From the NCBI GenBank assembly GCA_900315945.1, contig ONAZ01000001.1, positions 86,701 through 150,700 on the forward strand: a stretch of 64,000 nucleotides of DNA, written 5' to 3'. The DNA is from an uncultured Lachnospiraceae bacterium. Lineage in GTDB: Bacteria > Bacillota > Clostridia > Lachnospirales > Lachnospiraceae. Positions 1-64,000 of this stretch are shown here, in pieces. The first letter of the stretch is position 1, and every line of letters begins with the position of its first letter. The notes under the pieces were generated by a model. That model was not told where the DNA came from, ran no database searches, and worked only from the letters and a program-made list of their open reading frames with translations. The translations under genes were made by a program, and so were the position numbers.

Positions 1-14
1 AGTCACAAAAAAGA

Positions 15-215
15 AAGATGCTCTTATAGAGTAATTCTTCACTAAGGATATGTAAGCAATTGATATTATAGTCAAGCAACATCTTGACAGAAACCAGCGG
101 ACAATGCATCATCGTGATGCTGTCCGCTTTTTTTCGACGTCCTGTCGAAAAATTTCTTCATATAATCAATTACTAACATATCCTAAGCTCGAATTAATCT
201 CTATAAGAGCATCTT
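15..215. repeat. ~200-bp imperfect palindromic element with 17-bp inverted ends
   Basis: The 17 bases at 15-31 (AAGATGCTCTTATAGAG) recur exactly as reverse complement at 199-215. Similarity continues imperfectly inward (around 41-66 against 165-187, the 'AAGGATATGT' stretch). The centre holds a strong hairpin (96-128) and a smaller 6-bp hairpin (71-88). No convincing gene is present in 1-238. It could be a small non-autonomous inverted-repeat element or overlapping terminators; the sequence alone does not decide. Confidence 0.5.
96..134 (+). terminator. Strong intrinsic terminator (plus strand)
   Basis: AGCGGACA (96-103) pairs with TGTCCGCT (121-128), and an inner stem GCATCA/TGATGC extends it. 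A run of T residues follows at once on the plus strand. It would end a plus-strand transcript entering from left of the window. The transcript it serves is not visible. Confidence 0.75.
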
Positions 216-238
216 ACTATTATGTGAATGTATGGATA

Positions 239-991
239 CTACTTAATCGTTCCAGACATAATCTTATCGTAGACAGAGTCATGGGCCTGCATCTCTAGTG
301 CGTCAGGCAGTGGCTCTAAATCTATCTTCTCCCCATATCTTCGTTCTAGTGCTGTAGAGAGAATAAAATCGCATAACTTCGGATTCTTAGGAAGTACTGG
401 TCCATGAGAATATGTTCCAAATACATTGTTGTAGCGGACACCTTCTGTCATATCCTCACCATTGTTACCACAGCCCTTAATAATCTTACCAAGAGGCTTG
501 ATGCCATCTGCAAGATAAGTTCTTCCACTGTGATTCTCATATCCAACTACAATTGAACCTCCAGATTCTTCTCCTAGTTCAAATGCATAATTGTCAATCA
601 TACGCTCTTTGCCACCAATAGTATGGAAATCAACAGCTCCTAAAAATTCACATTTTGTTCCTTCATGAGTCTCATAGTAGTGACCCATCATCTGATAGCC
701 ACCACATATACACAGGAATGTCTTGCCGTCTTCAACCGCCTTCTTAATCTCATTTCCTTTACCAGATTTTAGATCATTAAGCAAAACCTCTTGCTCAAAA
801 TCCTGTCCACCTCCAATAAAGAAGAGATCAAATTCACTCAAATCCAACTTATCACCGAGTCTACACTCAACAATGTCCACATCTATCCCACGCCACTCCA
901 GACGCTTCTTCATACATAGAATGTTTCCTCTGTCACCATAAAGGTTAAGAACCTCAGGATAAAGGTGACAAATCTTTAGTACTTTACTCAT
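239..991 (-). CDS. gatD: Lipid II isoglutaminyl synthase, glutaminase subunit GatD
   Basis: A class I (CobB/CobQ-type) glutamine amidotransferase of about 250 residues that supplies ammonia to MurT for amidation of the alpha-carboxyl of D-glutamate in lipid II. Seen: the nucleophile motif CICGGYQMMG near residue 96, an N-terminal LYGDRGN segment and the late GTYSHGPVLP histidine motif. An in-frame GTG lies nine bases upstream, but AGGTG with six-base spacing favours the ATG at 991. It follows murT directly in the same direction, so the two subunits are almost certainly co-translated. Acts in the cytoplasm in peptidoglycan synthesis. The family assignment is firm; the enzyme has not been tested here. 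Confidence 0.93.
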   Translation of the reverse strand: MSKVLKICHLYPEVLNLYGDRGNILCMKKRLEWRGIDVDIVECRLGDKLDLSEFDLFFIGGGQDFEQEVLLNDLKSGKGNEIKKAVEDGKTFLCICGGYQMMGHYYETHEGTKCEFLGAVDFHTIGGKERMIDNYAFELGEESGGSIVVGYENHSGRTYLADGIKPLGKIIKGCGNNGEDMTEGVRYNNVFGTYSHGPVLPKNPKLCDFILSTALERRYGEKIDLEPLPDALEMQAHDSVYDKIMSGTIK

Positions 992-1000
992 ATTAATCAC

Positions 1001-2386
1001 CTATCCTTTCCAAAACTCTTCTGCACCTGTTACTTCAGCCAATGTTTTTCTAAGAGCCAACATGGATGTATAGTTAGGAAGCACAAAAACAGGATACTTG
1101 GACTTCTTCATAACATTTACCAGATTATCCCATCCCTTAACTAACTCTATCTTCGATTCATCCATTCCACCATACTTAAGGCGAAGTGCAATATCTTCTG
1201 CTCTATCACCTGATACAATAATCTTACTTAAGGAATCATCTTCTGCAAGTCTCTCGTATTCAGCATCCCATATCCATGAAATATCATGACCATCAGCAGT
1301 CTTATCATTAAGACAGATGACAGCTTCATACTCATCATCCATACTGGTTACATATGTAAGGGCCTGATTACAACCTGCAGGATTCTTAACAAGTATCATT
1401 TGAACATCAACACCATCTAAATCAAATGTCTCCATTCTTCCGAAACTACTACTTGTTACAGCAAGAGATTTGATAATATCTTCTCTCTTAAAACCTGCTG
1501 CCGTATATGCACATACAGCTCCAACAGCATTATATACATTGTATATGGCAGGAAGACTTATAAGAACATTTTCCTTATCAACATTATCAGAATCACGAAA
1601 TTCCATGGTGACATCTGTACCCTTAATACTAAGCTTATTAACAGAAGTTACTGCTGTATTAGTTTTGCTTCTCTTGTAACCGCATTTCGGACAATAGAAC
1701 CCTCCAAGGTGAGCATATGTATGATAATCGTACTTGTATTCAGTACCACAGTTAATACAATATTTTGCATCTGATACTTCAGGTTCTTTCTGTTCTCCAT
1801 AAGGACAGTCAATTCCATAGTATACAACTTTGTTAGGAACATCATTTGCTAGACTAGCCGTTAGAGAACAATCTGCATTAAGACATAGGATACTATCAGG
1901 TGCTTTCTTAACTCCCATTCTGATCTGTTCTAAAGTATGGGTTACTTCCCCATATCTATCAAGCTGGTCTCTAAAGAGATTCGTAACAAGAATAACTTTA
2001 GGCTTAATAAGTGGAACCACCTGCTTAAGGGCACCTTCATCACATTCAATAATTGCATATTTCTTTCTTGGAATTCCCTTCCAATTGGCATTTGCACAGA
2101 ACTCCGCAGTTACACCCTTAAGAAGATTAGCACCTGACTTATTAGCAAGCACATCTACACCCGTTGACGAAAGAGCCTGTTCTAACATATTGCATGTTGT
2201 TGTCTTACCATTAGTTCCAGTTACAACAATTATGTCCATATCTTTGGACACATCTGCCAAAATATTCTTATCAAAAAACATAGCCGCACGTCCCGGAAGT
2301 GTTGTACCCCCACTCTTTGCGACTCTAAGTGATGCCCTGGCGGCTTTGCAAGCAAAGACGCCAAGAACTGTCTTTATTGTACTCAA
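1001..2386 (-). CDS. murT: Lipid II isoglutaminyl synthase, Mur-ligase subunit MurT
   Basis: 461 residues, a Mur-ligase-like ATP-dependent enzyme that activates lipid II D-Glu for amidation with ammonia from GatD. Seen: the Mur ligase P-loop VVTGTNGKTTT near residue 55, a four-cysteine zinc ribbon (CINCG...FYCPKCG) inserted in the central domain as is typical for MurT, and a C-terminal MurT-type domain. The start is a TTG at 2386, supported by AAGGAG seven bases upstream; no ATG fits better. The stop is 10 bases before the gatD ATG, giving a two-gene operon for cell-wall amidation, a modification that affects cross-linking and lysozyme sensitivity in Firmicutes. Confidence 0.93.
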   Translation of the reverse strand: MSTIKTVLGVFACKAARASLRVAKSGGTTLPGRAAMFFDKNILADVSKDMDIIVVTGTNGKTTTCNMLEQALSSTGVDVLANKSGANLLKGVTAEFCANANWKGIPRKKYAIIECDEGALKQVVPLIKPKVILVTNLFRDQLDRYGEVTHTLEQIRMGVKKAPDSILCLNADCSLTASLANDVPNKVVYYGIDCPYGEQKEPEVSDAKYCINCGTEYKYDYHTYAHLGGFYCPKCGYKRSKTNTAVTSVNKLSIKGTDVTMEFRDSDNVDKENVLISLPAIYNVYNAVGAVCAYTAAGFKREDIIKSLAVTSSSFGRMETFDLDGVDVQMILVKNPAGCNQALTYVTSMDDEYEAVICLNDKTADGHDISWIWDAEYERLAEDDSLSKIIVSGDRAEDIALRLKYGGMDESKIELVKGWDNLVNVMKKSKYPVFVLPNYTSMLALRKTLAEVTGAEEFWKG

Positions 2387-2479
2387 TCTATTTCTCCTTT
2401 AAAATTAAGTCCAGCATACATAAGTTCAGTTTCATTAGGTAGAATTCGACCTATAGTTATTTGATTTACAGATAACCAC

Positions 2480-4348
2480 TTACTCTACTGTAACAGACTT
2501 AGCAAGATTTCTAGGTTTATCAACATCGAGACCTTTTGCAACACTTATATAATATCCCATAAGTTGAAGTGGAATTATAGCAATTGATGCCGCAAAATGA
2601 TCGTCTACTCTAGGAACATATACAGCAAAATCCACTGCGTCTTCTATCTCGTAATGGCCATATGTTGTAAGTCCCATAAGAAATGCACCACGCGACTTAC
2701 ATTCCACCATATTGCTAATTGTCTTCTCATATAATCCTGCCTGAGTTAGAACTCCAATAACAAGTATGTTGTCCTCAATCAAGCTTATAGTTCCATGCTT
2801 AAGTTCTCCAGCAGCATAAGCCTCTGAATGAATATATGATATCTCTTTCATCTTAAGGCTTCCTTCAAGCGAAATTGCATAATCAATTCCACGTCCCACA
2901 AAGAATACGTCTTTAGCATTAGCGTATTTTGATGCGAACCACTGAATTCTATCTTTCTCATCCAGAACCTTTGATATCTTCTCTGGAATAGTTTTAAGTT
3001 CACTTATTAGCTCGCTATACTTCTCTTCTTCTAATACACCACGAACTAATCCAAACTGCATTGCCAAAGTATATGCGGCAACAAGTTGTGCAGAATATGC
3101 TTTAGTAGTAGCAACAGATATCTCTGGGCCTGCCAATGTATAGAATACTCCATCTGATTCTCTAGCAATAGACGAACCTACTACATTTACAATGCCAAGT
3201 GTCTTAATTCCCTTCTTCTTAGCTTCTCTAATTGCAGCCAGTGTATCTGCAGTCTCACCAGATTGCGAAATTGCAACGACTAGACCATTCGGGTCAAGTG
3301 CCATCTTACGATATCTAAATTCTGAAGCAAGTTCAACTCTAACAGGTATGTTTGCTAAGTCCTCAAATACATATTGAGCAGCAACGCCAACATGCCATGC
3401 CGAACCACATGCAACTATATAGATTTGACTTACATCCTTAATATCATTATCAGTTAATCCTATCTCTGAGAGGTCAATTTTGCCATCCTTTACAACAGAA
3501 TTAATAGTATCCTCTACAGCTTTAGGTTGTTCATGAATTTCCTTCATCATGAAATGCTCATATCCACCCTTTTCAGCAGATTCTGCATCCCACTCAATCT
3601 CAACTCTTTCTTTATCAATTACGTCGCCATCAATATTGTAAAATTCAACATTTCCAGCAGTAATCTTTGCCATCTCCTGATTTCCAATATAATATACATC
3701 TCTTGTATATTTTAGGACTGCAGGTACATCTGATGCAACGTAAGACTGGCCTTCATTAATACCAATAATCATTGGAGAATCCTTACGTGCAACCCAAATC
3801 TCGTCAGGATATTCCTTGAACATCAAAGCAAGGGCATATGAGCCACGGACTCTAACCATTGTCTTAGCGATGGCATCAACAGGACCTCCCTGATACTTAT
3901 TATAATAGTAATCCACAAGTTTGACTGCTATCTCAGTATCTGTATCAGAATAAATCTTATAATCATGACGAAGAAGCTTTTCCTTCAACTCTTGATAGTT
4001 CTCGATAATACCGTTATGAACACCAACTACATTCGATTCATCAGTTGATGCCGCACCTTCAAACACATTTCCAGAAACATGAGGATGAGCATTAATTACA
4101 GATGGCTCTCCATGAGTTGCCCATCTTGTATGACCAATACCAATACAACCTTTTACAGCTTTACCATCATCAGTCATCTTAGATAGTTCTTTTAATCTGC
4201 CTTGTGCTTTAATGACATTAACCTTGCCATCTTTACCTTTGACAGCAAGTCCTGCCGAATCATATCCTCTATATTCAAGCTTAGATAGTCCATCTAATAA
4301 GACTGGAGCCGCTTGATCTTTTCCAACAAATCCTACTATTCCACACAT
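2480..4348 (-). CDS. glmS: Glutamine--fructose-6-phosphate aminotransferase (isomerizing)
   Basis: 622 residues, within the usual 600-625 range. Makes glucosamine-6-phosphate from fructose-6-phosphate and glutamine, the entry step to UDP-GlcNAc for peptidoglycan and surface glycans. Seen: N-terminal class II glutaminase starting MCGIVGFVG, so Cys2 becomes the nucleophile after Met removal; HTRWATHG in the glutaminase domain; two SIS domains (SQSGETADTLAA, then a second near ISYIHSEAYAAGELKHG); and the family C-terminal end DKPRNLAKSVTVE. AAAGGA lies eight bases before the ATG. It follows the cell-wall pair murT-gatD in map order and is read in the same direction. Assignment is certain at the family level. 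Confidence 0.97.
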   Translation of the reverse strand: MCGIVGFVGKDQAAPVLLDGLSKLEYRGYDSAGLAVKGKDGKVNVIKAQGRLKELSKMTDDGKAVKGCIGIGHTRWATHGEPSVINAHPHVSGNVFEGAASTDESNVVGVHNGIIENYQELKEKLLRHDYKIYSDTDTEIAVKLVDYYYNKYQGGPVDAIAKTMVRVRGSYALALMFKEYPDEIWVARKDSPMIIGINEGQSYVASDVPAVLKYTRDVYYIGNQEMAKITAGNVEFYNIDGDVIDKERVEIEWDAESAEKGGYEHFMMKEIHEQPKAVEDTINSVVKDGKIDLSEIGLTDNDIKDVSQIYIVACGSAWHVGVAAQYVFEDLANIPVRVELASEFRYRKMALDPNGLVVAISQSGETADTLAAIREAKKKGIKTLGIVNVVGSSIARESDGVFYTLAGPEISVATTKAYSAQLVAAYTLAMQFGLVRGVLEEEKYSELISELKTIPEKISKVLDEKDRIQWFASKYANAKDVFFVGRGIDYAISLEGSLKMKEISYIHSEAYAAGELKHGTISLIEDNILVIGVLTQAGLYEKTISNMVECKSRGAFLMGLTTYGHYEIEDAVDFAVYVPRVDDHFAASIAIIPLQLMGYYISVAKGLDVDKPRNLAKSVTVE

Positions 4349-4525
4349 AATTTAATTCCTTTACTTATTTATAATGCACTTATCCAAGTGTCACTTACAC
4401 ACTTTGTTATCAAACCAACAATAATAATATAACACAAATACTCAACTAATAGTATAAAAAAATCCTTTTAGTTAAAGAGTATCGCTATTTTACTCAAAGA
4501 ACAAGAATAATATACTTTGCTTATA
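4349..4525 (-). promoter_or_regulatory. glmS upstream region, no glmS ribozyme seen
   Basis: The 177 bases upstream of glmS are AT-rich. By eye I find no glmS ribozyme core, only a small hairpin (AAGTGT/ACACTT, around 4386-4404). A TTATATTATT stretch could hold a -10 box but no clear -35 box accompanies it. Many Firmicutes carry the ribozyme here, so its apparent absence is worth recording. Confidence 0.35.
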
Positions 4526-5491
4526 TTACCTCATCTCCTCGTAACCTTCACTAGTCTTTCTTATATTAGAATCAAATAGATAATTAAAGCCCTGCCAACT
4601 AATGTCATTGCCTTTAACCTTGGACATTACTTCCTTCATTGTCTCAAGCTTCGCATCCATATCATCAGCGAAGTTAAGGGCAATTGCCTCTGCAATTGAT
4701 GGCTTCTTAGGTGAACCATACTCATACTCCCCATGATGGGCCAAGATGCAATGTAACAATTCATTCTTTTTAACTTCTGGAAAATCTTCTATCTGTCGCA
4801 TACTATTCGATAACAAATTATAACCCATAACTATGTGGCCAAGCATTTGACCAGCATCTGTATAATCATTTTCTGGATAAGGAGATAACTCAGCAAGTTT
4901 TCCTATATCATGAAAAATTGCAGCCGTAAGGAGAAGATCCCTGTCCAAATAATCGTACTGCTTTGATATGAAGTCACAGGTCTTTGTTACAGACAATGTA
5001 TGCTCTAGCAAACCTCCTGCAAACCCATGATGAACTGACTTTGCTGCTGAGTGATAGCAGAATCTCTTCTTAAATGATTCATCCTTGACAAAATACATTT
5101 CTAGTAACTTCTTCATATAAGGCGCTTTAATTGTTGCAATTATATTAAGAAGTTCGTTATACATTTCATTAACATCTTTGTCAGTAGTTGGTATGTAATC
5201 CTCTAGATTAATTGAGCTAGAATCAGCTACACGCAAACTGTTAATTGTTATCTGATTCTTACCTTTATACTCTTTAATAACTCCTGAAACTTCAACATAA
5301 TCCTTCTTATCAAACTCATTTATTCCAGGACTATTCACATCCCATATATTGCCTTCAAGTACACCTGTCTTATCTTGTAGTGTAACAAGGAAGTAGTCCG
5401 CTCCATTCTTAGTAGTGCCACTTCTCTTCTCTTTGCAAAGATATGTCTCTGTAATAGCATCTCCAACTTTTAAATCTTCTATGTATTTCAT
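4526..5491 (-). CDS. YhaM-type 3'-5' exoribonuclease (OB-fold + HD domain)
   Basis: 321 residues. An N-terminal OB-fold nucleic-acid-binding domain (about 10-95: VGDAITETYLC..., VEVSGVIKEYKGKNQITI) is followed by an HD metal-dependent phosphohydrolase domain with the HDIGKLAE motif near residue 195, a paired histidine in HCILAHHGEYEYGSPKKP, and an upstream HHGFAGGLLEHTLSV segment. This layout matches YhaM, which degrades single-stranded RNA and DNA from the 3' end in Firmicutes. Cytoplasmic. The start ATG at 5491 has AAAGG eight bases upstream. It follows the amide hydrolase gene by 18 bases and may share its transcript. Confidence 0.88.
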   Translation of the reverse strand: MKYIEDLKVGDAITETYLCKEKRSGTTKNGADYFLVTLQDKTGVLEGNIWDVNSPGINEFDKKDYVEVSGVIKEYKGKNQITINSLRVADSSSINLEDYIPTTDKDVNEMYNELLNIIATIKAPYMKKLLEMYFVKDESFKKRFCYHSAAKSVHHGFAGGLLEHTLSVTKTCDFISKQYDYLDRDLLLTAAIFHDIGKLAELSPYPENDYTDAGQMLGHIVMGYNLLSNSMRQIEDFPEVKKNELLHCILAHHGEYEYGSPKKPSIAEAIALNFADDMDAKLETMKEVMSKVKGNDISWQGFNYLFDSNIRKTSEGYEEMR

Positions 5492-5509
5492 TTTTTGCCT
5501 TTCTAACTA

Positions 5510-6484
5510 TTAGTTTTCATATTTTATCTGCTGCTCTTTAATCGTAGGATATGTTGTTAGGGAATCTCCCTCAAGGTCAATCTTATGCATATCCACTGCA
5601 GTAATCTGAGAATTATCATAGGTCTTGTAATAATAGATTCCCCTGTCTAAATTGTAGCAGGACGAGTAGATTGTTATCTCGTACTTGTCACCTCCTAGAT
5701 CAACACAGCCTCGCTGCTGCTCTACAGAACCCAGGATATGGAAAAACTGGCTAACACTTTCTTCCTCTGAACTTCCTGAGATGGAATTCATTCGAGTAAA
5801 AGCAGCCTTCACAAATCTTGATGCAGAAGACAAATCTCCAGGTAGACCTATCGCACCCATACCACGACTATATGCGTCCAGCTTCAGGTCCTTGGCGAAG
5901 GAATTCGTGGCCGGCTTGTTGGAAATGTTCATATAATTATTCAGATTAAACAACTGCTTATCAAAGGTAGGGTTATTAGTCATTACACCCACCGGATTAT
6001 CGTAAATTTTAAGACCATCTTCAACAGACTCCACAACAATAGCCTCGGTACTATCTGCAATCATCCAATGAAGTGGCGAAAGCTTTAGCTTCGAACTAAA
6101 ATCTATATCAACTAGGTTAATGCGCGCTAGAAGTTTGCGTGCTTCTTTGACGCTGGCACACTGACTTAACACCCATGGAATGAATTCAAATGGCGAGACA
6201 TTATCAGCACCAAAAGCCTCTTCCTTATAATCAGCATTATCAGGAAAATTAAGTCCTGCCATTCCAAGCCCCTTTTCATTAGCTGCATCATAATATAGCG
6301 GATATCCATCTACAACAAATGCCGTTCCTATTATAGCATAGTGTTCGTCTATGGTTGCACATTTGCGAAAGTTAAATGAAAAATTTCTTGGAGCAACAAC
6401 GATTTCTTCATGATAAGAAAACTCCAAATCCAAGTTACGTCCAAAATAATGATCCTTTGTATAATATGTAATGGCTGTACACAT
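5510..6484 (-). CDS. Choloylglycine hydrolase/penicillin V acylase-family amide hydrolase
   Basis: 324 residues, an Ntn hydrolase of the linear amide C-N hydrolase family (bile salt hydrolase, penicillin V acylase). Two in-frame ATGs are close together. The upstream one (6490) abuts GGAGGG with no spacing, whereas the one at 6484 has six bases and starts Met-Cys, exposing the essential Cys as N-terminal nucleophile. I therefore choose 6484. Seen: MCTAITYYTKDHYFGRNLD, family residues NEKGLGMAGLNFP and an Asn-Pro segment MTNNPTF. The substrate (bile salt, penicillin V or N-acyl homoserine-type amide) cannot be told from sequence; gut Lachnospiraceae often carry such genes. Probably cytoplasmic, as no signal peptide is visible. 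Confidence 0.85.
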   Translation of the reverse strand: MCTAITYYTKDHYFGRNLDLEFSYHEEIVVAPRNFSFNFRKCATIDEHYAIIGTAFVVDGYPLYYDAANEKGLGMAGLNFPDNADYKEEAFGADNVSPFEFIPWVLSQCASVKEARKLLARINLVDIDFSSKLKLSPLHWMIADSTEAIVVESVEDGLKIYDNPVGVMTNNPTFDKQLFNLNNYMNISNKPATNSFAKDLKLDAYSRGMGAIGLPGDLSSASRFVKAAFTRMNSISGSSEEESVSQFFHILGSVEQQRGCVDLGGDKYEITIYSSCYNLDRGIYYYKTYDNSQITAVDMHKIDLEGDSLTTYPTIKEQQIKYEN

Positions 6485-6490
6485 TATCAT

Positions 6491-6660
6491 CCCTCCAATC
6501 TAATAATTGATTTTTTATTATTCAGGTAGGTCTTCTTCGACTCAGGTGAAATTCCCGATAGTTCCATAATATTAATTGCCTTAGAAAACTCTTTTCGTCC
6601 AGGAGACGGAAGGTCTGACGCAGCCGCCACAGGGTCAAGCCATGAAACACGTCCATCTCA
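6491..6660 (-). pseudogene. Possible gene remnant upstream of the amide hydrolase
   Basis: Reading leftward, one frame stays open for roughly 50 codons and ends at a TGA just before the hydrolase ATG. Its composition looks protein-like (LDPVAAASDLPSPG, then MELSGISPESKKTYLNNK), but it has no upstream start codon and is preceded by a stop. It may be the tail of a degraded gene or chance. I do not recognise a family. The rest of 6661-6746 shows nothing clear. Confidence 0.25.
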
Positions 6661-6746
6661 ATCCAATTGTCCTGATATGCGAATGCAATCATATGAAAAT
6701 TTCTCGCGCACGATTTAATAGGAGCTTTAGCATTTCTGTTCTCCTA

Positions 6747-8210
6747 TCAATTGTTGCATGCGTTGTTAGGTCTTTTATTCAAAAGCACGACGGTCTCCAC
6801 ATGCCCTGTCTGAGGGAACATGTCTACTGGGGTGAGTGCGCTGAGCTTATATTCACTTTCACATAATATATGCAAATCTCTTGCAAGTGTAGATGGGTTG
6901 CAGCTTACATACACTACCCTCTCTGGCTTTAACTTGAGAATTGCATTGATGCAGTTAGTGTCACATCCCTTGCGAGGTGGATCTACTACAATAACATCTG
7001 GCTTTGCAACAGATATTTCTTCTGAAATTTGCGATGAAGCATCACACTTATATACGCCCACGGAGTCACTCCATTTGATGTCATTTATTATATCCTCAAC
7101 CTTTCCTACAAGGAAACCTGCATTTTTTATATTATTTAACCTAGCATTATCTATGGCATCTTCAATGGCCTGGGGTACAACTTCCACGCCAAAGACCGAC
7201 TTGGCTTTGTCACTTAAGTAAATGCCAATGGTTCCAATGCCGCAATATAAATCCCATACATTCTCCGAGCCAGTTAGATTGGCATATTCTCCCACCTTGT
7301 CATACAGCTTCTTAGTCTGAATCGGATTAACCTGATAGAAGGATTTTGCTGATATATTAAATGTTTTATCACCGATGCAATCTGTGATTGTCTCGCTACC
7401 CCATATTACAGTAGTTTCATCTCCTAAGATAACATTGGTGTTCTTACAGTTAGAATTAAGCACAATAGATGTCATGCCTTCCACTTCTTGCAGCTTGTCT
7501 ACAAGTATATCCAACTTGCTGAAAAATTTGTCTGATTTTTTCTTATCCAACTTAACATTTCCGATAAGGCAAACCATTATTTCCTTAGAATAGAATCCAT
7601 ATCTAATTAATATATGGCGAAGAACTCCCTGACCGTCCTGATAGATACTCACTTTCTCAGATTCTATCCATTCTCTTACTATTGATATTACATTGTCAAT
7701 TATAGGATGGGATAAGTAACACTTATCAATAGGAACAATATCGTGACTGTGAGACAAGTAGAATCCCATAACAACATTCCCATTCTTATCAAGTCCAACT
7801 GGCATCTGAAGCTTATTGCGGTAGTAATATGGCTCCTCCATTCCAATTATAGATTCCATAGCATTATCTACCAAATTCTCTGAGAAGCCACCGACTCTTA
7901 TTAAATTATTTCTTACATGATTTGCTTTCAGTTCTAGTTGCTTGTCATAGTTTAATGCCTGCAGTTGACAGCCACCACAAGGCTTTGCTTTAGGGCACAC
8001 CTCTGTACTCCTGTAGGCGGATGGTTTGATGAGTTTCACAACTCTTGCATAGCACAGATTCTTCTTAACCTTTGTTATTCCAGCAATAATCTTATCCCCC
8101 ACTACTGCGCCTTTAACAAATAAAGTCATGCCATGAGCATGACCTATTCCCTCGCCGTTAACGGACATATCTTCTATTGTCACTTCTACTTCTTGATTCT
8201 TATAAAACAT
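6747..8210 (-). CDS. 23S rRNA (uracil-5-)-methyltransferase, RlmD/TrmA family
   Basis: 487 residues. A TRAM RNA-binding domain (about 1-60), a four-cysteine Fe-S site (CPKAKPCGGCQ near 75-85 with a later Cys), and a class I SAM domain with WDLYCGIGTIGIYL and VVDPPRKGCD. The catalytic Cys is in YVSCNPSTLARDL. This is the TrmA/RumA/RlmCD fold that makes m5U in rRNA; Firmicutes often have several copies with different target uridines, so I do not name the site. No Shine-Dalgarno precedes the ATG, and a TATAAT -10 box ends six bases before it, suggesting a leaderless mRNA. It is divergent from mutS2. Confidence 0.88.
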   Translation of the reverse strand: MFYKNQEVEVTIEDMSVNGEGIGHAHGMTLFVKGAVVGDKIIAGITKVKKNLCYARVVKLIKPSAYRSTEVCPKAKPCGGCQLQALNYDKQLELKANHVRNNLIRVGGFSENLVDNAMESIIGMEEPYYYRNKLQMPVGLDKNGNVVMGFYLSHSHDIVPIDKCYLSHPIIDNVISIVREWIESEKVSIYQDGQGVLRHILIRYGFYSKEIMVCLIGNVKLDKKKSDKFFSKLDILVDKLQEVEGMTSIVLNSNCKNTNVILGDETTVIWGSETITDCIGDKTFNISAKSFYQVNPIQTKKLYDKVGEYANLTGSENVWDLYCGIGTIGIYLSDKAKSVFGVEVVPQAIEDAIDNARLNNIKNAGFLVGKVEDIINDIKWSDSVGVYKCDASSQISEEISVAKPDVIVVDPPRKGCDTNCINAILKLKPERVVYVSCNPSTLARDLHILCESEYKLSALTPVDMFPQTGHVETVVLLNKRPNNACNN

Positions 8211-8216
8211 ACATTA

Positions 8217-8222
8217 ATTATA
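8217..8222 (-). promoter_or_regulatory. -10 box of the RNA methyltransferase gene
   Basis: TATAAT in the minus orientation ends seven bases from the ATG at 8210. The -35 region is poor. The predicted start of transcription falls on or next to the start codon. Confidence 0.5.
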
Positions 8223-8257
8223 TCATTTTTTAGTTAATATCACATATTTTCTTAAAA

Positions 8258-8285
8258 TTGCAATTTATACCATATATGATACAAT
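8258..8285 (+). promoter_or_regulatory. mutS2 promoter
   Basis: TTGCAA (8258-8263), 16 bases, TACAAT (8280-8285). The predicted transcription start is at about 8292, one base before the mutS2 ATG, and no Shine-Dalgarno exists, so the mRNA is probably leaderless or nearly so. Confidence 0.6.
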
Positions 8286-8292
8286 AAACCCT

Positions 8293-10722
8293 ATGAATAA
8301 TAAAGTATATAAGACACTAGAATACTACAAAATAATAAATATGCTAGAGGCTCAGGCCACAAGCGAAGCAGGGAAAAAGATTGCACACAAACTTACTCCT
8401 ATTCACAATTTAGAGAAATTAGAATTAATGCAACAGGAGACAAAAGATGCCCTTGATAGGATTATGAAATATGGTTCTATTAGTTTTCAGGGAATTGTTG
8501 ACATTAATGAATACGCTTCCAGGTTAGAATCAGAAGGCTCTCTAACAAGCGAAGAACTCCTCCGCATTGCAAGTCATATAGCATGTGGACTTAATGCACT
8601 TCGCTTCAATTCTAGCAAACAAGACGACGAAAAGCGGGATACACTTGATCCTTATTTTGAAAGCCTTTCTCCCCTAAATGATTTGCATAAAGAAATAACA
8701 AGATGTATTATTGCCGAAAATGAAATTGCAAGTAATGCATCTTCCACACTTTCAGATATTAGGAGAAAGAAAATTGCTACATCAGAGAAAATTCGTTCTA
8801 CCATGAACAAGCAATTATCATCTTTATCAGAATATCTACAGGACCAGGTTATTATCTCTAGGGGCGGACGCTTTTGTCTTAGTGTAAGAAGTGAATTCAA
8901 ATCCCGTGTACCAGGTATGGTTCACGACCAGTCTTCTTCAGGCCAAACTCTATTTATTGAGCCTATGAATGTTGTTGATATGAACAATTCCATCCGCGAA
9001 TTAGAACTTGCAGAAGATGAAGAAATACATAGAATTCTTGCTGTTCTATCTAATGAATGTGGTGAACATATTCAAGAATTAATCATGAACTATGAGGCTA
9101 TGTCTAGGCTTGACTTTATCTTTGCAAAAGGAAAACTGGCATCAGAAATGAATGCTATGAAACCAAACTTTAATACCAAGGGAATTATCAATCTTAAAGG
9201 TGCTCGTCATCCTCTTCTTGATAAAGATAGCTGCATCCCCATTGATATACTACTTGGGGAGGACTATGATTTGCTTATAATAACTGGCCCTAACACTGGT
9301 GGTAAAACAGTATCATTGAAAACTTGTGGTCTCCTTACATTAATGGGACAAAGTGGTCTTCATATTCCTGCGAAGGACAATTCAATGCTTGCAATTTTCG
9401 AAAATGTGTATGCAGACATTGGGGATGAGCAATCAATTGAGCAATCACTATCAACATTTTCATCTCATATGACTAACATTGTACGGATCCTAGATGGTGT
9501 TCGTTCTTGCAAGGAAGCAAATCACAATGTACTATGTCTCTTCGACGAGTTATGTGCAGGAACAGATCCTGCCGAAGGTGCGGCTCTTGCAACAGCAATC
9601 TTAGAACATCTTCATATGGAAAATGTTAAGACTATGGCTACAACTCATTATAGCGAATTAAAATTATATGCCATATCAACTCCAGGTGTTGAAAATGCTT
9701 CACTAGAATTCTCACTTGATACACTATCGCCGACATATAAATTATTGTATGGAATTCCTGGAAAAAGTAACGCATTTGCAATATCTAAGAAACTCGGGCT
9801 ATCAAATGATATTATCGAAGATGCCAAAAACCAAATATCCGAAGACAACAAATCATTTGAAGATATTATAATAGATATAGAATCCAAACGAGTTCAGATA
9901 GAGAAAGATTCTCTTGAAGCTTCCGAAGCAAAAAAGAAAGCTGCCTCTATTGAAAAAGATCTAGAGAATAGATTAGAAAAATTAAACAATCAGAAGAAGC
10001 GCATTCTTGATGAAGCCAACAGCGAAGCCGCTCGTATTCTATCAAACGCCAAATCAAGTGCTGATGAGGCAATAAGAAACATTAACAAATATGGAAATGC
10101 CAATGGGGACATTAAAAAGCTAGAAAAAGAGCGTTCAAATCTTGGAACAAAGGCAAAAAAAGCAAGAGAAAAAGCAAGTATAAAAAAGCCTATCGAGAAT
10201 AACAATGTACCAAAGAACCTAAGAATAGGTGATGCAGTCAAAGTTCTTAGCATGAACATGAAAGGCACAGTTCATTCTCTTCCTAATGATAAAGGTGAAC
10301 TTCAAGTTCAAATGGGCATTATGAAATCAAATGTGAATATCAAAGATCTTGTTCTTATAGAAGAAAGAGATGAGCTTGCTGAAAAGTATGGATACGCCAA
10401 TAGAAAAGTAAAGAACAACAAGAAGAAAAGTAATGTAACGATCAACAAAAAAGGAAGTATTAACAGCAAGTCTGCTAATACCTCCTATGAGATCAAATTA
10501 CTTGGTATGACAAGCGACGAAGCAATTGCTACGCTAGATAAATACTTAGACGACGCTTACCTTGCTCACATTCCTGTTGTTCGTGTAGTTCATGGCAAAG
10601 GCACCGGAGTGCTTCGAAGCGCTGTTCATAATTATCTAAAAAAGCATCCTCACGTAGAAGAATACCATTTAGGTGAATTTGGTGAGGGTGATGCCGGTGT
10701 AACAATTGTTACATTCAAATAA
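8293..10722 (+). CDS. mutS2: Endonuclease MutS2
   Basis: 809 residues, close to the usual 780-800. MutS2 binds branched DNA and stalled/collided ribosomes in Firmicutes; it suppresses homologous recombination and acts in ribosome rescue. Seen: core helices and lever region with the KKIATSEKIRSTMNKQL segment, Walker A GPNTGGKTVSLKT near residue 335, Walker B LCLFDELCAGTDPAEGAAL, a long charged coiled coil (about 515-640), a KOW-like segment (LRIGDAVKVLSMNMKGTV), and a C-terminal Smr nuclease domain (ELKLLGM-like start, VVHGKGTGVLR). It is the only plus-strand gene in the first 45 kb. Its stop lies four bases from the end of the convergent HTH gene. Confidence 0.95.
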   Translation: MNNKVYKTLEYYKIINMLEAQATSEAGKKIAHKLTPIHNLEKLELMQQETKDALDRIMKYGSISFQGIVDINEYASRLESEGSLTSEELLRIASHIACGLNALRFNSSKQDDEKRDTLDPYFESLSPLNDLHKEITRCIIAENEIASNASSTLSDIRRKKIATSEKIRSTMNKQLSSLSEYLQDQVIISRGGRFCLSVRSEFKSRVPGMVHDQSSSGQTLFIEPMNVVDMNNSIRELELAEDEEIHRILAVLSNECGEHIQELIMNYEAMSRLDFIFAKGKLASEMNAMKPNFNTKGIINLKGARHPLLDKDSCIPIDILLGEDYDLLIITGPNTGGKTVSLKTCGLLTLMGQSGLHIPAKDNSMLAIFENVYADIGDEQSIEQSLSTFSSHMTNIVRILDGVRSCKEANHNVLCLFDELCAGTDPAEGAALATAILEHLHMENVKTMATTHYSELKLYAISTPGVENASLEFSLDTLSPTYKLLYGIPGKSNAFAISKKLGLSNDIIEDAKNQISEDNKSFEDIIIDIESKRVQIEKDSLEASEAKKKAASIEKDLENRLEKLNNQKKRILDEANSEAARILSNAKSSADEAIRNINKYGNANGDIKKLEKERSNLGTKAKKAREKASIKKPIENNNVPKNLRIGDAVKVLSMNMKGTVHSLPNDKGELQVQMGIMKSNVNIKDLVLIEERDELAEKYGYANRKVKNNKKKSNVTINKKGSINSKSANTSYEIKLLGMTSDEAIATLDKYLDDAYLAHIPVVRVVHGKGTGVLRSAVHNYLKKHPHVEEYHLGEFGEGDAGVTIVTFK

Positions 10723-10726
10723 CCAA

Positions 10727-11401
10727 TTATTCCATCAAATCTCTCACATCACATCTTAATGCACTTGAGAGATTAACAAGATAAATTGCTTTTGCATTAT
10801 TAATATTCTTTCTCTTCTGTTCATATTGTTGAAGAGTTCTAAGGGGAACTTGGGATAGCTTTGCAAGCTCACTCTGAGATAATCCCATTAGTTCTCTTCT
10901 AACCTTAAGCTTGGCTACACTACTTGCTTCCTTCATCATCTCATCAAGTCTAATGTTAATCATAAGTGTGTCTGCATCTTTGAAACCATCATAGAGAGAC
11001 ATAACATTTTCAATAGGAACACATCTGTCAAATTCAGCGAATGAAATATTCTTCTCCCAAGTATACTCCACAATAACTTTTCCAGCCCAGTATTCTCGGG
11101 AATTAACATTGATGATAGCATCATTAAGGTGCTGATTAAAGGCAGGATCAGATGCTTTCTTTACATGAATAAAATTAGAATTATTCATAGCATAGCATAC
11201 AACGTATTCCGCCAATTCTACGCCTCCGAGAGTACATACTGTGTAGGCATCACCCCTGTTTAACTTTTCTGACATATCTGAAGCCAGGAACATATTGTAG
11301 AATTCCCTAACACCAAATTCAAGAGTGTTAATTCCACAATCCAGCATGGCGCCAATATTACTTTGTACATTACTTAGATAATTACTATTATAAGCTCCCA
11401 T
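10727..11401 (-). CDS. HTH protein paired with ART-like gene (probable antitoxin/regulator)
   Basis: 224 residues. The C-terminal 60 residues are an XRE-type helix-turn-helix (MGLSQSELAKLSQVPLRTLQQYEQ). The N-terminal 160 residues contain no motif I know but include a VVEYTWEKNISFAEFD segment conserved-looking with small antitoxin-like proteins. It starts one base after the stop of the ART-like gene, whose end supplies the AAGGAGG, so the two are translationally coupled. The pair looks like a toxin-antitoxin module in which this protein neutralises and autoregulates; that role is inferred from arrangement only. Confidence 0.55.
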   Translation of the reverse strand: MGAYNSNYLSNVQSNIGAMLDCGINTLEFGVREFYNMFLASDMSEKLNRGDAYTVCTLGGVELAEYVVCYAMNNSNFIHVKKASDPAFNQHLNDAIINVNSREYWAGKVIVEYTWEKNISFAEFDRCVPIENVMSLYDGFKDADTLMINIRLDEMMKEASSVAKLKVRRELMGLSQSELAKLSQVPLRTLQQYEQKRKNINNAKAIYLVNLSSALRCDVRDLME

Positions 11402-11402
11402 A

Positions 11403-12047
11403 CTATCTCATCCCCTCCTTAATAATATCAGCTACATATACATCACCATTTCTAGCAGGTGCATTAAGCCTCTTATTGTAACCCTCTAATTTCTTAGCAT
11501 ATGTCATATCTTTTCTTGGATAAACTTCACTTGAAGAAACGAACTTTGCTCCAGTAAACTCAAGATCGTCGATTATATCTTCTTTTAGAATCGCATATTG
11601 AACCTCACCCACATTAAGCATACGACAAAGATTTCTATAGCTCAAATTACCATTTATGAAATCAGTTGCTACTCTGGTATAAACCCCATCACATCTACAA
11701 CCAATAACAATATCATAGTCACCCATTGGTGCTAAGTTATCTATCAAATATCTCTTTGCAGAAAGAGCATCAATAGATGTCGCATCAATAGAACGATTAG
11801 CTGCAAATATACCTGCCCAATTAAGTGGACTGTATTTCTCATCTCTTAGATCTAATACGTTATACTTATCCAAATCTATATTATAAGAACTAACGTATCC
11901 GTCCTGGCCTAGTGATACTGCATACTCTTCAGCCTTTGTTTCATCATCTGTCAGATAAAACCCCTGACCCAGACCACAAGCATATCTAATCATATCTGTT
12001 GTAGGACGTTCTATAATCTTTTTACTACCATGATATAAAGTAATCAT
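11403..12047 (-). CDS. DUF3990-family ART-like protein (probable toxin of a TA pair)
   Basis: 214 residues. The start at 12047 is chosen because GGGAGG sits six bases upstream; an earlier ATG at 12065 has no ribosome binding site. The N-terminus MITLYHGSKK and GQGFYLTDD are the signature of DUF3990, a family placed with ADP-ribosyltransferase-like folds. No signal peptide, so it acts inside the cell. Coupling to an HTH protein immediately downstream suggests a two-gene stress or anti-phage module. Catalytic activity is not demonstrated by the sequence, although the His in YHGS and the GFYLT block fit the fold. Confidence 0.62.
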   Translation of the reverse strand: MITLYHGSKKIIERPTTDMIRYACGLGQGFYLTDDETKAEEYAVSLGQDGYVSSYNIDLDKYNVLDLRDEKYSPLNWAGIFAANRSIDATSIDALSAKRYLIDNLAPMGDYDIVIGCRCDGVYTRVATDFINGNLSYRNLCRMLNVGEVQYAILKEDIIDDLEFTGAKFVSSSEVYPRKDMTYAKKLEGYNKRLNAPARNGDVYVADIIKEGMR

Positions 12048-12145
12048 ACCTTGCCTCCCATACATATTTTTTGATTATAAAAATCAGATAATACATTTTA
12101 CATGCTCCTCTAGGAGTATATATGTATCATACATCGTTTATTATT

Positions 12146-14023
12146 CTACTTCAAGTACCTATCCGGAACATTAGTCATAATTACGTCTGCGCCAAATACT
12201 GCATATTTATCTAAATCGCATTCCTTTAATCTTCTTGTCTGACCAAATAAAGGCTCTGTACCATTCCACATTCTTACAGGAATACCCGCTTCTTTAATTC
12301 GATTAACTGTGTCCATATTAACAGTCATACCTGCACTTCCTGGATGAACTCCATCAGCTCCAACTCTTACCATTCCTTCTATACATTTGAGCATATCTGC
12401 ATCAAGGGTTGCTGTCTGTGCCGCAGGATCAATATCCTTAACTACTGCTAACGAGTCATGATTAAACGAAGAATAAATTATATTCTCTTGCAACTTATAT
12501 TCTGCCACAAGTTCTATCACCTTTTTTTCCATTCCTTCATACGGATATACACTATTCTTTAGTTCGATATTAAGAATAAGACCATTTTCATCACAATATG
12601 GTTTCAACAAATCGAACACTTCCTTAAGTGTAGGTATCTGCAAATGATTACCTTCTTCATCTACAAATGGAGCATCATTACCAGAAGGTGTAATAGATAG
12701 TTTCTTAAGTTCCGATAATGTGTAGTCTCGGACATATCCTTTTCCATTAGTTGTTCTATCTATTTCTTCGTCATGAATAACAACAATCTCGCCATCTTTG
12801 GTAAGCTGCACATCAAATTCTATACCTTTAATTCCATCAACGTTAGCTGCCTTCTCAAAAGATAGTAAAGTATTCTCTGGATACTCATAGCTACTACCCC
12901 TATGGGCGTATATATCTGGCTTCTTTAACTGGCTTGGCTCTTCATAGCCTGTAATTCTAAGAAGTTCTTTCTTATTAGCTAAGAAGGATTCGAATTGATA
13001 TGCCATCCAAATAGTTTCTTGTGGCGATAAGGATGCTATAGATTCAAGTTCACACCACACATCTTCATTATCTACTTCTACAGGTGCTTCTCCCGCTTTA
13101 CTCTTATCTAATGTCTCACAAGCATTTCTAAATGCTGTAATCTCGTATCGTAGACCACTACCTTCAAATAAAGATTCATACACTTCTACTTTATTTGGAT
13201 CTTCGTGATGTACTTCAATTCTATTCGTAAGCCACCAAGGAGATGGTACTTTAATATATCCATTTTCTCCTGCAATAATAAGCTCTCCTTCTGACTTAAC
13301 TCCGAGTCCTGTCTTAGCAGTAGCAGTTCCAAATCTATAAGAGAAACAGCTCTTGGTATATGAATCATTGCCGTTGGCACTAGGAAGCGACCAGTTGTAG
13401 CTTTCTAAACTCTCTGTACCCATAATCTTTGCAATTGGAAATAGAACGTAGCTTCCTAATTCAACAAAGCTTCCTGCAGCGCTACCCCACATTTCTCGAC
13501 CTGAAGAAGAGCCAATCTTGGTAAATGTTGCTTCAACATCATAAGGTTGACCTATAACTCCATTCTCGATTAATTGTATAAGACCAGAAAACCCTGGACA
13601 GTATGCAGTCTTAATTGCCTCCATACACATCACTTCTTTTTCTCTAGCCAATTCAAAAACAGACACTGCATCATCACCAGACAAAGCAAACGGCTTTTCG
13701 CAAAGCACATGCTTTCCTGCATTTATTGCATCTCTCATATCAGATACATGATACTCGTGGGGCGAAGCAACATATACAGCATCGCAGACTTTATACATAT
13801 CTTCTTTTATATCAGTAAAAAGAATCTTAGTAGTCTCAAGAGCCTTTGCCTCAAGTGCAGTATCGAGATCTGCCGTCCCTTCTATATGATTTTTCTCTGC
13901 AAAGAATAGAACAGATTCAATGTGTGGATTATAGATAGCTGAAACTTCTACATTATTAACTGTCTCAACTTCACTTATAAATCTGCTAACTATTCTTCCC
14001 GTTCCAATAATTCCAATACGCAT
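12146..14023 (-). CDS. Gfo/Idh/MocA oxidoreductase fused to glycerophosphodiester phosphodiesterase
   Basis: 625 residues with two enzymes in one chain. Residues 1-365: NAD(P)-dependent oxidoreductase with the GIIGTGRIVSRF nucleotide loop and the family motif AGKHVLCEKPFAL; MEAIKTAYCPGF follows. Residues 371-625: a GDPD TIM barrel with AHRGSSYEYPENTLLSFEKA, IEFDVQLTKDGEIVVIHDE and NIELKN, i.e. the two His and acidic metal ligands are present. The oxidoreductase half closely resembles that of the cytidylyltransferase fusion at 53971-55320. The fusion suggests that a phosphodiester is cut and its alcohol or aldehyde product oxidised or reduced; the true substrate is unknown. AAGGAG precedes the ATG. 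Confidence 0.85.
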   Translation of the reverse strand: MRIGIIGTGRIVSRFISEVETVNNVEVSAIYNPHIESVLFFAEKNHIEGTADLDTALEAKALETTKILFTDIKEDMYKVCDAVYVASPHEYHVSDMRDAINAGKHVLCEKPFALSGDDAVSVFELAREKEVMCMEAIKTAYCPGFSGLIQLIENGVIGQPYDVEATFTKIGSSSGREMWGSAAGSFVELGSYVLFPIAKIMGTESLESYNWSLPSANGNDSYTKSCFSYRFGTATAKTGLGVKSEGELIIAGENGYIKVPSPWWLTNRIEVHHEDPNKVEVYESLFEGSGLRYEITAFRNACETLDKSKAGEAPVEVDNEDVWCELESIASLSPQETIWMAYQFESFLANKKELLRITGYEEPSQLKKPDIYAHRGSSYEYPENTLLSFEKAANVDGIKGIEFDVQLTKDGEIVVIHDEEIDRTTNGKGYVRDYTLSELKKLSITPSGNDAPFVDEEGNHLQIPTLKEVFDLLKPYCDENGLILNIELKNSVYPYEGMEKKVIELVAEYKLQENIIYSSFNHDSLAVVKDIDPAAQTATLDADMLKCIEGMVRVGADGVHPGSAGMTVNMDTVNRIKEAGIPVRMWNGTEPLFGQTRRLKECDLDKYAVFGADVIMTNVPDRYLK

Positions 14024-14113
14024 AATCTTCTCCTTTATACTCTAATAATAATATTTTAAAATAAAATCAAAAAAAAATCACTATTTTATTAAGTATTTTA
14101 GCATTCACATATG

Positions 14114-14144
14114 AAAAATCACTGTTTTAAAAAACAGTGATTTT
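14114..14144. terminator. Bidirectional terminator hairpin
   Basis: AAAAATCACTGTTTT pairs with AAAACAGTGATTTT with A- and T-rich flanks on both strands. It ends the Uma2 transcript arriving from the right. Nearly the same stem recurs at 21154-21189. Confidence 0.75.
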
Positions 14145-14178
14145 ATTGGTTTATAATTTATAAAGTTGTTCTAATCTT

Positions 14179-14814
14179 TTAACTATTATCCGTTCCAATA
14201 TTTCTCAGGCTAATCTTAAGCTTACCTTCGTATATCATAACAGGAATGTCATCTTCTAAACTGTATTCCATTGCTTCTTCACCCTGTTCAAAGAAGTAAC
14301 ATATGACCTTCTTCTTATCCGTATCTACCATCCAATATTCCCTAACCCCTGCATTCATATACTTCCACAACTTAAGTACACTGTCACGAAACTTAGTAGA
14401 TGGTGATAGTACTTCACATACGAAGTCAGGCGGGCCAAAGATGCAACGATTTTTGTTCTTCTTATCATCACAAAGTATTACTACATCAGGTTGCAGCATA
14501 GTCTTCTCATCGTAATCAAGTTGGACATCTATAGGGGCGGGTAGAGCCTTACATTTACCCTTGTTATTCCTAATATAATTACAAATTTGCGCCAAAACGC
14601 TCACCAAAGTTTCCTGATGGTCAACACTTGGAGACGGCATGTCATATATCACTCCATCTATCAGTTCTGCTCTTCTATCATCTGGCAAGGCATAGTAATC
14701 CTCTAAGGTCTTATTTCCATTATTAGCTCTCTCATAGGAAATTGTATCCACGTCTCCAGCGCCATAGATATACTCTTGTGATGCACTTGCCCTATCCATT
14801 TTTCTGTATTTCAT
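14179..14814 (-). CDS. Uma2-family PD-(D/E)XK endonuclease-like protein
   Basis: 211 residues. Uma2 (DUF820) proteins have a restriction-endonuclease fold and unknown biological roles. Seen: an N-terminal region (TLEDYYALPDDRRAELIDGVIY), the acidic LQPDVVILCD, EVLSPSTKFRDSVLKLWKY and the YWMVDTDKKKVICY strand, which together make up the usual active-site set. It is the last gene before the terminator at 14114. No partner with known function adjoins it. The family call is strong; the function is not known. Confidence 0.83.
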   Translation of the reverse strand: MKYRKMDRASASQEYIYGAGDVDTISYERANNGNKTLEDYYALPDDRRAELIDGVIYDMPSPSVDHQETLVSVLAQICNYIRNNKGKCKALPAPIDVQLDYDEKTMLQPDVVILCDDKKNKNRCIFGPPDFVCEVLSPSTKFRDSVLKLWKYMNAGVREYWMVDTDKKKVICYFFEQGEEAMEYSLEDDIPVMIYEGKLKISLRNIGTDNS

Positions 14815-14866
14815 ATTTGTTCCTCACATAAAATCAAGTTAAGTTTTTTCTATGCACTTTGCGTAA

Positions 14867-16249
14867 TCAAATCAACTCCGCCGGCTCCTCAGGAAGCCAA
14901 TCTATCTTATCAAACCATTTATCATCATCCCTATATACATGTGTGAAGTCAATAATACTGCCATATTTCTCAGGGAATAGATTAGCGCAGTATCTTGTAA
15001 TTGTATGATGAGGAACAATTCCTACATAGTCTGTTCCTTTAAATCGAGCCACCAACTCCTCTGCATCATAGACAAAAACCGGAAGATTAGCGTCTCTTAA
15101 TGTCAGGTAAAAATTCACAGTTTCAAATTGACGCTGCGTCCCAGCTATAGCAAAATAATATCCCGCTCTTTTTATTCTTTCTCTATATTCCTTGTCAGAT
15201 ATTTCTCCTAAACGCAGCTGCCAGTCAAGCACATCTCGATCGTTTTGAACATATAGTTCCATATGTGTACTATTCCCTCCAGGAACCACTTCCCACGGGT
15301 GTCCGCCCTGTTGTTCCCTGTTGAAGAACCACTCGTCCCATTCTCTAGGGCTTGCAAAATCAATCCCTATTCCTGCATTTAAGCCGTGACCTTTACCAGT
15401 AAGCCCTTCATCCCTACCATCTGCATAATGCATATATAGTTCTGGCAACGTATAACCTTTACACTCTTTTCCTATTGCTTCATATCCAAGTTTACATGCA
15501 CTAAAGAAGTCATTCGCTGTAAATTCCTTAATCCTTCCTATTCTTTCCTTATTGTTCTCTCCTGATTCAACAATTTCCACGAACCTATCAATTTTTTCTT
15601 GAGGCAATCCATCTTCACACCATTCTTTATGTTCTTTATCTTCTTTCCATATCTCATATCTTTTTATGACTCCAGTACGAAATTGATATGGCAAATTCTT
15701 CTCCACAAAGTCGTTATATACCCCTTCTCTTAATAATTTCATTGATTGCTCTACTGCAGGCAGAATCAATTTACATAGACAAATTGCTTCTTCTTCGTAA
15801 TATAATTCTTTTGAAGACATTGTTTTTTCTTCAAGCGTAGCAGAAATTATTCTTTCGTTTCCCAAACTCATTCCATAATATCTTAATTGTCCCTCTTTGT
15901 CCTCAGACCAAACAACAACCAATTCATACCACACAAATTCTTCGGGGTAATCACATTCCCACATCTCAACATAATCTTCATAGGTTTCTACTTCGCCATA
16001 CATTTTTAAATCTTCGAAACTATAGTAGTCCTCAATTGTTCCACGAGGAATTCTTAGCCAAATTACTTTCACCTCTTCATTTTTACTGTATGGTTTTAAC
16101 GGCTCAAGTGCTTCAAATAAAGGTTTCATTCCATTAAGAAGCGCTGGAGTAGAAAATATAGGATTTAAGTTTCTGTTATAAAAACACCTTATAAGACGAT
16201 CAATATCTGGCGCCACCATTTTATATTCTATTCCATTTATAGTTTCCAT
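14867..16249 (-). CDS. Hypothetical protein, 460 aa, downstream of XRE regulators
   Basis: I do not recognise this family. The start at 16249 has GGAGG nine bases upstream; an in-frame extension to 16339 has no ribosome binding site. The protein is acidic and Trp/Tyr-rich with no signal peptide or membrane segment. A glycine-rich central segment (TGKGHGLNAGIGIDFASP) and a conserved-looking WFFNREQQGGHPWEVVPGG stretch near residues 330-350 could be a catalytic or binding core. It follows two XRE regulators in the same direction and a palindromic operator-like site sits in its upstream region, so regulation by those proteins is plausible. Confidence 0.6.
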   Translation of the reverse strand: METINGIEYKMVAPDIDRLIRCFYNRNLNPIFSTPALLNGMKPLFEALEPLKPYSKNEEVKVIWLRIPRGTIEDYYSFEDLKMYGEVETYEDYVEMWECDYPEEFVWYELVVVWSEDKEGQLRYYGMSLGNERIISATLEEKTMSSKELYYEEEAICLCKLILPAVEQSMKLLREGVYNDFVEKNLPYQFRTGVIKRYEIWKEDKEHKEWCEDGLPQEKIDRFVEIVESGENNKERIGRIKEFTANDFFSACKLGYEAIGKECKGYTLPELYMHYADGRDEGLTGKGHGLNAGIGIDFASPREWDEWFFNREQQGGHPWEVVPGGNSTHMELYVQNDRDVLDWQLRLGEISDKEYRERIKRAGYYFAIAGTQRQFETVNFYLTLRDANLPVFVYDAEELVARFKGTDYVGIVPHHTITRYCANLFPEKYGSIIDFTHVYRDDDKWFDKIDWLPEEPAELI

Positions 16250-16300
16250 TATTAATACCTCCACGAAAAATATCCTTGACTCTTTATATATGCGATATTT

Positions 16301-16318
16301 ATATCGTTTATACGATAT
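16301..16318. promoter_or_regulatory. Palindromic operator candidate
   Basis: ATATCGT TTAT ACGATAT is a perfect inverted repeat with seven-base arms, 52 bases upstream of the 16249 start. A second smaller palindrome (GATATTTATATC, 16294-16305) overlaps its edge. Its size suits an XRE-family dimer, and two XRE genes lie just upstream. Confidence 0.45.
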
Positions 16319-16337
16319 GTGATATATAAATTTTTCC

Positions 16338-16371
16338 ATTTGTCAAGGTTTTTTACTCACTCTGACAAATG
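16338..16371. promoter_or_regulatory. Inverted repeat CATTTGTCA/TGACAAATG with -35-like TTGACA
   Basis: Nine-base arms (16338-16346 and 16363-16371) separated by 16 bases. On the minus strand the downstream arm contains TTGACA, a consensus -35 box, though no matching -10 box is found at normal spacing. It may be an operator or a weak terminator after the XRE gene. Confidence 0.35.
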
Positions 16372-16396
16372 AAAAAACTCACTTTACATTCACCTA

Positions 16397-16729
16397 TTAA
16401 TTGAGTGCATGTAAATATCCTATCAACCTATCCTTGTTGCCACGAGTTAATCCTTTGAAAGTCTCTAACAACAAGAACTCTTCTGTTCCTTCCGAAATAA
16501 TAGCATGTTCAACTTTCTTCATACCTTCTGGCATTGTATCTTGTAGCAATTCATAAGGCGACACACATAGCGCTTTACATATTACCATTATTTTGTCTGC
16601 TGACGGATTAGTGTTTTTTCTACCCCAATCACTAATAGTGCTTTGACTTATTCCTGTTGCCCTAGCAAATTCAATCTGTGTCATTCCCTTTTCATTAGCT
16701 ATTTTCCTGATTCTCTCACTGATTGTCAT
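16397..16729 (-). CDS. XRE-family transcriptional regulator
   Basis: 110 residues. The N-terminal helix-turn-helix (MTQIEFARATGISQSTISDW followed by NPSADKIMVICKALCVSPYELL) is of the Cro/CI type. The C-terminal tail is short and ends LTRGNKDRLIGYLHALN, similar to the tail of the neighbouring regulator (NQNQRDRLKGYIDSLL), so the two are paralogues. No peptidase or sensor domain. It probably represses its own operon or the 460-residue gene downstream. Confidence 0.85.
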   Translation of the reverse strand: MTISERIRKIANEKGMTQIEFARATGISQSTISDWGRKNTNPSADKIMVICKALCVSPYELLQDTMPEGMKKVEHAIISEGTEEFLLLETFKGLTRGNKDRLIGYLHALN

Positions 16730-16774
16730 ATCTATTGTCCTTCCTGATTTTTGGTATTTTGCTACTTGTATACT

Positions 16775-17098
16775 TTACATCAGAAGACTATCTATATACC
16801 CTTTCAATCTATCTCTTTGATTCTGGTTCATAGAATTATACTCTAATACTAACTGCCCTACATCAGACTCCAAATCAACACTGATTGTATCCACAGCATT
16901 GTCGTCTTGTCCAAGAATCTCATAGGGATTTGCGTCTAGCGCCTTACATATATCCATAATCTTATCAGCATTAGGCGTCTTACCCTTGCGCTTCCAGTCA
17001 CTTATTGTACTCTCAGGAACTCCTATTAACTGTGAGAATTCCTTCTGACTAATATGTCGCTCAATCATAATTCTAAAAATATTCTCTGAAATAGACAT
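16775..17098 (-). CDS. XRE-family transcriptional regulator (paralogue)
   Basis: 107 residues from the ATG at 17098, which has AGGAG four bases upstream; the ATG at 17110 touches its ribosome binding site and is less likely. The helix-turn-helix is HISQKEFSQLIGVPESTISD, and the NADKIMDICKALDANPYEILG continuation matches the next gene. Tandem duplication of a single-domain regulator is apparent. Transcribed toward the second copy. The promoter of the antisense RNA of the type I toxin locus begins about 17 bases beyond this start on the other strand. Confidence 0.85.
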   Translation of the reverse strand: MSISENIFRIMIERHISQKEFSQLIGVPESTISDWKRKGKTPNADKIMDICKALDANPYEILGQDDNAVDTISVDLESDVGQLVLEYNSMNQNQRDRLKGYIDSLLM

Positions 17099-17114
17099 AA
17101 CGCTCCTCATTCCC

Positions 17115-17143
17115 TTGAAATAATACTATTACCATGTTATTAT
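17115..17143 (+). promoter_or_regulatory. Promoter of putative antitoxin RNA
   Basis: TTGAAA (17115-17120), exactly 17 bases, TATTAT (17138-17143) on the plus strand. The predicted start is at about 17150, opposite the 3' end of the toxin mRNA. Confidence 0.65.
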
Positions 17144-17149
17144 AAATAT

Positions 17150-17242
17150 ATAAGAGAGATGTCGCGACAAGCGGTTGGCTCAACAATTAACGTGAAATGA
17201 GTTATTCTCAATTACCGCTACTTTGCCGAGTGGCGGTTTTTT
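17150..17242 (+). ncRNA. Putative antisense antitoxin RNA of a type I TA locus
   Basis: About 90 nt, bounded by the promoter at 17115-17143 and a terminator formed by ACCGCTACT (17214-17222) and AGTGGCGGT with a following T-run. It is fully complementary to the 3' half of the convergent toxin transcript, including the last codons. This geometry (convergent, 3'-overlapping) is that of TxpA/RatA-type systems. Expression is predicted, not shown. Confidence 0.6.
17214..17240 (+). terminator. Terminator of the antisense RNA
   Basis: ACCGCTACT, loop TTGCCG, AGTGGCGGT, then TTTTTT on the plus strand. It lies inside the 3' end of the toxin coding sequence on the other strand. Confidence 0.7.
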
Positions 17243-17298
17243 CTTTGTTTTACTATAATAGTTACAGTAAACTCAAAAATATGAAAAGTAATTCTCAT
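17218..17298 (-). CDS. 26-residue putative type I toxin peptide
   Basis: A tiny ORF with one of the best ribosome binding sites in the window (AAAGGAGGTGAG, seven bases from the ATG). The peptide starts MRITFHIFEFTVTIIVKQ, a short alternating hydrophobic stretch, and ends with a basic RKNRHSAK tail: the shape of a membrane-active type I toxin. A consensus promoter stands upstream and a convergent antisense RNA covers its 3' end. The 5' and 3' ends of the mRNA are complementary in two blocks (11 and 10 bp), which could sequester the leader as in other type I toxin mRNAs. I cannot assign it to a named toxin family. Confidence 0.65.
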   Translation of the reverse strand: MRITFHIFEFTVTIIVKQRKNRHSAK

Positions 17299-17361
17299 AG
17301 ACTCACCTCCTTTCGGATGGTGTAGCCAACCGCCTGCCGTTTGTGCGACATCTCTTATTTA

Positions 17362-17390
17362 ATTTTAACACCAACACTTTTCGGAATCAA
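17362..17390 (-). promoter_or_regulatory. Toxin gene promoter
   Basis: Minus strand TTGATT (17390-17385), 17 bases, TAAAAT (17367-17362). The predicted start at about 17355 coincides with the first base of the 5' inverted repeat, giving a ~57-nt leader. Confidence 0.65.
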
Positions 17391-17439
17391 GGATTTTGAT
17401 TCGAAAATTCGGATTATATTTTAAATACTATTCCTTCAC

Positions 17440-18711
17440 TCACTTAACCACCGACATGTTAAGCCTCTCAAAATGATAACTTGGCATATATTCGTCGCTG
17501 AAATATTCAATTGGATTCTTAAGCCCCATTTCACGAAGTTGTGCTTCAATCTCTCGATAATACATGTTGCATATAAATATTGTTACGTCTTCCGGAAGGC
17601 TCTTCAATTCTTCAGGATTCTTGATTTCTAATCCTTCAAATGTCTCACCCCACCTTGCAGAATTATTATCGCAGGTGTACCTTGGTGGATACTCCTTACC
17701 ATAATTCTTCATATAGCTTCGACACATATTTCCTGCACCAAATAAAACTCTGTCCTTACTCTTCTTAACAAGTGCTTCTATCTCGAATTGCCATTTGAAA
17801 AAGTCAGCAATGAACTTAGCATAAGCAAGCATTGGTGGAACAAGGGTAGCAGATGTGACACACGCTGTATCAGCATATTCAAGAACAATGTCCCCATCAA
17901 ATCCACATGCGCGAACTCCACGTACGAGATTAAGCCAGTCTGTTGTGAGACCTTTCTGGCTGGTAGATGTATAAGGTAGAAGAGATGCTTCATTCATCCC
18001 ATCATTATCAGATATTAGTAAAACCTTGGTATATGATCCAAGCTTAGATAGCATCTCATAATGCCTTAGGCTGCATAAGTTAGCTTTGCCAACATTATAA
18101 GCAAATGCGAATACATTATCGCCCACTTTGCTATTGAGGATGTCAATTAATTCTACTGTCTTATCCTCATCTGTAAATAGTCCTCTAACCAAATGTCCAC
18201 CCACATCAACACATTGATTCTCAAGGAGAATCGTCACTTTATTCTCTCTTGCAAGAGTCGCAAGAGATAGGTAGAAATCCTGATTAGCTTTCCACATATT
18301 CTCCGGTTCTATTCCAGCAAATAAGGAATCAATAATAATATATTTGATTCCACATTTACCACAGACCTTAATGCTCTCCTTAGCTAAGGCGATAACAAGT
18401 TCATTAAGGTCGGTTCGTTTTGTATCAAGAAGCAGCGTTGGAGCTTTCGCAAGTGTAATATTAATTCCTTGTTCCTTCGCCCTTTCTATGACAGGAGATG
18501 CACATTCCATCAATCTAGACGGGTCTTCAATTGCCATTGTAGTATAACTTGACTTGAAATTAGGATTGCCGAGGGTTCTCATAGCTCCTGCCGGACACAC
18601 AAGACCAAAATCAAAATATACATTTTCAAATCCGGCATTTTTTAAATCCTTCATACCACCTCGGGGGTTCTCGGGAACAATAACACCTGTTGCTGTTGAT
18701 ACTACTCGCAT
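17440..18711 (-). CDS. Xylose-isomerase-like TIM-barrel protein with C-terminal Rossmann module
   Basis: 423 residues from the ATG at 18711 (AAGGAG seven bases upstream; a GTG further up lacks one). Residues 1-310 form a sugar phosphate isomerase/epimerase (AP endonuclease 2) barrel, with LLENQCVDVGGH, VGKANL and LISDNDGMNEASLLPY. These correspond to EN, DTGHANL and HIHDNDGMADLHQVP in the gene at 51443, of which it is a paralogue; the usual metal-binding His in the DND block is replaced by Ser here. Residues 325-420 are the recurring Rossmann-like module (VLFGAGNMCRSYMKNYGKEY, CDNNSARWG, ICNMYYREIEAQL). Probably a sugar or polyol phosphate modifying enzyme for surface glycan synthesis; substrate unknown. 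Confidence 0.75.
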   Translation of the reverse strand: MRVVSTATGVIVPENPRGGMKDLKNAGFENVYFDFGLVCPAGAMRTLGNPNFKSSYTTMAIEDPSRLMECASPVIERAKEQGINITLAKAPTLLLDTKRTDLNELVIALAKESIKVCGKCGIKYIIIDSLFAGIEPENMWKANQDFYLSLATLARENKVTILLENQCVDVGGHLVRGLFTDEDKTVELIDILNSKVGDNVFAFAYNVGKANLCSLRHYEMLSKLGSYTKVLLISDNDGMNEASLLPYTSTSQKGLTTDWLNLVRGVRACGFDGDIVLEYADTACVTSATLVPPMLAYAKFIADFFKWQFEIEALVKKSKDRVLFGAGNMCRSYMKNYGKEYPPRYTCDNNSARWGETFEGLEIKNPEELKSLPEDVTIFICNMYYREIEAQLREMGLKNPIEYFSDEYMPSYHFERLNMSVVK

Positions 18712-18792
18712 ATCATTCTCCTTTATGTTTAACACGTTAATTATATTCTATACTATAAAATGTCCTTGCATCAACATTATTCTATAACTTTG

Positions 18793-21042
18793 CTAAATCA
18801 ACTTCTCATCTATCAGCTTCTTCAACTTGGAAGAACTCGTAGACTCAGTATAGGGGAAGAATACCATATCCACTCCGTGTTGCTCTAAGAATTCTTTCTC
18901 TGCAAGCCAACCCGGGTCGTCAACATAGTCACTACCAGAGAACTGAACATCGAAGCCGTACATCCTCCAAGCGTCCTTGGTTCCTCCAAAATCAAGAGGA
19001 ATCTCTACTACTTCATCAACATAACGACATGCTTCTAACATAGCCTTACGGTCTGCAAATGGAATAAAAGGCGATGTCTTCTTATACTTTACAACACCTT
19101 CATCCGTTACAAGTCCAACTATAAGGTAATCACACTGCTCCTTAGCCAACTTGAATTTCTCAAGATGTCCTACATGGAACAAATCAAATACACCCGCAAT
19201 ATAGCCTGTATGGTATTTCTTAGGGGCGTCATCAACCAAATTATTATCTGCACCTTCGGTCACCCCATCAGTGTTCTTCTTCCTTGGCCTCTCATACATC
19301 TGACTCGGGTCAAATATTCCATAATCCTTAACGCCCATATCCTCTAATTGGTTAACAACAGATAAAAAATTCTTAATGCAAATAATAACCCGATATGTGC
19401 GTTTCTCATATTGTTCTAAAATCTCAGGACCTGTAACTTTAATCCCAAAGAAATCCTTCCCATGATTAACCTTGTTATTGTCTATTACAGCATCAACATT
19501 AAAATCCTTGCCATATTTTTTCATAAACTGATCAGCAAATCTACCCGTTCCAAATATTACAACCTTCTTATTATCTATTCCCTGGAAAATGTTAACAAAA
19601 CGTCGCAAATACTCTTCTGCCGAAAAGTTCATACGAAGACGATTAGAGTATACCTGATTGCTGTCATATCTTTTCTTAGTAAAATATGTGGCAAGCTCCT
19701 TTTCACGACGAAGCTTGGATATAAATTCCCAATGCATGCGGCGCCACTTATCTCTCTTCTCATATAAGCCATATCTCCTAAGTAAATCATCATGAGTAAC
19801 AGATAGCTTTGCTGCCGTTACCACTTCACTTGTACAATCAATGGCCCTGCATATTACAGCATTTATTGGATAATTCTCATCATAGAATTCCTGGTCAAAG
19901 AAAACAAAATCACCATCCACATAAAAACAATTAAGGGGCATCAAGTCATGATACGCCCGTTTATAAATAGGCGCTTCCTCATTCTCATCTACGGACACCT
20001 CTTCAGAAGACTTGCGAATAAGATCGACAAACTCGTCGAGTTTCTCTAAGAACTTCTCTTCACTTTCGAATGCGACCTGTCGAAGATATGCCTGGGCAGT
20101 TGGTGCAGAAATGTATGGCATAAAAAGATTACCATTTTCATCCTTCTTCATATCCACAACTGATAATCCATGCGCTTTCAAATCTTCTGCAATAGATAGC
20201 ATATTATCAACCTTCTGATAACCTTCAGGGTAGGCTGGAACCTTATTAACTACCATATTGCAATCGAAGCCATTCTCCTCATGAATGATGGTAAAGAACG
20301 CATCCTCTTCATCCCTTCCCATACTACTTGTTACCTGTAGTACGTCCAGCTTCTCTTCTGAAAATGTACAGTCAAACAGCAAACAATTCGCCATAGAATG
20401 AAGCATATTATTGTTCTGCAATGAATTATATATGTATTCTTCTTCAAGAAAAACTGTATTGGCATAATTATAGGTTGGAAGAACTCGAATTGAATAATCT
20501 TCCTTTGACTTATAATCATCTCTAAGAATCAATTGTGTATTAGAAAAATCAGGAAACAGAGAATAGTTTTGATGATTAAATCCAACGCTTTCTAATACAT
20601 CTATTATAGATGCCTTATCATAGCATTTCCCTAAGAATTTATCTTCCTTCTTACTATAGGCTCTTCTGTAATTCTCTATTCCATCATAGTTTTGCTTAGT
20701 ATATGGATCTCTATCTCCAAAGAAATAGCGAACGCCAAGACGGTTATTGAAGCCAAGAATCATGTGACCGTCTTCGAGTAAGCATTTTGACAAATGTGTA
20801 ATTGCACCAAGAACATCTTTTAGAACTTCCAGAGATTCAATTGCTATGATGTAATCGTATGATTGGTTAATATCATACACATTCTCAGCATTAACACTCT
20901 CCATCACTAAATCCATTTCTTCAAGCATCTCAAAAAGAGGGTCTGTATCATCCCCTACAAAAAGTACAGACGCACCCTCTTTAAACGAATACCATTTTAA
21001 TGTTCCTTTTCTAATTTCTCTGATTCTTTGTTCTGTGTTCAT
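18793..21042 (-). CDS. Methyltransferase-like / Rossmann / CDP-alcohol cytidylyltransferase fusion
   Basis: About 749 residues from the ATG at 21042 (the longer TTG start has no ribosome binding site). Domains in order: a class I SAM methyltransferase-like region (30-190, ending in FNNRLGVRYFFGDRD); a central region with LMPLNCFYVDGDFVFFDQEF, seen in multidomain surface-glycan proteins and reminiscent of kinase catalytic loops; the recurring Rossmann module (about 492-581, VVIFGTGRFADQF, VIDNNKVNHG); and a nucleotidyltransferase of the TagD/PCT type (about 610-749, GYIAGVFDLFHVGHLEKF with the HxGH signature). The last domain would make a CDP-alcohol from CTP and an alcohol phosphate. Likely feeds LicD or TagF-type transferases in this window. 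Confidence 0.78.
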   Translation of the reverse strand: MNTEQRIREIRKGTLKWYSFKEGASVLFVGDDTDPLFEMLEEMDLVMESVNAENVYDINQSYDYIIAIESLEVLKDVLGAITHLSKCLLEDGHMILGFNNRLGVRYFFGDRDPYTKQNYDGIENYRRAYSKKEDKFLGKCYDKASIIDVLESVGFNHQNYSLFPDFSNTQLILRDDYKSKEDYSIRVLPTYNYANTVFLEEEYIYNSLQNNNMLHSMANCLLFDCTFSEEKLDVLQVTSSMGRDEEDAFFTIIHEENGFDCNMVVNKVPAYPEGYQKVDNMLSIAEDLKAHGLSVVDMKKDENGNLFMPYISAPTAQAYLRQVAFESEEKFLEKLDEFVDLIRKSSEEVSVDENEEAPIYKRAYHDLMPLNCFYVDGDFVFFDQEFYDENYPINAVICRAIDCTSEVVTAAKLSVTHDDLLRRYGLYEKRDKWRRMHWEFISKLRREKELATYFTKKRYDSNQVYSNRLRMNFSAEEYLRRFVNIFQGIDNKKVVIFGTGRFADQFMKKYGKDFNVDAVIDNNKVNHGKDFFGIKVTGPEILEQYEKRTYRVIICIKNFLSVVNQLEDMGVKDYGIFDPSQMYERPRKKNTDGVTEGADNNLVDDAPKKYHTGYIAGVFDLFHVGHLEKFKLAKEQCDYLIVGLVTDEGVVKYKKTSPFIPFADRKAMLEACRYVDEVVEIPLDFGGTKDAWRMYGFDVQFSGSDYVDDPGWLAEKEFLEQHGVDMVFFPYTESTSSSKLKKLIDEKLI

Positions 21043-21153
21043 AGCTTTTTTCTTTCTATATATTAACAATTGTTATTCGTTTTATAAGTCTATAGCAATT
21101 CTCTACTATAAATTTTTTCACTGTTTTGATGAGTTTTCAAACAAATAAACACC

Positions 21154-21189
21154 AAAAATCACTGTTTTTTCAAAAAACAGTGATTTTTT
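21154..21189. terminator. Terminator of the glycan operon
   Basis: AAAAATCACTGTTTTTT and its reverse complement form a long bidirectional hairpin directly after the DUF4422 stop codon. Same stem sequence as 14114-14144. Confidence 0.8.
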
Positions 21190-22359
21190 CTATGGAACAT
21201 ACACCGGTAACGACTTCAATTTCTTAGGATTATGGTGAAGCCACACAGAAAGCATACGTTCCGCAAAAAAACCTATAGTTCTTTTATCCTGTCCTTCGTA
21301 ATTATCTGCGTCAAATTCTTCAGCTGCCGGAAGCAAAAAGGAAAACAACCATGAACAATACTCATCGAATAATTCCCATGTTGTGATAAACATGTTGTAA
21401 TAGCAAAGGTTGTGTCCATTCATCACATCATAAAAATCTTCCAAGTATTCTTGCTGATATTCTTTTATGCTCTTCTCTATCAAGTAGTATCCCGTGTCAA
21501 CGGCATCTATACTCAAGGGCATTTTTAAAATATCATAATTAGAATGTTCCTCGAAAAACTGCTCATTGACAATTATTTCTACATCTTTCAAGTATTCTTT
21601 TACTGTTTGAGGTTTTAAAACATTCTCAAAACAGGCAATTTCATTATCACAAAAAAACCTACGGTAGTGACAAAAACCAACAATATCAGACATTCTATTC
21701 TTCCATACCCAATATATAGCTGTCATCTCATTAATTTTACTATTTAAGGAGCTTATACTTGTCCCACAATAATCGTCAAGAACCCCCTCCTTCTTGTATC
21801 CACCTACTGAAACAGGAATGTAGGAAGGAAATCCTGGAAAACAATAATCTTTATGGGTCACAACATAAATATTCAAGCCATCTACCAACCTTGGCTCATC
21901 CCATTTCTTTTGATAAAAATCAAAAAAAGCAGTTGTATAACGTTTATAACCATTCTGCGTTATTTTTTTTATGTATTTTATCTCGCTTATAATATCATAA
22001 AATATTTCTGTTTCACTTCCAAACAGCTCAAATATTCTTTTTTCTTCAAATTCATCTCTATTGGAATTATTAATCTTTAAAAGAAGTTGTATTGACACTA
22101 TCTTCAGCGAATCAATTCCATTTTCACAAATAAGTTGCTGCTTTATAGATTCAAACATGGCTACAGATGTTATTACAACATAATCATACTCATATTCTTT
22201 AATATCTTCGGGCGCAATAAATGGACATATAAATCTTTCTTTCTCAATAGGTAATATTTCATCTACCCTTTTATCTGCAATACAAACAAGGTCAAACTCT
22301 ATCAAATTATTATATTGTTTTTTTAAGTTTTTGCCAAAACCATATAAAACTACTCTCAT
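21190..22359 (-). CDS. Rossmann module + DUF4422 glycosyltransferase
   Basis: 389 residues. The first 110 are the recurring Rossmann-like module (MRVVLYGFGKNLKKQY). The rest is a DUF4422 domain: YVVTHKDYCFPGFPSYIPVSVG, DDYCGTSISSLNSKINEMTA, YWVWKNRMSDIVGFCHYRRFF, and a C-terminal RTIGFFAERMLSVWLHH segment. DUF4422 proteins occur in exopolysaccharide clusters and are treated as glycosyltransferases. Overlaps the preceding GT8 gene by four bases and is the last gene of the operon, followed at once by a terminator. Confidence 0.85.
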   Translation of the reverse strand: MRVVLYGFGKNLKKQYNNLIEFDLVCIADKRVDEILPIEKERFICPFIAPEDIKEYEYDYVVITSVAMFESIKQQLICENGIDSLKIVSIQLLLKINNSNRDEFEEKRIFELFGSETEIFYDIISEIKYIKKITQNGYKRYTTAFFDFYQKKWDEPRLVDGLNIYVVTHKDYCFPGFPSYIPVSVGGYKKEGVLDDYCGTSISSLNSKINEMTAIYWVWKNRMSDIVGFCHYRRFFCDNEIACFENVLKPQTVKEYLKDVEIIVNEQFFEEHSNYDILKMPLSIDAVDTGYYLIEKSIKEYQQEYLEDFYDVMNGHNLCYYNMFITTWELFDEYCSWLFSFLLPAAEEFDADNYEGQDKRTIGFFAERMLSVWLHHNPKKLKSLPVYVP

Positions 22360-23552
22360 ATCACCTTATCTAAATAGTCCTTCATCCAGTTATCCGAATA
22401 AATCATTTCCGTCACACAAGCATAATCTTTATATTCAACAAAGCCGTTATGTTTTAAAACTTTACTTATTTCTTCATAGTGATTATAAGCTAAAACCACT
22501 ACATAAGCATCTTTACACAGCATTTTATAATTTAAATCGCAAACACAATATCCATCTATTCTAGTTCCTGTTAACTCCTCATTTGAATCAACGAAACACA
22601 CTTCCTTGTCAGAAAAATCTACGATATTTTTCACTTCCTTGTATCCTGATGTAATTTTTGCTCCCCAAAATACAATATTTGATACACTTTTTACTTTTTC
22701 TAATATGTCATCAACCAATTGACGTTTTTTTCGTTCTTTTTCCCTAGCCCCATCAGCCAATTCCTTGATTTTGATTCCTTTTCCAAAAGGCGTCTCCTTC
22801 AAAATATCAAAGTATAATATGTCATAATACTCCATATTAATCAGATGCGGAAAATCACCTGCAAAATGGTAAATACAAGAGCCAAACTCTTTTTCGTTCT
22901 TCTCTCTTAGTTTTGACGTGTAACTATTGAACCTATTCTCAATCACACCCTGTTGTCCATCAAGAACATAATTTATCGCATCCTCATCATTCCACATGCA
23001 ATCAGGATGTGCTTTTAAATATGCAGTGGTTTCATTGAAGAAATCATATTTTCTTCGTATACCTTCTAGATTAAACAGCAACACTCCTGCATTAATATAT
23101 GTGTCTTCATCAACACCTTGTTCAAATATTGGGTTATCATAATGCAATTCTTTACGACCGAGAATAAGCTTATTTCCAAAATTCATATTCCACAATTCAG
23201 AAATATCCATATCTACGACTATATCAGAATCAAGGTATAAAACCTTATCTATATCACTTGAAAGAACCTTCGGAATTAACAATCGAAACATCGTTCCAAC
23301 AGTGAATGTATTGATATTTTTTAGTTTTTTCCACTCATCAACTACATCTATTGAAAAGTATTCTATACTGTGACCATACTTACTAATCATAGAATCAAAT
23401 CTATGCTTGCTTTCGTTACTCAACGTCTCATCATGTAGTAGAAAAACTCTTACCTTCTCCTCTGTACACAAAAAAGCAGACAACATTGCCACTGCGGTGT
23501 ATTTTGCATATGTGCCTTTTTCATCATGTAACGCAAAACAAATATTTATCAT
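22356..23552 (-). CDS. GT8-family glycosyltransferase with C-terminal Rossmann module
   Basis: 398 residues. Residues 1-265 are a family 8 (GT-A) transferase: N-terminal INICFALHDEKGTYAKYTAV, the DxD motif in VLYLDSDIVVDMDISELW, and DEDTYINAGVLLFNLEGIR. The tail (about 290-385) is the recurring Rossmann module, here in a less canonical form (NIVFWGAKITSGYKEV, CFVDSNEELTG, VVVLAYNHYEEISKVL). It would add a hexose or similar sugar from a UDP donor to a surface glycan intermediate at the cytoplasmic membrane face. Starts one base after the FkbM gene and overlaps the next gene. Confidence 0.86.
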   Translation of the reverse strand: MINICFALHDEKGTYAKYTAVAMLSAFLCTEEKVRVFLLHDETLSNESKHRFDSMISKYGHSIEYFSIDVVDEWKKLKNINTFTVGTMFRLLIPKVLSSDIDKVLYLDSDIVVDMDISELWNMNFGNKLILGRKELHYDNPIFEQGVDEDTYINAGVLLFNLEGIRRKYDFFNETTAYLKAHPDCMWNDEDAINYVLDGQQGVIENRFNSYTSKLREKNEKEFGSCIYHFAGDFPHLINMEYYDILYFDILKETPFGKGIKIKELADGAREKERKKRQLVDDILEKVKSVSNIVFWGAKITSGYKEVKNIVDFSDKEVCFVDSNEELTGTRIDGYCVCDLNYKMLCKDAYVVVLAYNHYEEISKVLKHNGFVEYKDYACVTEMIYSDNWMKDYLDKVI

Positions 23553-23553
23553 T

Positions 23554-24720
23554 CTATCCCCTATTATTCCAACTTCCTAATATTATTTCATCATCAAATG
23601 GTCTACACGGCATATCCAAAGAAATTGGCAAATTGACTTTTATACTTTCCTTTAAATCATATCGCTTTTTATTTAATAAAGTGATTTCTAATGTATCTGG
23701 ATATGGAACACCATCTACATATATTACATCTCCATAATTATTCGCATGTACATGAATAACACCAAATAAGGATGTAAGTTTTTTGAGTGCCTTTTCTATC
23801 AAATCATTCTGGCATAAACTATTAAGATTATGTAATTCCATAACAAGCTGATCAAATCTATTGAGCAATTCCAAATCAGAATTAAGGATAAAACCATATT
23901 CCGCACCCTCAACATCCATTTTCAGTATCATATTATTATTGTGTAAATGTTCATTCCTATTTACTAAACTCTGTAGAGTTTCTAAATCTCCTTTTGAAGA
24001 ATCTGTGTCAGATATTCCTTTTTTAAAAAAATGAAATTCTTTTCTTTCATATGGAAGATTATTAATTGTATGATCATACATGTATACTTCATAACCCATA
24101 TCAGCCATATCATTATCCCATGATACGTCCGAACTAATACCAAATGAGTATGCAACTTTTTTAATTTTTTCTTTCAAGTCGCCATACATTATATATCCGC
24201 CATCATTCTTTTTTCCAACTCTTATTAGTTTATCGCTAGCACAATCATTAATTGTCAAGAAATGATTAACACTATGCCATCTTTCAAAAAACACGACCCC
24301 CAACATCTCTAGTGCTTTTTCACTGGTTATCTGAATCATTCTACTGCCTTCTGATTGTTCCGATATCTTAAATAAAACAGGTACAGAATGGTGCGTACAT
24401 ATAATATTATTATCTATGAAACCTTTTCCTTTAAGAAAACTAACAATTTTCTTCTGCTCAATTTTATTTGCAACAGATACTACAACTTTTACATTATCTT
24501 TGTATTCTAATTCTTCAGGTGAGACTACTGGAAATGTATTTCTATCGAATAAAGCTGCATTTTTATCAACAATACCTTTTACCTCGCAATAATTGTTTTG
24601 AAGAATTTGCTGGTAATACTGCTTTCCAACTTTTCCAAAACCATATATTATTACAGTGTCTCCCTTATCAATTTTCTCATAAGGAAATAGGTAAAAAGAC
24701 TGTTCATATTTAGTTTCCAT
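23554..24720 (-). CDS. Rossmann module + FkbM-family methyltransferase
   Basis: 388 residues. An N-terminal recurring Rossmann module (DTVIIYGFGKVGKQYYQQIL, GIVDKNAALFDRNTFPVVSPEEL) of about 110 residues precedes a FkbM-type SAM methyltransferase: VGKKNDGGYIMYGD, VAYSFGISSDVSWDNDMAD and NMILKMDVEGAEYGFI. FkbM-like enzymes O-methylate sugars in polysaccharides. The operon position between GT32 and GT8 suggests methylation of a sugar in the same glycan. Spacing to both neighbours is one base. Confidence 0.84.
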   Translation of the reverse strand: METKYEQSFYLFPYEKIDKGDTVIIYGFGKVGKQYYQQILQNNYCEVKGIVDKNAALFDRNTFPVVSPEELEYKDNVKVVVSVANKIEQKKIVSFLKGKGFIDNNIICTHHSVPVLFKISEQSEGSRMIQITSEKALEMLGVVFFERWHSVNHFLTINDCASDKLIRVGKKNDGGYIMYGDLKEKIKKVAYSFGISSDVSWDNDMADMGYEVYMYDHTINNLPYERKEFHFFKKGISDTDSSKGDLETLQSLVNRNEHLHNNNMILKMDVEGAEYGFILNSDLELLNRFDQLVMELHNLNSLCQNDLIEKALKKLTSLFGVIHVHANNYGDVIYVDGVPYPDTLEITLLNKKRYDLKESIKVNLPISLDMPCRPFDDEIILGSWNNRG

Positions 24721-24721
24721 T

Positions 24722-25843
24722 TCACTCTACTCCTTTTTTAGTAAAAACTTTGATCCAACGATTAATATCCGCATATCTCTTCTTAATTACTTCTTTGTTA
24801 TCATTTGAAAGCCATGTTCCACCGTGATGATGGATTGTATATGTATTATTTGTCTTATAAATAATGCCCGTTTCAAAACTTTTTGCGCTTAAACATTCAA
24901 AGGGATATACTGTTATATTTTCTATCTTTTGATACTGACCATTCGTCACTAAACCATGCTTCTTCAGAACGTCTGTATATACCACAGGACATATTTCTCT
25001 AATATTGTATGTTCCATCCTCAAGGATAAATGGCTTATCTAAATATTCACCCCTAATTTTCTCAAATACCTTATTACCTTGTCTAGAACCAAAGCCCGAA
25101 CCACAATCCACATGTTGCATGCTTTCGAAACCCAAGTATGCTTCATTTCTTAACAAATCATCTAACGGTTTAATAACTTCAACATCCATATCCATATAAA
25201 TACCACCATATCTATATATCACATCAACTCTGGAATAATCTGAAGCTATAGACCAATTCTTCGAACTAATTGCCTCATCAAAGAATCGGCACCCTTTAGA
25301 GTTATAATCATTTAAAGACCATATACGCACTTCATAATCCGGACAGTATTTCTTCCATGATTTCATACATTCTAAATACTTTTCTGGAATAGGATCGTTT
25401 GAAAACCAAAATGTATTTATAATTCGAGGTATCTTCTCTTCTCCTTTGTCCTTTATGGTGTCATCAAAACCCTCTGTCAATAATAAACTGTCGTCTTGGA
25501 ACAATCCACCCAAAACACTCCCTGGAATAGTTTCCATGTCTTTTAATTTTGGATTAGACAGAATGTATTCTTCCATCTCTCTGTAATTCTTGGCAGTATA
25601 TACTAGCATGGTATTTAAATCTACTACTTCTTCAAGCTGTTCTATCCCAATCCTAGATGCATTACTTAATAATTGATCATGAGACAATAATACTAATTCA
25701 TCTTTGTCAACTAAAAACTTTATATTGGAAAGCAATTCATTTTTTTTGAAAAACGGAAGCATAGTGTTATTAAAATACTTCCCTAGCCCCCAGCATATAA
25801 TGTTTTTTCCACGCAAATAATTTACAGCTCTTTCAATAATCAT
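24722..25843 (-). CDS. Rossmann module + GT32-type glycosyltransferase
   Basis: 373 residues. Residues 1-130: the recurring Rossmann module (KNIICWGLGKYFNNT, FLVDKDELVLLS). Residues 140-370: a GT32 (Gly_transf_sug) domain with IPRIINTFWFSNDPIP, DYSRVDVIYRYGGIYMDMDVEVI containing the DxD motif, and a closing TIHHHGGTWLS. The partner with the same architecture is at 33367-34395. The ATG overlaps the stop of the GT2 gene (ATGA). Probably adds mannose- or galactose-type sugars; donor unknown. Confidence 0.86.
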   Translation of the reverse strand: MIIERAVNYLRGKNIICWGLGKYFNNTMLPFFKKNELLSNIKFLVDKDELVLLSHDQLLSNASRIGIEQLEEVVDLNTMLVYTAKNYREMEEYILSNPKLKDMETIPGSVLGGLFQDDSLLLTEGFDDTIKDKGEEKIPRIINTFWFSNDPIPEKYLECMKSWKKYCPDYEVRIWSLNDYNSKGCRFFDEAISSKNWSIASDYSRVDVIYRYGGIYMDMDVEVIKPLDDLLRNEAYLGFESMQHVDCGSGFGSRQGNKVFEKIRGEYLDKPFILEDGTYNIREICPVVYTDVLKKHGLVTNGQYQKIENITVYPFECLSAKSFETGIIYKTNNTYTIHHHGGTWLSNDNKEVIKKRYADINRWIKVFTKKGVE

Positions 25844-27006
25844 AACTCAGAATTCTCAAATACTTTCTTGGGTTTACACCACAATATTTTTTCTCTATCT
25901 ATGCCCATATCACTTAATGTCCTAATCATTTCTTGGGCAACATTTTCATTATTCACACATATTAAAACAATGTCAAACTCTATTGAGTGTATATGATCAA
26001 TTCTTTGAACCTCAAAAAATTCAAACTTATACTTTTCAGTACATTTATCTATCCACGCCACAATCTCAATCTGAGGATATTTTGATAACTGTGTGTAATA
26101 ATCTTGACCAATTATTCCTGCTCCGTAAAGAACTATTTTTTTTCCTAGCAGCTTCGTCATATCTTCTAACTCATATAACTGTACTACATATCTTTTCTCA
26201 CAATCACTCTTCAAGAAAAAAGCCACTTGCTGTTTCACCCTATAATCTAGCATTTTCTCATAACTTGCAATTTCTTGTGTTTTATCTAGAATATTGCTAA
26301 TCTCTTTCACTAAAGATAACTCATTCGTAACCATTTCTCTAAAACTTCTATGAGTTAATGAGTCTTTCCTAACTACATAATGATAATTTACCAGGTCAGA
26401 AATCAACATACATTTTGCTTCTAAAAAGCAATGTATCGCACATAGCAAGTCTTCACCAAATGACTGATAATCTGGAACCCTTTCATAACACTTTCTTATA
26501 AACTCTGCCTTAAATATTTTTGACCATATAGAAGTTGCAACATCATATTTAAAGCTTATTCCAATTTGTTCAGCAACTAATTCTTTTCTACTTTCATCAT
26601 CTAGTTTTAACAACATATTATTTTTATTATGTACAACCTTATCTTCTATATAATAACCTGTTGAAACAAAATCTACATTATATCCTTGAATTAGCTCTAA
26701 CATTTTCTCACAAAAAGTCTCATCTACATAATCATCTCCATCCACAAAACATATATATTCTCCCATTGCTTCCTTTAACGCTCTTTTTCTCGCTCTAACT
26801 AGTCCTTTATTCTCTTGATGTATCACTCTAAAACGAGAATCAACACAAGCATACTCTTCACAAATCTTTCCTGAACTATCCGTAGACCCATCATCTACGC
26901 ATATTATTTCTATATCCTGTATAGTCTGATTTTTTAGACTGCTTAAACACTTGTTCAAATATTTCTCAACATTATATATTGCAACCAAAACGGAAACCGT
27001 CGTCAT
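25840..27006 (-). CDS. GT2-family glycosyltransferase with C-terminal Rossmann module
   Basis: 388 residues. Residues 1-275: a GT-A family 2 transferase (VSVLVAIYNVEKYLNKCLSS, IICVDDGSTDSSGKICEEYA, YICFVDGDDYVDETF, SKIFKAEFI, FGEDLLC). Residues 295-385: recurring Rossmann module (KKIVLYGAGIIGQDYYTQL, WIDKCTEKYKFEFFEV). AAAGGAG eight bases before the ATG. Part of the eight-gene operon from 30873 to 21190. Confidence 0.88.
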   Translation of the reverse strand: MTTVSVLVAIYNVEKYLNKCLSSLKNQTIQDIEIICVDDGSTDSSGKICEEYACVDSRFRVIHQENKGLVRARKRALKEAMGEYICFVDGDDYVDETFCEKMLELIQGYNVDFVSTGYYIEDKVVHNKNNMLLKLDDESRKELVAEQIGISFKYDVATSIWSKIFKAEFIRKCYERVPDYQSFGEDLLCAIHCFLEAKCMLISDLVNYHYVVRKDSLTHRSFREMVTNELSLVKEISNILDKTQEIASYEKMLDYRVKQQVAFFLKSDCEKRYVVQLYELEDMTKLLGKKIVLYGAGIIGQDYYTQLSKYPQIEIVAWIDKCTEKYKFEFFEVQRIDHIHSIEFDIVLICVNNENVAQEMIRTLSDMGIDREKILWCKPKKVFENSEL

Positions 27007-27026
27007 CCACTCGTCTCCTTTTCATA

Positions 27027-28130
27027 TTAACTCATTTTTCTACAGTAACTTATATAATCATCTGCAACTCGTTCCATCGTATAATACTCCGAATAACTCT
27101 TTATATAGTCTTCATCCCAGTCTTTTTCATACCATTCAACAATAGCTCTTGCTAAAGCTTGATCCGTATGCTCTTTTACTAGAATAGCCACTTTAGAATC
27201 ATTTATATCATATGCTGTTTCATTATCTGCAAACATAATAACTGGTTTCCCATATTGAAGCATTTCTAATACAGCCAAACTCAATCCTTCATGTAAGCTT
27301 GGCAATGCAAGTCCATCTGCTCCACTATACACCTTAGGCATGTCATGTCTAGGCTTTGTACCTATGTATGTTACATTATCGTCTAATTTGTTTTTCTTTA
27401 TTTCTTCCTTCATTTTTTTTAATATTGGATACTTTACGGATTCTTTGCCGCAAAACACTATTTCAATATTTCTTTTCAGTTTCTCAGGCAATAAAGAAAA
27501 GGCTCTCACAAGTTGTATCTGGTTCTTTCTAGGCTGAAGAGATGCCGAGCATAATAGTGTTTTCTTGTTTTTTTTCTTCCTATCCAAAAACTCATCTGAT
27601 GCATTCCTAGGAACTCCATTTAGTATTACGCTCACATTTTTTTCTTCTATATTAGGACACTTAGATAATAGATCCTCTTTCATTTTAGAACCTACCATAA
27701 TTACCTTTAAATCATCTACCAAAAAAATACCATCCTTATTCAACAAATGACACACAAATGAAAATGGCCTTTTTAATCTTCTACAAATATTCACACAGTT
27801 AAAGCAAAACTCTCCCCCACCTTGTATTAAAATATAGTCAAAAGAGTTATTTATTAACAATTCTTCAAAGCATTTAGAAAGACTCCTTTGCCATACATCA
27901 ATATTATCCTTTGTTCTTTCTCCTAAAACATACTCCGAATTTCCTAAAACCTCAATATGTCCGTATTGCATGTCGTTCAAAGATATAGCACCTTGAAACA
28001 AATAAGCCTCCTCTTTTCTACCTATATACTCAGCAATATCAGAAATCATAATTGCTCCACCATTACGCGCTATTTCAAATCCAAAATCCGTTTTAGAAAA
28101 AATACTCCATGCAACTGTTAATATTCTCAT
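27027..28130 (-). CDS. GT4-family glycosyltransferase
   Basis: 367 residues, GT-B fold. The N-terminal half binds acceptor (FEIARNGGAIMISDIAEYIG); the C-terminal half has the family 4 donor site (KKTLLCSASLQPRKNQIQLVRAFSLL, GTKPRHDMPKVYSGADGLALPSLHEGLSLAVLEMLQYGKPV) with the conserved E-x7-E in HEGLSLAVLE. No Rossmann extra module, unlike its neighbours. Located between neuB and a GT2, so probably acts early in assembly of the same glycan. Confidence 0.88.
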   Translation of the reverse strand: MRILTVAWSIFSKTDFGFEIARNGGAIMISDIAEYIGRKEEAYLFQGAISLNDMQYGHIEVLGNSEYVLGERTKDNIDVWQRSLSKCFEELLINNSFDYILIQGGGEFCFNCVNICRRLKRPFSFVCHLLNKDGIFLVDDLKVIMVGSKMKEDLLSKCPNIEEKNVSVILNGVPRNASDEFLDRKKKNKKTLLCSASLQPRKNQIQLVRAFSLLPEKLKRNIEIVFCGKESVKYPILKKMKEEIKKNKLDDNVTYIGTKPRHDMPKVYSGADGLALPSLHEGLSLAVLEMLQYGKPVIMFADNETAYDINDSKVAILVKEHTDQALARAIVEWYEKDWDEDYIKSYSEYYTMERVADDYISYCRKMS

Positions 28131-28151
28131 TGTTTAGCCACCACACATTCT

Positions 28152-29222
28152 CTATTCAAATACATTATAATGCAATACATCATCACATTTAACATCCTTT
28201 TTTACACATTTTCCAACTATCTTGTCAAACATATCCACTGTGATTCCCTTCCCAGGTCTTTTCCATGTAATCATTGTTTCAGTGATAACTGTTCCCTTAG
28301 GAATATCACACGCCGCTACAAGAGAACGTCTAGCGTTCTCTCTTGCCTTTATTTCTGAAGGCAAACATTTTAGTTCACCATTTCCACAGATCTTTTCTAT
28401 GTTTTGAATCTCTGCAAGAATATGTTTTGCGTCATCAGGATCCATCGCATGGTAATGATCATTTCCCTTTAGTTCTTTATCTAAAGTAAAGTGCTTTTCT
28501 ATCACAGTTGCACCTAGTGTATATGCTGTCTTTAAGACATCATATCCTTTGCCAGGTCTTGTGTGGTCCGAATATCCAATTATTAAATTAGGATACTTTC
28601 TTTTTAAAGTCTCTATTTTCCTTAGATTAGCATGTTCATACGGAGTTGGATACTCTAATACACAGTGTAGTAAAGCAAGTGGCTGCCTGTTATATTTACG
28701 TATCAATTGAACACTTCTATCTATCTCATCCTCATTGGATGCTCCAACCGACAGTATAATTGGCTTATTCTTTTTTGCTTGATACTCAATAAAGCTTAGA
28801 TTATTCAAATCAGATGAAGATATTTTATACACATTCATCATTGATTCCAAATAATCTGCTGACTCAATGTCAAATGGAGTTGACAAGAACTCTATATTGT
28901 TTTTTTCTGAAAACTTTGCTAATTCCCTATACTCTTTCTCTCCAAAAGAATCATACTTTTTAAAAAGCTCATACTGTGAACGAGTAGGTTCTTCTTTTAT
29001 ATCCCAATAATATGGAGAATCTTTTGAAACTATAGTTTCCGCCTTATAACTCTGAAATTTCACAGCATGAATACCTGCATTAGCAGCCTCTTTTATCATC
29101 AGTTTTGCAGCTTCCATAGGTGTGACTCCTTCTTTTTTTGCAATATCATAATAATTAACACCTATTTCTGCTATTAGCAAAAAATCTTTATTTCTTAGTT
29201 GTTCTTCTATAGTATGCTTCAT
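28152..29222 (-). CDS. NeuB-family nonulosonic acid synthase
   Basis: About 356 residues from the ATG at 29222 (a GTG at 29237 is possible). Condenses phosphoenolpyruvate with a six-carbon N-acyl sugar to give a sialic, legionaminic or pseudaminic acid. Seen: LIAEIGVNYY, AVKFQSYKAETIVS, LSTPFD, LALLHCVLEYPTPYEHANL, IGYSDHT, VIEKHFTLDKELKGNDHYHAMDP, and a C-terminal SAF antifreeze-like domain (about 285-350, RRSLVAACDIPKGTVIT, KRPGKGI). Followed in the operon by a GT4 and preceded by a CMP-sugar synthetase fusion, so the pathway from acid to CMP-activated donor is here. Which nonulosonic acid is made is not clear from sequence. Confidence 0.92.
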   Translation of the reverse strand: MKHTIEEQLRNKDFLLIAEIGVNYYDIAKKEGVTPMEAAKLMIKEAANAGIHAVKFQSYKAETIVSKDSPYYWDIKEEPTRSQYELFKKYDSFGEKEYRELAKFSEKNNIEFLSTPFDIESADYLESMMNVYKISSSDLNNLSFIEYQAKKNKPIILSVGASNEDEIDRSVQLIRKYNRQPLALLHCVLEYPTPYEHANLRKIETLKRKYPNLIIGYSDHTRPGKGYDVLKTAYTLGATVIEKHFTLDKELKGNDHYHAMDPDDAKHILAEIQNIEKICGNGELKCLPSEIKARENARRSLVAACDIPKGTVITETMITWKRPGKGITVDMFDKIVGKCVKKDVKCDDVLHYNVFE

Positions 29223-29265
29223 CTTCAAAAATCTCACTTAAAAAACGTATTTCATACACTCTCTT

Positions 29266-30873
29266 CTATAAATTATTTAACAATTTAGATACTCGTTCCC
29301 TACCATTTTTTAAATCATTTCTTAACAATTTTTCCTGAATTCGTTCTCTCTCTAATTTAGGCATGGCAAGGTAATAATCCAACGTTGATTCTATCATATA
29401 ATCCGTTGGACTTATCCCCATATTCAGAAACCCATTGGTCTCAGAAACAAACCCATGCATTTCCTCTCTCTCGTTCTGAGATAACACAACAGACGGTATT
29501 CCCAACATAGCTAATTCATATGCAGTTCTACCTCTTGATGTTATTGCGATATCACATTTCGACATCATATCTGGCATATTTTTTACATCAAAACACACAT
29601 GTATATTAGGTATTTCATTATATTTCATCAATTCATCAACATTTTCTTTTGCTCTACCTAAAGCAATATGAAAATCATATTCTACATATTTTTCTTTTTT
29701 TATAATGTTAAACAACCGTTCTGTATAGTTTTGAGGGTCTGCTCCACCAAAACAAATAAAAACATTATTTATTTGTTTCTTAATCTGTATAGGTTGATAC
29801 ATCAAAAAAATCTTTGGCGCTATATAATACTTTTCACCCCCATAAATCTTTCCAACAACATCGTCTTTGTTTAACGCATTAAAAACGATATCTGCCTCAT
29901 TGATTCCTTCTCCATCATCCTCGAAATTTACTATCTTACTATTTAACGGTAGGACACTTCGCAACCCTATCATATAGTCAAGCGACGTTGATAGAATATC
30001 ATTTATAAAAATATCATATTGCTTTTCTTTTACTATATGAAACAACTCTACTATTCCATTTACAGGCACCAAATTATGAGTTGTTTCTCCAAATATATAT
30101 CTCTCAGTCTGATTTCGATCGTAATATATATCTGGTTTTATCAAAAATTCATCTGCTAATTCTAGTGCTCTATATACATGTCCTGTTCCTCTAGTTTGAT
30201 TTCCATTTACATAAATAGCTATCTTTTTTTTTGATAATATCTCCTCAGCTGCATACATGTCTATAAATGTATCTACATCTATAGCCTCCTCTTGTGATAA
30301 CTCAAATACATCTACCTTCTTTCCTATACGACTTACTTCCGTTATAACATCGTATTTAGAAATAACAAATGCTCCCGTCTCTATATAATTTGCAGGCAAA
30401 AACTGACGATTTAGTCTTCTCTTGTAATTAGGAATCTTTTTCCCATCTTTCTCACTCCACGACAAATGTGGTTGATTCGTTGCTGATATTACAGTATCTA
30501 ACCCATTATCAATGGTATATTTAATAGCATTATCAAGTGTTTCTACTTGCAAAGTTGGTGATGTAGGTTGCATTGTTATAATATAGTCATAATGCTTTTG
30601 CTCAGACTCTATCACATCATAAATAACCGCATCTAACGTAATATCATCTCCACACAATTCATTTCGTCTCCATCGACACCGCGTCCCCATCTGCTCCGCT
30701 AAAATCTTTACCTCATATGAATCGGTTGATATTACAACATCAGTGATATACTCTGAAGACAAAGCGTTCTGTATAGAATAATAAATCATGGGATGTCCAT
30801 GTATTAATCTTATATTTTTGTTAGGTATTCCTTTAGACCCTGCTCTTGCTGGGATAATTGATAATACTTTCAT
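29266..30873 (-). CDS. CMP-nonulosonate cytidylyltransferase fused to PseG-like hydrolase
   Basis: 535 residues. Residues 1-215 are a CMP-sialate/legionaminate/pseudaminate synthetase (IIPARAGSKGIPNKNIRLI, MQPTSPTLQ, ETGAFVISK, EEAIDVDTFIDMYAAEEI). Residues 216-535 are PseG/SpsG-like (IYVNGNQTRGTGHVYRALEL, NFEDDGEGINEADIVFNAL, CFGGADPQNYTERL, TSRGRTAYELAMLGIPSVVLSQN), a GT-B-like fold that in pseudaminate or legionaminate synthesis removes UDP before the NeuB step. Having both suggests a di-N-acyl nonulosonate rather than plain sialic acid. The earlier steps (dehydratase, aminotransferase, acetyltransferase) are not in the window. First gene of the operon; an IS110 remnant lies upstream. Confidence 0.87.
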   Translation of the reverse strand: MKVLSIIPARAGSKGIPNKNIRLIHGHPMIYYSIQNALSSEYITDVVISTDSYEVKILAEQMGTRCRWRRNELCGDDITLDAVIYDVIESEQKHYDYIITMQPTSPTLQVETLDNAIKYTIDNGLDTVISATNQPHLSWSEKDGKKIPNYKRRLNRQFLPANYIETGAFVISKYDVITEVSRIGKKVDVFELSQEEAIDVDTFIDMYAAEEILSKKKIAIYVNGNQTRGTGHVYRALELADEFLIKPDIYYDRNQTERYIFGETTHNLVPVNGIVELFHIVKEKQYDIFINDILSTSLDYMIGLRSVLPLNSKIVNFEDDGEGINEADIVFNALNKDDVVGKIYGGEKYYIAPKIFLMYQPIQIKKQINNVFICFGGADPQNYTERLFNIIKKEKYVEYDFHIALGRAKENVDELMKYNEIPNIHVCFDVKNMPDMMSKCDIAITSRGRTAYELAMLGIPSVVLSQNEREEMHGFVSETNGFLNMGISPTDYMIESTLDYYLAMPKLERERIQEKLLRNDLKNGRERVSKLLNNL

Positions 30874-30904
30874 ACTAACGACTCTCTACTTTCTGTAGTA
30901 TGTT

Positions 30905-30941
30905 TTTAACAAAATCCTACTATTTTAAGGGCTTTGTTAAA
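30905..30941. repeat. Inverted repeat TTTAACAAA/TTTGTTAAA
   Basis: Nine-base arms at 30905-30913 and 30933-30941, 32-68 bases upstream of the CMP-synthetase gene. Possible regulator site or terminal structure of a mobile element. The bases between here and 31323 hold no intact gene. Confidence 0.4.
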
Positions 30942-31231
30942 TGTCACCTTTGTTCCATATATATCTCAAAGTAGCTCCTTCTGGATATGAATTGGCTTTT
31001 AAGAGCCTATTTCTGATGATTTATGGTACAAAAATTAGAACGTCTTTCTATGTGCCATTATAAAGGCCGTTCATATGTCCCATCCTCACCTACAGTAACT
31101 AACCTCTCATGTCTACCAGGATCATTGACCTCTGTCATGTCCTAAATTCCTTCGTCCTGCTTATCCATAGTTGGGTGCTACTCATGCTCCTATAGCAGGG
31201 TCATTGCCCTATAAAAAATGTCAACGCAGCT

Positions 31232-32026
31232 AACTGGCTCTACTTTGTTCTATATAACTTTGCATTCCTGTATCACAGCACCATTCTTGGCGGACGCTTT
31301 CCTGTTTACAGGTTTTTTATTGCTTAGGCAGCGATAAGGTTGCTGTCTCTATGGATGTCAGACATCATCTTGAATCTGTCATAATCCACACCCTTAGTCA
31401 GAATCGCATAGAATACACGAATCAGTTTGCAGCTTACGGCTATCATAGCCTGTATACCAAATCTCTTATTTCCGCATAAATACCTTCTGGCATATATGGG
31501 ATAGAATATCTTCCATCAACAACTAGCTTTGCAATTGTTTTTGGATCTTTTGAATCTGTTTTCCTTGGACTATTATCATCCAATTCTTTAATCTTTTTGA
31601 CTGAGTATGGATTGACCATTACTAACATCATTTGTCTATCTGATACATAGTTCGCAAGCGCAAACCAATAATGTCCTGTAGGCTCACAGCCTATTATTAC
31701 GATAGTCTTATTATTCTCAGTCCTAATAGCATCTGCCCAGTGATAGAAAGAGTTAAATCCTTCTATATCATTATTAAATGTGAAAACTTTTTTGGTAAGC
31801 TCTCTACCTCTGTTATCAAAGGCTCTGGCATAGTGCGTTCTACTTCCGATATCAACTCCGATTACTAACGTTGTATCTGTTACTTGTTCAATTTTCTCAT
31901 TCTGTGTATAATTCATAGTAAACCTCCTGTGTTTGATTGATATGTTACATCCACCAAGATGCATCTCAATCTTACCTTGAGGTTCTCTTTTATTCAACTG
32001 GCTCTATTTGTGAATTACAGGAATGC
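31232..32026 (-). mobile_element. IS110-family remnant
   Basis: An internally deleted IS110-type element. An 11-base direct repeat AACTGGCTCTA occurs at 31232-31242 and 31996-32006, and an 11-base inverted repeat GCATTCCTGTA at 31262-31272 matches 32016-32026, both framing the broken transposase. Sub-terminal inverted repeats are a feature of the IS1111 subgroup. The precise ends are uncertain, and the ~300 bases leftward (30942-31231) may also derive from an IS110-type non-coding region: they hold no ORF but are rich in short hairpins. Confidence 0.6.
31324..31916 (-). pseudogene. IS110-family transposase, internally deleted and frameshifted
   Basis: The N-terminal part (from the ATG at 31916, GGAGG six bases upstream) has the DEDD start VIGVDIGSRTHYARAFD, the CEPTGHYWFALANYV motif and KKIKELDDNSPRKTDSKDPK. 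It should run about 400 residues but changes frame near 31450 directly into the typical C-terminus (AMIAVSCKLIRVFYAILTKG, VDYDRFKMMSDI) and stops at 31324. The middle, including the serine-containing transposase domain, is missing. Not functional. Confidence 0.85.
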
Positions 32027-32048
32027 TCCTTGATTATCAATTCATTTC

Positions 32049-33317
32049 TTATACAAATAAACTGTCGAAATCTACTCTTTCAAATACTTCTAATTTGCCG
32101 CCACGAGTTGCGTTGTATATTTTCACATTGTTTTGACTAGCATAATCTTTTGCGCTAACATATGAATTGTACACCCATTCCGTTGCCGGTCTTGCGGTAA
32201 GCACCTTTTCCTCAAAAAAATGCGCATAATTCTTTTTTTCTTCTCCGTAATATGAAAAATCTACCCCCAATAAATAAATCTCATTATACCCCATATATAT
32301 AGCCCATTGTAAGCATGCATATGTCACTGTCCCTCCAGCATACGTTCCTTTTGTTAAGTCTGTGGCAAATCTTGTCTTATCATAATCCCTTCTTATATAA
32401 TTTACATGGTAGATATATTCATTTTTTTTATTGTTTTTGCAAACATCCTCGTTTGTATCTCCGATAAGAAACACCGTTTCGTCATCTTTATTTAACTCTT
32501 TATTTTTCCTATATGACGACAAGAAAACATAATCTTCTGCGACAAAATAATCCGGTCTCCAGCATGTTTTCGTATATGCCTTATATATTTCGTTCATACT
32601 AAATGTGTCTATATTATTTTCTTTTAATACATTTAAATCTTCAATACGTAAACTTGGACCAGTTGCAACAATAAAACACTTTTCTCCTTTGTGCTTGTTT
32701 TGGAATTTTTTTACAGGCTTAGAGTCATAATCTGCGATTCTTCTATCTAGATCAAAAAAATCTTTCACATCCCCCTTATAATTGTTAGTATCTGTAGCAT
32801 AATCACAGTTTAATATTTCATCGTACTCTATGTCGTTTTCCCTCACTAGGCAAAATCCTTCTTTTTTCAGCTGTTTCACAACAAATCTAGACTCAAAGCC
32901 ATCTTCATCAATATAAACATCTGTCCCAGATTCTCGTCCCCATTGTGCAACCATGATAGCGTGTATACTTCTTCCACGTATTAAGTATTTTTTTGAATGT
33001 TTAAAATAATTCTTTATATATTTTTTTAAATATTCTCTTTGATATGGCTCCTGGTATGGTCCACATGCATCTGTTAATTTAAAGAAAGAATTAACGCCTT
33101 TATTGTTCAAAATATCAACCCCTGCTTTCTCATCTTCAAAGCTTATAATAATAGGGTATTTACACCAATTAGCTTTGTATTCATCAAGAGAAATTATAGG
33201 TAAATTATCAACTTCAACTTCAAGATTCTCATCTATGAAAGCCACGATATACTTATCTGTCAATTGTTTATATAATCGTCTGCCTCGCTCACCAGCACCC
33301 CATATTACAAATTGCAT
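32049..33317 (-). CDS. Rossmann module + DUF115/GT42-like sialyltransferase-type protein
   Basis: About 422 residues from the ATG at 33317. Residues 1-95: recurring Rossmann module (QFVIWGAGERGRRLYKQL, FIDENLEVE). Residues 180-420: CFIVATGPSLRIEDLNVLKE, MNEIYKAY, RPDYFVAED, TYAGGTVTYACLQWAIYMGY and EIYLLGVDFSYYGE. This arrangement fits DUF115 proteins (motility accessory factor type) and the GT42 sialyltransferases, which use CMP-nonulosonates. The neighbouring CMP-nonulosonate synthetase and NeuB make a nonulosonate transferase the likely role. Known DUF115 Maf proteins glycosylate flagellin; two flagellins lie 30 kb away. The substrate is inferred. Confidence 0.75.
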   Translation of the reverse strand: MQFVIWGAGERGRRLYKQLTDKYIVAFIDENLEVEVDNLPIISLDEYKANWCKYPIIISFEDEKAGVDILNNKGVNSFFKLTDACGPYQEPYQREYLKKYIKNYFKHSKKYLIRGRSIHAIMVAQWGRESGTDVYIDEDGFESRFVVKQLKKEGFCLVRENDIEYDEILNCDYATDTNNYKGDVKDFFDLDRRIADYDSKPVKKFQNKHKGEKCFIVATGPSLRIEDLNVLKENNIDTFSMNEIYKAYTKTCWRPDYFVAEDYVFLSSYRKNKELNKDDETVFLIGDTNEDVCKNNKKNEYIYHVNYIRRDYDKTRFATDLTKGTYAGGTVTYACLQWAIYMGYNEIYLLGVDFSYYGEEKKNYAHFFEEKVLTARPATEWVYNSYVSAKDYASQNNVKIYNATRGGKLEVFERVDFDSLFV

Positions 33318-33366
33318 GTCACCTCTCCACACTTTTCTTTTTTACACTATGTTCTTATTACGTCTT

Positions 33367-34395
33367 TTATAACCAACTCATGTTCCCATGGTGAATCCAT
33401 GCTGTATTATTTGCAATTGAACATTTTCCAGTATACTGATTCTTACCTTGAAAGCTCATAGGATAAATATTCATATCACCTATAGTCTGTAATCTGTTAT
33501 TAATAATATAGCCATATTTTTTTAGAACTCTATATGAATGAGTATTACAAGATGTTTTATCTATATTGCCATGCTTATCTACAATACTACATGTATTATA
33601 ATAATCTCTTAGTTCTTTTATCATAACCGAGCCAGGTTCACACCCAAACCCACTCCCTAAATTCATCGTTAGTGAAGCATCTACACTAGCAAAGCATTTT
33701 TGGTATAAAAGCTCGTCTGGTTTTTTTATCAACTCTATGTCGGTATCCAAATATATCCCGCCATACTTGAACAAAACATCTAATCTTAAATAATCGGGCA
33801 CAAACCCCCACATCTTCATTTCGTATGTTTGCCACATATATTTATTCTTTTTTATATCATAATTATATTCATTCCACTCATAAAAATCATAATCCTGACA
33901 CATACATTTCCATTTATCAATATTTTTTTGAATGTCTTTTGGTTTTTCGCTTCCAAACCACGCATAGTGAATGACTTTAGGTATTAAAGGCCTTTCGCTT
34001 TCTTTTAAGATCTGGTATCTGTCATATTCAAGCTCTATATCAGCAACTTCATCTATTGAAACTACAACAAGTTTGTTTTCTCTATCAATTCTTTTTAACT
34101 GTTTGAATATTTCTTCATAATATATACTTGCAACAAGTATAATGGTTTTACAGTCCCATATTCCCCACAAATCCTTAGGCTTATATACAGGAAGGCTTCC
34201 TCCTCTATATTCTAAGCCCAAGGTATTATTCTCGATATTGTTATCTAACACACCTACTACATTTTTGCCTAGTCCCCAACCATCAATATATAGCAATACT
34301 CTTTTTCCTTGTATTCCTGCACCAAAAAGAATAATTGTGCTATCTTGCAAAATGTCAATTAATTTCTCTAAAGATAATCCTCTTAGAACTTTCAT
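33367..34395 (-). CDS. Rossmann module + GT32-type glycosyltransferase
   Basis: 342 residues. Residues 1-120: recurring Rossmann module (STIILFGAGIQGKRVLLYI, VLDNNIENNTLG, TIILVASIYYEEIFKQL). Residues 130-342: GT32 domain with IPKVIHYAWFGSEKPKDIQ, DYLRLDVLFKYGGIYLDTDIELI (DxD), GFGCEPGSVMI and the C-terminal WIHHGNMSW. Same two-domain layout as 24722-25843 but with different loop sequences. One copy of the leader repeat with its terminator lies between this gene and the upstream tagF-like gene. Confidence 0.85.
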   Translation of the reverse strand: MKVLRGLSLEKLIDILQDSTIILFGAGIQGKRVLLYIDGWGLGKNVVGVLDNNIENNTLGLEYRGGSLPVYKPKDLWGIWDCKTIILVASIYYEEIFKQLKRIDRENKLVVVSIDEVADIELEYDRYQILKESERPLIPKVIHYAWFGSEKPKDIQKNIDKWKCMCQDYDFYEWNEYNYDIKKNKYMWQTYEMKMWGFVPDYLRLDVLFKYGGIYLDTDIELIKKPDELLYQKCFASVDASLTMNLGSGFGCEPGSVMIKELRDYYNTCSIVDKHGNIDKTSCNTHSYRVLKKYGYIINNRLQTIGDMNIYPMSFQGKNQYTGKCSIANNTAWIHHGNMSWL

Positions 34396-34490
34396 ATATT
34401 ATACCTCAGTATACAGAATAACTGCAAAAGCGCATACACTGCGTAATTGTTACTTAATGGATACAACTATTGTTCTCCAAATCATTATAT

Positions 34491-34620
34491 TAATTAAAAG
34501 ACTCTACACTTCTCGTGTAAAATCTTTATCAATTATGTTTTCTGTAATTCCCTTCACACCGAATGCCGTCGCTGGCTCAATATACACATTTATATATATC
34601 GGAGAGTTGACGAGAAAAGT
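34491..34620 (-). repeat. Leader repeat, copy A (upstream of GT32 gene)
   Basis: First of three ~120-bp intergenic copies (others 35971-36100 and 40286-40405), all in the same orientation and all upstream of minus-strand surface genes. On the minus strand: an AT-rich palindromic segment, a conserved core ending GGTGTGAAGGGAATTACA that folds as a short hairpin with an AGGGAA loop, then a terminator hairpin (34496-34527). The pattern suggests a cis-acting attenuator. Confidence 0.7.
34496..34527 (-). terminator. Terminator hairpin of leader copy A
   Basis: Minus strand AAAGATTTTACAC, loop GAGAA, GTGTAGAGTCTTTT. It ends the upstream tagF-like transcript unless read through, and precedes the GT32 gene by about 100 bases. 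Confidence 0.65.
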
Positions 34621-34651
34621 TGATGCTAACAATTGTATTATTAGGAATTAA

Positions 34652-35896
34652 TCAACATTTTGCATGAATTATTTCAGCAATCTTTTTACTTGCTTTTCCA
34701 TTGAATGTCAGGTTCATTTTTTTATCAAATTCTTCTAGTCTCATAGCGTACTTATCGCTATCAAAACTCTTTATTTTATCTTCTAATTCATCGTTAGTCG
34801 TCGAAATTGAAAAAGGGAAATCAATATCCATCCCAGGAAAAATATCTTGATTGATACTCACATTACCTTTGGCATCGCCTGTAATGTCCCAGAACAGAGC
34901 GCCCCTATCATTTCTATACTCTTCGATATCATCTGCGTATATAAACACTGGCATTCTTGCGAATCCAGCCTCAAAGCAAGCACTAGAGTAGTCCGTTATA
35001 TAAGCATCCATTCCAGCTAACAACGTATAAAAATCATCTTCCTGACTCTCATTGATTATTCGATCCTGTATATTTGAATTTTTATAATCATTAAATGATG
35101 CAGCCAACTGTGGATGAACACGAACACATATATACCATTCCCCTCCGAACTTCTTCTCGAAATTGTTAATTAATCTGGCAAAATCTATTGTCCATTCTTC
35201 TGAATAAACATAACGTTTTCCATCTTTTGCTCCCTCACGAAAGGTAGGGGCGAACATCAGAATTTTTGCATCTGTTGGAAGACCTTTTTTCTTTCTGTAT
35301 CTCTTCTTGATTCTGTCTCTATTACCATAAAGCACATCACAACGAGGTGCTCCTGTCTTTAACATATGTCCATTGTATAAGAGCCCCTTTGGACACATTA
35401 TCTCGCAAAACTTCGAATCTATGATAAGATCATCTATCATATCCGAATCATTTTTGCTAACCAAATATGCCATCTTAGAGAATCCTTCTCCCCTCCATAG
35501 ACCAACCGTCTTAATTCCAATAGTATAATGGTTAGTATTAAGATAGTACTGTCCCTTTCTCTTGCAAGTGCCATATGGTTTTCTATAATTATCAATCCAC
35601 ACCTTAGACCTGCTCAGCCAATACGCTCTGCTTAATAAGGTATTAGGAACTTTTCCAATATAGCTTGGGAACTTCTTGTTCATATCATTTACGAACCACA
35701 CAAACTTAATATCAGGATGTTGTTTATGCAGTTCCTTAACGATATACTTCGGATTACATCCGAATCCCCCCTTGCCTTCGAAGGTGCAGACACTAACACG
35801 CTTATTATCTATAGGGAAGATTCTCATCATATAGAAGCATAATCGATTGCCCAAAGCTTTTATTTTTCTATATCTAATATAATTTTTTTCGTTCAT
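34652..35896 (-). CDS. TagB/TagF-like CDP-glycerol glycerophosphotransferase
   Basis: About 414 residues from the ATG at 35896, chosen because the start MNEKNYIRYRKIKALG matches the decayed paralogue; no strong ribosome binding site is visible and an upstream start at 35929 is possible. A Glyphos_transf domain: VWFVNDMNKKFPSY, RSKVWIDNYRKPYG, HTIGIKTVGLWRGEGFSKM, GAPRCDVLYGNRDRIKK, MFAPTFREGAKDGKRYVYSE, RVHPQLA and YITDYSSACFEAGFARMPVFIY, the last containing the conserved DYSS catalytic-region motif. It transfers glycerol phosphate (or a related polyol phosphate) from a CDP donor to a glycan. A frameshifted copy lies at 38952-40201. Confidence 0.88.
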   Translation of the reverse strand: MNEKNYIRYRKIKALGNRLCFYMMRIFPIDNKRVSVCTFEGKGGFGCNPKYIVKELHKQHPDIKFVWFVNDMNKKFPSYIGKVPNTLLSRAYWLSRSKVWIDNYRKPYGTCKRKGQYYLNTNHYTIGIKTVGLWRGEGFSKMAYLVSKNDSDMIDDLIIDSKFCEIMCPKGLLYNGHMLKTGAPRCDVLYGNRDRIKKRYRKKKGLPTDAKILMFAPTFREGAKDGKRYVYSEEWTIDFARLINNFEKKFGGEWYICVRVHPQLAASFNDYKNSNIQDRIINESQEDDFYTLLAGMDAYITDYSSACFEAGFARMPVFIYADDIEEYRNDRGALFWDITGDAKGNVSINQDIFPGMDIDFPFSISTTNDELEDKIKSFDSDKYAMRLEEFDKKMNLTFNGKASKKIAEIIHAKC

Positions 35897-35970
35897 TATC
35901 TTATTTTTAATCATTGTTTCGAAAAACACTATTATTCTACGAACTTCGTGACATAAATCATTATATCATT

Positions 35971-36100
35971 AATCCAAAAAAGACTCTACACTCCTCGTGT
36001 AAAGTCTTTACCATTCTTATTATCTGTGATTCCCTTCACACCAAGTGACGTCGTTGGCGCAATATACATATTTATATGTATATCGGAGAGTTGATGGGAA
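35971..36100 (-). repeat. Leader repeat, copy B (upstream of tagF-like gene)
   Basis: Second copy of the leader: core GGTGTGAAGGGAATCACA with perfect TGTGA/TCACA stem, a CCAA...TTGG pairing just before it, and the best terminator of the three. Lies 75-200 bases upstream of the tagF-like start and directly left of the IS30 remnant. Confidence 0.72.
35976..36009 (-). terminator. Terminator hairpin of leader copy B
   Basis: Minus strand AAAGACTTTACAC, GAGGA loop, GTGTAGAGTCTTTTTT: a 12-13 bp stem followed by a T-run, before the tagF-like gene it leads into. Transcription must pass it to reach the gene. Confidence 0.75.
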
Positions 36101-36142
36101 TAGTTAATACTAGTATAGTCTTTGTACTTAATTAAGTCGAAT

Positions 36143-36610
36143 GTAAAACTAAATTCCACTTCTCATATCCCAAAACAGAATTTGCTCTTACAATAATTCC
36201 GTTTTATATTTATAATCTTCTCTGATACTCCTTGTTCCTAGAAAGGAAACTACTATGTCAAATTTAATCCCAGGTAACCAAAAACATCTAACCCTTAATA
36301 ACAGAGTGTTCATAGAGAAATGTCTTGATCAGGACACGTCTATGAAGGATATAGCCAAGCCCCTTTTGTATGTAATGGATCTTTGAATGTCGTACATACA
36401 AAGACTTTCAGGAATTTCTCAAAACCTCTCCTGATGCATCAATTGTCGAAATGGATACTGTACTTGACAAAAACCCAGTGTTGAGAAGAGTCACGAATAC
36501 ATACGTTACATTCTTCCAAAAGGGAGTTCTTTCGACAAGCTCACTTTTTCGACAGTGGAATTTAGTCTCCACTGCGGAATTTAGTATTTCAGTGGAATTT
36601 ACTTTTTCAC
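36143..36610 (+). mobile_element. IS30-family element, internally deleted
   Basis: Imperfect terminal inverted repeats frame the stretch: a left end GTAAAACTAAATTCCACT (36143-36160) and a right end AGTGGAATTTACTTTTTCAC (36591-36610). Two extra copies of the GTGGAATTTA unit precede the right end (about 36554 and 36575). Inside is a broken IS30-type transposase. The ~470-bp length against ~1.1-1.3 kb normal shows loss of the middle. Confidence 0.65.
36255..36560 (+). pseudogene. IS30-family transposase remnant
   Basis: Starts at an ATG (36255, AAAGGA upstream) with the IS30 N-terminal helix-turn-helix start QKHLTLNNRVFIEKCLDQ and DTSMKDIAKPL, then stops at 36384. From 36389 another frame continues with DFQEFLKTSPDASIVEMDTV, where VEMDTV is the first catalytic Asp region of the IS30 DDE domain. 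The central 200 or so residues and the rest of the catalytic domain are gone. Confidence 0.75.
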
Positions 36611-36669
36611 TCAAGCAAGACTATACGCACCAAAACAGATTATAAGATATATGCCTTCTTCGCTTCGTT

Positions 36670-37305
36670 TCATCCAAACTCATCAAAAATTCTTTCCGTA
36701 TCCCCAATCAATGTCCTGCATCCTTTAGAATCATAGGAAACGTTTACATCTGTAACTCCCATTTGTTTTAAATTTGTTAATAGTATTTTTATTTCATCTT
36801 CAATAGTATTAGCACCACCTACACCTTCAAGCGCTTTGTCTATCAAATACTCTGCTTCAAATTCGTTATTGTGTCTATTTTCTTTATTAACACCATTGTA
36901 TATTGTTACTTCATTTGCATTTATTTTTACATTATCAATATTAATTTTGATAGAGTTTTGAGGACAATACTTCCCCTGCTCAGAAAGTCTTTCCAGAAAC
37001 TTAAGTATAATACCACTTAATAGGTTTGCCGTTATATCTAAAATAATCGAACCATTTTCAACATGATTAAGGGTTATCTGTTCCTTGTACTTTTTATTTG
37101 TGCGTCTAGCTGTCGTTGCATACTTCCTGCCCTGTCCTGTAAGATATTCTTCACTTTCACAGATAAAACGATTAAAATCTGCAATAAGCGTCAACAAACT
37201 AACCTGGGTATAAACAAAATTATAATACTGTTTATAATCGGCATTAAAACATATTCTATATCTTGTTTTAGTTTCGTTTAAATACTTGTCTAACTCTTTT
37301 TCCAT
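36670..37305 (-). CDS. Hypothetical protein, 211 aa (SecB-like cassette)
   Basis: I recognise no domain. Predominantly helical N-terminal half (KYKEQITLNHVENGSIIL), a possible amphipathic or weakly hydrophobic stretch LDITANLLSGIILKFLERL near residue 110, and a charged C-terminal part (TIEDEIKILLTNLKQMGVTD). No signal peptide. It is the last of four same-strand genes with the SecB-like gene, although a terminator separates it from that gene. GAGAGGG eight bases before the ATG supports the start. Could be a cytoplasmic effector of a small defence cassette; that is speculation. Confidence 0.5.
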   Translation of the reverse strand: MEKELDKYLNETKTRYRICFNADYKQYYNFVYTQVSLLTLIADFNRFICESEEYLTGQGRKYATTARRTNKKYKEQITLNHVENGSIILDITANLLSGIILKFLERLSEQGKYCPQNSIKINIDNVKINANEVTIYNGVNKENRHNNEFEAEYLIDKALEGVGGANTIEDEIKILLTNLKQMGVTDVNVSYDSKGCRTLIGDTERIFDEFG

Positions 37306-37343
37306 CTTTAGCGCCCTCTCGTTAAAACAAAACTAAATTTCAT

Positions 37344-37377
37344 AAAAAAGAGCCCACACACTACTCAGTGCAAGCTC
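37344..37377 (-). terminator. Terminator after the SecB-like gene
   Basis: Minus strand GAGCTTGCACT, loop GAGT, AGTGTGTGGGCTCTTTTTT. Lies between the SecB-like gene (stop 37390) and the 211-residue gene (start 37305). Confidence 0.7.
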
Positions 37378-37389
37378 AACTTTTTACCA

Positions 37390-37785
37390 TCAAAAATCTT
37401 CCACGAGGTTATACACATTAATTATTGGGAGCATCTCACTTCTTGTCTCCGGTTGCGATGTAAGTATAGAAACTTGACTCCTCATATATGGCAGTAAAAT
37501 TGCAACTGCATTGCTTTTAATTAACTGCTTTTCCACTTCTATACTTTCCACATCAGCCACATAAAAATATCCAGACAATCTAATATCAAGATCATATTCA
37601 CCTGTTTTTGTGCCATTTACTAAAAGCGTAACACAATACTCATGTTCATCTAATTCTTTAATATTGGCTCCTAATTTAAACTCTGTCTCATTATCGTTTT
37701 GAAAACCATTTCTTCGAAATGAAATATCATCAAAAACGCAATGTGTCATATGCAAAACACTTTCTATATCCTTATTCTCTTTCAT
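37390..37785 (-). CDS. SecB-like chaperone domain protein
   Basis: 131 residues with the SecB fold signature: FKLGANIKELDEHEYCVTLLV (core strands) and, toward the end, NAVAILLPYMRSQVSILTSQ followed by LPIINV, which correspond to the classic C-terminal SecB helix and PxxV end. True SecB export chaperone is a proteobacterial feature; SecB-like proteins elsewhere usually partner toxin-antitoxin or defence modules. Starts one base after the stop of the 214-residue gene, so the two are co-translated. Likely protects a partner protein of this cassette. Confidence 0.72.
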   Translation of the reverse strand: MKENKDIESVLHMTHCVFDDISFRRNGFQNDNETEFKLGANIKELDEHEYCVTLLVNGTKTGEYDLDIRLSGYFYVADVESIEVEKQLIKSNAVAILLPYMRSQVSILTSQPETRSEMLPIINVYNLVEDF

Positions 37786-37786
37786 A

Positions 37787-38431
37787 CTACGCCGCCTTTA
37801 ATTCTTTAATCTCTGTATATTTCTGTTCCTTAGCTTCGACAACTGTCTCTTCTACGTTTTCCCCAAGCTTTAGTTCTGATGTCTCTTTATATATTATTTC
37901 GTCGTCAATATATATTCTCTTTGACAAAGTATAATCTGACACTATTATCTCGTCCCAAACTTGAGCTATATCAATCAAATCAGATGTGACATCAATCCAT
38001 GTGCTTAGGTATGTATTCTGATTGTCAATTATGCTTTTCACATAGTCCTTGACTGACGAATCAATTATTTCGTAATATGCATTATTATTTGGAAGGCAAT
38101 CCGTTCTCAAAGCTTCAAATTTAATTTTATAAACAATATCATCTTCTATACTTTCTCCCGTTGAAATATCCCAAATAGATAATGCATTAATAAAAACATC
38201 TACCATTGCAACCTTACCTTTTATCATATCAGCAACAACCATACTATCCCTGCATTCTGCCACGTAATAGCTAAGCGTATCAATATCATAGCATAAAACA
38301 ATATAATAAATACCTTTTTCATTTTTACATACAAAAAACAACGGTGTTCCGTTAAATTCAATCAAAACACAATCCAGGTATAATTCCTGATGTTCTATTA
38401 TAAAGCATCTTTGATTATCACTCATTTTCAT
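37787..38431 (-). CDS. Hypothetical protein (DUF6575-like), SecB-like cassette
   Basis: About 214 residues; start ambiguous among GTG 38434, ATG 38431 and ATG 38425, with AAGGA four bases before 38431. Its beginning (IIEHQELYLDCVLIEFNGTP, FFVCKNEKGIYYIVLCYD) resembles DUF6575-type proteins, which I recall only as uncharacterised and often near phage-related genes. Acidic, with a charged C-terminus (VEETVVEAKEQKYTEIKELK) resembling an unstructured tail that a chaperone could bind. Overlaps the upstream gene by about 14 bases and abuts the SecB-like gene. Confidence 0.55.
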   Translation of the reverse strand: MKMSDNQRCFIIEHQELYLDCVLIEFNGTPLFFVCKNEKGIYYIVLCYDIDTLSYYVAECRDSMVVADMIKGKVAMVDVFINALSIWDISTGESIEDDIVYKIKFEALRTDCLPNNNAYYEIIDSSVKDYVKSIIDNQNTYLSTWIDVTSDLIDIAQVWDEIIVSDYTLSKRIYIDDEIIYKETSELKLGENVEETVVEAKEQKYTEIKELKAA

Positions 38432-38885
38432 CACATCCTTCGTACTGTTTTATCTCAAAACTTCTGCGAATCAATTCAAAACTCCCATCATATAGCCACC
38501 ATGTCACATGACCCTTATCTCCTTGAATAAATATTGGCCCTCCATTGGCATCTATAACACCTTGTGCCAGCCTCTTATTAGGTTTTGGCAATTTAAATAA
38601 ATTTACAAGATTCCTTTTATTTCTGTTCAGTGACACACCATAGAACACGGGGTCATCCCATTTTGCTTTAGCTCCTCTGGGAGTAATAATTCCTTTTGTT
38701 CTCTCTTCTGCCTTAGACAAAAAGTCCTCCCTTTCAACTTTAGTTTTATTCTCGTTATATTTAACGGCTCTATATGCTAATATATTATCATAGGTCCATC
38801 GCGTACCCTGGGGAAAGGTTAAATTATATTTACAAAAATGGTCTTGCATAAACTGTGGGAATTTCTCCATATTCTCATCTAGCAT
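38418..38885 (-). CDS. Hypothetical protein, 155 aa, first gene of SecB-like cassette
   Basis: No domain recognised with certainty. Opens with MLDENMEKFPQFMQDHF, followed by FPQGTRWTYDNILAYRAVKY, then RGAKAKWDDPVFYGVSLNRN and a basic FKLPKPNKRLAQGVIDANGG. The pattern of an acidic helix followed by aromatic strands could be a small nucleic-acid or nucleotide-binding domain. GGGAGG is 11 bases upstream. The gene overlaps the next by about 14 bases, so three genes form a tight operon. Confidence 0.55.
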   Translation of the reverse strand: MLDENMEKFPQFMQDHFCKYNLTFPQGTRWTYDNILAYRAVKYNENKTKVEREDFLSKAEERTKGIITPRGAKAKWDDPVFYGVSLNRNKRNLVNLFKLPKPNKRLAQGVIDANGGPIFIQGDKGHVTWWLYDGSFELIRRSFEIKQYEGCDENE

Positions 38886-38951
38886 ATCAATTCACGCCTC
38901 CCTTTATGCACATTATACCACAAGATTGACAGAACACAAGTATAGCCGTTA

Positions 38952-40201
38952 TCAGATGCATTTTGAATAGATTCTATCAGCTACTCGTTTACTTGCATTT
39001 CCCTCAAATACCAGCTCCATATCCCTGTAAAACAATTGCAGTTTGTTATTATATTCTACTTCGCTGAAAGTCTTTATATGTTCTTCTAATTCATCGTTAT
39101 TCTTTGCAACTGAAAAAGGAAACTCAGTATTCATATCAGGAAATATATTCTGATTAATTAATGCCTTTTTTCGTATTCTCAGATATATTCCAGAAAAGCT
39201 CTCCTCTATCACATCGATATTGGTCTATATCATCAGCATATATAAACACCGGCATCCTAGCGAATCCCGCCTCAAAACACGCACTAGAATAGTCTGTAAT
39301 ATATGCATCCATTGCAGCCATTATACTATATAAATCATCTGCTTGACTTTCATTTATTATCCGACCTTCAATCTCTGAATTATTATAGTCATTAAATGAT
39401 GGGGCAAGATGTGGATGAACACGAAAACATAAATACCACTTTCCACCAAACTTCTTTTCCAGATTCTTTATTAGTCTTGCAAAATCAACACTCCAACTCT
39501 CAGAATAAACATATCGTTTCCCATCCGTTGAACCCTCTCGAAATGTAGGTGCAAACATCATAATCTTCGCATCTTCCGGTAGTCCTTTTTTCTTATGATA
39601 TTTCTCTTTGATTCTGTCTCTATTACCATATAATATCACAGCGCGGTGCGCCGGTTTTTAATAAGTGCCCGTTATATATAAGTCCCTTTGGACACATTAT
39701 CTTGCAAAACTTCGAATCTATGATAAGATCATCTATCATATCCGAATCATTTTTGCTAACCAAATATGCCATCTTCGAAAATCCATCTCCACGCCACAAA
39801 CCAACTGTCTTAATGCCAATTGTATAATGGTTAGTATTAAGATAATACTGTCCCTTCCTTTTACATGTTCCATAAGGCTTCCTGTAGTTATCAATTCACA
39901 CTTTAGAACGACTCGGCCAATATGCTCTGCTCCATAAGGTATTAGGAACCTTTTTAATATATCTTGGGAACTCTTTTCCCATATCATTAACGAACCATAC
40001 GAACTTAACATCCAGATGCTGCTTATGTAATTCTCGAATAACATATTTCGGATTACATCCGAATCCACCCTTGTCTTCGAAAGTGCAGACACTAACAAGC
40101 TTATTATCAATTGGGAACAGTCGACATATATGAAAGCACAAACGATTGCCCAGAGCTTTTAGTTTTCTATATCTAATATAATTTTTTTCTTTCATTACCA
40201 T
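38952..40201 (-). pseudogene. Decayed tagF-like glycerophosphotransferase
   Basis: A paralogue of 34652-35896 along its whole length. It carries at least three lesions: a TGG to TGA change after RSKV near 39896, a one-base loss just after APRCD near 39640, and a second frameshift near 39185 after SENTKKGIN. The remaining fragments keep the family motifs (MFAPTFREGSTDGKRYVYSE, DYSSACFEAGFARMPVFIY). It retains its own leader repeat (copy C). Direct duplication followed by decay of one copy. Confidence 0.9.
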
Positions 40202-40285
40202 ACTGTCTCAGTTATTCGCCGAATAATATATTCTGCGAACTTGTTTTTTCTAAACAATAATTACCTTAAATATTATACCATTTAT

Positions 40286-40405
40286 CTAAAAAAGACTCCA
40301 CACTGCTAGTGCAAAGTCTATTATTCTTCTGACTATTTGTGATTCCCTTCACACCGAACGCCGTCATTGGCATATATACATATTTACATTGGACTAAGGG
40401 TAGAG
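40286..40405 (-). repeat. Leader repeat, copy C (upstream of decayed tagF-like gene)
   Basis: Third copy: core GGTGTGAAGGGAATCACA preserved, upstream AATGTAAATATGTATA segment and a terminator hairpin GACTTTGCACTAGCAGTGTG...AGTCTTTTTT at about 40289-40318. More diverged than A and B in the outer part, as expected beside a pseudogene. Confidence 0.7.
40289..40318 (-). terminator. Terminator hairpin of leader copy C
   Basis: Minus strand AGACTTTGCACT, loop AGC, AGTGTGGAGTCTTTTTT. Compensating differences relative to copies A and B keep the stem paired. Confidence 0.65.
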
Positions 40406-40430
40406 GAAAATAGTTGATAGTGCTTACATC

Positions 40431-40994
40431 TTAATCTTTTTTCCGTATGACAACATCGTCAACAATAGTTTCATCAATTTCCCCATCCTCTAATAACAAC
40501 CTATGAAATCCGTCATCACATTTTAAATATATCACTTCTGCCACTACAATATCCTTATCATTATTCTTTACCGCATCATAAACTATATCAGATAGTAAAC
40601 TTGTCAAAATGCCAATCAAAATAGCTACAATTGTCTTTGAAACAATCGGATGTTTTTTTGCTTCATCCTCCAGCAAGCTATGAACCTTTCTTTCCCATTT
40701 GCTTTCTTTCTTGATTAACCGCACAAGCTTGTCCAATAAACGCTCTGTTTGGATTTTTTCATTATCAGATATTGATTGATTCGCCAGCAATTCACATATA
40801 TTATCATCACTCACATAAACATCCATGTTAAAAGGTCTGGAACAATCAACCTTCTCCAGCATTCCATCAAGTTCCGCCAGTATCTCTTCAAACGACTTAG
40901 TCCTACTCTTTTTTATAAAATAGGAATAATATATTATTCGCTTATAGCTATCAATTCTTTTAATAGATGTTTGTTCAATTATTATCCCTTGCAT
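40431..40994 (-). CDS. Hypothetical protein with one C-terminal-half membrane segment
   Basis: 187 residues from the ATG at 40994 (GAGG nine bases upstream; an ATG at 41003 touches the site). Residues 1-130 are charged and helical with FEEILAELDGMLEKVD. A single hydrophobic stretch, VSKTIVAILIGILTSLLSDI (about residues 122-141), looks like a membrane anchor. An acidic tail follows (LLLEDGEIDETIVDDVV). No family recognised. It is the next minus-strand gene after the RloB/AAA pair, 245 bases downstream of it. An anchor of this kind near an ATPase-nuclease pair could be a third component, but spacing argues for a separate gene. Confidence 0.5.
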   Translation of the reverse strand: MQGIIIEQTSIKRIDSYKRIIYYSYFIKKSRTKSFEEILAELDGMLEKVDCSRPFNMDVYVSDDNICELLANQSISDNEKIQTERLLDKLVRLIKKESKWERKVHSLLEDEAKKHPIVSKTIVAILIGILTSLLSDIVYDAVKNNDKDIVVAEVIYLKCDDGFHRLLLEDGEIDETIVDDVVIRKKD

Positions 40995-41238
40995 ATTTCC
41001 CATCCTCTAACCCTTGTTTTCACTATCGCAGCTGATCATACTGCCTCGCCACACTGATTGCATTATCAACAAAGAACACCCTCATATGCATTTTGAATAT
41101 TTGCTCCAACCACACCTCATGAACATTTGATTTCTGTATCATGTTTTTTCAAGTCAGTTTGGGATTATTGTAATTACACTTATGATACTTGATACCAATA
41201 TTAGTCGTAACTATTTACTATATATCACGACTTGCACT

Positions 41239-41895
41239 TTACCAGATTTTAACTACGTCAAAGAAATCTTTCATATTAGAGCCTTTCTTGCCAATATTGT
41301 CTGCTATAAAAGACAGTTCTACAAAAATCTCGTATGTGCTTTTATATATTGTAAATACATTTTCAACTACTGCATTTCTTTTTGCTTTTATTATTTTTTC
41401 ATTTTTATATGAGTTCTTTCCGCTGTTCAGTTTATTGTAAATATCAGTGTCTGCTTTAAAATCTTCTATCGAACGATATTTTAGATTCTTTCTAATAAAC
41501 TTATCTACCTCCCCACCTTTATAATCCTCGCAATGCAAACACGCAACGTATTCAAAATCAGGACTGTTTATTATTAATATATGCGGTGTTCTCCTGCTTT
41601 TATTCTCTCTAATACAATACTTTATCAAATCTACCAATTTTTTTCTTTCTTCATAATCAGTTGCTTTATCTCCATCTATCACAATAAATTTGGCCAAACA
41701 TGCTACGTCGCTGTCCTCCTTAACTTTTTTCAAAAAATTACTATACCCTCCCCCAAACATATTTACCGGAGTGACGTTCAATGTAACTAGCTTATTCTTT
41801 CTGATATATTCATAGTAATGGTATTCTGTATCACCTTCGCAAAAAACCCTAAATCTTGGTTTCAAAGTTCTAGTTTTTCTACTCATTGGCGACAC
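41239..41895 (-). CDS. RloB-like TOPRIM-type nuclease, partner of AAA ATPase
   Basis: 218 residues. PF13707 (RloB) pattern: FRVFCEGDTEYHYYEYIRKN at the start, with the conserved Glu of a TOPRIM-like fold, FIVIDGDKATDYEERKKLVD as the acidic DxD strand, and HILIINSPDFEYVACLH. RloB proteins pair with RloA-type ATPases; the related AbiL and PARIS systems abort phage infection. It overlaps the end of the ATPase gene by 17 bases, so they are one unit. Role in defence is inferred from the family and the neighbourhood. Confidence 0.78.
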   Translation of the reverse strand: MSPMSRKTRTLKPRFRVFCEGDTEYHYYEYIRKNKLVTLNVTPVNMFGGGYSNFLKKVKEDSDVACLAKFIVIDGDKATDYEERKKLVDLIKYCIRENKSRRTPHILIINSPDFEYVACLHCEDYKGGEVDKFIRKNLKYRSIEDFKADTDIYNKLNSGKNSYKNEKIIKAKRNAVVENVFTIYKSTYEIFVELSFIADNIGKKGSNMKDFFDVVKIW

Positions 41896-43132
41896 CTCCC
41901 AAAATACCTTTCATGTAAAACTCATATATTTTTGTCACTTCATATCTAACTTCTGGAAAATCAGACAGGGAGTATAATTCTGACTCTAATGTCTCTATAT
42001 CTTTCGTAGCAAAATATATTTGTTCCTTCATGTAATTCTTCAAATCTAAATGCAACACATTATGTGTTGTAAAAATAAACTGTCCTGTGTGTTGTTTCCC
42101 ATTTATGAAAGAAACTATTCTATCTGAAAGAACCGGATTCAATACCCTATCAACCTCATCTGCTATTATGCACTTGTTTTTATATACTACCTTATATATT
42201 TGAATCGCCCACGCAAAGTATTCTCCGATTCCACTAGAATCATTTTTTATCTCTCTTCTAAACACCGTTCCATCTTTCCTCTTCCTGACTATCACTGTCC
42301 TTGTATACAACTCCTTCTCATTTATTTCTATTCCTGCAATACTATAATCAATCATTCTTAGAATTTCTATAAACCTCAAGTCCTTAACAATATTCTCATC
42401 TTCCTCTTCACCGCTAACCGCTTTTATAAAATCGAGATTTATAGTAGGTGAAATAACATCAAAATAATTATTTATCCAATCCACAAAAGAATATGCTTCT
42501 TCAACGGCCAAAAGGGCTAACTTATTAATAAAAAGTCCCGAAGATGCCTCTGTTTTCATCCTTTCAATGACTTCTTCATTATACTTATCTTCACCAGCAA
42601 AAGAAATATTTACAACCATAGATAATTTATCTTTTTTCCCCTCTTCGCCATGTGTAGTAAGTATCTTTTTTCGTCTTAAATCAAGAACCGACTTATACTT
42701 CGCTGTTTTGTTTTTTTTAACATCTAGTTTTTCACTAACAATACCCATTCTGTCTATTTCTAAATGATATAAATAGATTTTATTATTTATAAGAACTTCT
42801 ATTTCAAAAAGTTGTCTTAATTGCTCATCCTCTAGATCATTTCTTCTCTTCGCCTTTTCATAGGCGTTTGAATTAATGGTAGAACCATATGCTCTTATCC
42901 AATCATTACTTGACAATAAAAATTTCAAATACTCAAAACTTCTAACAAAATTAGTTTTTCCACCGGCATTCTCTCCAACTATAACGCAAATTTTATTTAT
43001 ATCATATCCTGTAGAAGTCGTAACATAATTATCCTCAAATCTTCTCCTTACTTTTGAGGCAGCTGCTTTCATTGAGAATTCAACATTATCTCTATAAGAG
43101 CAAAAATTTTTAAATTTATATGATATTATCAT
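41879..43132 (-). CDS. AAA ATPase (RloA/AAA_15, SbcC/RecF-like)
   Basis: 417 residues from the ATG at 43132, set by GGAGGT four bases upstream; an earlier in-frame ATG lies inside that site. Begins MIISYKFKNFCSYRDNVEFS, the standard N-terminal strand of RecF/SbcC-type ATPases, Walker A VIVGENAGGKTNFVRS, then a central helical insertion, and Walker B CIIADEVDRVLNPVLSDRIV with signature HTGQFIFTTHNVLHLDL. It forms, with the RloB-like TOPRIM gene, a two-gene system like RloAB, AbiL (AbiLi/AbiLii) or PARIS. In PARIS the ATPase cages its nuclease and releases it on sensing phage inhibitor. Confidence 0.82.
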   Translation of the reverse strand: MIISYKFKNFCSYRDNVEFSMKAAASKVRRRFEDNYVTTSTGYDINKICVIVGENAGGKTNFVRSFEYLKFLLSSNDWIRAYGSTINSNAYEKAKRRNDLEDEQLRQLFEIEVLINNKIYLYHLEIDRMGIVSEKLDVKKNKTAKYKSVLDLRRKKILTTHGEEGKKDKLSMVVNISFAGEDKYNEEVIERMKTEASSGLFINKLALLAVEEAYSFVDWINNYFDVISPTINLDFIKAVSGEEEDENIVKDLRFIEILRMIDYSIAGIEINEKELYTRTVIVRKRKDGTVFRREIKNDSSGIGEYFAWAIQIYKVVYKNKCIIADEVDRVLNPVLSDRIVSFINGKQHTGQFIFTTHNVLHLDLKNYMKEQIYFATKDIETLESELYSLSDFPEVRYEVTKIYEFYMKGILGGVANE

Positions 43133-43239
43133 AATTACCTCCATATCGTTATTCTGATTTGTTTGATTTTTATAATAATGATTATATCATTTTTTGCTAT
43201 TGATTAAACATTTTTTTGTTTTATCTCGCAGAATCACCC

Positions 43240-44463
43240 CTATCGACAATTTCCTTTAATGGTATAGAAATAATCCTCATTATTATTTACATGTATTATA
43301 CTATTACAAAGCCTTTCAAGTTGATGTAGCAAATAGGGGTCTGGGTGCCTGTATTTATTTCCTATTCCATAACTGCAAATCATATTAGTATAATTCAATG
43401 GCAATGAATCAATAGTATTCTCAGACATATTATGGCTCGATCCATGATGAGGCATTTGAAAAAAACCAATTTGAGGTAGCACTTTGTTAATATACTTTGT
43501 AAATCTATTTTTTTTAGATAACTTATCTAGATTAATATCACCTGTAAGTAATGTTGCAACTCTTCCCTTTGCCAATACACACTTATGACAATAACATTTA
43601 CAACAATATCTTCTTCGGCAATATTCTCCGTTATCCCAAGAAACAAAAGCATCACTATCGCTAGGATAATGACACAGCACTAATGAGCTTTGATTAATCT
43701 TACCCTCTACTTTATCATAAATATCTTTACACAGTTTTCCTCTTCTAGTGTCTATAAGGCTCTCAATGCTATTCTCCGGAAAATCTTCACCAAATTTTAA
43801 TCTATATTCTTTTCTAATTTCTTCTTTTATCTCATGACATTGAGCTTTATTTTGGTCTTGATATATTTTAAATTCCCAACAACGATTGTAGATTTTTACT
43901 GATTCACTTGAGCACCTAACATAATCCTTTCCCTTTTTACTTGTATCTATAATTCCATTCATCGTTTCAATAATTATACCGTCTGTTATGTCATTATTAT
44001 TCGCATATCCAATTCTATCTCCTTGAAATTCTCTTTCATTATTTGGCGTATCATCCTCTTCCCCTTCAACAACATAAACTCTACACTCTCCTGCAAAAAA
44101 ATCAATAGGATTAGAGTAAAAGTCGTATAATTCGTCCCCTCGTTTTACATCATATTTTAAACACAACAACCATAATTCTTCTTCGGTAAATGCTGGTAGA
44201 AACACATTCTTAATATGATATGTTTCACTTAAATGTTTTACTCCAGATATATGATCTTTATGATAATGAGATATAAATAACGCATCAATCGTATCATCAG
44301 AGAAGCTTGAATCTATTTTACCTATTAATAAACTCTTATCCTTTTCGTAGTTCGTTCCACAATCATAAACAAAATTGCTCTTTCTTCCCCCACTGGTTGA
44401 AATAGATGCACTATAAAATAACCCTTGTCCAACACCATTAAACTTACATTCTGCTCTTATCAT
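43240..44463 (-). CDS. ComEC/Rec2-like metallo-beta-lactamase fold protein with Cys cluster
   Basis: 407 residues. MBL features: FNGVGQGLFY, FVYDCGTNYEKDKSLL, LFISHYHKDHISGVKHL (the HxHxDH site), LLTGDINLDKL and QMPHHGSSHNMSE. The domain alone lacks the membrane part of ComEC and is cytoplasmic. Unusual is a Cys-rich insertion around residue 295 (GEYCRRRYCCKCYCHKCVLA) with seven cysteines, which looks like an extra metal site. Stand-alone MBL proteins of this group act in anti-phage systems as nucleases or cyclic-nucleotide hydrolases. AAAGGG precedes the ATG; the small ORF upstream overlaps it by 20 bases. Confidence 0.72.
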   Translation of the reverse strand: MIRAECKFNGVGQGLFYSASISTSGGRKSNFVYDCGTNYEKDKSLLIGKIDSSFSDDTIDALFISHYHKDHISGVKHLSETYHIKNVFLPAFTEEELWLLCLKYDVKRGDELYDFYSNPIDFFAGECRVYVVEGEEDDTPNNEREFQGDRIGYANNNDITDGIIIETMNGIIDTSKKGKDYVRCSSESVKIYNRCWEFKIYQDQNKAQCHEIKEEIRKEYRLKFGEDFPENSIESLIDTRRGKLCKDIYDKVEGKINQSSLVLCHYPSDSDAFVSWDNGEYCRRRYCCKCYCHKCVLAKGRVATLLTGDINLDKLSKKNRFTKYINKVLPQIGFFQMPHHGSSHNMSENTIDSLPLNYTNMICSYGIGNKYRHPDPYLLHQLERLCNSIIHVNNNEDYFYTIKGNCR

Positions 44464-44545
44464 ATATCACACGCCCTTTCGATATTTTTTCACGCAACCT
44501 TGTCAATAATGAATCATTACCGATAATCACTAGATACCTCTTCAT
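44444..44545 (-). CDS. Small ORF (33 aa) overlapping the MBL gene start
   Basis: Starts MKRYLVIIGNDSLLTRLREK, with AAGGGG six bases upstream, and stops 20 bases inside the MBL gene. It has a normal-looking protein start (strand then helix) but is too short to fold alone. It may be a translational coupler for the MBL gene or the remnant of a truncated gene. No family recognised. Confidence 0.4.
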   Translation of the reverse strand: MKRYLVIIGNDSLLTRLREKISKGRVIYDKSRM

Positions 44546-44628
44546 AGATAACCCCTTATGAAAACAGTATGATATAACTAGCCTTTTTAAACAAAATGTG
44601 TTTGTTTTGATATTATGTATCAACATAT

Positions 44629-44808
44629 TTATACTATGTAACCACATCGTCGTAATAACTCTACAAACCAATCTGCTTGTTTAGCCGCCTTATCTATATT
44701 ATCTAGCGCTTGTTGTTTTTGAACAGCTGTCAAACACGAATTATTTATTATACCCATCTTAATAACATTTTTTATTGCCTCATGTTCTATTATTTCTCTG
44801 TTATTCAT
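44629..44808 (-). CDS. Small ORF (59 aa), unknown
   Basis: MNNREIIEHEAIKNVIKMGI at the N-terminus; a helical, Gln- and Ala-rich middle (LTAVQKQQALDNIDKAAKQA), then a DWFVELLRRCGYIV end. AAGGTGATGG precedes the ATG. Positive features are sensible composition and a plausible ribosome binding site; I know no matching family. Lies between the MBL operon and the Rpn gene in the same direction, so could be a small regulator or antitoxin-like partner. Confidence 0.45.
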   Translation of the reverse strand: MNNREIIEHEAIKNVIKMGIINNSCLTAVQKQQALDNIDKAAKQADWFVELLRRCGYIV

Positions 44809-44829
44809 AACACCATCACCTTCAATTTA

Positions 44830-45642
44830 TTATAACATCTTCATATAATTGGAATACTCGCTCTTTGGAATGCCAATATACTCCATTGCCTTTTCAGCAG
44901 AACACTTGAGGTTCTTCATGAGGGCTCTTATATCCTCTGCTTTACTTTCTGTTCTACCATCTTCTCTACCAGAATCATATTTCTTCTCTGCATATCTTTC
45001 AACTGCTTCACACATAGTCTTTCTCCCTTCCTTATTCTCCTTGAAATGTTTAACTCCTTCTTCAAGTTCCTTATAATTAAATCCTTTTGTTGTTCTTTTT
45101 TTCATATCTGATATCAATCGTCCTATGTCATCATCACCCTGGTAGTCACCATTGACATATATAATATGGCTACCGTCGTTAAACATCTCTCCTGACTCAA
45201 GAGTCCTGTTTATACGATATATAGGATTACACTTGTCGAAGTAGTCATTCTCGGTGATAAATATTACATAAGAATCTTTCAATTCCTTCGGTTTCTGACT
45301 TGACATCAACATTCTTGTGTCCAACATACTGGAGTTGAACCTTGCCCGCCTCGGGTCTGCTCCATCATCTCGTCTTTGTACTTCGCAGTCAAAATAGTCA
45401 CCATTAGAATCTCTTGCAAAAATATCTAATCTAATTCCTCTACCGTCAACGAGTTCATTTTTAATGTTCCACTGTCCCTTAGATTCCACTACCTCGACAT
45501 CAGTCTGAAGAATATTTCTAATTAGAATCTGTGTAGCCTCAATGTTCTCATCAAATACCCTAGACATTAGGTCGTCATCCATTAGACACATATTGTCAAT
45601 AATAGACTCTACCTCGTTTACATACTTTTCTTTTTCACTCAT
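44830..45642 (-). CDS. Rpn-family PD-(D/E)XK nuclease (transposase-like)
   Basis: 270 residues. PDDEXK_2/Rpn type: VFDENIEATQILIRNILQTD, LDIFARDSNGDYFDCEVQRR (D...ExQ active site), RRARFNSSMLDTRML, KELKDSYVIFITENDYFD, and a KGFNYKELEEGVKHFKENKE tail. Rpn proteins promote RecA-independent recombination or act as recombination-linked endonucleases, and vary by C-terminal length. The start at 45642 is set by GGAGG eight bases upstream; an ATG two codons earlier is too close. Transcribed away from the divergent recombinase gene. Confidence 0.85.
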   Translation of the reverse strand: MSEKEKYVNEVESIIDNMCLMDDDLMSRVFDENIEATQILIRNILQTDVEVVESKGQWNIKNELVDGRGIRLDIFARDSNGDYFDCEVQRRDDGADPRRARFNSSMLDTRMLMSSQKPKELKDSYVIFITENDYFDKCNPIYRINRTLESGEMFNDGSHIIYVNGDYQGDDDIGRLISDMKKRTTKGFNYKELEEGVKHFKENKEGRKTMCEAVERYAEKKYDSGREDGRTESKAEDIRALMKNLKCSAEKAMEYIGIPKSEYSNYMKML

Positions 45643-45843
45643 AGGCATTTCCTCCTTAGTTTCATTACAGGAGTTAATACGCCTATATATAACAACTCCT
45701 GCTTATATTTTTGTGGGGTTAATAAGCAGGAATTTCTGTTTGAATATTAGAATTTTTATAATAAATAATAATTGATTAATAGAAATATTCTGCTTAAGGG
45801 TATGATAACATCATAAGGAATAAAAGACAATCGTTTTTTGTTG

Positions 45844-45871
45844 TTGATAATTATAAACTTATCACTAAATT
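45844..45871 (+). promoter_or_regulatory. Recombinase promoter candidate
   Basis: TTGATA (45844-45849), 16 bases, TAAATT (45866-45871) on the plus strand, 29-56 bases before the recombinase ATG; ribosome binding site AGGAGG at 45885-45890. Weak -10 box, so moderate support only. Confidence 0.35.
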
Positions 45872-45899
45872 CACATTTAATATCAGGAGGTAAATAACA

Positions 45900-46817
45900 A
45901 TGCTACTTACTAATTTAATAGAAGGATATCTAAGTTACTGCAAAGATATTAAACTCTTAAACAATCACACAATAAAAGCTTACAAAATAGACCTACGACA
46001 GTTTTGCCATTACTTTGATAAAGAGTGTATTGAAGCCATCACGTCAACGAAGCTTGAGTCATACATTTCTGTTCTTCATCGTAAATATAAACCACGAACT
46101 GTGAGACGAAAACTTGCTTCAATCAAAGCATTTTTTCATTACTTGGAATATAAGGATCTGATTAGAATAAATCCATTCTCTAAATTATCCATAAAATTTC
46201 GAGACCCAATCAATCTCCCAAAAACCATCCCTCTATCAACTATTGAAGCAATTCTAAAAGCCGCTTATAACGAAAAAACTATGGGTGCAACCGATAAAAG
46301 AAGGGAGGATTCTATTAGGGATATTGCAATGCTCGAGCTTCTATTTGCAACCGGAATCAGAATATCGGAGCTATGTAGTCTTACACCAAAGGATGTCGAT
46401 TTGAACAACCATATAATTCTTATTCATGGGAAAGGTATGAAAGAACGAATGATTCAGATTGAAAATTCTGACACTCTCAATGCTCTACAAAGCTACTACA
46501 AACACTTTCAAGATGCTATCGTCAACTGTAATCGTTTCTTCGCTAACAAAAAAGGAACAGCACTGTCTGACCAATCTGCCAGACGCATAATCCGACGTTA
46601 TTCCGATCTAGCTTCAGTATCTCAGCACATTACTCCTCATATGTTCCGTCATACTTTTGCTACTTCACTTATGGATGCCGGTGTAGACATAAGATACATA
46701 CAAGAACTTCTAGGACACAGTTCTTTATCTGTAACGCAAATATATACACATGTCTCTATGTCCAAGCAAAAAGAAATTCTCGCCACTAAACATCCTAGGA
46801 ATCAATTTAATATATGA
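45900..46817 (+). CDS. Tyrosine recombinase next to invertible segment
   Basis: 305 residues, complete. N-terminal SAM-like core-binding domain (about 1-90), catalytic domain with R154 (TGIRISELCS), K178 (HGKGMKERM), H247/R250 (HMFRHTFATSLMDAG), H273 (LLGHSSLS) and nucleophile Y282 (TQIYTHVS). XerC/D-sized, with no excisionase and no phage genes alongside. Its stop is five bases before the left 32-bp inverted repeat of a 4.5-kb segment, which makes it the obvious invertase for that segment. AGGAGG nine bases before the ATG. No terminator separates it from the repeat, so its transcript probably runs into whichever gene is on that side. Confidence 0.9.
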   Translation: MLLTNLIEGYLSYCKDIKLLNNHTIKAYKIDLRQFCHYFDKECIEAITSTKLESYISVLHRKYKPRTVRRKLASIKAFFHYLEYKDLIRINPFSKLSIKFRDPINLPKTIPLSTIEAILKAAYNEKTMGATDKRREDSIRDIAMLELLFATGIRISELCSLTPKDVDLNNHIILIHGKGMKERMIQIENSDTLNALQSYYKHFQDAIVNCNRFFANKKGTALSDQSARRIIRRYSDLASVSQHITPHMFRHTFATSLMDAGVDIRYIQELLGHSSLSVTQIYTHVSMSKQKEILATKHPRNQFNI

Positions 46818-46822
46818 GTATT

Positions 46823-46854
46823 AAAAGTGAAGGATAATTGTAGATTATCGGTTG
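46823..46854 (+). repeat. Left 32-bp inverted repeat (recombination site)
   Basis: Begins AAAAGTGAAGG and ends ATCGGTTG. Its centre GATAAT-TGTAG-ATTATC has two inverted arms around five bases, the layout of a tyrosine recombinase core site. Exact reverse complement of 51344-51375. Confidence 0.85.
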
Positions 46855-46868
46855 AAATAGGAGCTTTT

Positions 46869-47987
46869 ATGTCAGGACAATCCATCATAATTCCGTATCA
46901 CAGGGACAAAGAGATGATTAAATACGCAGTAAATTGTATTGTTAAGACAGTTTCCGCTGATGTGGAGATAGTTATTGTCGGTAACAACTACTTATCAGAA
47001 GAACTAGTGGTGGACTTCCCATACAGCAATGTAAAATACTATGCAATTGAAGAGAACCTATTTTATCCACGGGCAATTAACTTTGGCGTAGAGCGCTCTA
47101 ATGGTGAAATAATTACATTTGTTGATCCTGATGTATTTGTAAAAAGTGGTTGGTATGAACCACTCATAGAGGCCATCGCAAATAATGATATTGGAGCGGT
47201 TGGATGTAAGCTTATTAATCCGTCTACCGGGCGTATCATAGATTTCGGGATTTCGCATACAATGGTTAATGCCGTACACCCATTAATGGGAGAAAGGCCG
47301 TCGTTTTACCTTGCTTATGAAAACAGAAGAGTGCAGTCCATTTGCAGCGCAGTACTCACCACTAGGCGCTCTTTGTTTGAAGAAATTAACGGAATGGACA
47401 TCAATCTACCCTATACATACACGGACATAGATTATTGTTTTAGGCTCGGTGATATAGGAAAATCCACCGTAGCCTGCGCCAACTCAGTTGCATATCATAA
47501 AGGCAGCTCGGATCCCGAAAATTCCAAGTCATATTCTTTTAAATACCTCAATGCCGATAGCAAGGCTATGTTTTATAGCAAGTGGGGAGAGCGGATTCCA
47601 ATTGATTTGGGAAAATGGTTCAATATCTCCTTTTCATACTTCAGGAAGATAAATAGTGATTTTGCACGAAGGGTGTTCCTTTTAGATCTTTCAACCGTTT
47701 ATGATCGTAGCTATTATTATGGACTTCTTCACGAGCAGGGTATAGAGTTTCTTGAAAATCATGTAGTTCCGGTAAAGACAAGAGACATTGACCATCTTAC
47801 CCTGCATAAGATGGTTGCTTTTGATATAATTGAAACCGCATCACCAATACTCTATTTTGTAGACAGTTTTTTAGAACTATTTGATAACAGCCTTTGGTTT
47901 AATCACAGGGACATTTCCCGTGACTATGTTGTAGACAGAAATGGATGTGTTCATATGTTAGCCGACATCAGCAATCGTGCTTGCTAG
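46869..47987 (+). CDS. GT2-family glycosyltransferase in the invertible segment
   Basis: 372 residues from the ATG at 46869, which has AGGAG seven bases upstream; reading further upstream enters the inverted repeat. GT-A fold: SGQSIIIPYHRDKEMIKYAV, IVGNNYLSEELVVDFPYSNV, FYPRAINFGVERSNGEIITF followed by VDPDVF (the metal-binding Asp region), and DIDYCFRLGDIGKSTVACAN. The C-terminal 120 residues are not assigned. Resembles rhamnosyltransferase-type enzymes acting on surface polysaccharide. In the present orientation it follows the recombinase without a terminator, so any expression comes from read-through. Its codon and amino acid use are less AT-biased than in the glycan operon, suggesting separate origin. 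Confidence 0.85.
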   Translation: MSGQSIIIPYHRDKEMIKYAVNCIVKTVSADVEIVIVGNNYLSEELVVDFPYSNVKYYAIEENLFYPRAINFGVERSNGEIITFVDPDVFVKSGWYEPLIEAIANNDIGAVGCKLINPSTGRIIDFGISHTMVNAVHPLMGERPSFYLAYENRRVQSICSAVLTTRRSLFEEINGMDINLPYTYTDIDYCFRLGDIGKSTVACANSVAYHKGSSDPENSKSYSFKYLNADSKAMFYSKWGERIPIDLGKWFNISFSYFRKINSDFARRVFLLDLSTVYDRSYYYGLLHEQGIEFLENHVVPVKTRDIDHLTLHKMVAFDIIETASPILYFVDSFLELFDNSLWFNHRDISRDYVVDRNGCVHMLADISNRAC

Positions 47988-47989
47988 GT

Positions 47990-50900
47990 TCATACTAACA
48001 AGGGAAGATTCAGCAAGCCGTCCTGCGTCTTCAAAATACCATTTACCAAGACTGTTGACTTCTTTTCAGAGGCACAGTTTTTAATAGATCTACATTGATT
48101 AATATTTTGATTTATTTGATCCATTTTGGCTTTTCTGTTCAATGTCGTCGGTACATTTTCCATTAGTATTAGAGCTTCATTGAAACATTCTATAGCGGAA
48201 TTATATTTTTGAGCATAAAAGAAAAATATCCCTTTTAATATAAAAGAGTCCCCTACTTTCATGGGATTTTTAAGCATATCCATTGTCATCACTTCATTAA
48301 TGCAATCGTCTATCTTAGAAAAGTCTTCTTCGTCTCGTTCCAATAGCCTGCACACGATATCGAGCTTCTTCAAAAAAATGGAAAAAACAAGATGATTCCG
48401 GTCCCTGTCATTATTCAATAAGTACTCGCGTATAAGCCTAGCCGCTGTACGTGCGCCTTCCACATCCCCCTTAATCAGGCACAGCTGTGCGGTTTTTCTG
48501 TAAATGTTAAGAATTTTTGATGGAATGAGTTTTATGTCGTGAGTAAGGCATTTTCCCCATAATGATATAATTTTATTGCTGTTTTGGTTATAAGTATAGT
48601 ATAAGTAACCTAGATCAGATTCGTTCAAATATATCATCTCCTCACGCAGAGATTGATCATTTATTCTTTCTGCGTAGTACATAGATTTATTGTAAACGGT
48701 CATTATTTGGGCTTCGTTGTCATTGGAATAATCAAAATCTCGGTATACCACCATCTCTCTGTTATATATTAATGCCAGCAGTGCATTTTTCTGATCATCA
48801 TCTGGTAAGGAGACTGATGCAGCTTCCAACTCCTGCAGAAACGTCAATGCCTCATCTGTCCTTGAAACGATACGCATAGTGTCTGCATATGTATCTACAA
48901 ACACACGAAATTCATTGAATTGGTACAATACATCATAGTTCACTTTAAGAATATTTTTGTTAATGATATCAAAAAGCAACAGGGACTTTTCATATCCATA
49001 GATATTTCTGTAACTATAGCATAAATCCATGGCTAGTAATACTGCTTCAGAGTCATAAGAATCATCCTGGATTTCTTCTAGGATATATGAAATAGTACTT
49101 TTATAAATATAGTAACTGCAAACCTCTCGCTGTCTTATTGATGTAAGTACTGATGACCACTCTATAACCGCTCTCCTATGCATACTTTTCGTTTTGATTG
49201 TGCACAATGCATAAAGCAAAGGATATCTTTTAACATCGTTTATCAGTTTAGATTTAACTACTTTGTTTATTATCTGGAAATAGTTTTCTTCCTTATATCT
49301 GATACATGCTATCTCAAATTGTTCGTGAACAAACTTGAATCTTCCATTGTCTGTTTCATACAGGATATATTCACCACACAAAAGATCAAGAACACTAACA
49401 TCTAATGACAGTGTAGAAATATCATTTCTTGTCGCCTTCGGAATTAAACTTATCAAGGAGAGAATGGCGAGAACATCCTTTTCTTCCACGCCGTGATTCT
49501 CTACAAAACCCTTATATTGGGAAACCATTAGTTCATACATATCTGTTGGAAGCTTCTCAAGTGTTCTTTTAAACATATCAGGTTTGGGAATAGATGACAA
49601 CTCCTTACCATCTAGGATAATACAGGAACTGGATATAAGCTGTTTTACAACGCTCTTTATCATATATGGGTTATCGTACCGGTTCAGAATCATCCTAAGC
49701 AAAGGGACGAATTTATCGTCCTTTACTGACAGAATATTTCGAAGAAAACTTTCTGATTCATTCCTATCAAATCCCGATATTTTTAGAGAAATAAAGCAGC
49801 TGTTGTCATTATTTGCACCGGACACCATCTTCATAAGGTTTACGACACTTTCATTTCCACGCTCATAGTTGTAGGAAAATATGAAAACAGATTGATTAGG
49901 TCTTCGCATAGCATTTGCATATTCTATAAATCTTGAGAAGAACGCTATCGCTGTATCTCCATATTTCTGAAGATCATCTATAATAATCGCGGTTTTGCGC
50001 TCTGAAGCTTTTTCGGCTATTAAATGGGCTATCATATCTATAAATTTCATATCTAGCAATTTTTCTTTACCTACGCGATTTATTATATTAATTATCCTAT
50101 ATGCACGGGCAGCCCCGTCTGAACTTTCATTTTCAGAAAGTACATCATCTTCGATCATAGATGAAATATCCACAGAGGGTATATCGTAAAGAAATGCCAG
50201 AATCTCCCTAAGCAGTATTGTTATATCCTCAGATACCATATCCATAAAGCTAACTATCCTATAGCCATTGACAATTAGTTTGTCTCGCATCTCCCTTAAT
50301 AGACGGGATTTTCCTATGCCACTTCTTCCCTGTAATGCGAAACAGCAAAAACGTGTTCTATCGATTATCGTATTATTAAAGTCTTGTACACAGCTACGAT
50401 ATTCATTTCCTGTCAATTCAACCTCGTTGTTCCAAAGTAACCGCGTTTTACTAACGGGACTGTTGAATATGTTAGTTTTTCCGTTACAGGTGACTCGTAC
50501 AGATACCTGCGGAAGAAGTACAGATTCAGCAGACATAATAGGTTTAAGAGGAATTCTAATGCAAGAATTCTGAGAAGATGTCTTAATATCTATATTCTCT
50601 CTGCCTGACATCTTTGGATGCAGATTCTCAAACCATGCATTATCATCAACATCGGGAATGCTCACTAATACTTCCGCAATATCTCTGTTATCAGGAACGT
50701 CTACATAAATAATGAGCTCAAATGGTGAAAACCTGTCAAGATACTCTGTCTTTTCATATGTGTGCATTAATTCGTCATCTGTAACGGCTCCAAAAACCAC
50801 ATCTCTGACAGTATAAAAAACGACATCAATGCTACGTTCATCCTTTTCTTCATAGATTATATCTTCAGGTTTCGGCTTAAATTTACTACTTAGGGTGTCC

Positions 50901-51325
50901 TTGACTGCAAGAACCATCTCGTCTAGAAGCCTGTCATCATAAATATTTATCTCGCTATTAGTCTTTTCCGCATATAAAGCCAGTTTTTTTCGTGTATTTT
51001 TATTGATTTTAGAGTAACTAAAGAAAAGGATTTTATTTACCGAATACGCTCTGGCCATTACAAGCGTTGGAGCTATGATTTTTAACGAAATACTGTCAGA
51101 AAAATTTTTACATTCCGCCCAAATTCTTTGCCTTTCGTTTGAAAGATAGAAATCCCGGTTGTCGTCATGACTCTTTTTTGTTCTACGCCATTCTCCATAC
51201 GGAAACATCTGAATCAATAATTCTTCGACAAGATCTTCAAAGATATGTCCGTCTCTGGTGCTTTTCGTATTTATGGTTTTATTCTTTTTAAAATTGTCCC
51301 AGTAACTATCTGATAACCTTCTCAA
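47990..51325 (-). CDS. Mrr-like nuclease / STAND ATPase / TPR protein (Avs-like)
   Basis: About 1111 residues. The start is a TTG at 51325 with GGAG seven bases upstream; no ATG precedes the first conserved strand. N-terminal PD-(D/E)xK domain with DGHIFEDLVEELLIQMF, NRDFYL and IWAECKN (Asp58, Glu71 and Lys73 from the TTG). A P-loop at about 333-340 (QGRSGIGKSRLL), a Walker B near 450 (TAIIIDDLQKYGD), then STAND-type helical regions, and a C-terminal half of tetratricopeptide-like helices (e.g. GDVEGARTAARLIREYLL, YNSAIECFNEALILM). This is the order of Avs-type antiviral STAND proteins, which detect a phage protein through the repeats and unleash the nuclease. Here it sits behind a consensus promoter. 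Confidence 0.78.
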   Translation of the reverse strand: MRRLSDSYWDNFKKNKTINTKSTRDGHIFEDLVEELLIQMFPYGEWRRTKKSHDDNRDFYLSNERQRIWAECKNFSDSISLKIIAPTLVMARAYSVNKILFFSYSKINKNTRKKLALYAEKTNSEINIYDDRLLDEMVLAVKDTLSSKFKPKPEDIIYEEKDERSIDVVFYTVRDVVFGAVTDDELMHTYEKTEYLDRFSPFELIIYVDVPDNRDIAEVLVSIPDVDDNAWFENLHPKMSGRENIDIKTSSQNSCIRIPLKPIMSAESVLLPQVSVRVTCNGKTNIFNSPVSKTRLLWNNEVELTGNEYRSCVQDFNNTIIDRTRFCCFALQGRSGIGKSRLLREMRDKLIVNGYRIVSFMDMVSEDITILLREILAFLYDIPSVDISSMIEDDVLSENESSDGAARAYRIINIINRVGKEKLLDMKFIDMIAHLIAEKASERKTAIIIDDLQKYGDTAIAFFSRFIEYANAMRRPNQSVFIFSYNYERGNESVVNLMKMVSGANNDNSCFISLKISGFDRNESESFLRNILSVKDDKFVPLLRMILNRYDNPYMIKSVVKQLISSSCIILDGKELSSIPKPDMFKRTLEKLPTDMYELMVSQYKGFVENHGVEEKDVLAILSLISLIPKATRNDISTLSLDVSVLDLLCGEYILYETDNGRFKFVHEQFEIACIRYKEENYFQIINKVVKSKLINDVKRYPLLYALCTIKTKSMHRRAVIEWSSVLTSIRQREVCSYYIYKSTISYILEEIQDDSYDSEAVLLAMDLCYSYRNIYGYEKSLLLFDIINKNILKVNYDVLYQFNEFRVFVDTYADTMRIVSRTDEALTFLQELEAASVSLPDDDQKNALLALIYNREMVVYRDFDYSNDNEAQIMTVYNKSMYYAERINDQSLREEMIYLNESDLGYLYYTYNQNSNKIISLWGKCLTHDIKLIPSKILNIYRKTAQLCLIKGDVEGARTAARLIREYLLNNDRDRNHLVFSIFLKKLDIVCRLLERDEEDFSKIDDCINEVMTMDMLKNPMKVGDSFILKGIFFFYAQKYNSAIECFNEALILMENVPTTLNRKAKMDQINQNINQCRSIKNCASEKKSTVLVNGILKTQDGLLNLPLLV

Positions 51326-51343
51326 CCTAAGTCTCCAAAAAAA

Positions 51344-51375
51344 CAACCGATAATCTACAATTATCCTTCACTTTT
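51344..51375 (-). repeat. Right 32-bp inverted repeat (recombination site)
   Basis: Exact reverse complement of 46823-46854, with the same GATAAT-TGTAG-ATTATC core. It lies between the outside promoter (51391-51419) and the TTG start of the STAND gene (51325). Confidence 0.85.
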
Positions 51376-51390
51376 TACTAATACAAATTA

Positions 51391-51419
51391 ATTATATTAT
51401 TAATCTGAAATTATTTCAA
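51391..51419 (-). promoter_or_regulatory. Consensus promoter reading into the invertible segment
   Basis: On the minus strand TTGAAA (51419-51414), exactly 17 bases, TATAAT (51396-51391). The predicted start at about 51384 lies 9 bases before the right repeat. It is outside the repeats, so it stays fixed when the segment inverts. No terminator separates it from the isomerase gene upstream. Confidence 0.8.
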
Positions 51420-51442
51420 CGCAATACATCCTTTAAGTCTAT

Positions 51443-52372
51443 TTACAAATTACCCAGATAACATCCTATCCTATATATCACCCTTAGCGCATCTCCCCTA
51501 AGCTCTTCAGGGAAGGACTTAAGCACAGGTGATGTCTCGAAGCTTAACACTCCGTCGTATCCAATAGCCTTTAGTCCCTTCACGAACCCATCCCAATCGG
51601 TGCTGGGTTTGTTCTCTCTCGACCTTGTAAATGTAAAAGGCACTTGATGAAGGTCTGCCATGCCGTCATTGTCATGTATATGAAGAACCTTGAGTCTAGA
51701 CCCAAGTGTCTCAATGAATTCCCGGAAATTAATTCCTACAAGATTGGCATGTCCTGTATCAAAGCAAAAGCCCAACACTTCTGTTCCGTACTTTGCATTT
51801 ATCTCGTCTATTCTCTTAACAGCCTTGGCTGCATTGCAACACGGTCCTTCTATAATATGCGCTCCTGCGCTCTCGTATATATTCTCAATACATATTGTTA
51901 TTCCATGTTCTGCTGCGAAAGGCGCCAAAAATTCTATGAACTTCTGTGTCTCCTGCCACTCTAATTCCTCCGAGCCCAGGAACCTTGACAGTTTGAAACC
52001 ATGAATAACAATATATCTACATCCAAGATAACTGCATATCTTCATACTCTTAACTGCCATTACTTCCCGAAGATAGTCATTGAATTCCCCGGACGCAGTA
52101 GGCACATAGTTAGGATAAGGCATATGCATCTGGAATATCTCTATACCCGATTCCTCACAACCGTTCCTAAGTGGCGCAAAGTATTCATAAAGCTCTTCTT
52201 CACTTTTATCAAAGAAAGGATTCTTTTTAGTCTTGTATAAATCCTTGTTAGTAAGATATGAATGCAGGCTGAAATCAATACTTGAAAAACCAATCTCCTT
52301 AAGTCTCTTCAAGTCTTCTAATGGCTCTTCATGATTAACCGCTATACTTGACTGAACTCCGATTCGTAACAT
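51443..52372 (-). CDS. Sugar phosphate isomerase/epimerase (xylose isomerase-like TIM barrel)
   Basis: 309 residues, a single AP-endonuclease-2-type barrel. Seen: GVQSSIAVNHEEPLEDLKRL, LGCRYIVIHG, ITICIENIYE, GFCFDTGHANLVGI, VLHIHDNDGMADLHQVPF and VLSFETSP, giving the Glu/Asp/His/Glu metal set of this family. Paralogue of 17440-18711 but without the extra Rossmann module. Starts 12 bases after the ATPase gene and has AAGGAG. Close to a cytidylyltransferase-oxidoreductase fusion, matching the gene set seen around 12-21 kb. Substrate unknown. Confidence 0.84.
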   Translation of the reverse strand: MLRIGVQSSIAVNHEEPLEDLKRLKEIGFSSIDFSLHSYLTNKDLYKTKKNPFFDKSEEELYEYFAPLRNGCEESGIEIFQMHMPYPNYVPTASGEFNDYLREVMAVKSMKICSYLGCRYIVIHGFKLSRFLGSEELEWQETQKFIEFLAPFAAEHGITICIENIYESAGAHIIEGPCCNAAKAVKRIDEINAKYGTEVLGFCFDTGHANLVGINFREFIETLGSRLKVLHIHDNDGMADLHQVPFTFTRSRENKPSTDWDGFVKGLKAIGYDGVLSFETSPVLKSFPEELRGDALRVIYRIGCYLGNL

Positions 52373-52384
52373 ATTCTTCTCCTT

Positions 52385-53827
52385 CTACCAACGATTATCT
52401 TCAAACAAATCATCTAGTATAACTTGTCTACTAACTATATCACTATACATATTTTTCTTGACACCATAGGTTGTTATCATTGCAAGACCTACACCCTTTT
52501 TTGTTCCTGAAACCAAGCGAAAAGTCTCCATCTTGCGTCTCAGGCTCTTGTCATATTCTTTGTCAATGACAAATTCATCTGAAGAGAATTTCATCTCACA
52601 TATTGTAATAACTTTATCCTGGCGGTCAATTAACAAATCTATCTGTACTCCATCATATACCTCGTCAGCTTTCTTATACCATATGGAGTGTTGTGTGAGA
52701 ACTCCTCCTATCCCAAGCTTATTCTTTATCTGATAAATGTGGTCTAAACATAACTGCTCGAATGTAAATCCTCTCCATGCTATTCTCGAACTACTATCGA
52801 TACTATGACTCCAAAAATGTTCATCATTTCCGTACCCATCCTTTATAAATTTATAATAAAAGAGTGTATAATAATCGGCCAGCTGGTATAACGATTTCTT
52901 CTTTTTATTCCCCCAAAAATAATTCATTCTGACAAAATCAGAATCTATAAGATCATTTAGAATCCTTGTGAGTTCACCATTTTGTGGAAAATTAGTAATC
53001 TCTGATATCTCTTCACGGCTTAGCCCTCTACGCTTTGAACCTAATGCTTCAACGACCTTGATATACTTTTCACTAGATGAGAAAAGAGTTCTATACAAAT
53101 GCTCAAACTCATCCCAAAGCTCAGCTCGCTTCCTAAAGAAAATCGAATCTATATTCTCGTTATATGTTAGTTGGGGAGACAGTAATCTTAGATAATAGGG
53201 TATCCCGCCCATTATCATGTAGCATTCAGCTATGTTAAATCTAGGCCACTCGATACCTTTTCCCCTTAGAAAAGCTTCTGTGGTCGCGAGATTAAAAGGT
53301 CTAAGATATATCCTGCATGTTAGTCTGTTGTATAATCCACCTTTATTATGCATGATATTATCGCGAAGCCACGATGTCGCGGAACCACATACAATAAATA
53401 CAAGGTTCTTAATAGCACTTCCATGCGAATTCCAAAAATACTCAAAGGCATTAAGGAATCCAGAACGCCTTGAATCCATCCAAGGCATCTCATCAAAGAA
53501 AACCACATGCTTCTCCGTTGCCGGCAAAGACTTAATATATACATAAAGCAAATGGAATGCCTCTTGCCAATCCTTTGGTGCAGTTATTTCCTTATTTGTC
53601 TGCCCACTTAATTCATAAGCAAAATTTCTAAGCTGTACTTCTTTTGTCGCCTTGTATTCCCCTGTAAACTTAAAGTCAAATCTATTCTCAAAAAACTCGT
53701 TTACCAGAAAAGTCTTGCCCACTCTACGCCTTCCATACACAAGAACAAGTTGGGCCTCGTCACTTTCCATACAGTTTTTCAACTTTTCACATTCTTCTTC
53801 TCGTCCTATAATTTGTCCAGAATTCAT
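52385..53827 (-). CDS. P-loop ATPase with DUF234-type C-terminus
   Basis: 480 residues. N-terminal archaeal-type AAA domain: IIGREEECEKLKNCM, LVLVYGRRRVGKTFLVNEF (Walker A), HVVFFDEMPWMDSRRSGFLN (Walker B) and FIVCGSATSWLRDNI; then a winged-helix-like linker (SKRRGLSREEISEITNFPQNG). The end is a DUF234-type PD-(D/E)XK-like domain with DLLIDRQDKVITICEMKFS (D...ExK). Such proteins are common in gut anaerobes and have no settled role; involvement in phage or plasmid interaction has been suggested. Has its own consensus promoter and AGGAGG. Confidence 0.85.
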   Translation of the reverse strand: MNSGQIIGREEECEKLKNCMESDEAQLVLVYGRRRVGKTFLVNEFFENRFDFKFTGEYKATKEVQLRNFAYELSGQTNKEITAPKDWQEAFHLLYVYIKSLPATEKHVVFFDEMPWMDSRRSGFLNAFEYFWNSHGSAIKNLVFIVCGSATSWLRDNIMHNKGGLYNRLTCRIYLRPFNLATTEAFLRGKGIEWPRFNIAECYMIMGGIPYYLRLLSPQLTYNENIDSIFFRKRAELWDEFEHLYRTLFSSSEKYIKVVEALGSKRRGLSREEISEITNFPQNGELTRILNDLIDSDFVRMNYFWGNKKKKSLYQLADYYTLFYYKFIKDGYGNDEHFWSHSIDSSSRIAWRGFTFEQLCLDHIYQIKNKLGIGGVLTQHSIWYKKADEVYDGVQIDLLIDRQDKVITICEMKFSSDEFVIDKEYDKSLRRKMETFRLVSGTKKGVGLAMITTYGVKKNMYSDIVSRQVILDDLFEDNRW

Positions 53828-53847
53828 ATGTTGCCCTCCTAGACAAT

Positions 53848-53876
53848 ATTATAGTACACTTTTAGACGCATTTCAA
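53848..53876 (-). promoter_or_regulatory. Promoter of the DUF234-type ATPase gene
   Basis: Minus strand TTGAAA (53876-53871), 17 bases, TATAAT (53853-53848), predicted start at about 53841, then AGGAGG before the ATG. The next ~90 bases upstream repeat the heptamer GTCTAAA in several places, which may be a regulator site. Confidence 0.8.
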
Positions 53877-53970
53877 GTTTTAATCCATCTAACCCCCTCC
53901 TTATTTTTAACATTTAGACAACTTTAAGCGTTTAATTTATCTAAATATCGCAATAATGTTAGCTTTTAGA

Positions 53971-55320
53971 TTATAAAGCTTTGTTGCTCATTCTATGCTT
54001 CATATACTTCCCAATAATCTCAGCCATGACTACAGCTTCTCCTGCTGTGTATTTATAGCTGTTTCTTCCAGCTCCATTAATCTTCAAGACGAATTCACTT
54101 ATCTCGTATCTGAATCCATCTCCCTGGAAGCTTGGCTCATATACATCCACCTTAGACGGATCTTCAAAATGTACCTCAAAATGCTTTGTCATCCACCAAG
54201 GCGATGGTGCAAGAATATATCCCTTTGTACCAGATATTACAAGATTACCTTCCGACTTAACTGCAACACCATTCTTAGATGTAGCCATACCATTACCGTA
54301 TTCTAATTCCGTCTTGGTATATATATCGACGCCTTTATCATCATATAATGTCTTGAATCTAATATCCTTATATTCTTTGCCAAGTAGCTTTATAGCTGGA
54401 AGCAATGTATAGCTTCCGAATTCCAAAAAGCTTCCCTCGTATATGTTAGAAGTCCTCTCTCTTGAATTAGGCTCTGCTAATCTGGTATATGCCGCTTCCA
54501 CATCTCGGATTTCACCTATTACACCAGAACTTGCAACATTCATTAACTGTTGAAATCCTGGACAATACGCAGTCTTAATAGCCTCCATTAATACGAGGTC
54601 ATGCTCCTTGGCATAATCATATAATTCTTCCGCTTCATCTCTCTTAAAGCATAGCGGCTTCTCACATAAGACGTGCTTACCTGCATGAAGTGCCTGCTTA
54701 GCATATTCATAATGTGTCTCATTAGGTGATGCAATATATATAGCATCCACCTTATCTAAGAATTCATCATATGACTCATAATAATTGTCCAGTACATATC
54801 TCTTCTTCAAGAACTTGTCTTCCTTTACTTCAGGGTTAAATGTACATATTACATTTACACCAGATACATACTTGACCTCCGATAGGAATCTTGGAACAAT
54901 TCTACCTGTCCCAACAATACCAAGATTAATAATCTTAAAGCTATTATTCCTAATCTGGGTTGACGACACATCAGGCGTCCTGTCAAGATATACTACTTCA
55001 CAGAACTGCTTAAGATAATCGAAGGTTCCCACCCAATCAGAACCAAGTGTAAATATATCAACATCATATTTCTGAATATCCTCTATCTTCTGACCAACAT
55101 GGTCTTCCACAATAATCTCATCAGCAAAACCCGTGGAACGAACATTTTCAATACGCGTCATAATAGGGTCAACGACATTGACCTTACCACGAGCCTCATC
55201 GTAATGGTCAGTTGTTACACCAACTATTAGATAATCTCCTAATTCCTTAGCGCGCTTTAATAGATTGTAATGTCCATTATGAAATAAATCGTATGTACCG
55301 TAAGTTATTACTTTTTTCAT
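53971..55320 (-). CDS. CDP-alcohol cytidylyltransferase fused to Gfo/Idh/MocA oxidoreductase
   Basis: 449 residues from the ATG at 55320 (GGGAG six bases upstream; earlier in-frame starts lack one). Residues 1-126: TagD/GCT-type nucleotidyltransferase with VITYGTYDLFHNGHYNLLKR (HxGH), YLIVGVTTDHYDEARGK and SSTQIR (the family ISSTxIR motif). Residues 130-449: NAD(P)-dependent oxidoreductase with LGIVGTGRIVPRFLSEV, YIASPNETHYEYAKQAL, AGKHVLCEKPLCF and MEAIKTAYCPGF. The fused form suggests the reduced polyol phosphate is passed straight to CTP activation, as TarI/TarJ do for ribitol. The alcohol is unknown. Its oxidoreductase half is a paralogue of that in 12146-14023. Confidence 0.85.
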   Translation of the reverse strand: MKKVITYGTYDLFHNGHYNLLKRAKELGDYLIVGVTTDHYDEARGKVNVVDPIMTRIENVRSTGFADEIIVEDHVGQKIEDIQKYDVDIFTLGSDWVGTFDYLKQFCEVVYLDRTPDVSSTQIRNNSFKIINLGIVGTGRIVPRFLSEVKYVSGVNVICTFNPEVKEDKFLKKRYVLDNYYESYDEFLDKVDAIYIASPNETHYEYAKQALHAGKHVLCEKPLCFKRDEAEELYDYAKEHDLVLMEAIKTAYCPGFQQLMNVASSGVIGEIRDVEAAYTRLAEPNSRERTSNIYEGSFLEFGSYTLLPAIKLLGKEYKDIRFKTLYDDKGVDIYTKTELEYGNGMATSKNGVAVKSEGNLVISGTKGYILAPSPWWMTKHFEVHFEDPSKVDVYEPSFQGDGFRYEISEFVLKINGAGRNSYKYTAGEAVVMAEIIGKYMKHRMSNKAL

Positions 55321-55351
55321 GATAATCTCCCACATACGAATAATCATCAAA

Positions 55352-55392
55352 TACCCACCCGCTCATAAGAAAATCGCTTGGTGGGTTTTGAC
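55352..55392. terminator. Terminator between LicD block and cytidylyltransferase gene
   Basis: ACCCACC and GGTGGGT pair across a 20-base loop that itself contains a partial CGCT/AGCG stem; a short T-run follows on the plus side only, so as a terminator for the minus-strand LicD operon it is of moderate strength. Confidence 0.45.
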
Positions 55393-55403
55393 TGATTATT
55401 CGC

Positions 55404-56381
55404 TTATACTCCTCTTATCTTCATCTCAATGAGTTCATCCATCATCTCATCGCTAAGTGCTGTATTGAATTCCTTTTCCATAACTTCTTTTAGTCCCTCA
55501 CGCTGTTCTTTATAGAATGGATATTCATGGGACGCACCCACATTCTTCGGCGTCATATAATCGTCTCCATAATTAAACCTCAATATGTTTTCATATCCCA
55601 CAGGAACAGGAATAGTTGTGTTCTCAAAAGGCATATCAATATATTCTTCATACCATTTTCTATCACAATGATAATAATCCCAATCAATAGCAAGCGCAAG
55701 CATGCAACTAACTTCTGTCGTCTCTTCATCAACATAACTTGCAGAAACAATATCAAATGCCTTCTTAGCTTCATGTCTTAATCGATTATTATAATCTATC
55801 TCTATTCCTAGTGTGTCTTCTATCTGAGACATTAGATCCATCACATCATCATCATATGGTGGCTCTTCAGGAATAGACGCTTCAACCTTAAGCAAGAATT
55901 TCAATGTATCTACCGTTGTCTCTAATCTCTTAGCGTCTGACGGTATATTATCAACAGGGAACACATCTACACCCACAACATAAGGACACATATGAAATCT
56001 TTCTAAGAATTCTGGCTCGAAATTCATATGTCTTTCGTTAATAACACGAGCTTTAACAATATCATCTGTAGGATCATTATATACACTTTTTAACTCAAAC
56101 CATTTATCAAGATGCTTTGGTGCTTCTTCTAGAAACTTCATATAATCTCGGCGAAGCATGCCAACATCAAGATCATCATCCCAAGGAATAAAACCATTAT
56201 GACGCACGGCGCCAAGCATAGTTCCCCAATCGGCGAAATATTGTATATCTAATATCTCGCACACTCGTTTTATTTCACCAAGCACTTCTATCTGAGCCGC
56301 CCAAGCCCTCTTCATCATCTTTGATATTGTAAATCCATCTCTAACTTCTTCTTCAAAGTATTCCTCTGGAAATGTGAACAT
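55404..56381 (-). CDS. LicD-family phosphotransferase
   Basis: 325 residues, a single LicD domain of the nucleotidyltransferase fold, which transfers phosphocholine or a related alcohol phosphate from a CDP donor to sugars of surface glycans. Seen: YFADWGTMLGAVRHNGFIPW followed by DDDLDV (the catalytic GxLxxxR...PWDDDxD), FEPEFLERFHMCPYVVGVDV, and the C-terminal FENTTIPVPVGYENILRFNY with GDDYMTP. All acidic metal ligands are present. Last gene of a four-gene block (GT2-LicD, LicD-LicD, methyltransferase, LicD). Natural CDP donor is unknown but a CDP-alcohol synthetase gene lies next. Confidence 0.88.
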   Translation of the reverse strand: MFTFPEEYFEEEVRDGFTISKMMKRAWAAQIEVLGEIKRVCEILDIQYFADWGTMLGAVRHNGFIPWDDDLDVGMLRRDYMKFLEEAPKHLDKWFELKSVYNDPTDDIVKARVINERHMNFEPEFLERFHMCPYVVGVDVFPVDNIPSDAKRLETTVDTLKFLLKVEASIPEEPPYDDDVMDLMSQIEDTLGIEIDYNNRLRHEAKKAFDIVSASYVDEETTEVSCMLALAIDWDYYHCDRKWYEEYIDMPFENTTIPVPVGYENILRFNYGDDYMTPKNVGASHEYPFYKEQREGLKEVMEKEFNTALSDEMMDELIEMKIRGV

Positions 56382-56401
56382 ATATCCTCGCTTTCACTAC
56401 T

Positions 56402-57457
56402 CTATATAAAGGACGCTACCTTTTCATCTACTATGACAACATTTAATTCTTCTATTTCTCTAAGATTAACTAGTGCACTCTCTACTAGCGAGTCACGATA
56501 ACACACAACTACTGTTGAATCTTTCCTAATTTCATCAAGCTTAGCAATAGGATAATTAATAACATTTTCAGGATTTTCACTATCTTCTTTAATTACAAGC
56601 GAGCAATCACATATATCTATCCTTGCTAATGCATCATACATCCTTCTGCTATCATTTCTTGCTCCATATACATATACTTTACCTACTCCTTTTATCCTAC
56701 TAATAAAAGACTTAGCCTTTTCTTGTATATCCTCAAAATCTCCTTTAACTCCTATAGAAGCACTCTTACCTTTATTAACTATAACTCCTATTCCCATCCA
56801 TCTATTAGGAAACTGAGCAAAAATCATCTTAGGTAAACTTTCGGTTAAAACTCCAACCTCATTCCAGCATCTTACTATTCCACCATTACACGAATCATAT
56901 TCATGAGCAAATATATCATGGAAGCACACAATTTTCTTAGCGAATCTTCCCACATTCAGATAATCCTTCATAGCAGCGTCATAACTATGATCTGCATCAA
57001 TAAATACAAAATCGTATTCTTTGCCTTTATAATCATCTGTTGTACTTGGAATACTTTTCTTAAGACAAGGTAGAATCTTACTAAACTCTTCATATCCATC
57101 AAGATAATCTTCTATATCAACCATCTCATATACAAGATTAGGATTATTTCTATACAAAATTGCGCATATAAAGTAAGAACTTCTTCCCCTATATACTCCA
57201 ATTTCAATTGCGCTTTGTATTTTCATATCCACAAGATAATGACAAAAGTTCGCAAATTCTCCTGGAACTTGAATCATTCCATTTTCAGTAAATACTGCTT
57301 CTTCTCCCAACTCTTGAAGCCAAGGAAGGGGCGTAATTCCATACTCTCGAACCTGGGATAATATAAAATCAACATTATGAATCTCATCATCCGTAGCATT
57401 CAATATTCTATTAAGTACATTAAGCTGTCTATCTATATCTACCATTCTATTCTCCAT
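56402..57457 (-). CDS. Class I SAM methyltransferase with C-terminal Rossmann module
   Basis: 351 residues. The N-terminal half is a methyltransferase of the cephalosporin-hydroxylase/Methyltransf_24 type: AIEIGVYRGRSSYFICAILY, VDIEDYLDGYEEF, YDFVFIDADHSYDAAMKDYL and CFHDIFAHEYDSCNGGIVRC. The C-terminal ~95 residues are a divergent copy of the recurring Rossmann module (KVYVYGARNDSRRMYDAL, VIKEDSENPENVINYPIAKL). The ATG overlaps the TAA of the upstream LicD gene by one base (TAATG). Probably methylates a glycan or its phospho-alcohol. Confidence 0.8.
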   Translation of the reverse strand: MENRMVDIDRQLNVLNRILNATDDEIHNVDFILSQVREYGITPLPWLQELGEEAVFTENGMIQVPGEFANFCHYLVDMKIQSAIEIGVYRGRSSYFICAILYRNNPNLVYEMVDIEDYLDGYEEFSKILPCLKKSIPSTTDDYKGKEYDFVFIDADHSYDAAMKDYLNVGRFAKKIVCFHDIFAHEYDSCNGGIVRCWNEVGVLTESLPKMIFAQFPNRWMGIGVIVNKGKSASIGVKGDFEDIQEKAKSFISRIKGVGKVYVYGARNDSRRMYDALARIDICDCSLVIKEDSENPENVINYPIAKLDEIRKDSTVVVCYRDSLVESALVNLREIEELNVVIVDEKVASFI

Positions 57458-59274
57458 TACAGATTCATATTCTTATATCCACTAGGAACATTTATTGTTG
57501 TAGCAAAATAAGGCATCTCTGCTACATCCTCAAAGTCTTTTCTGTCATATATCCTATCAATTCCATCTTGCAGTTCAGCCGTTATCCTAACCCTTGTAGC
57601 GTTCTCATCTACTACCGCTCCTCCTATATTATCAGCAGCCCTCAAGAACTCTCTTCTAAGATTTAATTCAGAATTCACCCTAACATCAGCAATCCTTTTC
57701 CATTCATCTATTATTCCGAAAATCTCATCAGAGTAAGGGGGTTCACTTGGCATATTTCTAGCTGTAGTAATTAGATTCTCTATTAACATCTTTCTTACTT
57801 CATCCTTAGAAGCGTCTGGCGATACCAAATCGATTATAGCAATGTCTATTGTAGCCTCCTTGTCATATCCGTGAAACCTACTACAGTATTCTTCTTCATC
57901 ACACATATAACTATCAGACCAAATAAATATTCTCATATTCTCATGCTTCTCACTAGAATAAAGACATGAATAATTAAACCATGGATCTAATTCTTGCCCT
58001 AACGATAGCAAGAAATTATTTAGTTCTTCTCTTTTTATAGCTACATGAATATTAGAATCATCACACAAATACTTATCTTCTGTTATAGCCTGCGTAAGGG
58101 TATCATCAATTGCATAATAGGTAGTATTAGTAATCTTACATAGTCTCTTAAACTCTTCTAATACCTCGCACTGCGCAGCAATCTTTCTCTTTTCTTCTTC
58201 AGTAATCTTCTTATCTTCAACTACTTCTTCCTTAAAGAAATCCTCATCAATATCTAGTGAAGTCTCTGTCGTTTTGTTCCTGAATTTAATATAATATCTA
58301 CTTGAAATATTCTCAATATATTCACAAGCCCCCTCAAAAGTCTTGTGCTTCTTTTCATCAAATATTGCTCTTATAAATGTATTATAGAAAGGATAATCGT
58401 GACCACAACCTGCCTGTACCGGAGTCATATAATCATCGCCATATTTTTTCCTAAGGAGCAAATCGTATCCAGCAGGAACAGGTATTGTAGTATTCTCAAA
58501 TGGCATTCTTGTTGACGACGCATACACATCTTTCGGAATATAATAATCCATTCCCACACCAAGACACGCTACTTGTGTTATGTAATCAGAGTCCTCATCT
58601 CCATATAGCCCTGCTATCTCTTCGCTTAGAATCAATATCTCTTGCCCACTTGGATTCTCTTCGCTAAATTCGATACTACAAGTCTTTTCTAACCATTTAA
58701 GTGCTGCCTTATACTCCGCAAATTGAGTAACATATTCTTTATCAACAGGTGTATGTTCATCTAACCACTCTCTTGCATGAAACGCTGTCGTACATACTTT
58801 AAGTGCCTCAATCTGTTCATTCTCTAATTCCTTTTCTCTAGGCACATAATCAAGTGTAAATATATCTAATCCTACTGGAAATGGAAAACCATGATATTCT
58901 TTGTATACATCTCTTTCGACAGTAAACATTGTAGAATTCATTACACGAGCAGCATGAAAACCATGATCTGGCGCGTTATAGCATGTATGAATAATAATCC
59001 CATCATAATTATCTATTACTTCGCAAAATCTCTCTAAGTCATGACGCATCATACAAAGGTCAATATCGTCATCCCATGGTATATATCCTTTATGACGTAT
59101 GGTTCCAAGTAATGTTCCCCAATCAGCATAATAAGGTATGTCATTTTCTCTACATATAATGTCAACCTTATTAAGCAACTCAAGCTGAGAAGCCCAGGCA
59201 TGCTTCATAAATGCAGGAATTGTGAAATCATCCCTTGTCTCTTCTTCAAAATAACTTATATCAAAATCTAACAT
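57457..59274 (-). CDS. Tandem LicD protein: catalytic plus degenerate domain
   Basis: 605 residues. Domain 1 (about 1-325) is complete: ENDIPYYADWGTLLGTIRHK, then GYIPWDDDIDLCM; the C-terminal end is TTIPVPAGYDLLLRKKYGDD. Domain 2 (about 340-605) has the same length and order but the active-site block reads TYYAIDDTLTQAITEDKYLC then DDSNIHVAIK, so the GxLxxxR and WDDDxD residues are lost. It keeps the family end FATTINVPSGYKNMNL. A possible allosteric or acceptor-binding second domain. In operon with the GT2-LicD protein upstream (86 bases) and the methyltransferase downstream. Confidence 0.85.
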   Translation of the reverse strand: MLDFDISYFEEETRDDFTIPAFMKHAWASQLELLNKVDIICRENDIPYYADWGTLLGTIRHKGYIPWDDDIDLCMMRHDLERFCEVIDNYDGIIIHTCYNAPDHGFHAARVMNSTMFTVERDVYKEYHGFPFPVGLDIFTLDYVPREKELENEQIEALKVCTTAFHAREWLDEHTPVDKEYVTQFAEYKAALKWLEKTCSIEFSEENPSGQEILILSEEIAGLYGDEDSDYITQVACLGVGMDYYIPKDVYASSTRMPFENTTIPVPAGYDLLLRKKYGDDYMTPVQAGCGHDYPFYNTFIRAIFDEKKHKTFEGACEYIENISSRYYIKFRNKTTETSLDIDEDFFKEEVVEDKKITEEEKRKIAAQCEVLEEFKRLCKITNTTYYAIDDTLTQAITEDKYLCDDSNIHVAIKREELNNFLLSLGQELDPWFNYSCLYSSEKHENMRIFIWSDSYMCDEEEYCSRFHGYDKEATIDIAIIDLVSPDASKDEVRKMLIENLITTARNMPSEPPYSDEIFGIIDEWKRIADVRVNSELNLRREFLRAADNIGGAVVDENATRVRITAELQDGIDRIYDRKDFEDVAEMPYFATTINVPSGYKNMNL

Positions 59275-59359
59275 ATAATACCTCGCGAAGTATAATTAAT
59301 TATTAGTCTCTCAATAATAATATATCGGCTAATTTTTTATTCTATATTAGTATTAACGC

Positions 59360-62329
59360 TTATATACCAATGTCTGACCTATCGTATAATACATATTTCC
59401 CATCGCTCATATCTGCGGATATACGCATTCTTCTAAAGCTTTCATTATTATCCGACATTGCCACATTATCAGCCGCCTTCAAAAACTCATTTATAAGATT
59501 CCCTCTAGTATTAATTCCAACATGAAGTAAGTCTTCCCACTGATTAACAACCTCAATTATGCTGTCGTCATATGGTGGATTAGTCGGCATACTTGGAGCA
59601 CTTACTAATAATTTCTCTACAACATTCTTCTTCAACTCTTCAACAGAGTCATCATCGTTAACGAAATCAATTGCCGCAATATCGACACCTACTATATCAT
59701 TACAACCATGGAACCTCTTTTCATATTCTCCTTCATTAGTTCCATACGCATCAGTAATCACATATGTTCTCATATCCATATGGTCTTTATGTGAATAGAT
59801 ACTTCTATAATCAAACCACACACCTAATTCTTCTTGAAGTATCTGTTGGAACCTCATATAATCTATTCTTTTCATTCCAATATGAATATCAAGAGAATCA
59901 CTATTAAGTGACTTAATATTATCTATTTCATCTCGTGTTTCATTTATGAAATAATAATTTATCCCATTACTCTTACAAAGTCTATCAATCTCTTCTAAAA
60001 CTTCAAGAAGTGCAGCCCTAATTCTATTATCACTTCTATCTAAATCTTCATCGTGAAAATGTAATACAGGTTCTGTTGTTCTATTCAAAAAGGCTCTATA
60101 ATACTCGGTAGATATTTTCTCAATGTGAGCTTTAGTCCCTTCAAAATCCTCCGTCCCCATTGATTTCATAACATCTTCTAATAATTCGTTGTAGAAAGGA
60201 TATCCATGTCCTCCGCCTACATTTTGTGGCGTCATATAATCATCACCATACTTAGTCTTAAGAACTTCATCATAATTCTTAGGTACAGGAACCATAAGGT
60301 TCTCAAAAGGTACTCTTATCAAATTATCATATGTATCTTTAGGAAGATAATAATCTCTTCCAACCATAATGTTAGGAAGCTCCGATATATAATCAGCCTC
60401 TTCCTCCCCATATGTGCTTTGAATTTCATCATATAGAATCGTTAGCTCATATAGATCTGGCTCTTCCTTAGAAAACTCTATATTAGTTATTTCCTTTATT
60501 TCCTTAATATACCTCTTATACGCCTCTTTATATTCCTTCTCCTTTTCATCATGTTCATCAATAAGAATTGTAAGATTAGCAGCGTAATTTACTTTTTCCA
60601 TAAGCGCAATCTGTTCATCTTCCTTTGCCTTATCTCTTGGAACATAATCCACATTGAATATATCAATCCCCACAGGAAATGGAAATCCATGTAAATCTTT
60701 AAGTCTATCCCTATCAATAGTAAAATCTCTTGAAAGATTTAATCTAGAAGCATGAATCCCAAGGTCTGGTGTATTATAAGGATTCAAACATTCTAATTCT
60801 GGATAATAACTAATAATTCTATAGAATTTCATCAAATCCTCTCTAGGCATACATACATCTAAATCATCATCCCAAGGAACAAATCCCTTATGTCTTATGG
60901 CACCAAGAAGGGTACCCCAATCTACACTATATGTAAGGTTATTTGCCTCACATATCTTATCGAACATAGAAAGAGTCTCTAACTGTGCCGCCCATGCATT
61001 CTTAACAAGAGGTTCAATAAAGAATCCATCTCTAGTCTCTGCCTCGAAAAATTCTGGTTTAAATTTTAGTTTCTCAAATTCTATCTCAGGAACATTTAAC
61101 ACAATACCCAAATCTATATCTTTAGATATAGGAAACTTATTCCATAATTCTAATTGCTCCTCATCTTGACATGTTGCATTCAGCATTTGAATTGCCCAAG
61201 TCTCATAGGTTTCTTCGCTAGCTATCTTCAATAAATCATTTCTAATATCATGATTAAGAAGCTTACTAATTACATCACTATCCTTCGTCGCAATTGCACT
61301 ATCCAGAATAAAAAGAAGCATCTTACATATGTTTTCTTCTTGCCAGAAATCATCTCTCATCAATTGATTGGCATCATACTTGCGAGGATTCTTCTTATAA
61401 TCTATATAGGTTGATATTGCGTTAGATGCTATGCCACATACCTTCCCATATTGCTTCATACTCCAATATGCACAAATCAAATATTGTCTAACTCCAAACT
61501 CATCATATGCAAACAACTTATCCTTTAGAAATTGTTCACCATTCTTAATGAGCGCATCCCAGTCTTTCATTAAATAAAAGCAATATAATATATCCGTATG
61601 TAGAGCATCCCAGTATTGAGAATTACTTCTTTGCTTAATCCCAATAAATGCAGTCTGAATTGCCTCATCATAATCTTTCGTTCCGCGGTAATCTATTACA
61701 AGCTGATGGAGCATTCTCATATCATCAGGATGTTCTTCACATTCTAGTTTTAGTAACTCTCTATTTCTATTGGACTTTTCCGTTTTCTCTTCATCATCTT
61801 TGTATGCATATCCATAATGATGTACAAATGTGTTAAGCTTCTTTTTTGTTCCAATCTCAATTCCTGTATACGCCTCGTGAATTCTATGTTCAAAATGTAA
61901 TTTAGGTGTAATCCTAAGAATTCTATCTACGCTATGATCACCATATCTATCACCATTTATATCAAGATAGTTTCTTTGAATATATGTAGCAACATTATAC
62001 TTATCACTTTCCTTAGAATTAAAGAATCTAACAAGCTCTGTAACATCATCAAACCACTCATCATCGTCAATATATAAGAACCATTCTCCTTTTGCCGCCC
62101 TCAAGCCAACGTTTCTTGCAGCGGAAAAGTCTTTAATCCATTCGAAATCAATAATATTATCAGTATAGCCTTCTATAAGTCTACGAACTTCCTTACCACA
62201 CCCTGTATCAGTAAGTATTAACTCTGAAGGAACCTGCTTTAAAATAGGCTGTATAGAATCAAGACATCTTTTAACACCTTCATAGTTTCTTGATATTAAT
62301 ATTGATATTGTTAATTTTGGCTTACTCAT
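59360..62329 (-). CDS. GT2 glycosyltransferase + helical linker + catalytic and degenerate LicD
   Basis: About 989 residues from the ATG at 62329 (GGGGG five bases upstream). Residues 1-235: a GT2 domain (LTISILISRNYEGVKRCLDS, NVGLRAAKGEWFLYIDDDEW, FEHRIHEAYTG) of the SunS-like type. Residues 235-430: alpha-helical repeat region (MLHQLVIDYRGTKDYDEAIQ, QYWDALHTDILYCFY). Residues 435-720: intact LicD (SVDWGTLLGAIRHKGFVPWD, DDLDVCMP). Residues 735-989: a LicD-like domain with INYYFINETRDEIDNIKSLN and SDSLDIHIGM in place of the active site. One chain may thus add a sugar and then its phospho-alcohol. First gene of the LicD block. Confidence 0.84.
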   Translation of the reverse strand: MSKPKLTISILISRNYEGVKRCLDSIQPILKQVPSELILTDTGCGKEVRRLIEGYTDNIIDFEWIKDFSAARNVGLRAAKGEWFLYIDDDEWFDDVTELVRFFNSKESDKYNVATYIQRNYLDINGDRYGDHSVDRILRITPKLHFEHRIHEAYTGIEIGTKKKLNTFVHHYGYAYKDDEEKTEKSNRNRELLKLECEEHPDDMRMLHQLVIDYRGTKDYDEAIQTAFIGIKQRSNSQYWDALHTDILYCFYLMKDWDALIKNGEQFLKDKLFAYDEFGVRQYLICAYWSMKQYGKVCGIASNAISTYIDYKKNPRKYDANQLMRDDFWQEENICKMLLFILDSAIATKDSDVISKLLNHDIRNDLLKIASEETYETWAIQMLNATCQDEEQLELWNKFPISKDIDLGIVLNVPEIEFEKLKFKPEFFEAETRDGFFIEPLVKNAWAAQLETLSMFDKICEANNLTYSVDWGTLLGAIRHKGFVPWDDDLDVCMPREDLMKFYRIISYYPELECLNPYNTPDLGIHASRLNLSRDFTIDRDRLKDLHGFPFPVGIDIFNVDYVPRDKAKEDEQIALMEKVNYAANLTILIDEHDEKEKEYKEAYKRYIKEIKEITNIEFSKEEPDLYELTILYDEIQSTYGEEEADYISELPNIMVGRDYYLPKDTYDNLIRVPFENLMVPVPKNYDEVLKTKYGDDYMTPQNVGGGHGYPFYNELLEDVMKSMGTEDFEGTKAHIEKISTEYYRAFLNRTTEPVLHFHDEDLDRSDNRIRAALLEVLEEIDRLCKSNGINYYFINETRDEIDNIKSLNSDSLDIHIGMKRIDYMRFQQILQEELGVWFDYRSIYSHKDHMDMRTYVITDAYGTNEGEYEKRFHGCNDIVGVDIAAIDFVNDDDSVEELKKNVVEKLLVSAPSMPTNPPYDDSIIEVVNQWEDLLHVGINTRGNLINEFLKAADNVAMSDNNESFRRMRISADMSDGKYVLYDRSDIGI

Positions 62330-62384
62330 AATTGCCCCCATATAATTACAATTTAATATATTATACCATATATTGTATAAAACA

Positions 62385-62412
62385 AAAAAGAAGACCACTT
62401 TCGTGGTCTTCC
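62385..62412 (-). terminator. Flagellin terminator
   Basis: Minus strand GAAGACCACGAAAGTGGTCTTC with a CTTTCG-type loop, followed by TTTTTTGTTTT. Strong intrinsic terminator 30 bases after the flagellin stop. Confidence 0.9.
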
Positions 62413-62444
62413 AAACATCATGTGTTTTAGTCTATAACACTTCC

Positions 62445-63251
62445 TTATTGAAGAAGTGAAAGTACACCTTGTGTTGATTGGTTAGCTTGAGCAAGCATTG
62501 ATTGTCCAGCCTGTGTTAGGATGTTATTCTTGCTATACTTAACCATCTCATCAGCCATATCTGTATCACGGATACGAGATTCTGCTGCTGTTACATTCTC
62601 TACGATATTATCTAAGTTATCAATTGTGTGCTCTAATCTGTTCTGCATAGCACCAAATGTTGATCTCCAAGTTGAAACTTGTTCAATCTGTGTAGAAATC
62701 TCACCAAGTCTAGTCTTAGCTGAATCATTATCTGTAATAGAACCAATTGCTGTTGATACAGATGCAAGTCCTACACCAGCGATAGAAATTGTATTTGCTG
62801 TTGCATTTGTGTATCCAACGAAGATTGCTACGCCAGATCCTGCTAACATCTTCTTACCATTAAAGTCTGTTGTAGATGCGATACGGCTAATTTCTGTCTT
62901 TAACTGGCTAATCTCAGAATTGATAGCTGAGATATCCTTTGATGAGTTTGTTCCGTTAGCTGCTTGAACTGCTAATTCGTTCATTCTTTGAAGCATTGAG
63001 TGAACTTCTGTTAGCGCACCTTCAGCTGTCTGTACTGCAGAGATACCATCTTGAGCATTTGTAGATGCTCTATCAAGACCTCTGATTTGCTTTCTCATCT
63101 TCTCAGAAATTGAAAGTCCTGCTGCGTCATCAGCTGCACGGTTAATTTTATAACCTGAAGATAACTTCTCTGTGCTCTTTGATTGCTGATTAGCTGTGAT
63201 GTTTAATACTCTTGAAGCATTTGCTGCCTGCATGTTGTGTTGTACTACCAT
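62445..63251 (-). CDS. Flagellin
   Basis: 268 residues, a short flagellin made of the conserved D0/D1 ends with almost no variable D2/D3. Start at 63251 (AAGGAGG eight bases upstream) gives the normal MVVQHNMQAANASRVLNITA; upstream codons are leader. Seen: KINRAADDAAGLSISEKMRK, ISAVQTAEGALTEVHSMLQR, the short middle ASTTDFNGKKMLAGSGVAIF, and the C-terminal MVKYSKNNILTQAGQSMLAQ and QANQSTQGVLSLLQ. Preceded by a sigma-28-type promoter and a leader with two hairpins and GGA motifs like the CsrA-controlled hag leader. A second, nearly identical flagellin lies directly upstream (partial in the window). Confidence 0.95.
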   Translation of the reverse strand: MVVQHNMQAANASRVLNITANQQSKSTEKLSSGYKINRAADDAAGLSISEKMRKQIRGLDRASTNAQDGISAVQTAEGALTEVHSMLQRMNELAVQAANGTNSSKDISAINSEISQLKTEISRIASTTDFNGKKMLAGSGVAIFVGYTNATANTISIAGVGLASVSTAIGSITDNDSAKTRLGEISTQIEQVSTWRSTFGAMQNRLEHTIDNLDNIVENVTAAESRIRDTDMADEMVKYSKNNILTQAGQSMLAQANQSTQGVLSLLQ

Positions 63252-63259
63252 AATAATTT

Positions 63260-63294
63260 CCTCCTTGAAAATAATTCGCCTTCCCTTGCGAATT
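63260..63294 (-). promoter_or_regulatory. Putative CsrA-type control region of the flagellin leader
   Basis: The ribosome binding site sits in TCAAGGAGG (63268-63260), which matches the (A/U)CARGGAxG CsrA consensus. Just upstream, AATTCGC and GCGAATT (63294-63288 and 63279-63273 in minus order) form a hairpin whose loop, AAGGGAAG, presents a second GGA. The two-site layout is that of B. subtilis hag. No csrA or fliW is in the window. Confidence 0.55.
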
Positions 63295-63331
63295 AGACTG
63301 TTTTTAATTTGTTTCACACACCGATGTTTTT

Positions 63332-63355
63332 TGTAAGCAATGTCTTTGTTGCTTA
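63332..63355 (-). promoter_or_regulatory. Leader hairpin of the flagellin mRNA
   Basis: GTAAGCAA and TTGCTTAC pair perfectly around an eight-base loop at the very 5' end of the predicted transcript. This may stabilise the mRNA against 5' decay. Confidence 0.6.
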
Positions 63356-63363
63356 CACCTTAT

Positions 63364-63390
63364 ATATCGTACCCTATTATCAAAACTTTA
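63364..63390 (-). promoter_or_regulatory. Sigma-28 (SigD)-type flagellin promoter
   Basis: Minus strand TAAA (63390-63387), 15 bases, TACGATAT (63371-63364), close to the SigD consensus TAAA-N15-GCCGATAT. Predicted start near 63357, giving a ~105-nt leader. Confidence 0.75.
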
Positions 63391-63479
63391 TACCTAAATT
63401 TAATTTTTTTATAATTTTCAATATATATTTTTATTTACTATAAAAACTCCTCTTAAACCCAAAAAACAAGCATAAAATA

Positions 63480-63502
63480 TGGGAACCACTTTCGTGGTTC
63501 CC
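63480..63502 (-). terminator. Hairpin after second flagellin
   Basis: GGGAACCACGAAAGTGGTTCCC just after the upstream flagellin stop. Strong stem but the T-rich run starts only about 15 bases later, so it may act mainly as an mRNA 3' stabiliser. Confidence 0.6.
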
Positions 63503-63540
63503 ACTTAGTATTGTGTACGAATACCAATATCAGCTTCTCA

Positions 63541-64000
63541 TTACTGTAGTAATGAAAGAACTCCTTGTGTAGATTGGTTAGCTTGAGCAAGCATTGATTG
63601 TCCAGCCTGTGTAAGGATGTTGTTCTTGCTATACTTAACCATCTCATCAGCCATATCTGTATCACGGATACGAGATTCTGCTGCTGTTACGTTCTCTACA
63701 ATGTTGTCTAAGTTATCAATTGTGTGCTCTAATCTGTTCTGCATAGCACCAAATGTTGATCTCCATGTAGATACTTGCTCAATCTGTGTAGAAATCTCAG
63801 CAAGTCTAGCCTTAGCTGTATCAGTACTTGTAATAGAACCAATAGCTGTTGAAACTGCTGATAATCCAACACCAGCAATAGAAATTGTATTAGCTGCTGC
63901 ATTAGTATATCCAACGAATATAGCTACGCTTGAACCAGAAAGCATCTTCTTACCATTAAAGTCTGTTGTAGATGCGATACGTGTAATTTCTGTCTTCAAC
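63541..64000 (-). CDS. Flagellin (partial, N-terminus beyond the window)
   Basis: The last 152 codons or so of a second flagellin, with the C-terminal part nearly identical to the gene at 62445 (QANQSTQGVLSLLQ, ADEMVKYSKNNILTQAGQSM) and small changes in the middle (SGSSVAIFVGYTNAAANT, ITSTDTAKARLAEIS). The open frame runs off the right edge, so the true start is outside. Same orientation as its copy; a tandem duplication. Confidence 0.95.
   Translation of the reverse strand, partial: LKTEITRIASTTDFNGKKMLSGSSVAIFVGYTNAAANTISIAGVGLSAVSTAIGSITSTDTAKARLAEISTQIEQVSTWRSTFGAMQNRLEHTIDNLDNIVENVTAAESRIRDTDMADEMVKYSKNNILTQAGQSMLAQANQSTQGVLSLLQ

What the first reader, a model, noticed from the sequence alone, without database searches (positions are those of the whole stretch)
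46823..51375. Recombinase-linked invertible segment that swaps a glycosyltransferase and an Avs-like immune gene
Perfect 32-bp inverted repeats bound exactly two convergent genes, and a tyrosine recombinase ends five bases outside the left repeat. Each gene begins within 20 bases of a repeat and neither has internal room for a promoter. Inversion would therefore exchange the two genes between the position behind the fixed promoter and the position behind the recombinase. One setting would favour an intracellular nuclease defence, the other a surface glycan change that could alter a phage receptor. I know of no described system that pairs these two strategies on one DNA switch. The repeats and gene layout are seen; switching and its purpose are inference.
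Basis: partly seen in the sequence, partly recalled or inferred. Interest (0 to 1): 0.95.

Follow-up and report, generated by a model that had tools for sequence, protein, structure and literature searches.

The report
Flippable slot for swappable immune-gene pairs
A bacterial chromosome carries a DNA slot, bounded by two mirror-image 32-base sites next to a recombinase gene, that holds a glycosyltransferase gene facing a likely anti-phage gene; a same-genus relative holds a different gene pair in the same slot and other relatives hold the same kind of pair the other way round, so flipping the slot would likely change which gene the one predicted promoter drives.

Summary
In detail: perfect 32-bp inverted repeats (46823-46854, 51344-51375) bound exactly two convergent genes beside a XerD-like recombinase. 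The interpretation changes, because this is one member of a family. Of 112 distinct loci with this recombinase (window included), 43 show a complete pair of inverted sites sharing a dyad core, and 40 of those 43 have inward-facing end genes. One arm is usually an enzyme, the other a STAND, SIR2 or pentapeptide-type protein; five are TIR + SIR2 (Thoeris-type) pairs. Pair types occur in both orders relative to the recombinase in 7 of 9 testable cases. The slot is also exchangeable: a same-genus genome keeps flank, promoter and repeat but holds an unrelated ATP-grasp + STAND pair; Streptococcus plasmids show three cargoes in one slot. A predicted promoter beyond the far repeat points inward in the window and as a family trend (p=2.5e-6). 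Best reading: an invertible, exchangeable cassette slot for two-part immune-type modules. Flipping within one strain, recombinase activity and immune function were not shown.

The parts
45900..46817 (+). XerD/XerC-like tyrosine recombinase gene (305 aa)
   Evidence: Pfam PF00589 E 3e-42; closest solved chain XerD 1a0p E 3e-37; motifs GIRISEL, GKG, HMFRH, LGH, IYTH found
46823..46854 (+). left recombination site, 32-bp repeat (dyad core 46833-46849)
46869..47987 (+). GT2 glycosyltransferase gene, 372 aa from ATG 46869 (alternative GTG start 46827 inside the repeat)
   Evidence: PF00535 E 6e-16; GT-A fold model pLDDT 93, Foldseek best matches GalNAc-transferases at E 4e-12
47990..51325 (-). Mrr-type nuclease + STAND ATPase + TPR protein, 1111 aa from TTG 51325
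   Evidence: PF04471 E 7e-6 and AAA_16 E 2e-5 (below its cut-off); invariant D58, E71, K73 and Walker-A residues in 50 homologues; Foldseek best match STAND-TPR 6mfv E 2e-8
51344..51375 (-). right recombination site, inverted 32-bp repeat (dyad core 51349-51365)
51391..51419 (-). predicted fixed promoter TTGAAA-17-TATAAT pointing into the slot; identical in the same-genus genome G304

Best explanation
A XerD-like recombinase gene and two identical 32-bp inverted sites delimit an exchangeable cassette slot holding two convergent genes, and the recombinase likely inverts the cassette so that one or the other gene lies behind the single predicted promoter outside the far site. Shown: the sites, the gene layout, the same layout across a recombinase family, both orders of the same pair types in different genomes, and different cargo at the same sites between close relatives. 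Inferred: that this recombinase catalyses both events, that the promoter is active, and that each cassette is a two-part immune-type system (a substrate- or signal-making enzyme plus a STAND- or SIR2-type sensor-effector), by analogy with the Thoeris-type pairs found in the same kind of slot. In the window's orientation the STAND gene would be driven by the promoter, and the glycosyltransferase would depend on read-through from the recombinase gene.
For: Perfect repeat pair, unique in the genome. Complete inverted site pairs in 43 of 112 recombinase loci; dyad core 101 times in 80 loci against 3 after shuffling. End genes inward in 40 of 43 (p 4e-21 if 25% were expected). 7 of 9 pair types in both orders, e.g. 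window vs L084, Thoeris L081 vs L139 at 74-77% identity. Same-genus G304: collinear flank at 77-89% identity ending at the repeat, same repeat and promoter, other cargo. Three cargoes in one plasmid slot. Cargo swap L054/L060 and filled/empty slot L051/L056. Inward promoter bias at the far side. ThsA matches at E 8e-100, 1e-59 and 1e-60.
Against: No strain was seen in both orientations; all orientation evidence compares different species. 69 of 112 loci lack a complete pair; 27 of these have under 400 bases of right flank, but 23 have at least 7.9 kb. 4 of 43 pairs differ by one base in the core. Two pair types (5 loci) occur in one order only. No recombinase was found in G304 at E<=1e-20, and its contig ends at the second repeat. 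Far-side promoter scores reach 10 in only 19 of 41 loci. PADLOC knows neither window cargo protein, and several 'immune-type' labels rest on domain type alone. Exchange could also come from homologous recombination in the flanks.
Confidence: 0.72

Rival explanations
1. One reading: a two-state switch between two alternative anti-phage strategies, an intracellular nuclease defence in one state and a receptor-altering surface glycan in the other.
For: The slot lies at the end of a locus with sugar-metabolism genes; the GT has a GT-A fold; one inward promoter.
Against: The pair is conserved as a unit. Sister slots hold Thoeris partners, ATP-grasp, SHMT, radical SAM or polyprenyl synthase instead of a GT, so a surface-glycan choice does not explain the family.
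Confidence: 0.2
2. The inverted sites serve only cassette exchange between genomes (like pdif modules); flipping is a by-product without regulatory role.
For: Cargo differs at the same sites in G304, S. salivarius-type plasmids and L054/L060; pair types move between recombinases only 48-76% identical.
Against: Inward promoter bias on one side only, terminators facing the slot in 12 of 36 loci against 1 of 36 in the control and inward genes in 40 of 43 fit orientation-dependent expression.
Confidence: 0.2
3. A fossil: the recombinase no longer acts, and differences between relatives arose long ago or by homologous recombination.
For: No within-strain flip seen; recombinase missing from G304.
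Against: Cores match exactly within 39 of 43 loci although they differ between loci; the recombinase is open with its motifs; contigs break at sites.
Confidence: 0.06

Closest known systems
xrs cassettes / pdif modules of Acinetobacter plasmids
   Same: Genes flanked by Xer-type sites, mostly inverted, with cargo that varies between related plasmids (PMC11705084, passages).
   Different: There host XerC/D acts and the flanking sites often differ in the central region, and no excision was detected; here a dedicated recombinase gene adjoins one slot, the two cores of a pair match, and cargo is a convergent two-gene module.
Invertible segments that swap genes behind a fixed promoter (Mu G / P1 C segments, recalled; invertons, PMC7154626 passage)
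   Same: Recombinase beside an invertible segment bounded by inverted sites; gene order relative to a fixed outside promoter changes.
   Different: Invertons as described there move promoters; Mu and P1 swap tail-fibre genes by serine recombinases (recalled). Here the cargo is enzyme + immune-type pairs and is itself exchangeable.
Thoeris (ThsA/ThsB)
   Same: Five sister slots hold TIR + SIR2 pairs; three ThsA proteins tested match strongly.
   Different: The window pair is GT + STAND, with no TIR or SIR2. I recall no description of Thoeris split across an invertible segment.
Avs (antiviral STAND) proteins
   Same: Nuclease + STAND + repeat sensor order.
   Different: No PADLOC Avs hit; in Foldseek an AVAST5 chain ranks only 25th, E 1.7e-3.
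Integrons; P2-like phage fun gene
   Same: Recombinase-linked gene capture (integrons, recalled); [quoted passage not shown]
   Different: No cassette array here; one two-gene cassette between two inverted sites.

Membership tests
Recombinase-driven invertible DNA switch | Matched inverted sites bounding the segment | tested here: met
Recombinase-driven invertible DNA switch | Recombinase gene with catalytic motifs beside the segment | tested here: met
Recombinase-driven invertible DNA switch | Both orientations in one strain | not testable with these tools
   no reads; only cross-species orders
Recombinase-driven invertible DNA switch | Expression depends on orientation | not testable with these tools
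   promoter and terminator predictions only
pdif module / xrs cassette | Variable cargo between the same paired sites in related replicons | tested here: met
pdif module / xrs cassette | Action by host XerC/XerD rather than a local recombinase | tested here: inconclusive
   a local recombinase is present, below the NCBIfam XerC and XerD cut-offs; no activity data
Integron | Integron integrase and an array of cassette sites | tested here: not met
   integron-integrase profile far below its cut-off (106.8 vs 265); only two sites in the genome
Avs | Match to a curated Avs profile | tested here: not met
   no PADLOC family at E<=1e-3
Avs | STAND ATPase with N-terminal effector and C-terminal repeat sensor | tested here: met
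   (nuclease part rests on Pfam and conserved residues)
Avs | Phage protein recognition and protection | not testable with these tools
   needs bench work
Thoeris (sister slots L037, L064, L081, L106, L139) | ThsA (SIR2) and ThsB (TIR) partners | tested here: met
   ThsA profiles for L037, L081, L139 and a ThsB profile for L037 (E 6e-9, second to PDC-S66); L064 and L106 by BLAST cluster only

The most novel reading that the evidence does not exclude
Flip-to-arm immunity: the two arms hold the two essential halves of one immune system (enzyme and sensor-effector; in five sister slots the two Thoeris halves), and only one half is promoter-driven in either orientation. Settled cells are disarmed; a cell is armed only when it has just inverted the slot or carries replicated copies in both orientations. 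The recombinase sets the armed fraction of the population and so contains the cost of autoimmunity, while the same sites let lineages swap in new systems.
Probability: 0.2. Interest if true: 0.95.

Novelty: new variant of a known kind. Interest (0 to 1): 0.86.

Why it matters
It points to a family, centred on Lachnospiraceae with plasmid members in Streptococcus and Aliarcobacter, of plug-in slots that appear both to exchange and to flip two-gene immune-type modules. That gives a search rule for new defence systems (read what lies between the sites), puts Thoeris-type pairs under a possible DNA switch, and makes testable why the halves of one system would be kept on opposite sides of an invertible segment.

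Tried and rejected
Considered and rejected: chance repeats (0 in 100 shuffles); an integron; a single-locus oddity (43 loci); a conserved recombinase operator (a dyad at 45846-45863 upstream of the recombinase occurs in the window and 2 further loci of 109 examined, 0.44 expected: not conserved).

Led nowhere: viral-contig scans gave two loci for the window recombinase and none for the Streptococcus one. A phylum-wide search of 398 genomes found no relative at E<=1e-60 besides the window itself. No same-species pair of loci with both segments complete and in opposite order was found. Ten text searches listed no paper whose title or abstract start describes this arrangement; they cover open-licence PMC papers, no bioRxiv. 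Other Avs chains are not in the VIA-align list, which is no evidence against Avs. The PDB sequence search with the STAND alignment found nothing at E<=0.01.

Labels 'enzyme' and 'immune-type' were set by hand from Pfam and BLAST clusters; on the 36 downstream segments they give 22 enzyme-proximal, 13 immune-type-proximal, 1 unclear. Clusters c7 and c20 have weak or no Pfam support, c9 none. Of 10 proteins in PADLOC, 5 had a hit, one of them weak; the G304 pair had none.

Rows dropped before counts: 9 duplicate loci; the 69 loci without a complete pair in cargo counts; 2 of 43 loci with short far flank; the 7 upstream segments in order counts; L068, whose pair lies further from the recombinase, counted but not.

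Full report
What is there. The arms (46823-46854, 51344-51375) are identical 32-mers in inverted orientation. A 30-base part has no further copy in the window and a 28-base part none in the genome, at up to 3 mismatches. Each arm contains a dyad, GATAAT-TGTAG-ATTATC. The recombinase (45900-46817) ends 5 bases outside the left arm and is related to XerD and XerC. Inside are a GT2 glycosyltransferase (46869-47987) and, convergent with it, an 1111-aa protein with an Mrr-type nuclease domain, a STAND ATPase and TPR-like repeats (51325-47990). Both likely start codons have a purine-rich ribosome-site-like stretch inside the segment close to an arm (sequence). The best promoter match of the region (TTGAAA-17-TATAAT, 11 of 12) lies just outside the right arm and points in, although promoter-like matches as a whole are not above chance (20 found, 25.4 expected). 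No terminator lies between the recombinase and the left arm.

The family. 121 of 299 family genomes have a recombinase hit at E<=1e-40; 42 places (window included) at 44% identity or more stand apart from the 33-42% hits below. The genome-contig scan kept the best 80 of 201 confirmed stretches, mostly titled Lachnospiraceae. In those 80 loci the dyad core occurs 101 times, against 3 in one shuffle of each. After adding 40 of those 42 places with flanks and removing 9 duplicates, 43 of 112 loci, window included, have a complete inverted pair near the recombinase: 36 downstream and 7 upstream of it. Cores are exact in 39 and one base off in 4. Arms are 17-159 bp (median 30), segments 1.7-6.8 kb. 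Of the 69 loci without a pair, 27 have under 400 bases of right flank and 23 have at least 7.9 kb, so an absent or undetected pair is not rare. End genes point inward in 40 of 43.

The cargo. Pfam on 30 cargo proteins and single-linkage BLAST clusters show a recurring plan. One arm carries an enzyme: GT2 or GT4 glycosyltransferase, D-Ala-ligase-like ATP-grasp, ATP-grasp + radical SAM, SHMT, polyprenyl synthase, carbamoyltransferase or methyltransferase. The other carries a STAND-type NTPase (some with Mrr, TIR or SIR2 parts), a pentapeptide-repeat protein, or a protein without clear family. Five segments (L037, L064, L081, L106, L139) carry TIR + SIR2 pairs; the three SIR2 proteins tested match Thoeris ThsA at E 8e-100, 1e-59 and 1e-60. 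The window's GT + STAND pair recurs in L084, L132, L150 and L034. The 4 genomes of 299 with the STAND protein at E<=1e-30 all have the GT partner between such sites; in one of them (L034) the recombinase side is cut off.

Both orders. Among downstream segments nine pair types occur at least twice, and seven of them in both orders relative to the recombinase: GT/STAND (window vs L084), TIR/SIR2 (L037, L081 vs L064, L106, L139), polyprenyl synthase/unknown, GT4/STAND, pentapeptide/ATP-grasp-radical SAM, ATP-grasp/TPR, and ATP-grasp/c20. The closest opposite pair is Thoeris-type L081/L139 at 74-77% identity, with recombinases 60% identical. The window and L084 are more distant: 46% (GT) and 26% (STAND) identity. 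Two types occur in one order only: carbamoyltransferase/STAND (2 loci) and ATP-grasp/TIR-STAND (3 loci).

Exchange. The same-genus genome G304 is collinear with window 51335-62500 at 77-89% identity, and the homology stops within 9 bases of the repeat's inner edge. Repeat and promoter are identical, but the cargo is a 337-aa ATP-grasp and an 806-aa STAND-type protein, the same pair type as L152. The G304 contig ends inside the second repeat, and no recombinase was found in that genome at E<=1e-20. In five Streptococcus plasmids one slot, with sites sharing 26 bases, holds methyltransferase + unknown (2), polyprenyl synthase + unknown (2), or aminotransferase + TPR protein (1), and homology stops at the sites. 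L054 and L060 share long flanks (88-94%, weaker just right of the slot) but not cargo; L051 (filled) and L056 (two sites side by side, no cargo) share 94-98% identical flanks. Three Aliarcobacter plasmids show the same layout with 17-19 bp arms. Several cargo types recur between these phyla at 22-34% identity.

Regulation. In 41 loci scored, promoter-like sequences beyond the far site point inward more than outward (p 2.5e-6); scores of 10 or more occur in 19 of 41 inward and 3 of 41 outward. The recombinase side shows no such bias. Terminator-like hairpins facing the slot follow the recombinase in 12 of 36 loci, including Thoeris-type L081 and L106, against 1 of 36 in the reverse-complement control. 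In part of the family the recombinase-side gene therefore looks insulated. In the window and in Thoeris-type L037, L064 and L139 no terminator was found, so read-through is possible there.

Signs of mixed populations. Contigs end within 400 bases after the recombinase in 22 of 80 loci, and before it in 2 of 80. The 4689-bp G223 contig begins at the first base of a site. Homologue clusters of the STAND protein (11 of 62) and of the GT (15 of 66) have a longest contig of 4.4-4.9 kb, close to the window segment (4553 bp). Those contigs could not be opened, so that they end in sites is inference. Long repeats or strain variation in cargo could break assemblies as well as flipping.

Mechanism and judgement. 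The simplest account is a recombinase acting on two inverted sites: inversion within a chromosome, and replacement when a copy with matching sites is available. That flipping chooses between the genes is inferred. The Thoeris-type slots argue that the two genes are partners, because Thoeris needs both proteins (recalled). Papers: passages found by term were seen in PMC12529663, PMC11868660, PMC11705084, PMC7154626 and PMC8987985; other papers were seen as search listings only. None of the passages seen describes this arrangement.

Noticed in passing
window 41239-44463: Operon-like run on the minus strand next to the slot: RloB/AbiLii-like (E 3e-11), AbiLi-like ATPase (E 3e-54) and a metallo-beta-lactamase-fold protein (PDC-M48B E 4e-17), so the slot adjoins other defence-type genes.
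   Followed up: partly
window 52385-53827: ATPase matching PADLOC candidate PDC-S27 at E 5e-196, inside the sugar-gene locus to the right of the slot.
   Followed up: no
L037 8001-8966: The recombinase reading frame of the closest relative (68%) runs through the repeat (8908-8931) and ends inside the segment, so inversion would change its C-terminal end.
   Followed up: no
L067, L080, L102 (also L105, L109): Two different dyad cores 41-46 bases apart lie within one arm, as if two site specificities were nested.
   Followed up: no
window 46823-46854: The repeat itself contains an in-frame GTG start (VKDNxxLSV); similar starts are seen in L045 and L140, so the site could supply a start codon in either orientation.
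   Followed up: no
window 45846-45863: A GATAA...TTATC dyad 54 bases upstream of the recombinase start, found in only 3 of 109 loci.
   Followed up: yes
L165 9001-13690: A 126-kb contig classed as viral (IMG/VR) has the recombinase (56%) and a pair of inverted cores about 3.4 kb apart.
   Followed up: no
window 44830-45648: PD-(D/E)XK nuclease family transposase gene (PDDEXK_2, E 2e-9) left of the recombinase.
   Followed up: no
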